From the NCBI GenBank assembly GCA_947624465.1, contig CANQKJ010000005.1, positions 1 through 28,751 on the forward strand: 28,751 bases of DNA. The letters are read 5' to 3'. The notes beneath the pieces were generated by a model, which made no database searches, was not told where the DNA came from, and was given only the letters and a program-made list of their open reading frames with translations. Source of the stretch: an uncultured Oscillospiraceae bacterium. Lineage in GTDB: Bacteria > Bacillota > Clostridia > Oscillospirales > Oscillospiraceae. The position numbers were made by a program, and so were the translations under genes. Shown one piece after another: positions 1 through 28,751 of this stretch. The first letter of the stretch is position 1; every line of letters starts with the position of its first letter.

Positions 1-429
1 GTCCACCGTGACGATCAGGGACACCCCCTGACGCTTCAGACGACCGATGGCGTCCCGGTTCAGGCCGTAGCCCTCCCCCTCCCGGTCGGGGATATAGCTG
101 ACCACCGCGCCCCCCCGCCGGGTGAGAAAGTCGGACAGCAGGGCGGTGGCGGTGATGCCGTCCACATCGTAGTCGCCGTAGACGGCGATGATCTCGTTCC
201 GGTCCAGGGCGGCGGCCACGCGGGCGGCGGCCCTGTCCATGTCCTTCATCAAAAAGGGGTCGTGGAGCCGCTCCATCCCGTAGGAGAGGAAGCGGGCGGC
301 CTCGTCGGGCCGGCTGTGTCCCCGGGCGCACAGCACGGCGGCGCAGAGGGGGGCCAGTCCCGCCCCGGTCAGCTCCGCCATGCCGGCCGCCGAGGGGGCC
401 GGCTTCAGCGTCCAGTATTCGTATTTCAT
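1..429 (-). CDS. recJ: Single-stranded-DNA-specific exonuclease RecJ, N-terminal part (runs off the left edge)
   Basis: Reading from 429 down to 1 gives 143 codons with no stop. The protein begins MKYEYWTLKP and carries the DHH-family motif YGDYDVDG at residues 84-91, followed by DREGEGYGL at about 116-124 and a strand ending IVTVD at the window edge. This order is characteristic of RecJ, the 5'-3' single-strand exonuclease of recombination and base-excision/mismatch repair; the aspartates of DYDVD bind catalytic metal. The ATG at 429-427 is preceded on the minus strand by GAGGAA at suitable spacing, and a sigma-A-like promoter lies further upstream (507-535). The remaining three quarters of the protein lie outside the window. 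It is divergently transcribed from the flippase gene. Confidence 0.93.
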   Translation of the reverse strand, partial: MKYEYWTLKPAPSAAGMAELTGAGLAPLCAAVLCARGHSRPDEAARFLSYGMERLHDPFLMKDMDRAAARVAAALDRNEIIAVYGDYDVDGITATALLSDFLTRRGGAVVSYIPDREGEGYGLNRDAIGRLKRQGVSLIVTVD

Positions 430-506
430 GATCCGTTCCTCAAAACAAACGACCCTCTCTCCTCCGGGCCGGGGGGCGCCGGAAGGCCACACTCACAGAT
501 TTTATC

Positions 507-535
507 ATTATAGCAAATTGTTTTCGCCATTTCAA
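507..535 (-). promoter_or_regulatory. Sigma-A-type promoter for recJ
   Basis: On the minus strand TTGAAA (535-530) and TATAAT (512-507) are separated by exactly 17 bases. The -10 matches consensus fully and the -35 at five of six positions. It points toward the recJ start about 78 bases away. Confidence 0.7.
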
Positions 536-594
536 CCGTTTCCGGCCCATTTGCGCCCCGCCCCCGGGGAATTGCGAAATTTACGCCGTTTTCA

Positions 595-623
595 TTGATT
601 TTTCCATGGAAGAGGTGTACACT
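595..623 (+). promoter_or_regulatory. Probable sigma-A promoter for the flippase gene
   Basis: TTGATT (595-600) and TACACT (618-623) are 17 bases apart. The predicted transcript would have a leader of about 118 bases before the ATG at 748. The 430-747 gap between divergent recJ and the flippase holds these two promoters and GC-rich sequence; I see no gene in it. Confidence 0.5.
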
Positions 624-747
624 ATATGTCCGACGGCGCCGCGAAGGTCCGCCCCTCCGCCCCCCGGCCGGCATACGGCGGGGGAGACGGTCATATATCG
701 AAACAGGACGTACCTTTCCCGGCGGATATTGAAGGAGAGTTGAGACT

Positions 748-2385
748 ATGGCTGGTCCTGAACCCAAAAAGAACTCGTTTTTCGGCGGCGCGGCCATATT
801 GGCGGCGGGCATCATCATCGTCAAGGTCATCGGCGCCCTGTTCAAGATCCCCCTGGGCTGGATCCTGAGCGACGCCGCCTTTGCCGACTTCAACATCGCC
901 TACTATATCTATTCCCTGCTCATCGTCATCTCCACCGGCGGCCTGCCGGTGGCCCTGTCCAAGATGGTGTCGGAGGCCCACGCCACCGGCCGGGGGAACC
1001 AGGTGCAAAAGGTGTTCCGCATCTCCCTGGTCGCGTTCTGCGCCCTGGGCACCATCACCTGCGCCGTCATGTTCCTGTTCCCCCGCCAGCTGGCCGATCT
1101 GATGAACAACAGCCGCAGCTATTACAGCATCCTGGCTCTGGCCCCGGCCCTGTTCTTCATCTGCCCCCTGTCCGCCATGCGGGGATACTTCCAGGGCCAC
1201 TCCCTCATGGCCCCCACCGCCGTCTCCCAGATCATCGAGGCCATGTGCAAGCTGGTCTTCGGCCTGTCCCTGGCCTGGATCATGGTCAGCCGGGGGGTGG
1301 ACGAGTCCATCGCCGCCGGCGGCGCCATCGTGGGGGTCAGCATCGGCTGCGGCCTGGCGGCGGTGTATATGCTCTTTGTCTACCGGAGGTACCGTGCCCA
1401 CGCCCCCAAATATGACGATACCCCCGATGAGACCGGCGACATCCTCCGCACCCTGGTGGCCCTGGCGGTGCCCATCACCCTGGGTTCCTCGGTGATGGCG
1501 GTGGCCAACCTGATCGACGCCAGCCTGGTCATGGGCCGGCTCCAGGACGCGGTGGGCCTGGGGGAGACGGAGGCCGCCACCCTGAAAGGGGTCTACGACA
1601 AGGCCATCACCCTCTACAATCTGCCCACCCAGTTCATGGTGCCTTTGACGGCCAGCGTCATCCCGGCGGTGTCCCGGGCCTGCGCCGTCCGCGACTATAA
1701 GCAGGGCGCCCTGGTCAGCGAGACCGCCCTGCGCACCACCGCCCTGCTGGCCATCCCCGCCGGGGTGGGGCTGTCGGTGCTGGGGGAGCCCATCATCCGC
1801 CTGCTGTTCCCCGCCACCGACGTGGCCCTGGGCGGCCGGATGCTGTCGGTGCTGGGTTTCGCGGCCATCGCCGTGTGCCTGATGCTGGTGTGCAACTCCA
1901 TCATGCAGGCCTATAAGCTGGCCACCGTCACCATGATCACCACCATCGTCGGCTGCGTGCTGAAGGTGGTCATGAACTTCTTCCTGGTGGCCGTCCCGGA
2001 GGTCAACATCAGGGGCGCCGCCTTCAGCACCCTGGCCTGCTTTGGCCTCATCGCCGTGCTGGACCTGATCATCATCAAGCTGGTGCTGCCCAAATCCCTC
2101 AGCTATCTTCGGGTATTCGTCAAGCCGGTGCTGAACGCGGCGGTGATGGGCCTGGCCGTGTGGGCGGTGTACGGCCTGTCCTCCCGGCTCCTGGCCGGGT
2201 TCGGCCCCTTCGGCCATGAGGGGGAGTTGTCCAACCTGGGCAACGCCGCCTGCGTGGTCGTCGCCATGGGGGTGGGCGTGGTGATCTACTTCGCCCTGGT
2301 CCTGCTGACCCGGGCCATCTCCAGAGAGGACCTCTCCCTTATGCCCAAGGGGGACAAGATCGCCAAACTGCTGCGGCTGCGCTGA
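748..2385 (+). CDS. Oligosaccharide/lipid II flippase-like protein of the MOP superfamily (SpoVB/YabM/MurJ-like)
   Basis: A 545-residue, almost wholly hydrophobic protein with about 14 predicted membrane segments, the expected size and topology for MOP/MVF exporters. The N-terminal region (FFGGAAILAAGIIIVKVIGALFKIPL) and the stretch around STGGLPVALSKMVSEA (residues about 67-82) match the SpoVB/YtgP/YabM group of Firmicutes, which move lipid-linked saccharides, including peptidoglycan precursor, across the membrane. The ATG at 748 has GGAGAG eight bases upstream. In Bacillus subtilis yabM is followed by the MazG-family gene yabN, and here mazG also follows, so a YabM-type orthologue is plausible. 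Substrate (lipid II or another polyprenyl-linked glycan) cannot be told from sequence, so no gene symbol is given. Confidence 0.85.
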   Translation: MAGPEPKKNSFFGGAAILAAGIIIVKVIGALFKIPLGWILSDAAFADFNIAYYIYSLLIVISTGGLPVALSKMVSEAHATGRGNQVQKVFRISLVAFCALGTITCAVMFLFPRQLADLMNNSRSYYSILALAPALFFICPLSAMRGYFQGHSLMAPTAVSQIIEAMCKLVFGLSLAWIMVSRGVDESIAAGGAIVGVSIGCGLAAVYMLFVYRRYRAHAPKYDDTPDETGDILRTLVALAVPITLGSSVMAVANLIDASLVMGRLQDAVGLGETEAATLKGVYDKAITLYNLPTQFMVPLTASVIPAVSRACAVRDYKQGALVSETALRTTALLAIPAGVGLSVLGEPIIRLLFPATDVALGGRMLSVLGFAAIAVCLMLVCNSIMQAYKLATVTMITTIVGCVLKVVMNFFLVAVPEVNIRGAAFSTLACFGLIAVLDLIIIKLVLPKSLSYLRVFVKPVLNAAVMGLAVWAVYGLSSRLLAGFGPFGHEGELSNLGNAACVVVAMGVGVVIYFALVLLTRAISREDLSLMPKGDKIAKLLRLR

Positions 2386-2504
2386 CCGGAGGGCCCTTTT
2401 TTGCGGAGGCCCCGCCGGGAAAACCGGAACGGATTGGTTAAAATGTCAAATTTTTGCGCTTTTTGCGATTTGATGCGGAAAGTGCTTGCATTGGGAGCGA
2501 AAGT

Positions 2505-3305
2505 ATGGTAAATTGGTTGGAGAAAGAAAGTTACACCCTGAATGACCTGATCGAGATCGTCCGTATCCTCCGCGCTCCGGGGGGCTGCCCTTGGGACATG
2601 GAACAGACCCACCAGTCCATCCGGCGGGGCCTGTTGGAGGAGTCCTGCGAGCTGGCCGAGGCCATCGATGAGGACTCCCCCGACCACATGAAGGAGGAGC
2701 TGGGGGACGTTCTCCTCCAGGTCATCTTCCACGCCTCCATCGAGGAGGACGCGGGCCGGTTCGATCTGGACGGCGTGGCCGACGGGGAGTGCCGTAAGCT
2801 CATCTACCGCCATCCCCATGTGTTTGGGGACGTGACGGTCCACTCCACCGGCGAGGTCCTCTCCAACTGGGAGAAACTCAAAAAGAAGGAGAAGGGACAG
2901 GCCTCTCAGGCCGACGCGGTGGACGCGGTGGCCAGGACCCTCCCGGCCCTGTGGCGGGCGGAGAAGGTGCAGAAGAGGGCAGCCAAGGTGGGCTTCGACT
3001 GGCCGGACGTGTCCGGCGCGCTGGACAAGCTGTCGGAGGAGACGGCGGAGCTGAAAGCCGCCATCGCCGGGGACGGCGATCCGGCGGAGGAGCTGGGCGA
3101 CCTGCTGTTCGCGGCGGTGAACGCCGCCCGGTTTTTGAAGGTGGACCCGGAGGACGCCCTCCAGGCCGCCAGCGACAAATTCGCCGCCCGGTTCCGCCGG
3201 GTGGAGGAACTGGCAGATCAGAGAGGCCAGACCATGGACAAGCTCTCCTTGGCGGAGCTGGACGGCCTCTGGAACGAGGTAAAGCAAGCGGAGACCAGGG
3301 CTTAA
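2505..3305 (+). CDS. mazG: Nucleoside triphosphate pyrophosphohydrolase MazG
   Basis: Hydrolyses (d)NTPs to monophosphates and pyrophosphate, a house-cleaning activity on non-canonical nucleotides. The 266-residue protein has two tandem MazG domains. The first holds GGCPWDMEQTHQSI, EESCELAEA and EELGDVLLQV. The second holds EETAELKAA and EELGDLLFAAVN. The paired EExxE/ExxD acidic clusters bind magnesium. The frame is open further upstream, but the ATG at 2505 has GGGAG seven bases before it and the family sequence begins just after it. It has the two-domain length of E. coli MazG (263) and lacks the N-terminal tetrapyrrole-methylase domain fused in B. subtilis YabN. It lies between the flippase and HU genes, all on the plus strand. 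Confidence 0.93.
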   Translation: MVNWLEKESYTLNDLIEIVRILRAPGGCPWDMEQTHQSIRRGLLEESCELAEAIDEDSPDHMKEELGDVLLQVIFHASIEEDAGRFDLDGVADGECRKLIYRHPHVFGDVTVHSTGEVLSNWEKLKKKEKGQASQADAVDAVARTLPALWRAEKVQKRAAKVGFDWPDVSGALDKLSEETAELKAAIAGDGDPAEELGDLLFAAVNAARFLKVDPEDALQAASDKFAARFRRVEELADQRGQTMDKLSLAELDGLWNEVKQAETRA

Positions 3306-3306
3306 C

Positions 3307-3342
3307 AGCGCGTACGCGCTTTAAGTATAGCGGTAGAACCGC
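3307..3342 (+). repeat. Two small inverted repeats between mazG and HU
   Basis: AGCGCGTACGCGCT (3307-3320) is a perfect 14-base palindrome starting right after the mazG stop. GCGGT-AGA-ACCGC (3330-3342) is a second small stem. There is no strong T run after either, so they could be a weak terminator, an operator or a processing site. No clear promoter for HU is visible. Confidence 0.35.
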
Positions 3343-3378
3343 ACGCGCACCCAAGAAAAAATTTTTGGAGGTATTGTC

Positions 3379-3654
3379 ATGAATAAAACCGAACTCATCG
3401 CCGCCGTGGCCGAGAAGGCCGGTCTGTCCAAGAAGGACGCCGACGCCGCCGTTTCCGCCGTTGTCGCCTCCGTCACCGAGGCTCTGGCCAAGGGTGAAAA
3501 GGTGCAGCTGGTCGGCTTCGGTACCTACGAGGTCAAGGCCCGTCCCGCCCGCGTCGGCCGCAATCCCCAGACCAAGAAGGAGATCAAGATCCCCGCGACC
3601 AAGGTCCCCGTCTTCAAGGCCGGCAAGGCCCTGAAGGACGCGGTGGCGAAGTAA
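3379..3654 (+). CDS. hup: DNA-binding protein HU
   Basis: A 91-residue histone-like nucleoid protein that forms dimers and bends DNA. It shows the complete family pattern: [21 protein letters not shown] at the start, [17 protein letters not shown] in the middle, and the DNA-binding arm with the [10 protein letters not shown] signature at about residues 60-69, whose proline intercalates DNA. The C-terminal [10 protein letters not shown] helix is present. TTGGAGG lies upstream of the ATG at normal spacing. It ends in a strong terminator (3740-3775), so it is the last gene of the housekeeping block before the pilus cluster. Confidence 0.97.
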
Positions 3655-3739
3655 TCGCTGCCCCACATAAATCGAAGGCGGCCTCCCTTGGGAGACGCTC
3701 CCTCAGGGCGGCGCCTGTAAGTGAAAATGATCCGGTCAG

Positions 3740-3775
3740 AGGCGGCGCAGCAATATTGCTGCGCCGTCTTTTTTT
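3740..3775 (+). terminator. Rho-independent terminator after HU
   Basis: GGCGCAGCAA (3744-3753) pairs perfectly with TTGCTGCGCC (3756-3765) around a two-base centre. The stem extends outward to about 3740/3769 with one G-T pair, and a run of seven T follows (3769-3775). Confidence 0.88.
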
Positions 3776-3969
3776 CGCGCTTCCGCATAGTCTTGTAATG
3801 GGACAGAAATTGCTGCTCCGATTTCTCGGCGCCGGGTACGATCCACAGGCCGGTGGTGCTGCGGCAGATGTCCAAAATCTGATGGCGCCTGCCGTTTCAG
3901 CGGTTTGCCGGAGCGCAGGAACCGCGGCATTTGCACAAAAGTTTCCTGTATAAAATATACTTTAACGTA
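3776..3969. other. Gap between the HU terminator and the pilus promoter; no convincing gene
   Basis: Short overlapping frames exist on both strands (a 65-codon frame on plus, 66- and 116-codon frames on minus), but none has a clear ribosome-binding site or a family I recognise. It may be decayed coding sequence, which is a guess only. Confidence 0.4.
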
Positions 3970-3998
3970 TTGACATATTGGGAAAGTTCTCGTATAAT
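3970..3998 (+). promoter_or_regulatory. Perfect-consensus sigma-A promoter of the type IV pilus cluster
   Basis: TTGACA (3970-3975) and TATAAT (3993-3998) are separated by exactly 17 bases. The predicted start near 4005 would give a leader of about 180 bases before pilB. No better promoter is seen upstream of pilB, and short gene spacing suggests at least pilB-pilC are read from it. Confidence 0.85.
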
Positions 3999-4033
3999 GT
4001 TGCCATCAATGTGGAAAGGTTTCGTCATTATTC

Positions 4034-4076
4034 ACACCTCCTCCCGGATTGTAAATTTTTACCGGGGGGGGGGTGT
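4034..4076 (+). promoter_or_regulatory. Leader hairpin built on a ten-G tract
   Basis: The pyrimidine-rich arm 4034-4047 (CACCTCCTCCCGG core, 4035-4047) can pair with 4062-4076, which contains ten consecutive G (4064-4073) flanked by CC and TGT. Pairing needs two G-U pairs and one bulged G. The loop is AT-rich (4048-4061). No T run follows, so it does not look like a simple terminator. The CACCTCCTCCC arm resembles the anti-Shine-Dalgarno end of 16S rRNA, which may be coincidence. A G tract of this length is prone to slippage. Confidence 0.55.
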
Positions 4077-4083
4077 AATTTCT

Positions 4084-4097
4084 ATTATGTACATAAT
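4084..4097. promoter_or_regulatory. Perfect 14-base palindrome in the pilB leader, possible operator
   Basis: ATTATGTACATAAT is its own reverse complement. It lies between the G-tract hairpin and pilB. The half-site ATTATGT recurs four times at 11985-12224, around the leader of the giant pilin gene. No binding protein can be named. Confidence 0.4.
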
Positions 4098-4171
4098 GAC
4101 AAGGCGTCACATATAAAATGATTCCGATGTTATAAGCTTTGGATCATTATCCGCAATTTCCAACTATTGTC

Positions 4172-4185
4172 GGAAGGGGGCTTCC
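4172..4185 (+). promoter_or_regulatory. Shine-Dalgarno of pilB inside a small hairpin
   Basis: GGAAG (4172-4176) pairs with CTTCC (4181-4185) around a GGGG loop, so the purine-rich ribosome site preceding the ATG at 4188 lies within a five-base stem. This site also decides the start: the frame is open from a TTG at 4167, but only the ATG at 4188 has a ribosome site at normal distance. Confidence 0.5.
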
Positions 4186-4187
4186 AG

Positions 4188-5882
4188 ATGGCGTATATGC
4201 GTTTGGGCGATCTTCTTACCTCGGTGGGACTTATCACGGAGGATCAGCTGAAGACGGCCCTTGAGGCACAGAAGACCAGCCACAAGCGGCTTGGGGCGGT
4301 CCTCATTGAGGAGGGCATCATCAGCGAGCAGCACCTCATTGAGACGCTTGAGATGCAGCTCGGCATCGACTTTATCGATCTGAGCCGCGTACATATCCCC
4401 ATGGACCTGGCACAGGTCCTGCCGAAGGCTATCGCGAAAAAGCACAGTGTGGTACCGGTGCGCCTTGACAAGGACGAGCTGGTGCTGGCCATGGCCGACC
4501 CCCTGAACTTCGTGGCCATCGAGGACGTAAAGACCGCCACAAGGCGCCGGGTGTCCCCGAGGATCGCCACCGCCGCGGCGGTGGACCGCGCCATCGCCAC
4601 GCTCTACGGCAACGAGGGCGCGGCCAGGGCCATTGAGGAGATAAAATTCGAGTCCGCCGGGCGGGAAAGCGCCCAGGTACGTCCCGCCAGCGAGGATCTG
4701 GAGGACGAGACACAGTCGGCCCCCACCGTGAGGCTCGTGAACTCGATCATCGAGCGCGCCGCGGTGGAGCGGGCGTCGGATATACACCTGGAGCCCCGGA
4801 ACGGCGATATGGTGGTGCGTATGCGCATCGACGGCCTGCTACGGAGCATCCTGACTGTGCCGAAGGACATCCAGAGCTCGGTCATCAGCCGGCTGAAGAT
4901 CATGGGCGGTATGGACATTTCCGAGCACCGCGTCCCGCAGGACGGCCGCGCCAACGTGCGGATGAAGGGCCACGACATAGACCTGCGTCTCTCCACGCTG
5001 CCGACGATATACGGCGAGAAGGTCGCCGTCCGTCTGCTCGACCGCTCCGCCCAGCTCCTGGACGCCAGGGCCATCGGCCTGGAGGGGGAGAACCTGGAAA
5101 AATATAACGCCCTGATCAGGAACGCCACCGGGATGATCCTCATCGTGGGACCTACGGGGTCCGGTAAATCCTCCACCATGTACACCATGATCCGGTCGCT
5201 CAACACGGACGAGACGAATCTGGTGACCCTTGAGGACCCTGTGGAGTACGACATCGACGGCGTGAACCAGGTGCAGATCAACGAGCGCCAGGGCCTGACC
5301 TTCGCCGGAGGACTGCGGAGCATCCTCCGTCAGGACCCGGATATCATCGCCGTGGGCGAGATTCGCGACGGCGAGACGGCGGAGATCGCCATGCGCTCGG
5401 CCATCACGGGCCACCTGGTGCTTAGCACCATCCACACCAACGACGCCATCTCGGCCCTGGACCGCCTGGTGGACATCGGCGTGGAGCCGTATATCATCGC
5501 CGAGGCGCTCAACGGCATCATCTCCCAGCGCCTGGTGCGCAAGATCTGCCCGGAGTGCCGGGAGGAATATCAGGCCGAGCCGGAGGAGCTGAGGCTGCTG
5601 GGGCTGGACCCCGACAAGCCGCGGAAGTTCTACCGCGGCGCCGGCTGCGCCCACTGCTACCACACCGGCTACCGGGGACGCACGGGCGCCTTTGAGATCC
5701 TGATGCTGGACCGGAAGATGAAGCGGTCCATCGCCGAGGGCAAGCACCGCGCGGAGTTCACCGAGAGCATCTCCGAGGGACGCTACACCTCCCTCCAGGA
5801 GGCGGTCAGAGCGCTGGTGCTGAACGGCACCACCACCGCGGAGGAAGCGATCAGAGTGATCAATTCGACGGTGGATTCATAA
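4188..5882 (+). CDS. pilB: Type IV pilus assembly ATPase PilB (GspE/PulE family)
   Basis: Cytoplasmic hexameric ATPase that drives pilin addition. The 564-residue protein begins with an MshEN/T2SSE-N type domain (RLGDLLTSVGLITEDQL near the start), as in PilB/GspE and unlike PilT. It then has an ASDIHLEP segment, the Walker A box GPTGSGKS at residues 321-328, the Walker B region DIIAVGEIRD at 385-394 and the His-box HLVLSTIHTNDA. A tetracysteine zinc module is typical of assembly ATPases: C454-x2-C457 and C487-x2-C490. It is the first gene of the pilus cluster, followed by pilT after 19 bases. The start is chosen at the ATG with the GGAAGGGGG site, giving MAYMRLGDLL. Confidence 0.95.
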   Translation: MAYMRLGDLLTSVGLITEDQLKTALEAQKTSHKRLGAVLIEEGIISEQHLIETLEMQLGIDFIDLSRVHIPMDLAQVLPKAIAKKHSVVPVRLDKDELVLAMADPLNFVAIEDVKTATRRRVSPRIATAAAVDRAIATLYGNEGAARAIEEIKFESAGRESAQVRPASEDLEDETQSAPTVRLVNSIIERAAVERASDIHLEPRNGDMVVRMRIDGLLRSILTVPKDIQSSVISRLKIMGGMDISEHRVPQDGRANVRMKGHDIDLRLSTLPTIYGEKVAVRLLDRSAQLLDARAIGLEGENLEKYNALIRNATGMILIVGPTGSGKSSTMYTMIRSLNTDETNLVTLEDPVEYDIDGVNQVQINERQGLTFAGGLRSILRQDPDIIAVGEIRDGETAEIAMRSAITGHLVLSTIHTNDAISALDRLVDIGVEPYIIAEALNGIISQRLVRKICPECREEYQAEPEELRLLGLDPDKPRKFYRGAGCAHCYHTGYRGRTGAFEILMLDRKMKRSIAEGKHRAEFTESISEGRYTSLQEAVRALVLNGTTTAEEAIRVINSTVDS

Positions 5883-5901
5883 TGATGAAGGAGATTTGAC
5901 T

Positions 5902-6957
5902 ATGGCGATGGAGCTTACTGAGCTCGTCACGCGGGCCAGGGATATGCGCGGGTCGGATATACACCTGGTGCTGGGCCTGCCGCCGAAGGTGCGGATCGAC
6001 GGGATCCTCACGGACTTCCCCGGCGAGCCGCCGCTGACACAGGACCAGTGTGAGGCCTACGCCCGCGAGATGGCCGGCGACGAGTACGACCGGATCCGGG
6101 ACATCGGGGAGCTGGACCTGGCGATCACCTTCGCCGGGGACATCCGCTGCCGTATCAATATCTTCCACCAGCAGCGGTCCGTATCCACGGCCATCCGTAT
6201 CCTGGCGGACAAGATACCCAACCTGGACGACCTGGGCCTCCCGCCGGCGGTACAGACGCTTCCGGGCCTCAACCGCGGCATCGTCCTGGTCACCGGCGAG
6301 ACCGGCTCAGGCAAGTCCACCACGCTGGCCGCCATGCTGGACAGGATCAATCACACCAGCGCCGAGCATATCATCACCCTGGAGGACCCCATCGAGTACA
6401 TATACACCCCGGATAAGGCGGTCATCAACCAGCGGGAGATCGGCACCGACACGGAGAGCTACTCCGACGGCCTCCGGGCCATCCTCCGGGAGGACCCGGA
6501 CGTCATCCTCATCGGCGAGATGCGGGACCTGAATACCATCGAAACGGCGCTCACCGCGGCGGAGACAGGACACCTGGTCTTTGCCACGCTGCACACCAAT
6601 TCCGCCCCGGAGGCCATCGACCGCATGGTGGACGTCTTCCCGGCGGAGCGGCAAAAGCAGATCAGACTGCAGCTCAGTACCACCCTGATGGCGGTGCTGA
6701 GCCAGCAGCTCCTGCCGAGACGGGAGAAGGGCAGGGTGGCGGCCTGCGAGCTGATGATCGTGACGCCGGCCATCCGAAACCTCATCCGCGAGGGCAAGAC
6801 CCCCCAGATCGTCTCCGCCCTGGGCACCTCCGCGCAGGAGGGCAGCATCACCATGGACAACTGCCTCATCAAGCTCTGCAAGGACAGGGTCATCACCCCC
6901 GAGACCGCGCGGAAAGCCGCGAGAGACGGGGAGTATGTGAAGAAGAATACCTATTAA
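5902..6957 (+). CDS. pilT: Type IV pilus retraction ATPase PilT
   Basis: Hexameric ATPase that disassembles the fibre and powers twitching or retraction. The 351-residue length is standard. Features are GSDIHLVLG near the N-terminus, Walker A GETGSGKS at about 132-139, Walker B region DVILIGEMRD at about 200-209, and the PilT-specific AIRNLIREG at residues 290-298, which is needed for retraction in characterised PilT proteins. There is no tetracysteine zinc module, separating it from PilB. A TTG at 5896 is in frame, but the ATG at 5902 has GAAGGAG eight bases upstream. Its presence predicts a dynamic, retractable pilus rather than a static pseudopilus. Confidence 0.95.
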   Translation: MAMELTELVTRARDMRGSDIHLVLGLPPKVRIDGILTDFPGEPPLTQDQCEAYAREMAGDEYDRIRDIGELDLAITFAGDIRCRINIFHQQRSVSTAIRILADKIPNLDDLGLPPAVQTLPGLNRGIVLVTGETGSGKSTTLAAMLDRINHTSAEHIITLEDPIEYIYTPDKAVINQREIGTDTESYSDGLRAILREDPDVILIGEMRDLNTIETALTAAETGHLVFATLHTNSAPEAIDRMVDVFPAERQKQIRLQLSTTLMAVLSQQLLPRREKGRVAACELMIVTPAIRNLIREGKTPQIVSALGTSAQEGSITMDNCLIKLCKDRVITPETARKAARDGEYVKKNTY

Positions 6958-6993
6958 CGGGACGGAGAGCGCAGGCGGCAAAGGAGGCCGGAT

Positions 6994-8208
6994 ATGCAGA
7001 CATTCAAATACCGGGCGCAGGCCTCTGACGGGTCTGTGGCCACCGGAGTGCTGGAGGCCTACGACGAGTTCGAGGCGGTGCAGGAGCTTCGGCGGAACTA
7101 CGCGGTGGTGGAGGACCTCCAGCCGATCAAACAGAAAAAGAAGATCAATATCGACATCAACGAGCCGCTGTGGGTGGAGGACAAATCCCTGAGCCTGGCG
7201 GCCAGCCAGTTCTCCATCATGCTCAAGGCCGGACTGCCGATGAGCCGGGTGGTGGAGCTCATCGCCAACCAGACCTCCGACAAGCTGATGAAGCGCATCC
7301 TCACCGCCTGCGCCGCCGACGTGGCGGCGGGGTACTCGCTGTCCAGGAGCCTGGAGAAGAACGGCAAGAAGATCCCCGCCGTGTTCATCGAGTCCGTCCG
7401 GGCCGGCGAGGAGTCCGGTACCCTGGAGCAGTCCTTCGACACCCTGAAGGTCTATTACGACAGGGCCCACAGGGTGCGCCAGAAGGTCAAGTCGGCCCTG
7501 ACCTACCCCATCATCGTCATCATCCTGGCGTTCGTGGTGGTGGGCATCGTCATGGTGGTGCTGGTGCCCACCATGATCCAGATGTTCGAGAACATGGGCT
7601 CCGAGCTGCCCTGGCCCACGAGGGCCCTGATCGCCATGTCCCACTTCTTCTCCAGTTACTGGCCGGTGCTGCTCATCGTCATCGCCGCCCTGGCCATCGG
7701 CCTGTTTGCCTACGGCCGCACGGAGAAGGGCAGGATCAATCTCTCCAGGCTGCGCTTCAAGATCCCCATCATCGGGCGCATCGCCACCATGAACACCGCC
7801 GCCCAGTTCGCCAACACCGTTTCCACCCTGCTGGGGGCGGGCCTGCCGGTCACACGGGTGATCGACATCGTCTCCCGCATCATGGACCAGCGGAGCGTGG
7901 CCGTGGAGCTGGGGAAATGCGTGGCGAAGCTGGAGACCGGCAACTCCCTGGGGGACGTGCTGAAGGACGTCAATAACCTGCCGGCGATGCTGGTGGAGAT
8001 GGCCCGCATCGGCGAGGAGTCCGGCTCCCTGGAGACCACCCTCCACACCGTCGGCGAGTTCTACACCGAGGAGGCGGAGCGGGCGTCCGACCGGGCGCTC
8101 CGGATGATCGAGCCCATGATCACCGTCATCCTGGGCGTGTTCGTGGCCTTTATCGTCATCGCCATCTACGTGCCCATGTTCAGTATGTATGAAGGAATGG
8201 GAATGTAA
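6994..8208 (+). CDS. pilC: Type IV pilus inner-membrane platform protein PilC (GspF family)
   Basis: Polytopic membrane protein that couples the PilB/PilT motors to pilin insertion. The 404 residues form two tandem T2SSF domains, roughly 70-195 and 273-395. Each carries the family pattern FSIMLKAGLPM / FANTVSTLLGAGLPV and the closing EESGTLEQSF / EESGSLETTL. Three hydrophobic segments are visible at about 165-190, 222-242 and 372-395. The ATG at 6994 is preceded by AAGGAGG. Placed 36 bases after pilT, it completes the motor-platform set before the major pilin. Confidence 0.95.
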   Translation: MQTFKYRAQASDGSVATGVLEAYDEFEAVQELRRNYAVVEDLQPIKQKKKINIDINEPLWVEDKSLSLAASQFSIMLKAGLPMSRVVELIANQTSDKLMKRILTACAADVAAGYSLSRSLEKNGKKIPAVFIESVRAGEESGTLEQSFDTLKVYYDRAHRVRQKVKSALTYPIIVIILAFVVVGIVMVVLVPTMIQMFENMGSELPWPTRALIAMSHFFSSYWPVLLIVIAALAIGLFAYGRTEKGRINLSRLRFKIPIIGRIATMNTAAQFANTVSTLLGAGLPVTRVIDIVSRIMDQRSVAVELGKCVAKLETGNSLGDVLKDVNNLPAMLVEMARIGEESGSLETTLHTVGEFYTEEAERASDRALRMIEPMITVILGVFVAFIVIAIYVPMFSMYEGMGM

Positions 8209-8234
8209 GTTCGGCTTATCTTTCGGTATCTCTC

Positions 8235-8311
8235 GCGGGTAACAACCCGCCCGCGCAGGATATAAATTTGGCTCAGGCGCCGCAAAAGACGAAAAGGCCG
8301 GCGCCTGAGCC
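8235..8311 (+). promoter_or_regulatory. Two strong stem-loops in the pilC-pilA spacer
   Basis: GCGGGT-AACA-ACCCGC (8235-8250) is a perfect six-base stem. GGCTCAGGCGCCG (8270-8282) pairs perfectly over 13 bases with 8299-8311 around a 16-base loop. Neither is followed by a T run. They lie in the 140-base spacer upstream of the pilA ribosome site (8334-8340). Likely roles are RNA processing, 5' protection of the pilin message or partial attenuation. Confidence 0.55.
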
Positions 8312-8348
8312 CCCACACCAAAACTAATACTGTAAGGAGGACATTGAA

Positions 8349-8834
8349 GTGATCAATTTCTTCGCAAAGAAGCTCAACAAGAAGGGCTTTACCCTGGCTG
8401 AGCTGCTGATCGTCGTGGCCATCATCGCTGTGCTGGTCGCTATCGCTGTGCCCATCTTCTCTGGCGCTCTTGAGAAGGCCCGCCTGGGCGTTCACAGGAA
8501 TAATGCCCGCGCACTTAAGTCTATGGGTGTTGCTTCAATTTTGGCGTCGAAAGATTTTGAGAGTCATGCTGACGGGACGACTAAGTGGGTTATCACAGGC
8601 AAGTATAACTTTAAAACCGAGCAGTTTGAAAGCATGTATATCAATCCGACCACAGGTCACAATGCGGGCGAGTATTTCTGCCACGCAACTGAACAGACTG
8701 TTGCAAATATGACACAGTTCGGTACGGGCGACGACGCGATTGGTAAGATCGGTACAAATACGGCAGCTTGTTATGCTGCTGTTATCACTCAGCAAGATCT
8801 TGTTCCTGCTGCAAATATTAACCTTGGTAGTTGA
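8349..8834 (+). CDS. pilA: Major-type type IV pilin PilA
   Basis: A 161-residue prepilin with a short basic leader of 13 residues ending KKG. It is followed by the mature start FTLAELLIVVAIIAVLVAIAVP, with Glu at +5, the signature for PilD cleavage and pilus packing. The mature protein is about 148 residues and its globular part has two cysteines (residues 111 and 141) that could form the usual D-loop disulfide. The start is a GTG with AAGGAGG eight bases upstream. Its position after pilC, the small size and the strong surrounding RNA structures suggest the bulk subunit; this is inferred. The globular half (from about 8510) is clearly AT-richer and uses different codons from the conserved N-terminal half, consistent with a fast-changing or exchanged surface domain. 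Confidence 0.92.
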   Translation: MINFFAKKLNKKGFTLAELLIVVAIIAVLVAIAVPIFSGALEKARLGVHRNNARALKSMGVASILASKDFESHADGTTKWVITGKYNFKTEQFESMYINPTTGHNAGEYFCHATEQTVANMTQFGTGDDAIGKIGTNTAACYAAVITQQDLVPAANINLGS

Positions 8835-8888
8835 TCGTCGACTTAATTCCCCCCCGGCGATGGGTTGCGCCGGAGCCCCCGGGTCCGG

Positions 8889-8922
8889 GGGCGGGGGTCC
8901 TTCGGAGGAAGGGCCCCCGCCC
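8889..8922 (+). terminator. Very stable hairpin after pilA, probable partial terminator or 3' stabiliser
   Basis: A 15-base arm (8889-8903) pairs with 8908-8922 around a GGAG loop with a single G-T pair; the arms are GGGCGGGGGTCCTTC and GAAGGGCCCCCGCCC. No T run follows, so it may slow polymerase or protect the upstream pilin message rather than stop transcription fully. Confidence 0.55.
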
Positions 8923-8956
8923 GCGGGCCTGGCGACGCGAAAACTATCGAAAAGAA

Positions 8957-8969
8957 GCGCCGGAGGCGC
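8957..8969 (+). promoter_or_regulatory. Shine-Dalgarno of pilD inside a GC hairpin
   Basis: GCGCC (8957-8961) pairs with GGCGC (8965-8969) around GGA, enclosing the GGAGG site that precedes the ATG at 8974. It may limit translation of the peptidase relative to the pilin. Confidence 0.4.
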
Positions 8970-8973
8970 GGAT

Positions 8974-9750
8974 ATGCCTTTTTTGACCATTTATTTCACC
9001 GTGTTATCGGCGGCCCTGGGCGCGGTGATGGGTTCCTTTCTGAACTGCTGGGCCCAGCGGTACGAGGCCGGGGAGAAGTACCCCCGTGGGCGGTCGCGGT
9101 GCCCGGAGTGCGGGCACACGCTGTCGGCCCTGGAGCTGGTGCCGATCTTCAGCTGGGTGTTCCTGCGGGGCCGGTGCCGGAGCTGCCACAAGCCCATCTC
9201 CGCGCGGTACCCCATCACGGAGCTGCTGGGCGCGGTCATTTTCGCCGGGATCTTCCTGCGCTTCGGCGTGAGCCCCAGGACGGCGGAGCTGATGATCCTG
9301 GCGGGGTGCCTGATGCTGCTGAGCTTCATCGACTACGACACGATGATCCTGCCAAACGGGCCGATGCTGGTGGCGCTGATCTCCTGGGCGGCCTTCCTGC
9401 CCACCTATGAGGACTGGAAGCGCCGGGCGCTGGAGGGGATCGTCACGGCGCTGGTGCTGGGCGGGGCGATCCTGGGGATCTCGCTCCTCATGGATAAGCT
9501 GCTGAACAAGGAGTCGCTGGGCGGCGGGGACGTGAAGCTGCTGGCGCTGGTGGGGCTGTATCTGGGGCCGTGGAACAGCCTGCTGATGATCATCCTGGCC
9601 TGTGTGATCGGCCTTCTGTTCGCCATCCCGTCCCGCGGCCCGTCCCGCCAGTTCCCGTTCGGGCCGGCCATCGCCCTGGCGGCGGTCGTTACCGCCCTCG
9701 CCGGCGACGCGGTGATCGGGTGGTATATGGGGTTGTGGGGACTGAGCTGA
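8974..9750 (+). CDS. pilD: Prepilin peptidase/N-methyltransferase PilD
   Basis: Membrane aspartyl protease (A24A family) that cuts the prepilin leaders of PilA, the giant pilin and the minor pilins and methylates the new N-terminus. The 258 residues include GAVMGSFLNCWAQR and a zinc-type tetracysteine domain (C43, C46, C68, C71). The catalytic region FIDYDTMILPN (Asp120/Asp122) and GGGDVK (Asp186) follow, then several membrane helices. The frame runs open upstream to 8740, but the GGAGG at 8962-8966 and the family N-terminus fix the start at 8974. Confidence 0.95.
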   Translation: MPFLTIYFTVLSAALGAVMGSFLNCWAQRYEAGEKYPRGRSRCPECGHTLSALELVPIFSWVFLRGRCRSCHKPISARYPITELLGAVIFAGIFLRFGVSPRTAELMILAGCLMLLSFIDYDTMILPNGPMLVALISWAAFLPTYEDWKRRALEGIVTALVLGGAILGISLLMDKLLNKESLGGGDVKLLALVGLYLGPWNSLLMIILACVIGLLFAIPSRGPSRQFPFGPAIALAAVVTALAGDAVIGWYMGLWGLS

Positions 9751-9779
9751 GACTTCCCCCCCAAAAGGAGTGAACATAC

Positions 9780-10769
9780 ATGAGCAGAAAATGTATCGGG
9801 TTCGACATTGGCACCAAGACCGTCCACGCGGCTGTCCGGGAGGGCGGAAGGATCGGACGGGTGGTCAATGCCGAGACGCCGGAGGGGCTGATGCGGGACG
9901 GGCAGATCCTGTCCTTTGAGGCCATGGCGGACTTTCTCAGAGAGCTGAGGAAGTCGGAAAAGCTGCGGGTGAAGGAGGCGGCATTCGTGCTGCCGGCGTC
10001 CCAGTGCTACTGCAGGCGGTTCACCACGGCGTATATGTCCGAGGGACAGCTCAAGTTCAATCTGCCGTATGAGTTCCGGGATTTTATCTCCGGGGAGAAA
10101 GAGGAGTATTATTACGACTACGCGGTGGTGGACGTGAAACGCGACGACGAGGGCAAGCCGCTGGAGCTGGACCTGATGGCCGCGGCGGTGAAGAAGACGC
10201 TGGTGGCGGACCTGATGGCGATGTTCAAAAAGGCCGGCTTCAAGCTGGTTACGGCGATGCCGGAGGAGCTGGCGTATATCGCCCTGCTGCGCTCCGGCGG
10301 CGACACGGGCCACGGGCACTGCATCCTGGACCTGGGCTGCGGCACGATGAGGCTTTACATATTCACCGGCGACCGGTTCGAGAGCGTCCGCGTGATGGAT
10401 TTCGGCTGCTCGGCGCTGATCGACGCGGTGGCTGACCAGTTCGGCGTGGACCGGCACGTGGCGGAGACGTATCTGGCGTCGGATTACAACGGCTGTACGC
10501 GGCTTCCCCGGTGCGAGGACATCTATAATTCCATCGCGGTGGAGGTCACGAAGGCCGTGAACTTCTACCGGTTCAACTCCGGCGGCGAGGAGCTGCGCCA
10601 CATCCATCTGGGCGGCGGCGGGGTCCGCAACGAGGCCCTGAAGGACGCGCTGCGGCGGGCCCTGGACCTGGAAGTCAAGGACATGAGCGAATTTTGGCCC
10701 GATATAGACGAGGAGACCGCCATGGAGGCGTCCGTGGCGGCGGCGGCCGTTGGAGCGGCAGTACAGTAA
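9780..10769 (+). CDS. pilM: Type IV pilus inner-membrane complex protein PilM (actin-like ATPase)
   Basis: Cytoplasmic actin/FtsA-fold protein that binds the N-terminal tail of PilN and links the platform to the motors. The 329 residues hold the phosphate-1 motif GFDIGTKTV (about 7-15), the phosphate-2 motif LDLGCGTMRLYI (about 182-193) and the adenosine motif HLGGGGVRNEAL (about 275-286). This is the PilM family's arrangement and length. AAAAGGAG lies nine bases before the ATG. It starts the pilM-pilN-pilO run of closely spaced genes. Confidence 0.9.
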   Translation: MSRKCIGFDIGTKTVHAAVREGGRIGRVVNAETPEGLMRDGQILSFEAMADFLRELRKSEKLRVKEAAFVLPASQCYCRRFTTAYMSEGQLKFNLPYEFRDFISGEKEEYYYDYAVVDVKRDDEGKPLELDLMAAAVKKTLVADLMAMFKKAGFKLVTAMPEELAYIALLRSGGDTGHGHCILDLGCGTMRLYIFTGDRFESVRVMDFGCSALIDAVADQFGVDRHVAETYLASDYNGCTRLPRCEDIYNSIAVEVTKAVNFYRFNSGGEELRHIHLGGGGVRNEALKDALRRALDLEVKDMSEFWPDIDEETAMEASVAAAAVGAAVQ

Positions 10770-10784
10770 AAGGAGGCGGCAGCT

Positions 10785-11408
10785 TTGGCCGGCGCAGTCA
10801 CGGAAAAGAAGAAAAAGGACGAAGTTAAGCTTTCCGGAGCGACGTCTAAAAAGAAGGTGGAGCCCAGCAAGCGGACGCTGAACCTGGCGATCCGGGAGCG
10901 GCGGTACCCGGACCCCAAAAAGTGGATCCCGGGCGTGCTGGTGGTCATCATACTGGCGGCGCTTTTCTCGAAGTTCGCCGTGGTGGACCGCTACGCGAAG
11001 CTCAATGAGGCGGAGGCGGAGCTTGCGGGCAAAAAGGCGGAGCTGGCGGCGACGCAGGCCCAGTACGCCGACTATGACGAGGTCCGGGAGCGCTACAATA
11101 TGTACTCCTATGAGGGCTTCGACAGGACCATCGCCGACCGGCTGGACGTGATGGACCTTCTCAGGCGCGACGTTTTCCCGGTGTGCGAGGTCCAGGACCT
11201 CTCGGTGTCCGGGAAGACCATCAACCTGTCGGTCACGGATCTGAACCTCAGCCAGATCAGCCAGCTGATCGCGACGCTGGAGGGCGAGCCGATGGTGAGC
11301 AGCGTGACGGTGTTCACCGCCAGCGACGACCAGGAGGCCGTGACGGGCTCGGCGAGCCTCTCGGTGGAGCTCGTGGACGCCACAGAGGTGGAAAAAGAGG
11401 GGGAGTGA
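10785..11408 (+). CDS. pilN: Type IV pilus assembly protein PilN-like
   Basis: A 207-residue bitopic membrane protein with a Lys-rich cytoplasmic tail of about 45 residues, one membrane helix at about 48-66 (WIPGVLVVIILAALF), a coiled-coil stretch (about 70-95) and an extracytoplasmic alpha/beta domain. This is PilN topology, and it sits between pilM and pilO. The start is a TTG at 10785 with AGGAGG eight bases upstream; no ATG has a comparable site. The cytoplasmic tail is unusually Lys-rich and the classic PilN INLLP motif is not obvious (the nearest element is RTLNLAIRERR), so the name rests on topology and context. Confidence 0.78.
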   Translation: MAGAVTEKKKKDEVKLSGATSKKKVEPSKRTLNLAIRERRYPDPKKWIPGVLVVIILAALFSKFAVVDRYAKLNEAEAELAGKKAELAATQAQYADYDEVRERYNMYSYEGFDRTIADRLDVMDLLRRDVFPVCEVQDLSVSGKTINLSVTDLNLSQISQLIATLEGEPMVSSVTVFTASDDQEAVTGSASLSVELVDATEVEKEGE

Positions 11409-11414
11409 GGCAAA

Positions 11415-11993
11415 GTGAGCGATTTTATGAACCGGAGCTTTTCCCGGCGTGAAAAGCTGCTGCTGCTCGTTTTGGTGCTGATCCTGCTCGTGGGCCTCTA
11501 CTTCTATCTGGTACATTATCCCATCGTCCAGCGGCAGGATGAGATCGCGCTGGAGACCGACGACGTGCTGCTCCAGCAGGAGGTGGCAAACGCGCGGCTG
11601 CAGATGTATAATGAGATGAAGGATGAGCTGGCCATCGTGGACGCGATGCCCGCCGATCAGGTCACGAAAATGCCTGATTACGACAATATCCAGACGCTTA
11701 TGAACCTGTTCAACGTCATATTTGCCGGGACCCAGCAGAGCCTGAGCTTCGACAACGTGCGCGTCAACGACAACAACGTGGCCGAGCGCACCGTGCGGTT
11801 CAGCTTCACGGCGCGGGATTACGATCACGCCAGGCAGATCCTGGCGAACCTGACGGGCACGGGGTACAGGTGCCTGCTGGACTCCCTGTCATTTGAAGCC
11901 TCCAATGGCAGCGTGGAGACGGGAGAGCTCCGCGTGTCGGGAAATATCACCTTCTATGAGAAGGTGCCCGCCGGAAGCAGCCCTATTATGTAA
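11415..11993 (+). CDS. pilO: Type IV pilus assembly protein PilO-like
   Basis: A 192-residue bitopic membrane protein with a short cytoplasmic N-terminus, a membrane helix at about 14-33 (KLLLLVLVLILLVGLYFYL), a helical stretch and a ferredoxin-like C-terminal domain. It would pair with PilN to form the alignment subcomplex. The start is most likely the GTG at 11415, six bases after the pilN stop; an ATG twelve bases later is an alternative. Family assignment is by topology and gene order. No PilP or secretin gene follows, as expected in a monoderm system. Confidence 0.78.
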   Translation: MSDFMNRSFSRREKLLLLVLVLILLVGLYFYLVHYPIVQRQDEIALETDDVLLQQEVANARLQMYNEMKDELAIVDAMPADQVTKMPDYDNIQTLMNLFNVIFAGTQQSLSFDNVRVNDNNVAERTVRFSFTARDYDHARQILANLTGTGYRCLLDSLSFEASNGSVETGELRVSGNITFYEKVPAGSSPIM

Positions 11994-12259
11994 AGCGGGG
12001 CGGCTGTACAAGCCGGATTTATTATGTAAACAAGCCGATCATTCGGGGAAAAGCGATCGATCAGAAGTAAATATCTGGGAAGACTATCCCCGAAAAAGGG
12101 CCGACAAAAGTGTCGGCCCATCGGTGCTGTTTAGCGTTATTTGCAAATAACGGACGTTCCGGGGCGGGGCGGCCCCGCCGGAATTATGTATACCTCCCGC
12201 GTACGCGGACCTGATATATTATGTCAACAAGCCTTTCATAGCTTCTTGAGGTGATCTGG
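11994..12259 (+). promoter_or_regulatory. Structured 266-base leader before the giant pilin gene
   Basis: The spacer holds a chain of potential stem-loops. TTCGGGGA (12042-12049) pairs with TCCCCGAA (12087-12094). GGGCCGACA-AAAG-TGTCGGCCC (12098-12119) follows. CGTTATTTGCAAATAACG (12135-12152) is a perfect palindrome. A GC-rich TTCCGG...CCGGAA stem lies at about 12157-12183, and CCGCGTACGCGG at about 12198-12209. On the minus strand the 12098-12119 stem is followed by five T, so it would act better as a terminator for antisense transcription. No convincing sigma-A promoter is visible. I do not recognise a known riboswitch; GEMM-type c-di-GMP consensus elements were looked for and not seen. 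Confidence 0.5.
12021..12233 (+). repeat. Direct repeat pair flanking the leader structures
   Basis: ATTATGTAAACAAGCC (12021-12036) recurs as ATTATGTCAACAAGCC (12218-12233), identical at 15 of 16 positions. Two further ATTATGT copies lie at 11985 and 12183. They could be protein-binding sites or remnants of a duplication. Confidence 0.55.
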
Positions 12260-15200
12260 ATGAACGTATTTGGAAAAACCAATCGGAAACGGGGTTTCTC
12301 CCTGGTTGAAGTGATAATCGTAGTAGCTATCATAAGCATACTGCTGGCGGTAGCTGTGCCCAATGTCATCGCGTATTACCGGGAATTGAAGCTTGTTGAG
12401 CTTGATGACAGCGCCCGGACCATCTTCCTGGCCGCCCAGAACGAGATCTCCGCGATCCTGGCCGCCGACAAGGAAGGCGTGCCCGCAGGACATGATGGTT
12501 TCTGTAAATATTCCGAGGAGGTCGCCGGCGGCACCGTCGCCGACCGCACGAAGGTGGAATTTGACTATCTTAGTACCACTACAGACGCGGATAGTTTACA
12601 TAAGATCGTCCCGGCGGGGTCCATCGAGTCCGAACTCCAGAGGAACAATTATGTCGTAGAGTACAACCAAGAGACCGGCGCCGTCCATGCCGTTTGGTAT
12701 TGGGAGGGCGAAAGCAGCAAATTTACCTATAAGGACGACTATAAGCTTGAGGACACCGAAAAGAGCGCCCGTATCGATGTGCCCGTGGGTTACTACGGCG
12801 GCGAAGGTGTGGACCGTATCGCGGTCAATCAGATGCCTTTCCCCGAGCTCACGCTCATCAACGCCGAGGAGCTGCAACTGACGATCCAGGTCCCCGCGAT
12901 CACCGGCACATCGCTTACTAATAATAATATCATGGTAGACGTCATGGTCAATGGCACGCCTATTATCAAAGGTGCGAACCTTTGGGACGGTGACGCTCCC
13001 GGTATCGTCGTGCTTGATACGCTCAAGGTTTACCCTGATACGGAGGTGGCCCCTACCGCTCATTCCTGGACTGTGGGCAGAAAGTTCAAGGATTGGGTAA
13101 AGGATTATCCCGACATCAAACCCGGCGACAACATCACGGTAAGTGTGAAGCTGTATTATAACGGGACCGTGGGAACTGGCGCCGACGCGAAGGCGCTCAT
13201 TCCGCAGGTGGTGTCGGTGGAGACGAACAGCCTGTTCGCGAACGTGACGGATAACGGCACCGATAAGACCGCGGAGATCGCCTACGGGCGGCATTTGCAG
13301 AACCTGGATACTGCTACCTCCGGGGTGACGAACGCTATCACCGCTGCCGAGCAGACGCGGGAGATCGACTTTGCCAAGCCGAACGGAACTTTCGATACTA
13401 CCTCTCACACATTCACGCCCGGTAAAGATTCCGATGATATCAAATTCTGGGCGAATACTTACGGAAAAGTAGATGAAACCAGCGGTACAGTTTCTGACCT
13501 GAGACAGTTCACCGCCATCTACAACAACGCCCTGAAATCCTACGACGGGCGTAGTCTGCCCATCCGCAATCTGGACGCGAAAGAGAACACCGATGCGACA
13601 GGGCATATTACCGATGCCGGCCTGTTTGCCTATATCGAGGGCGCTGAGCTGAAAGACATCACGCTCATCAACGCCAAGGTCGAGGGTGACGGCAGCGTGG
13701 GCGCCCTTATCGGCGCGACCACCGACACCGTCAACGTGAGCGGCTGTAAGGTCTATCTCGAAGACTATCCTGTTGCTACGCCTCCTGCGCCTACGCTGAT
13801 CGATCCGTACATCACGAGCAACAGCGGCAACGTCGGCGGGCTGATCGGCAGCGCCGGTGGGACCGTCACTATTTCGAACAGCTTTGCCTCTACGATTGAG
13901 GAGGGCACCAGCAATGTTGGCGGACTTGTGGGCTCGGCGAACGCAACCACCACCATTACCGGCTCCTACGCCGCCGGGTATATCGACAGCGCGGTCACGG
14001 CGGGCGGCCTGGTCGGGAATGTTGACGCGGCAGCAACATCTTTGAGCATTTCCAACTCCTACGCGGCGGGCATTATCGCCAACGCCAGCGGCTCCGCCGG
14101 CGGCCTGGTGGGAAATAACAGCGCCTCCGCACCCCCCACCGTGAACGGCGGCTCCTACGCCGCCGTGCGGTATGTGGTGCCTGCGACGGGAGCAACGTCC
14201 ACGATTTACTACGGCACTTTCAGCGGGGACATGGCGAATTACTACGTCACCCAGAGCGGCGTGACGTATGCGCCGAATTCCGGCAAGGCCACGAACACTG
14301 ATGAGCTCAAGAACCTTGTCAAGACTCCAGATGCGAACTTTAGCGACACCGTTTGGAACGTCGGGTCCGGCGTGACAAACGACCCCGCGAACACCCATGC
14401 CTATAAGCTGCTGGACGTGACCAAGGATCTGGACACGTACCCCTACCCGATGCTCAAGGGCACGACGAGCACCGGTAGTGCCGTCATGCCCCAGTACGGC
14501 GACTGGCTGGAGGACGTGGACGTGGAGGGCGTGATGCTGGCGTACGTCGAGCAGTACGCTGACAACTCCTACGGCATTTACGCGGCGAAGGCGGCCAGCG
14601 CGGCCGGTACAGACGCGACCGATGTGAAGAATAAGCTTGCGCCAGATAAAATCGTGGTGGATGACTTCTACCGGATCGTGAGTCCCGATGCGGCGCTGGG
14701 CGATTTGACTGGTTGGAAATTTACGCTGGATGGTGATACGACTCCACATGACCTTACTGAGGACGGAGCGCATAAGACCATCGAGATCGGCGGAACTACA
14801 TACTATTGCTATACGCTGGAAGCCACCGGCTGGGACAGCGAGAAGAATTACTATCATGAGATCAAATTTGACGGTCAAAAATTGGCGTTTATTTACAACG
14901 CGTCCTTCGCCTGCGAGGCGTTCGACGTGACGGAATTCGTATATCCTGCGGCCGGCGGAACTGTCACGGTTGATACTGCAACGATCCGCTCAAAGCCGGA
15001 GATGAAATCCCATATTACCATCGGAACACTTGATGATACGGACGTGTTTATCAGGTCCGCGCGTCAGCTTGCCAATATTCAGAAGTATACCACGGACACG
15101 AGCGCGCCGCAGGACGCGGCGGGAAGTGCCGTGGGGCTGGTCTGGAAGTATGACCAGCTGGCGGATATCGTGTTCAGCGGCGCCGACGGGTACACCGGCG

Positions 15201-18200
15201 GCGGGCTCACCGTGGGCAAGGAGAGCGGCGCGCCGCTGACGCCGGCGAAGCTGACGACGGGCAGCTATTACGGCCACGAGAAGGAGATCAAGAACCTCTA
15301 TATCGGTACCGCGACAGATGGCGCGGGGCTGTTTGAGAGCGTCGGCGCCGGCGGCAGTCTGAAGGACATACGCCTTGTCAATGTGTCCGTGGCGGGCGGC
15401 GACGCCGCCGCCACCGGCGGCCTCGTGGGAATACTGCGTGGCACGGTGGAAAACTGCGGCATTTACGTGGAAAGCGGCACGGGTATTGATGTTGATAAGA
15501 ATTACAACGAGACCTGGACCGTCACCGGCTCCGGCGCTAACGGCGTGGGCGGACTGATCGGTGACATCGACAACAACGCGGAAGTCAAATTGTCCTTCGC
15601 TGCGGTGAAGGTCAACGGCACCGGTGCGGATGGCACCGGCACAGGCCCCACCGGCGGATTTGCGGGACAGATCCATAGCGCAACGGTCAGCAACTGCTAC
15701 GCCGGCGGATATGTGGAAGAGGATCCGACGACAGATAAGCTTACATATCTGGATACGAGCGTCAACGTGACCGGCGGTGGAAACGTGGGCGGATTTGTGG
15801 GCAGTGTTGCCACCAGAGCTGCCTTGTTCAGCGGAATAGACTACTCCACCGCCTCCGTGGGCGGCCCCAATCACGACCAGCTCGGCCTTTTCGCCGGCGC
15901 GGTTGCTACTAATTTCAGCGTTGACAAAACAGCTGTTATGCTCAACGCCGTCGCGAAAGCGTTCAAGGCTGAAACGACTGGCAGCACGACGACCTACACC
16001 GCCGAAGCGCCCAGGGACGAGTCTGACTATATGGGCGGCACGGCGACCGGGGAACCCACGGTCACAGCCGAGCCGTACAATCAGACGGAGACAACATTCC
16101 CCTATCCCTCCGGGCAGAAGGTACACCACGGCGACTGGATCAACGTCGAGGCCATGGGCCTCTACTATGACACGGTGGGCGGCAAGATGGGCTACTACGC
16201 CAACGGCGGTAATGTGGCTGGCCTTGATGCGCTTGCCAGCGGTACGCCGGGGAATAAGGATTACACCACGAACGACGGGTATATGTTCGTGACAGCGGAT
16301 GACCTGGGCGAGATCAGCATCAGGGTCGGAGAAGAGAGCTTCCTGATGGAACCTGAGCGGCTCACTTCCACAATGACAATCGACGGCAAAGACTACAATT
16401 ACAAATACGAGGTCCCCGCTGAGGCGCTGAATACACCGACGGCAAATTATTACAACGCGGTGAGCATCAACGGGCGGATCTTCTATGCCAATTTCGGCAT
16501 GGCCTGCGAGATCTTCGACAGCGTAGAGGACCCCAACAAGCCAATGGCGAAGAAGGGAATCGACGGGCTGGCCGATCCTTACGAGGGCATCGTGGTGAGG
16601 TCCGCGCGGCAGCTGGCAAATATTGGTATCCGGTCCAACGTGGGCGAGTATAACAGCATAAACACCAAGGTCTACACCAAGGAAGCCGAGGCCATCCAGA
16701 AGTCCGCGATCAGCCAGGTGCTGGATATCGATTACGCGAAGTATGCCGAGGACACCAAGTATATGAACGCGGGTGAAGAAGCTACCAAGATGCCCAAAGC
16801 GGTGGTGCTTGATGGGAGCAACAGTAACGCCAACCACACGCCCATCACGATCAACGGCGGCAGCTATGACGGGCACAACTATGAGATCCGGAACCTCGTG
16901 CCCGGCATGATTCGGCAGATCACGAGCGTCAGCGGCACAACTGCCAGCGAGGTCCAGATCCAGAGCGGCCTTGTGGGCAGGATCACCGGCGGCAAGATCG
17001 AGAACGTCACGCTGATCAACGCGACGGTGGTGAATAACGCAAAAGCAGCCGTCGATGCCAGTACGACAAGCGGCAGCGGCGGCGGAGCCGGTGGTGGCGG
17101 CGGAAGCACCGGCACAAGTGTGACACATACAATTAAGGATTTAAATTGGCTGGCTGGAACTGGTGTTGCTGACCCTGGAGCGGGCAATAATGCATCAATG
17201 GACGGTAAGACTGCTACATATACTGATGCAAATGGATTTAAATTCACTGTTGTGTGGGGGAATAGCGGCAGGTTCGAGCATACCAATACAACGTATAATT
17301 TTGATGGCTGTAACACAAAGTGCAGAATTTATTTTAATAATAGTATTAGCAGTACTGGTAACTACATTACCTTTGAAACTACTCATAAAGCAACAGTTAA
17401 GGTCTGGTGGACGGCTGGCGGAAATACCAATGAGCGGGCTGTCAGCATTTTAAGCTCAACGAGTAGCAGGGATGCAATCAAAACAGATTCTACATCATCA
17501 GGTGGAAATAGGTTATTAACATGTGAGGTAGAACCTGGAACATATTATATTGGGTGTACAAACAGAAGTAACTACATCTTGCAAGTTGATGTCATTGAGG
17601 ACATCACATCTACTTCCGGCGGTGGTGGTACTACTGGCCCCACTACGCCCACCGATCCCGGCGAGGATAAGTTCCCGGAGGGTGTCGATTCCAATAAATT
17701 CAAGGTCCGCTTCGGCGCGCTGGCGGGCGCGGTGAACCCGGCGAATAAGACGCCCAACGAGGTAACCATCACCAACTGCGGCGTGTACGTGGAGCCGGAG
17801 ACAACTCCGGCCGATACTGATGCCTACACAACTGCCTACAACAAGTACTCCGTACAGAACACCGCAACCACCGGGTTCAAGGAGGACACCGTGGGTGGTC
17901 TTATCGGCATGGCCACAGAGGGCACGACGATCGATAAATGCTATGCCGCGGTGAAGGCCGCGGGCGCATACTCCGTCGGCGGATTCATCGGACATCTGAA
18001 AGACGCGGCGGTTAGCAACTGCTACTCCGGCGGACATACGGAGCGCGGCATTTACAGCACCACCGATTACAACGTGACGGCGAACAACGTGGAATCCGGC
18101 GCGGCGGGCGGCTTTGCGGGGATCATCGAGGCCACCAAGGAGAGTAAACTGTCATTCGGCGGAGTCTGCTACTCCACCAGCTCCGCGTCCTGCCCGGCTA

Positions 18201-21200
18201 ACGAGGATAACAGCGATGAAAAGGGCACTGTCGGCAACTTTGCCGGCCTTATCAAGGACACCACAGGCAATTGGCAGGGCTTTAGGGGCGCCAACATTTA
18301 CGGCATCGGCACCATGAACGGCGACAACCGTACCGACGAGCGTGAGTATCTGGACCGCACGGTTACCATGCACGCATATCAGTTTACAGCAATCAGCGCC
18401 AATCCTTATGATATCGATGTGCTGGCAGACACAGGCACGGGGGATCCGATGCAGTACCCGTATCAAACGTGGGTAGAGCAGACGATCCACCACGGCGACT
18501 GGCCCATGCGGTATAACCTTGTGTATTATGAATTGTACAAGGAAAAGGGCGACGACTACGAGGACAGTTACGGGAATAAGCTCACAAATAAAGTTATAGA
18601 GTTGACGGGCGGCGACGTGTTTAACACTGGTGCTTCGTACATCGGATTTTACGGCGTTTTCCCGGCGGCGGCAAGCGGTTCAGCGGCAGGAGATTACAGA
18701 GTGGTGAACACGCTGCGAGTGGACGGGTATGTCTACAAGAGCGGATACATCGTGGTGAGCGACGCCGATGTGGCCACTATGCGCCTTGACATCAACTCCT
18801 ATTATGCAAATAGCGATGAGAGAGAAGATAACCCGGATATTGATTATGATGCGAACGGCGTAACCCAGCCCACACATACCACAGTCGCTCAATGTGAACA
18901 GAGAATCGATTTCAGTAAATACCAAATCCTTAATAAGGATGATGAGTTGAAAGAAGCAGTAGATGAGCTTGGCAGGTACGGGTATGTCCTGCCGGACGTG
19001 ACGCTGAACGTGGCGGCGTCTGAGCACTTCTACATGGACACGCAGATCAACGGCCAGACGTATCTCTTCAACCCGCAGTTCCCGTATGAGGCGGTCAACG
19101 TCGACATCGAAAGGAAAGTTTCCGGCAAGTGGGAAATCGATTACGAGACCATCAGGGTGAAGCACGAGATCAACTATGTGGAGATCGAGCCGGATGGGAA
19201 CGAACTCCTTCACACCAAGGCGGAAATTGACGATATCATTGTCCGCAGCGCGCTGAACCTGGCCGGTCTTACACGGTATTCCCGGGAGGCCAATAACGGG
19301 AAAGTAAAGAACGAGATCATAAAAGGTGATTTCGTTCAGCACATGGACATTGATTACAATGAGTATGAGCCAAACACGATCTATGACGGAAACACAAAGA
19401 ACAGGGATCCGGCGCAGGAAAAAGACGCTGATAAAGATGCATTGGGCAACCCGAAGTTCGAGTATTTTACCGGGTTGGACGGCTATGGCCAGGCGCCCGC
19501 CATTCTCAACGGCGGTTCCTACAACGGACTCAATCACACCATTAAAAATCTTAATCTGAGCAACGACTCCACCAAGAACCAGTATGTGGGCCTGTTCGGG
19601 CAGCTTCTGGGCGGCGCGACAGTCGAAAAGCTGAAGATGGAGAATGTTACAGTTGATTGCGGCACGCTGGGCAAGCAGGGGGGCGACCAGACGGCCAATG
19701 TCGGCACGCTGGCGGCGGTCGTCAACGACGCCACGATCCGTAATGTCGAAATCAATGATGTGACGTTTAATCTTGATGATATAGCGATTGCATATGACAG
19801 CGAGGATAACGTCATTGATGGACTGTCGTTTGAGGGCGTCGGCGGCGCGATCGGCAAAATCAACGGTAAAGCCACTGTTTCCAATGTGACGATCACCGAT
19901 CCCACGATCACGGTTGAAACCGATGCTGGGAATAACGGCGAGCCTCTCTACGTCGGCGGCGTGATCGGCTCGGCGGACGGGACGTACAGCACTTACAGCG
20001 CTACCGCCACGGAAGGCGCCCGCCCGGTGTCCATCACCGAATCCGGCGTGTATATCAGCGAGGATAACAAAGACGACTTTATCGACATGGGCGTTAAGGT
20101 CACCGGGTCGGTCACCGGCGACAAGGTCGGCGGCTTCGCCGGGTTCCTGGGCAAGGGCGTCAACGTGACGGGGGACTACTCCGCCATCCGCGTCCAGGGC
20201 GAGAGCCTGGTGGGCGGCTTCGCGGGGCATATCCAGGGCTCCCATGTGGAGAACTGCTACTCCGGCGGGTACATTGAGGCCGGCGACTACTCCACCAGAA
20301 ACTACAACGTGACCGCCGCCGACACGTCCAGCGGCACGGCCGGCGGGTTCGCGGGCAAGATCGAGGTCGCATATGCGTCCGGCTCCAGAGAGTCCATGGC
20401 GATGTACATGACGGGCGTGAACTACACCACCAGCTCCGCCAGCGGCAAGACTGTCGGCAGATTCGCCGGCGAATTCTCCGCCAGCGACGCCACGGCGCTG
20501 AATACGAAGATGGGCGCCAAGGCGCCGGAGAACTACGCCGGAGGGAAAGTGGCCGAAACCGCCACCGTCACCATTAACAAGGAGCCCACCGTCAAGACCG
20601 GCTCGGCCATGCCCAGGCAGGATAATAAGTCCGGGTTTACTACCGTGCCGTATAACGCCTCGGACGACTTCCCCTATGCCACGAACCTTAAGGCGCACCA
20701 CGGCGACTGGATCGAGGCGCCTCTGAACGCCGCGGGCTATTGGGAGGTCGAGGACGGACTTCTCAGGCTGTGGTATATCCCCTCCGACACGCCGGACGCG
20801 CCGGTGGAGCTGCTGGAAGAGGACGCGCTGAAAGAGCAGCACGCGTTGGGCTTTGACCACGACAGCCGGGACGCCGTGGGCATCACGGAGTCCGGGTACT
20901 TCGTCGTGTCGTCGGATACGGCGGCGACGTTCAATGTGCCTACCGGCCTGACTGAGTTGAATACAGCTACCGTCGGCAGCACAGGCGAGAAGATCAGAAA
21001 TCTGCTGGGCGGCAGCACGGTGGCGGTCCAAGCTTACGAGCTGCATAGCGGCAAGAGCAATAATCAGAAGTGGACGGTAGGCGGCGAAGAATTCACCGTC
21101 AATCCGGCGTACGGTATGGCGATAAAGCACGGCGATCACACCTCCGAGATGGGCACCAGCGCGGCGGAGGCGTATCAGATCCGCACGTTGGCGCAGCTGC

Positions 21201-24200
21201 AGAATATCGGGGACAGCAACGATAAGCACTTCAAGCAGACCCACGACATTAACGGGGCTGGTAAAACGTACACGAGCAACACGAACTTCGCCGGACACTA
21301 CGACGGAGGGTTCTATCGCATCTTAGACCTTACCATCAATGGCGGTGGGTTGTTCGACGTGGTCAAGGGCGACAGCGTGTTTGAAAACATCATCCTTTAC
21401 TCGCCTACGGGTGCGGGGAAAATCACTAACACCAGTATTTCCGCCAGCGGAATACTGAAGAGCACCGAGGGAGCGTCCGCAACGATCAGGAACTGCATCG
21501 TGGCGGGGTATACAATATCCACCGACGGTAACGGTTGCGCGGGCGGCCTGGTTGGGCATCACTATCAAGGTACTCTTACCATCGAAAACTGCGAGACCAC
21601 AGTTGATTTGTCATCTGCTCGGAGTACGGGCGGACTTGTGGGGCTCGCGGATGCGCCCGGCACATTGACCATCACAAACAGCTACGCGGGCGGTAAGATC
21701 ACCGGTGGCGGCAGCGCCGGCGGCCTGGTGGGCGCGGCGGGTAATACTGCCACGGTCACCTATCAGGACGTCTACTCCTATGTGGATATGAAGGATAGCG
21801 GCGCTAACACCTACTACGGCATCGGCCCGGGCAAGGTGGATCCGAAGAGCGTACTGCACGAGTACTGGAGCACTGGCCTTGACGGCAAGACGGCCTCTGA
21901 CGCCGACGCAAGCATCAAGGGCGTGTCCCTGGCGCAGATCAAGCTCGACACCCAGGCGCTGAACACTGTCACCAACAGCGTGTCGGCGGAGGAGTTTGTG
22001 GTTCCCGACGCGACCGCCAGGGCAAAAGGCCTCGAGAACAAGGTCGCGGGCAAGACGACCGACGCGGATAAGTTCGCCCAGTTCCCGTTCGCGGCGTTCG
22101 CGACGGACGAGGGGGGCAAGAACTACCACTATGGCGAGGTGCCCGAGGCGCAGTACGTGGGCCTGTTCTACTGGGAGAAGGAAACCATCAAGTACGCTGA
22201 CGGCAGCCCGGCTAAGGAAGAGTACCACTACTACGCCCACGGCGGAGAGATCGTTGACGGCAAGCTGTACGGCCAGAAGGTGCTGCTGGATTCGCTGTGC
22301 TACGACCACCACCTGGACGGCGAGCGCGCGAGCATCACGGATTACGGGTACGGCGTGTTCAATACGGACCCGAGTAAGGCGGTGACGGTGAAGAAGAACG
22401 GAGGAACGGCCCAAGCCATTACAGGCCTTATCGCTACAGCCGAGACCATCAAGAAGGGCCTTATCAGCGCGCTTTGGCCGGATGGAACGGTCACGGATGC
22501 TCAGGCGTATGAATTGCCGTCCTCTACGGGTGACGCTATTGATGAATGGACGTTGGGTGGCGTTGGCTTTACAGGCGCCATTAGGGCCTATCCGGCGTTC
22601 GGCGCGGCAATCAGCGATAAATTCGGAAACGGAAATGACGACGGTTCGTCTGCGGATGACGGTATGGGCTCGCCGAACACTGGGATCCCGATCCAGATCC
22701 GCACGATCGAACAGCTCAAGAATCTTGGAAGTATGGGCGGTGGTAAAAAAATTGCGTATTTCGCCATCACGCATGACATCGATGGCGAGGTAGTAACAGA
22801 CTTTAAGCCTATTACCAACGATATTGAGCTGTTTGACGGCAACGGGTATAGGATCCTTGATTTGAACATTGAGCCGACAAGTGGCAACGCGGCGCTGTTT
22901 GACAATATGACGCAAAAGCCGACCATTCAGAACGTGATCCTTTATTCCACTAACGGCAAGGGAGAGATCACGTCTACGAACGGTAACGCAGCCGGAATTG
23001 TTGCTGAATCAACTAATGTGACAATAGACAAGTGCGTGGTCGCGGGTTATACCATCACCGGCGCAAAGACTGTCGGCGGAATCGTGGGCAGTGTTACAGG
23101 GGACAAATCCGCAATTACCAATTCGCAGGCGGTAGTCAACCTCAAGGGCACGGAAAGTAGTGTTACCAACATTGGCGGCATTGCGGGCGTGTTCCGCGGG
23201 AAAGCTACTGATGATTATGGCATTACGAACTGCTACGCCGGAGGAACAGTGACCGAAGCTGGAATCAGCGCCACGGTTGGCGGCATTGCAGGAGGTGTGA
23301 ACAACAACCTTTCTATCACGAACAGCTACTCCTTCATGGATTTGAAGAACACGGGCGCGGGCAATGGGAAGGTCTACGCGATTTGCAAGGAAGCAACATC
23401 TACTGACGGCTGCTACTACCTGGCTGAATACCTGCCGACTGGCGCGAACGAACAGGGCACCAAGCAGACCTTCGAGCAGATGTGCGGTAAGCAGGGCGAC
23501 GACAAAGCCGCCTATGTGTACGTCCCGAACGCGGACGACCAGATGGACGGCCTCACGAGCTGGGGCGCGGGAGCGTATCCCATGGCCGCCACGGTGAAGG
23601 TCGGTGTCCGCGCGGGCGTTGATAAGGGCGTCGACGAGACCGGCGACGTGCTGGTCCACTACGGTGACTGGCCGTACAGCACCCGGGCCGCGGGTATCGC
23701 GTACTACGAGGTGGCGGGCGGCGAGTATTCCATCCAAGCCGTATACATCGACTATGCCGGTAAAGTGAAGACCTACAAGGACACACTCTGCGCTGATCAC
23801 CATGTGGACAGTGCGACCGGCGCGATCGGGGAGCACAAGATCACCGACAGCGGGTATGTGATCTTCAGCACCAATAAGGATATGAAGATCGGCACGGAGA
23901 GCGAAGTCTATAAAGGGCAGGATGAGGTCACAATTCAGGCTAATAGGGCTGCTATCATTAAAGCCGTCAACGAAAAGCTGAAGGTGTGGTGCCAGGCGGA
24001 CGACCCGGACGTGAAGGTGTACTCCAACGCGAACTTTAATGAAATTACGATCGACAACGCCAGTCAAGCCAATTTGGAAAAATACAGCAATCTGGACGCC
24101 AAGTACACCGTTACGCACGACGGGAAGACTGAGGATATCTACTGCAATCCCGGTATGTCCGGCGTGTCGGACAAGGCGTTTAAGGGTAGTGGTAACGCCA

Positions 24201-26056
24201 TTGAGATCCGCACGGTGGAGCAGCTGAACAACATTCCGAACCGCGGGAAGGGAACCGGCACGAGCGTGCCGGATGACCCAACCAGCGGATATGTCTTCAA
24301 GCAGACGCATGACATCTACGGCGCGGGTTACAACACGTACACCGGCGCGGCGAGATTCGCGGGGACCTACGACGGACAGCACTACAAGGTGCTTGACCTG
24401 AGTATGAGCGGGAAGGACACGGATGTCGGACTGTTCGCGAGTATCAACGCCGAAACCTGTGAGCTTCGGAACATCATCATGTACGCACCCAACGGGGCGA
24501 CGATCACCGGCACCGGAACCGAGGGGAAAGATGCTGCGAACGATCATTACGGCGTTGGTGGATTGGTCGGGTCGATCGGTGACGGCGGTACTAGCAAAGC
24601 GGCAGCGATTGAAAACTGTGTTGTGGCCGGGTATCAGATCAAAGGCGCGCAGTACGTAGGCGGGCTTATCGGATGGGGCTACCACGGAGCCGACATCAAG
24701 AACTGCGCGGCCGTGAACGACATCGAGTGCACAACGATTGCCGCTAAGAATGACAATGGCGCGGATAATTGCGGCGCGGGCGGCATCCTGGGCGGATATG
24801 GAAGAAACAGCACCAAACAGACAGAAATCACCAACTGCTACTCCGGCGGGACGATCAAAGTGAGCGGTGATAGTGCCGCAAACGCCGTTGTGGGCGGCAT
24901 TGCCGGGAAAGATGGAGGCAGTGGTAAAAATAAATCTGCCCTTGTGAAAAACTGCTACACCTACGTTGACCTGAGCGGGTGCGCCAAGGCGAAGGTTTCC
25001 GCGATCAGCTCGACCGAAAACTCGGACAACAAGGACAACTACTACCTGAACGACAGCGCGCGCGTTCCCGCCTGGGTGCACAAGCAGGGCGAGGCCAAGG
25101 AGTACGGCCAGCTGGTGGCAAGCATCTTTGGAACTACCACCGATTTCGGTACGGCCTCGAAGAGCTACGTGACCAAGGACAAATCCGCCGGAACAGGGAC
25201 CGGCAGCGGCATGACGCCGCAGGCCAGTACAAACAACTTCCCGTTCCCGGCATTGCAGTTCAACGGCGCCTATGTCCACTACGGCGATTGGCCGGCGAAC
25301 AACACGGCGGCGCCCAGCAGCTACCCGTGGACTGACGGAGAGATTGGAGTGATCTTAGGATATTCTACAATAAGTACGTTCAGCAGCAGTACGGACGTGG
25401 TTGCGCAGATGTTTAACAACGACCACACCCGTGTGCAAATGATCGGATCGGCAGCGACAAACAAGACCAAAATCAACTACATAGGATTGGTGTTAAAAAC
25501 TGTTGCCGCCGGTCACGAGGATGAACTTAAGAACAGCCTGAAAGTGTTGTATTATTCGTCTGGCAGCTACACAATCGACAATACCGGAAAAGTATTGACG
25601 GTCACGAAAGCGCCCACATCGTTCTATCAGTACGACGGAAAAGAAGTTACTGGTTATAGTAATGCAACAGCCTTTAGCGCTTATAAACTGTATGGCGCTG
25701 CACCTGGAACAACAATTGATGACAGCGGACTCCTTGTTCTCGTATACGACTCGGCTATGGAAAAATCTTCAACGTCAATCTCAAAGGACAACATTGTGGG
25801 TTGGGTCACGGTCAGCGATCATAAAACCGCTCCGGCTGGTTCTTCCGGCGCCCCTGCCCTCCCCGACGGCCCGGAGATCTTTGACGAGCCGTCCACGACC
25901 CCCGCGTCCACGGCCCCGGCCGACCCCGCCCCCACCGAGGGGGCCGGGGCGCCGGAGCCCTCGGCTCTGCCGCCCGCGCCGGTCAAGACGGCGGAGCCGC
26001 AGGCGTCCTCTGAGCCGGGGGCCGACCCCGAAACGCAAGGAGGCGGCGAGGAATGA
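12260..26056 (+). CDS. Giant modular type IV pilin-like surface protein with GLUG repeats (4598 residues)
   Basis: The N-terminus MNVFGKTNRKRG is a 12-residue class III leader. It is followed by FSLVEVIIVVAIISILLAVAVP with Glu5, so PilD should process it and the helix should pack into the pilus. After a pilin-like head (to about residue 180) and a beta-rich stretch, the protein has seven Gly-rich GLUG-type blocks (residues 341-749, 930-1293, 1445-2081, 2327-2817, 2973-3294, 3479-3804, 3982-4344). Each begins with an RxxxQLxNI-like motif and ends with HxGDW or a variant. GGLVG/GGFAG and NCYSGG/NSYAGG motifs recur throughout. Between blocks lie six copies of an unrecognised domain. The C-terminus has a low-GC domain and a Pro/Ala/Glu-rich tail with no LPXTG motif. 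The ATG at 12260 has GAGGTG six bases upstream. GLUG repeats are known from secreted and adhesin proteins; a role as a pilus-borne adhesin is inferred. Confidence 0.88.
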   Translation: MNVFGKTNRKRGFSLVEVIIVVAIISILLAVAVPNVIAYYRELKLVELDDSARTIFLAAQNEISAILAADKEGVPAGHDGFCKYSEEVAGGTVADRTKVEFDYLSTTTDADSLHKIVPAGSIESELQRNNYVVEYNQETGAVHAVWYWEGESSKFTYKDDYKLEDTEKSARIDVPVGYYGGEGVDRIAVNQMPFPELTLINAEELQLTIQVPAITGTSLTNNNIMVDVMVNGTPIIKGANLWDGDAPGIVVLDTLKVYPDTEVAPTAHSWTVGRKFKDWVKDYPDIKPGDNITVSVKLYYNGTVGTGADAKALIPQVVSVETNSLFANVTDNGTDKTAEIAYGRHLQNLDTATSGVTNAITAAEQTREIDFAKPNGTFDTTSHTFTPGKDSDDIKFWANTYGKVDETSGTVSDLRQFTAIYNNALKSYDGRSLPIRNLDAKENTDATGHITDAGLFAYIEGAELKDITLINAKVEGDGSVGALIGATTDTVNVSGCKVYLEDYPVATPPAPTLIDPYITSNSGNVGGLIGSAGGTVTISNSFASTIEEGTSNVGGLVGSANATTTITGSYAAGYIDSAVTAGGLVGNVDAAATSLSISNSYAAGIIANASGSAGGLVGNNSASAPPTVNGGSYAAVRYVVPATGATSTIYYGTFSGDMANYYVTQSGVTYAPNSGKATNTDELKNLVKTPDANFSDTVWNVGSGVTNDPANTHAYKLLDVTKDLDTYPYPMLKGTTSTGSAVMPQYGDWLEDVDVEGVMLAYVEQYADNSYGIYAAKAASAAGTDATDVKNKLAPDKIVVDDFYRIVSPDAALGDLTGWKFTLDGDTTPHDLTEDGAHKTIEIGGTTYYCYTLEATGWDSEKNYYHEIKFDGQKLAFIYNASFACEAFDVTEFVYPAAGGTVTVDTATIRSKPEMKSHITIGTLDDTDVFIRSARQLANIQKYTTDTSAPQDAAGSAVGLVWKYDQLADIVFSGADGYTGGGLTVGKESGAPLTPAKLTTGSYYGHEKEIKNLYIGTATDGAGLFESVGAGGSLKDIRLVNVSVAGGDAAATGGLVGILRGTVENCGIYVESGTGIDVDKNYNETWTVTGSGANGVGGLIGDIDNNAEVKLSFAAVKVNGTGADGTGTGPTGGFAGQIHSATVSNCYAGGYVEEDPTTDKLTYLDTSVNVTGGGNVGGFVGSVATRAALFSGIDYSTASVGGPNHDQLGLFAGAVATNFSVDKTAVMLNAVAKAFKAETTGSTTTYTAEAPRDESDYMGGTATGEPTVTAEPYNQTETTFPYPSGQKVHHGDWINVEAMGLYYDTVGGKMGYYANGGNVAGLDALASGTPGNKDYTTNDGYMFVTADDLGEISIRVGEESFLMEPERLTSTMTIDGKDYNYKYEVPAEALNTPTANYYNAVSINGRIFYANFGMACEIFDSVEDPNKPMAKKGIDGLADPYEGIVVRSARQLANIGIRSNVGEYNSINTKVYTKEAEAIQKSAISQVLDIDYAKYAEDTKYMNAGEEATKMPKAVVLDGSNSNANHTPITINGGSYDGHNYEIRNLVPGMIRQITSVSGTTASEVQIQSGLVGRITGGKIENVTLINATVVNNAKAAVDASTTSGSGGGAGGGGGSTGTSVTHTIKDLNWLAGTGVADPGAGNNASMDGKTATYTDANGFKFTVVWGNSGRFEHTNTTYNFDGCNTKCRIYFNNSISSTGNYITFETTHKATVKVWWTAGGNTNERAVSILSSTSSRDAIKTDSTSSGGNRLLTCEVEPGTYYIGCTNRSNYILQVDVIEDITSTSGGGGTTGPTTPTDPGEDKFPEGVDSNKFKVRFGALAGAVNPANKTPNEVTITNCGVYVEPETTPADTDAYTTAYNKYSVQNTATTGFKEDTVGGLIGMATEGTTIDKCYAAVKAAGAYSVGGFIGHLKDAAVSNCYSGGHTERGIYSTTDYNVTANNVESGAAGGFAGIIEATKESKLSFGGVCYSTSSASCPANEDNSDEKGTVGNFAGLIKDTTGNWQGFRGANIYGIGTMNGDNRTDEREYLDRTVTMHAYQFTAISANPYDIDVLADTGTGDPMQYPYQTWVEQTIHHGDWPMRYNLVYYELYKEKGDDYEDSYGNKLTNKVIELTGGDVFNTGASYIGFYGVFPAAASGSAAGDYRVVNTLRVDGYVYKSGYIVVSDADVATMRLDINSYYANSDEREDNPDIDYDANGVTQPTHTTVAQCEQRIDFSKYQILNKDDELKEAVDELGRYGYVLPDVTLNVAASEHFYMDTQINGQTYLFNPQFPYEAVNVDIERKVSGKWEIDYETIRVKHEINYVEIEPDGNELLHTKAEIDDIIVRSALNLAGLTRYSREANNGKVKNEIIKGDFVQHMDIDYNEYEPNTIYDGNTKNRDPAQEKDADKDALGNPKFEYFTGLDGYGQAPAILNGGSYNGLNHTIKNLNLSNDSTKNQYVGLFGQLLGGATVEKLKMENVTVDCGTLGKQGGDQTANVGTLAAVVNDATIRNVEINDVTFNLDDIAIAYDSEDNVIDGLSFEGVGGAIGKINGKATVSNVTITDPTITVETDAGNNGEPLYVGGVIGSADGTYSTYSATATEGARPVSITESGVYISEDNKDDFIDMGVKVTGSVTGDKVGGFAGFLGKGVNVTGDYSAIRVQGESLVGGFAGHIQGSHVENCYSGGYIEAGDYSTRNYNVTAADTSSGTAGGFAGKIEVAYASGSRESMAMYMTGVNYTTSSASGKTVGRFAGEFSASDATALNTKMGAKAPENYAGGKVAETATVTINKEPTVKTGSAMPRQDNKSGFTTVPYNASDDFPYATNLKAHHGDWIEAPLNAAGYWEVEDGLLRLWYIPSDTPDAPVELLEEDALKEQHALGFDHDSRDAVGITESGYFVVSSDTAATFNVPTGLTELNTATVGSTGEKIRNLLGGSTVAVQAYELHSGKSNNQKWTVGGEEFTVNPAYGMAIKHGDHTSEMGTSAAEAYQIRTLAQLQNIGDSNDKHFKQTHDINGAGKTYTSNTNFAGHYDGGFYRILDLTINGGGLFDVVKGDSVFENIILYSPTGAGKITNTSISASGILKSTEGASATIRNCIVAGYTISTDGNGCAGGLVGHHYQGTLTIENCETTVDLSSARSTGGLVGLADAPGTLTITNSYAGGKITGGGSAGGLVGAAGNTATVTYQDVYSYVDMKDSGANTYYGIGPGKVDPKSVLHEYWSTGLDGKTASDADASIKGVSLAQIKLDTQALNTVTNSVSAEEFVVPDATARAKGLENKVAGKTTDADKFAQFPFAAFATDEGGKNYHYGEVPEAQYVGLFYWEKETIKYADGSPAKEEYHYYAHGGEIVDGKLYGQKVLLDSLCYDHHLDGERASITDYGYGVFNTDPSKAVTVKKNGGTAQAITGLIATAETIKKGLISALWPDGTVTDAQAYELPSSTGDAIDEWTLGGVGFTGAIRAYPAFGAAISDKFGNGNDDGSSADDGMGSPNTGIPIQIRTIEQLKNLGSMGGGKKIAYFAITHDIDGEVVTDFKPITNDIELFDGNGYRILDLNIEPTSGNAALFDNMTQKPTIQNVILYSTNGKGEITSTNGNAAGIVAESTNVTIDKCVVAGYTITGAKTVGGIVGSVTGDKSAITNSQAVVNLKGTESSVTNIGGIAGVFRGKATDDYGITNCYAGGTVTEAGISATVGGIAGGVNNNLSITNSYSFMDLKNTGAGNGKVYAICKEATSTDGCYYLAEYLPTGANEQGTKQTFEQMCGKQGDDKAAYVYVPNADDQMDGLTSWGAGAYPMAATVKVGVRAGVDKGVDETGDVLVHYGDWPYSTRAAGIAYYEVAGGEYSIQAVYIDYAGKVKTYKDTLCADHHVDSATGAIGEHKITDSGYVIFSTNKDMKIGTESEVYKGQDEVTIQANRAAIIKAVNEKLKVWCQADDPDVKVYSNANFNEITIDNASQANLEKYSNLDAKYTVTHDGKTEDIYCNPGMSGVSDKAFKGSGNAIEIRTVEQLNNIPNRGKGTGTSVPDDPTSGYVFKQTHDIYGAGYNTYTGAARFAGTYDGQHYKVLDLSMSGKDTDVGLFASINAETCELRNIIMYAPNGATITGTGTEGKDAANDHYGVGGLVGSIGDGGTSKAAAIENCVVAGYQIKGAQYVGGLIGWGYHGADIKNCAAVNDIECTTIAAKNDNGADNCGAGGILGGYGRNSTKQTEITNCYSGGTIKVSGDSAANAVVGGIAGKDGGSGKNKSALVKNCYTYVDLSGCAKAKVSAISSTENSDNKDNYYLNDSARVPAWVHKQGEAKEYGQLVASIFGTTTDFGTASKSYVTKDKSAGTGTGSGMTPQASTNNFPFPALQFNGAYVHYGDWPANNTAAPSSYPWTDGEIGVILGYSTISTFSSSTDVVAQMFNNDHTRVQMIGSAATNKTKINYIGLVLKTVAAGHEDELKNSLKVLYYSSGSYTIDNTGKVLTVTKAPTSFYQYDGKEVTGYSNATAFSAYKLYGAAPGTTIDDSGLLVLVYDSAMEKSSTSISKDNIVGWVTVSDHKTAPAGSSGAPALPDGPEIFDEPSTTPASTAPADPAPTEGAGAPEPSALPPAPVKTAEPQASSEPGADPETQGGGEE
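13280..14506 (+). repeat. GLUG block 1 of the giant pilin
   Basis: Residues 341-749, from AYGRHLQNL to QYGDW. It contains GLFAYIEGAELKDITLINAKV and repeated GGLVG / NSYAAG units. The entry motif is the most diverged of the seven. Confidence 0.75.
15047..16138 (+). repeat. GLUG block 2 of the giant pilin (A-type)
   Basis: Residues 930-1293, from FIRSARQLANI to HHGDW. It has the A-type ending: NCYAGG, then a NVTGGGNVGGF segment and a final DYSTAS...LGLFAG unit. Confidence 0.8.
16592..18502 (+). repeat. GLUG block 3 of the giant pilin (A-type, interrupted)
   Basis: Residues 1445-2081, from VVRSARQLANI to HHGDW. It is the longest block because a Gly-linker-bounded domain of about 165 residues interrupts it. 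The A-type ending NCYSGG...GGFAG...YSTSSAS...GNFAG is intact. Confidence 0.8.
17070..17665 (+). other. AT-rich domain inserted between Gly-rich linkers in GLUG block 3
   Basis: A linker reading GSGGGAGGGGGSTGTS enters it and one reading SGGGGTTGPTTPTDPG leaves it. Between them are about 165 residues with Trp/Tyr-rich beta-strand character, with segments GNYITFETTHKATVKVWW and GTYYIGCTNRSNYILQVDV. The pattern resembles jelly-roll carbohydrate-binding-like modules on extracellular clostridial enzymes; this is a resemblance, not an assignment. Base composition drops sharply: 16 of the 60 bases at 17281-17340 are G or C. It looks like a separately acquired module. Confidence 0.7.
19238..20710 (+). 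repeat. GLUG block 4 of the giant pilin (A-type)
   Basis: Residues 2327-2817, from IVRSALNLAGL to HHGDW. The entry motif has diverged (ALNLAGL for ARQLANI). The A-type ending NCYSGG...GGFAG...NYTTSSAS...GRFAG is clear. Confidence 0.8.
21176..22142 (+). repeat. GLUG block 5 of the giant pilin (B-type)
   Basis: Residues 2973-3294, from QIRTLAQLQNI to HYGEV, where the usual HxGDW ending has become HYGEV. It has the B-type order: FKQTHDI, NFAGHYDGG, ILYSPTGAGKI, IVAGYTIS, GGLVG, NSYAGG, then a VYSYVDMKD segment and a short Tyr/Trp tail. Confidence 0.8.
22694..23671 (+). repeat. GLUG block 6 of the giant pilin (B-type)
   Basis: Residues 3479-3804, from QIRTIEQLKNL to HYGDW. It shows the same B-type order as block 5: FAITHDI, ILYSTNGKGEI, VVAGYTITGAKTVGGIVG, NCYAGG, then NSYSFMDLKN. 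Confidence 0.8.
24203..25291 (+). repeat. GLUG block 7 of the giant pilin (B-type)
   Basis: Residues 3982-4344, from EIRTVEQLNNI to HYGDW. B-type: FKQTHDI, ARFAGTYDGQHYKVLDLSM, IIMYAPNGATI, VVAGYQIKGAQYVGGLIG, NCYSGG, NCYTYVDLSG. Confidence 0.8.
25292..26053 (+). other. C-terminal domain and Pro-rich tail of the giant pilin
   Basis: After the last HYGDW comes a unique domain of about 170 residues encoded by AT-richer DNA (to about 25830), containing TKINYIGLVLKT and SGLLVLVYDS strands. A strongly GC-rich stretch then codes for a tail of about 70 residues rich in Pro, Ala, Ser, Thr and Glu. There is no LPXTG sortase motif and no C-terminal hydrophobic anchor, so attachment should be through the N-terminal pilin helix. 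Confidence 0.65.
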
Positions 26057-26757
26057 AGCGACTTGTGAACAAGCTGCGCTCGAACGGCGGCGCGACGATC
26101 CTGTTCGCCATACTGGTCTTTATGCTCTGCGCCCTGGTAGGCACGGCGGCGCTGACGGCGGCGGCGGCGAACTCCGGGCGGTATACGCACATCAAGGCGG
26201 AGCAGCAGGCGTACCTGTCCATGGCCTCGGCGGTGAACCTCATGCGCGATGAGCTGGTGGGCAAGACGTTCAAGGCCGAAGCAACGAAAGAGACGAAGAG
26301 CGCGCCGGGAAGCGCACCGATAGGGACATGGCAAATACCTGATTACGAATACGACGGGGGCATCAGCGGACAGCTGCTGGAGGCCCTTGAGGCGTGTTAC
26401 CTCGATAAGCTCAAAAGTTATACTGACACAGCCGGTCTCACCCCAGTAACGCCGCCCACTTACCCGGTAACGCTGAAATTCACCACCGAGGACGAGGACA
26501 TAGACAAGTACCCGGTCACGGCAAGGCTTACGGTAGATAAGGATTTCAACATCACGGTGCAATTTCTCTTTATGAACGGTACCGATGAGATCAAGGCTTA
26601 CCGTACCGATATGAACATCCGCACCGCCGTTCCCGTCATAACCACGGCAAGCACGAGCAGCACCGATGGCACGGGGACGACCACGACCACCACCACTTAC
26701 ACCATGGAGGTCACGTGGCTGGAAAAGAATACGACGATCATAAGGGAAAACGCTTAA
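26053..26757 (+). CDS. Minor pilin, PilX/GspK-like
   Basis: A 234-residue protein with a leader MKRLVNKLRSNGG and hydrophobic helix ATILFAILVFMLCALVGTAA. If cleaved after Gly13, residue +5 is Phe, not Glu. Loss of Glu5 is characteristic of GspK-type pseudopilins that cap the fibre tip. A helical stretch with HIKAEQQAYLSMASAVNLMRDEL follows, as in PilX-like proteins, then a domain ending in a Thr-repeat tract (26671-26700) and a last strand. Its ATG overlaps the stop of the giant pilin gene (ATGA at 26053-26056), with GGAGG just upstream, so the two are probably translationally coupled and likely act in the same assembly. Confidence 0.72.
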   Translation: MKRLVNKLRSNGGATILFAILVFMLCALVGTAALTAAAANSGRYTHIKAEQQAYLSMASAVNLMRDELVGKTFKAEATKETKSAPGSAPIGTWQIPDYEYDGGISGQLLEALEACYLDKLKSYTDTAGLTPVTPPTYPVTLKFTTEDEDIDKYPVTARLTVDKDFNITVQFLFMNGTDEIKAYRTDMNIRTAVPVITTASTSSTDGTGTTTTTTTYTMEVTWLEKNTTIIRENA

Positions 26758-26772
26758 AACGGAGGGAAGATC

Positions 26773-27084
26773 ATGAAGAGGGCCGTAAATAAGCTGCGCT
26801 CGCGTCTGGGCGAGACCTTCGTTGAGGTGCTGGTGGCGCTGCTGATCGTGGGGCTGGCGACGATGCTGCTGGCGTCAATGGTCACGGCCTCCGGGAGCAT
26901 CGACGCGAACACGAGAGAGCAGGACGTGGGATTCTACAAGGCGGTCAGCGACTTGGAGTCCGGCAGCGCGACGTCCACAGCAACAGGCCAAGTGACGGTG
27001 GATTGGGGCGGCGCCACGGTCACTGTAGGTAATGTGACCATATACGAGCAGGACGGCCTCAAGGCATGGAAGGTGACGCCATGA
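26773..27084 (+). CDS. Small minor pilin with prepilin leader
   Basis: A 103-residue prepilin-like protein. Leader MKRAVNKLRSRLG is followed by ETFVEVLVALLIVGLATMLLASMV with Glu at +5; the +1 residue is Glu rather than the usual Phe or Met. The mature protein is only about 90 residues with a small beta-rich domain, resembling GspI/PilV-type minor pseudopilins in size. GGAGGG lies six bases before the ATG. The leader is close to those of its two neighbours (shared NKLRS), suggesting duplication of pilin genes. The gene overlaps the next by ATGA. Confidence 0.78.
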   Translation: MKRAVNKLRSRLGETFVEVLVALLIVGLATMLLASMVTASGSIDANTREQDVGFYKAVSDLESGSATSTATGQVTVDWGGATVTVGNVTIYEQDGLKAWKVTP

Positions 27085-27593
27085 AGAAGCTGCGGTCGAG
27101 AGGCGGGTTTTCCCTGCCCGAGGTGCTGCTGGCGGTGGCGCTGCTGGCGATCCTGGCGGCGGGCTCCGCGGTGGCGTCGGGCGTGCTCATAAGCACGCGG
27201 AACGGCATGATCCAGACCGCCGACGCCCAGGTAGTGGGCGGCACGGTGATGGAGTCCATCGCCGGAGAGGTGCGATACGGGCTGAACATGACGTCATCGG
27301 GTACCGGTGAGGACGAGGTCATCACCTTCGACAGCGCAGTCTTCGGCCCCGGGACGACATTCGAGAAAAAGGGCGGTCGTGTCAAAGCCAAGTCCGAGGT
27401 ATCAGTAGAGCCCTACGATCTCCTGCCGGAAAAAGCGTACAACGGCCTTGACGTGAAGGTAACGTTAGCCAAGGACAGCACCGACATGGTGAAGATTTCC
27501 GTGACGGTCGGGAAGCTTGGGAGCGATGACAAATTCATCAAGACGCTATGGAACGGTGAGATGAAAGTCAAGCCGCTGAACGGGATCAATTAG
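27081..27593 (+). CDS. Minor pilin, GspJ/PilW-like
   Basis: A 170-residue prepilin-like protein. Leader MKKLRSRGG, then FSLPEVLLAVALLAILAAGSAV with Glu at +5. The globular part is beta-rich (residues about 60-165), of a size fitting PilW/GspJ-type minor pilins. The ATG at 27081 overlaps the previous stop (ATGA) and has GGAAGG upstream; an ATG at 27066 is also in frame but lacks this spacing. With its two neighbours it would form the initiating tip complex. It is the last gene of the cluster, followed by a terminator. Confidence 0.78.
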   Translation: MKKLRSRGGFSLPEVLLAVALLAILAAGSAVASGVLISTRNGMIQTADAQVVGGTVMESIAGEVRYGLNMTSSGTGEDEVITFDSAVFGPGTTFEKKGGRVKAKSEVSVEPYDLLPEKAYNGLDVKVTLAKDSTDMVKISVTVGKLGSDDKFIKTLWNGEMKVKPLNGIN

Positions 27594-27619
27594 TTTTACC
27601 CTAAATCGATACGGAAAAA

Positions 27620-27655
27620 GGAGCGGCAAGTCTGATGACTTGCCGCTCCTCTTTC
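27620..27655. terminator. Bidirectional rho-independent terminator
   Basis: GGAGCGGCAAGTC (27620-27632) pairs perfectly with GACTTGCCGCTCC (27637-27649) around TGAT. A T-rich tail follows on the plus strand and a run of five T on the minus strand. It ends both the pilus cluster and the convergent FNT operon. Confidence 0.9.
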
Positions 27656-27684
27656 TTTATGGTCAGCTGCCTTTTCATGTCTCG

Positions 27685-28320
27685 CTATACGTTGGCGGCG
27701 GCCTTGTCCCGCAGCCGGAAGCACAGGGGGAGCAGCACGCCGCCCGCCGCGTTGCCCAGAGTGATGACGACGAGGCACAGGAGGGTCCGCGGGCTCCAGG
27801 CCCCGGCCACGGCGAAGTAGAACATATCGGCCACGCAGTGTTCGAACCCCGCCAGGATGAACACCGTCACCCCGAAGAACAGCCCCAGGTACTTGCCGAC
27901 GGGGTGGGGGTTTTTCAGGTAGCTCTCCACCGCCAGGAAGATGAGGATATTGCAGAAGATGCCCAGGATGAACAGGGAGAGGAGGGAGTCCCCCGTCTTG
28001 GCGGCGGCCAAACCGGCGGCCTTCTCCGCCATGGCGGCCCCCACCCGGGTACACCGGAGGAGCAGGGCGGCGATCTCCGCCCCGGCCAGATTGCCCACCC
28101 ACACCAGGGCCAGAAAGCCATAGTAGGCCGGGGGCTTGCCGGGGGCGTAACACACCTTGCCGGTGAACAGGTTCAGCCCCAGAGTACACACCATGAACAG
28201 CCCCACGCAGAAGAACACCGCCCCCAGCGCCTTGCTGTCCAGGGACAGGAACACCGCCCCGCCGATGGAGATGGCGATCCCCGCCAGCACCGCCAGCGCA
28301 AAATCACTCAGATGCTTCAT
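27685..28320 (-). CDS. Formate/nitrite transporter (FNT) family protein
   Basis: A 211-residue membrane protein with about six hydrophobic segments and FNT hallmarks: LNLFTGKVCY, AGFEHCVADMFYF and LGNAAGG, matching the half-helix and pore motifs of FocA/NirC. These pentameric channels move small monovalent anions such as formate, nitrite or hydrosulfide; the substrate cannot be decided here. It is shorter than the usual 250-290 residues, mainly at the N-terminus, but the ATG at 28320 has a strong GAGGAGGG site, so this seems its natural length. It lies 12 bases downstream of rqcP on the minus strand. Confidence 0.88.
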   Translation of the reverse strand: MKHLSDFALAVLAGIAISIGGAVFLSLDSKALGAVFFCVGLFMVCTLGLNLFTGKVCYAPGKPPAYYGFLALVWVGNLAGAEIAALLLRCTRVGAAMAEKAAGLAAAKTGDSLLSLFILGIFCNILIFLAVESYLKNPHPVGKYLGLFFGVTVFILAGFEHCVADMFYFAVAGAWSPRTLLCLVVITLGNAAGGVLLPLCFRLRDKAAANV

Positions 28321-28332
28321 GGACGACCCTCC

Positions 28333-28572
28333 TCACAGCTGCCGGTACATGGCCCCGGCGTCGGCCTTGCCCACGATCTCGGCCACCGAGAGGACCTCCA
28401 CCCGGACGGCCTTGTCGCCGAATTTCAGCTCCAGCACGTCCCCGGCCTTCACGTCGTAGGAGGCCCGGGCCTCCTTTCCGTTTGCCAGGACGCGGCCGTT
28501 GTCGCAGGCCTCGTTGGCCACGGTGCGGCGCTTGATGAGCCGGGAGACCTTCAGCCATTTGTCCAGTCTCAT
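28333..28572 (-). CDS. rqcP: S4-domain RNA-binding protein RqcP (YabO family)
   Basis: A 79-residue protein that is essentially one S4 domain: MRLDKWLKVSRLIKRRTVANEACDNGRVLANGK followed by a VKAGDVLELKFGDK strand pair. In Firmicutes this protein (YabO/RqcP) binds 50S-tRNA complexes in ribosome-associated quality control and assists alanine tailing with RqcH. Length and motif order fit. Its ATG overlaps the stop of the signal peptidase gene (ATGA), indicating coupled translation. In many Firmicutes the gene lies next to mazG or HU; here it is on the far side of the pilus cluster and inverted. Confidence 0.9.
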   Translation of the reverse strand: MRLDKWLKVSRLIKRRTVANEACDNGRVLANGKEARASYDVKAGDVLELKFGDKAVRVEVLSVAEIVGKADAGAMYRQL

Positions 28573-28751
28573 CGCGCGATCCCTCCAAAGCGCCAGAAGG
28601 GCAGCACGATCCAGATCGCCTGGCCCAGGACGCAGCGCTGATCCACCATGCCGATGTCGGGCACGCGGGAGTCGCTGGAGGCGTTGCGGTTGTCCCCCAT
28701 GACGAAGACGCAGCCCTCCGGCACGGTGACGGGGTACTGGTCGATAAACTG
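28569..28751 (-). CDS. lepB: Type I signal peptidase, C-terminal part (runs off the right edge)
   Basis: Sixty C-terminal residues are visible, beginning QFIDQYPVTVPEGCVFVMGD. They contain the conserved box MGDNRNASSDSR and a closing VLGQAIWIVLPFWRFG, both diagnostic of SPase I, the membrane Ser/Lys protease that removes Sec signal peptides. The catalytic Ser and Lys lie upstream, outside the window. The stop overlaps the rqcP start by ATGA. Confidence 0.92.
   Translation of the reverse strand, partial: QFIDQYPVTVPEGCVFVMGDNRNASSDSRVPDIGMVDQRCVLGQAIWIVLPFWRFGGIAR

Follow-up and report, generated by a model that had tools for sequence, protein, structure and literature searches.

Modular Pilins and Related Systems

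Modular pilins are already an accepted class, and the kind of protein described here is in that respect known. In Streptococcus sanguinis, PilB (vWA) and PilC (lectin) of the monoderm type IV pilus (T4P) each join a pilin module to a grafted adhesive module, and tip placement has been proposed for such subunits from models (PMC8179133, PMC9934059). A survey (Raynaud 2021) reports modular pilins in both monoderms and diderms and lists an IPR012902-IPR011493 architecture, in which IPR011493 is read as an M26 peptidase; the most extreme multi-domain case named there has 860 residues and 12 copies of another motif. In diderms, the PilY1/PilC tip adhesin is a large effector shown by tip minor pilins.

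The window analyzed here, a 28,751-nt contig of an uncultured Oscillospiraceae bacterium, encodes a far larger protein of this kind. Whereas S. sanguinis PilB is given as 50.5 kDa with one module, the giant pilin has a computed mass of 483 kDa and seven blocks. A large effector would likewise be shown by tip minor pilins, but PilY1/PilC is not a pilin, whereas here effector and pilin form one chain. Literature searches of titles and abstract starts, with partial fuller text for PMC8179133, PMC10191384, PMC9934059, and PMC6916266, returned no publication on a giant or GLUG pilin and, in titles and abstract starts, no invertible promoter before a T4P pilin; nor does the examined text of Raynaud 2021 contain the giant or its head family. 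What is new, within the literature searched, is how large the protein is, its head family with a ladder of blocks, the mosaic history of the blocks, and the promoter switch before a second copy.

A Giant Prepilin Gene Lies within a Type IV Pilus Cluster

The open reading frame begins at GTG 12251 or ATG 12260 and extends to a stop at 26056, giving 4598 codons from the ATG, which is preceded by ttgaggtgatctgg. The uninterrupted frame reported by a first-pass annotation was thus confirmed, and its N_methyl and GLUG matches and its relatives identified the product (12260..26056, plus strand) as a giant modular prepilin. Its stop overlaps the ATG of the next gene (26053) by 4 nt.

The surrounding genes, all on the plus strand, are ordered PilB, PilT, PilC, PilA-like, PilD, PilM, PilN, PilO, giant, and K-, I-, and J/H-like pilins. 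The extension ATPase PilB (4167..5882; T2SSE, MshEN) is followed by the retraction ATPase PilT (5896..6957; T2SSE, assigned as PilT and not PilB by size and position), the platform protein PilC (6994..8208; T2SSF), a likely PilA-like major pilin of 161 aa (8349..8834; family matches), the prepilin peptidase PilD with a methylase domain (8740..9750, likely starting at ATG 8974; A24_N_bact, Peptidase_A24), and PilM (9780..10769; family match). PilN (10785..11408) was assigned by position, without a family match, and PilO (11415..11993) by position with a sub-threshold T2SSM match (7.7e-4). Downstream of the giant are the K-like (26053..26757; weak GspK match, NCBIfam 5.6e-4), I-like (26773..27084; weak GspI match, NCBIfam 0.0053; N_methyl 0.014), and J/H-like (27066..27593; N_methyl 8e-6) minor pilins. 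One cluster therefore holds a monoderm T4P set of PilB, PilC, PilD, PilM, pilins, and a second, PilT-like ATPase, and the earlier placement of the giant in such a cluster is well supported, with PilN and PilO assigned by position and the K and I labels weak. Given that the K and I proteins match GspK and GspI models, if weakly, the giant might instead act as a pseudopilin in a non-retractable filament of the secretion type, used to push out cargo; the PilT-like second ATPase, the PilM, and the lack of any secretin among the 16 window frames scanned make this most improbable.

Outside the cluster, housekeeping flanks at 748-3654 and 27685-28572 encode a MurJ-like flippase, MazG, and HU, and minus-strand flank genes encode a formate/nitrite transporter and an S4-domain protein. 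The gap before the giant gene (11994-12259) resembles by eye that of a related locus (L042), with TTATGTAAAC-like repeats and a hairpin, GGGCCGACAAAAGTGTCGGCCC; folding of 12070-12180 is stronger than in shuffled sequences (z -3.8). No Rfam family was found in the gap, and an upstream riboswitch was rejected, the sole Rfam match of the window being sub-threshold, implausible, and located elsewhere. As for a mobile origin, the head (residues 41-352) had no tblastn match at 1e-5 in plasmid and phage records.

The N Terminus and Head Are Those of a Pilin

The product starts with MNVFGKTNRKRG^FSLVEVIIVVAIISILLAVAVP, of which MNVFGKTNRKRG (12260..12295, plus strand) is the prepilin leader. PilD is predicted to cut between Gly12 and Phe13, before the Phe codon at 12296, leaving a mature FSLVE terminus with Glu at position 5 (codon 12308). 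Pfam N_methyl (PF07963) matched residues 8-32 with an E value of 2.1e-7, and the NCBIfam prepilin model TIGR02532 scored above its cut-off. Hence the leader ending in Gly, the hydrophobic stretch, and Glu5 of a class III prepilin were all found, the leader and Glu5 as the first-pass annotation had read them. An AlphaFold2 model showed an alpha-1 helix of about 55 residues (15-69; 12302..12466, plus strand) followed by strands, which agrees with the extended alpha-1 and beta-sheet head of pilins, although confidence in the head was partly low (under 50 at residues 79-92). The head sheet and a beta-sandwich domain, placed at about residues 97-340 (12548..13279, plus strand) by profiles and AlphaFold2, end in a conserved NSLFA...RHLQNL motif, and this head defines the family described below. 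Matches of the giant to PDB sequences were confined to alpha-1 stretches of other pilins.

Seven GLUG Blocks and Linkers Make Up Most of the Protein

Beyond the head, seven GLUG blocks alternate with linker domains of roughly 150-250 residues, all on the plus strand; an IRSARQL-like motif opens each block and an HYGDW-like motif closes it. Block 1 (residues 340-750; 13277..14509) was identified as a beta-helix by motifs, profile, AlphaFold2, and structure comparison, and linker 1 (751-930; 14510..15049) consists mostly of strands in the structure model. Block 2 (931-1293; 15050..16138; motifs, block profile, model, structure alignment), linker 2 (1294-1445; 16139..16594; motif boundaries), block 3 (1446-2081; 16595..18502; block profile, relatives' alignment), and linker 3 (2082-2327; 18503..19240; motif boundaries) follow. 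Block 4 (2328-2817; 19241..20710) and linker 4 (2818-2971; 20711..21172) were both delimited by motifs and block profile; block 5 (2972-3294; 21173..22141) was found by block profile, its end being placed by eye at an HYGE-like motif, and linker 5 (3295-3479; 22142..22696) by translation and motifs. Block 6 (3480-3804; 22697..23671; motifs, block profile), linker 6 (3805-3982; 23672..24205; motif boundaries), and block 7 (3983-4344; 24206..25291; Pfam, motifs, block profile) lead to a C-terminal domain with a Pro/Glu-rich tail (25292..26053). No LPXTG-type anchor was found in the last 300 residues and no second membrane-like stretch in the giant; the absence of a tail anchor is also expected for a pilin.

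Pfam GLUG alone (E value, 4.4e-7) passed just two stretches. The block profile, which models the first half of a block and was rebuilt once on its own matches including the giant itself, returned eight envelopes, of which 1446-1629 and 1846-1944 (the latter weak, 13 bits) represent block 3 split by an insertion at about 1630-1845 with Gly-rich and Thr/Pro flanks. The seven blocks proposed earlier were borne out by this profile, with the stated share of the giant's own matches in it. Pieces from the block-3 insertion (residues 1600-1830), three linkers, the head, and the C-terminal domain had no significant Pfam match, and the insertion piece had no significant PDB sequence match. At a rise of about 0.48 nm per beta-helix coil, the string of seven blocks with its linkers would be tens of nanometres long. 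We take IPR011493 to be the GLUG entry, and on that reading the IPR012902-IPR011493 architecture in Raynaud 2021 is like that of the giant, N_methyl plus GLUG.

By structure comparison, in which a second structure model was compared by VIA alignment, the modelled beta-helix is similar to IgA1 proteases and pectate lyases, and Peptidase_M26_N gave a sub-threshold match. Both would fit a pilus-displayed enzyme, either an M26-like peptidase or a polysaccharide lyase. However, the M26_N match falls on the GLUG beta-helix, a fold that also serves as a non-catalytic adhesin scaffold, and the HExxH zinc site of M26 IgA1 proteases is absent from the giant, its five-letter motif occurring in 4 of 64 family proteins. 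We consider an enzyme very unlikely, and a catalytic M26 reading is not supported: the giant differs from M26 IgA1 proteases and BACOVA_03286 (3n6z) in this missing site and in its pilin N terminus.

The giant is probably a minor, tip-located type IV pilin carrying a long, putatively adhesive beta-helix arm. Sequence and model show a conventional pilin module, made up of the leader, an alpha-1 of 55 residues, and a small head, to which are joined about 4400 residues divided among beta-sandwich and linker domains and the seven GLUG beta-helices. Sec would insert the protein N-in/C-out, and the encoded PilD would trim the leader at the prepilin signal observed. Gene adjacency suggests that alpha-1 may pack with the neighbor-encoded K/I/J pilins at the growing tip; outside, the string of beta-helices would form a long multivalent adhesive arm, as fold and block shuffling suggest, and PilT could retract the filament. 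Such bulk may be tolerated because a monoderm has no secretin to pass. If the giant is indeed a pilus subunit, T4P subunits some 30 times larger than ordinary pilins are possible, which bears on pilin exit from the membrane and wall crossing in monoderms. Few such giants are predicted for systems whose pili have to cross a secretin.

The Head Defines a Family of Large Pilins

Eight close relatives of 4491-5306 aa, encoded on other contigs, are colinear with the giant and 43-57% identical to it, excluding a chance frame; alignment coverage is locally thinner, at 30-31% for two P0013 bins and 1-81% for the final, incomplete bin. The window comes from a metagenome-assembled genome (MAG), of which it is one contig and which is 78% complete and in 278 contigs, and misassembly or chance fusion of separate genes, named earlier as a refuting case, had to be weighed. 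These long colinear relatives on other contigs ruled it out, and large members are also present in isolate genomes (e.g., L067 of Granulicatella balaenopterae DSM 15827, 2417 aa), making its probability negligible.

A search with the 497 N-terminal residues, which considered proteins 0.55-1.75 times as long as the query and scored the 1326 best candidates, returned 64 proteins including the query, 12 of them of at least 4000 aa. They span 2539-5534 aa, the lower limit being set by the length range of the search, with shorter members out of view. A prepilin motif was recognized by pattern in 55; among the nine others, eight start inside the motif and one differs at position 4. The head also occurs on small frames, the full range being 431 aa (one block) to 5534 aa. 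The A2 profile, comprising the head from residue 41 without the hydrophobic first part of alpha-1, detected 113 relatives in genome contigs, of which the best 80 were analyzed. These 80 belong to Oscillospiraceae, Lachnospiraceae, Erysipelotrichaceae, other Clostridia, and a few Coriobacteria-type MAGs, and include the isolates Granulicatella balaenopterae, [Clostridium] aminophilum, Emergencia timonensis, Clostridium fessum, and Oscillibacter valericigenes. Two loci were found in some MAGs.

Core T4P genes accompany 51 of the best 80 loci, K/I/J-like pilins 60, and either of them 69, where the K/I/J labels derive from phmmer searches (E 1e-5) that used the minor pilins of the window as queries and may partly reflect alpha-1. 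The first-pass annotation had called for other prepilins longer than 2000 aa with such blocks co-occurring with pil genes, and this check came out positive. Eight of the 11 loci without a pilus gene have less than 3 kb of flank on at least one side, the exceptions being L049, L054, and L076. Three of the 11 (L049, L051, and L054) carry the recombinase described below. L076 (L076:9821-12340) encodes an 839-aa head-bearing frame with no pilus gene within about 8-10 kb on each side.

The 66 stop-closed frames have a median length of 1763 aa, counted stop to stop; 45 of them are longer than 1000 aa and 26 longer than 2000 aa. Length tracks block number (r 0.83 over 131 proteins, some genes being counted in both collections), from one-block proteins (n=21, median 763 aa) to those with seven to ten blocks (n=11, 4491-5534 aa); exceptions are P0022 (5147 aa, three counted blocks) and three blockless frames, two at L088 and one at L121. 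At L088 (9791-18111), from Aminicella lysinilytica, two large head-bearing proteins form a tandem pair with no block counted in either, and the second is without an evident prepilin Gly-Phe motif.

Presence across genomes is patchy: with the window's genome counted each time, the head was present in 24 of 297 genomes of the order (at least 90% completeness asked; 52-row profile), while a less sensitive 7-row profile detected it in 3 of 199 genomes sampled over the whole phylum. A count of 21/99 from a separate search was set aside as prevalence because many of its matches cover alpha-1 only. The giant pilin is thus a member of a family of large and giant pilins, mostly of gut Firmicutes, and not a lone oddity. 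If the proposed role holds, these proteins constitute a large, apparently uncharacterized candidate adhesin family (host, mucin, fibre) in gut bacteria, whose members in isolate genomes are experimentally accessible.

Blocks of the Giant Have Mosaic Histories

Trees of eight segments from the nine-protein alignment conflicted on the nearest relative of the giant, with supports of 0.98-1.0. The head is nearest to P0005 and P0007 (71 and 70%; next, 48%), residues 1446-2820 to P0007 (63-68%, vs 37-38% for P0005), residues 3301-3800 to P0016 (67%, vs 36% for P0007), and residues 3801-4345 to P0008 and P0016 (64 and 66%, vs 46% for P0007). The split of the head and that of the last block are incompatible under any root. 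Trees of segments 350-930 and 2821-3300 are less trustworthy, because their sisters, P0011 and P0019, are not the most identical sequences.

A Second Giant Pilin Lies behind a Putative Promoter Switch

Another giant pilin, with a head 61% identical, is encoded in the same genome on contig C2 (L006). It occupies two long frames (L006:2389-11880, minus strand) between which the reading frame is lost, through either MAG error or artefact or true decay. A serine recombinase gene ends about 120 bases before the prepilin start, and 28-base inverted repeats, one within the recombinase 3' end, enclose an 88-base segment with a TTGAAT-17-TATAAT promoter-like element (whole arrangement, L006:2389-12618, minus strand). 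The same layout precedes giant pilins at L049:5744-10263, L051:604-6511, L054:9091-15157, and L145:1598-7672. Paired matches between the repeats number 25/28 in the own genome, 20/28 in L049, 22/28 in L054, and 25/28 in L051.

The promoter points toward the pilin in the own copy and L054 and away from it in L049, L051, and L145, so that the segment was seen in both orientations among five copies (two toward, three away) from different genomes, not one population. Among the own, L049, L051, and L054 segments, opposite-orientation pairs scored 100, 45, 102, and 58 inverted versus 18, 14, 16, and 20 direct, and like-orientation pairs 67 and 56 direct versus 22 and 20 inverted; L145 against the own segment scored 62 inverted and 30 direct. 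Contrary to a simple on/off switch, an opposite-strand promoter-like pair is present in L049 (toward the pilin) and L054. From these sequences, some family copies appear to be switched by DNA inversion. The L145 recombinase matched the Mpi family model (3.5e-13, far below the model's cut-off), and this match and the inverted repeats around a promoter-like element are shared with Mpi-type serine-invertase switches; the difference is that here the switch precedes a giant pilin gene. The window's own locus has no such switch sites, and the same switch at the main giant locus was rejected, no matching 9-base core being found in the window.

No further pilus gene resembling the window's eleven was found on the whole of contig C2, nor in the flanking DNA examined of L049, L051, L054, and L145. 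Judging from record names, the MAGs that contain L049, L051, and L054 resemble the window's genome in also carrying a giant next to pilus genes (L042, L061, and L045), and in the L145 genome (G385) a frame of 5261 aa lies on a separate contig. Since these five copies lie apart from pilus genes, a role of the family outside pili is possible. The giant could then be a surface adhesin whose prepilin N terminus serves only for membrane anchoring or export, with no polymerization into a pilus, which would suit the five recombinase-linked copies, the isolated L076 frame, and the consideration that such large subunits may not fit a filament shaft. Nevertheless, 69 of the best 80 loci have pilus-core or minor-pilin genes, the whole pilin head is conserved beyond the leader, and tip placement makes shaft packing unnecessary; we judge the anchor-only alternative rather unlikely.

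Block shuffling between lineages, together with the invertible promoter of the second copy, suggests selection for variability in the exposed arm. Returning to the tip-located adhesive pilin, we tentatively propose that gut Firmicutes may have evolved retractable long-reach adhesion, with giants of up to about 5500 residues arising by inter-lineage block shuffling and an unlinked, inversion-switched second giant, one machine thereby displaying alternative arms. Such a switch would let populations vary their adhesins.

Sites of this kind were also seen beside other genes. At L147:3397-10947, a recombinase of this type and matching sites precede a sortase pilus operon of the SpaA type, whose products include a vWA protein, a pilin with LPXTG, and the sortase. 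Matching sites also adjoin a TnpB-family gene, with a flagellin-like gene after it, at L146:4-5000, L148:922-4123, and L149:1876-4325 (all minus strand), the recombinase being present at L146 only and the flagellins of L148 and L149 being judged by eye from the frame start; these sites perhaps switch a TnpB-derived regulator and flagellin.
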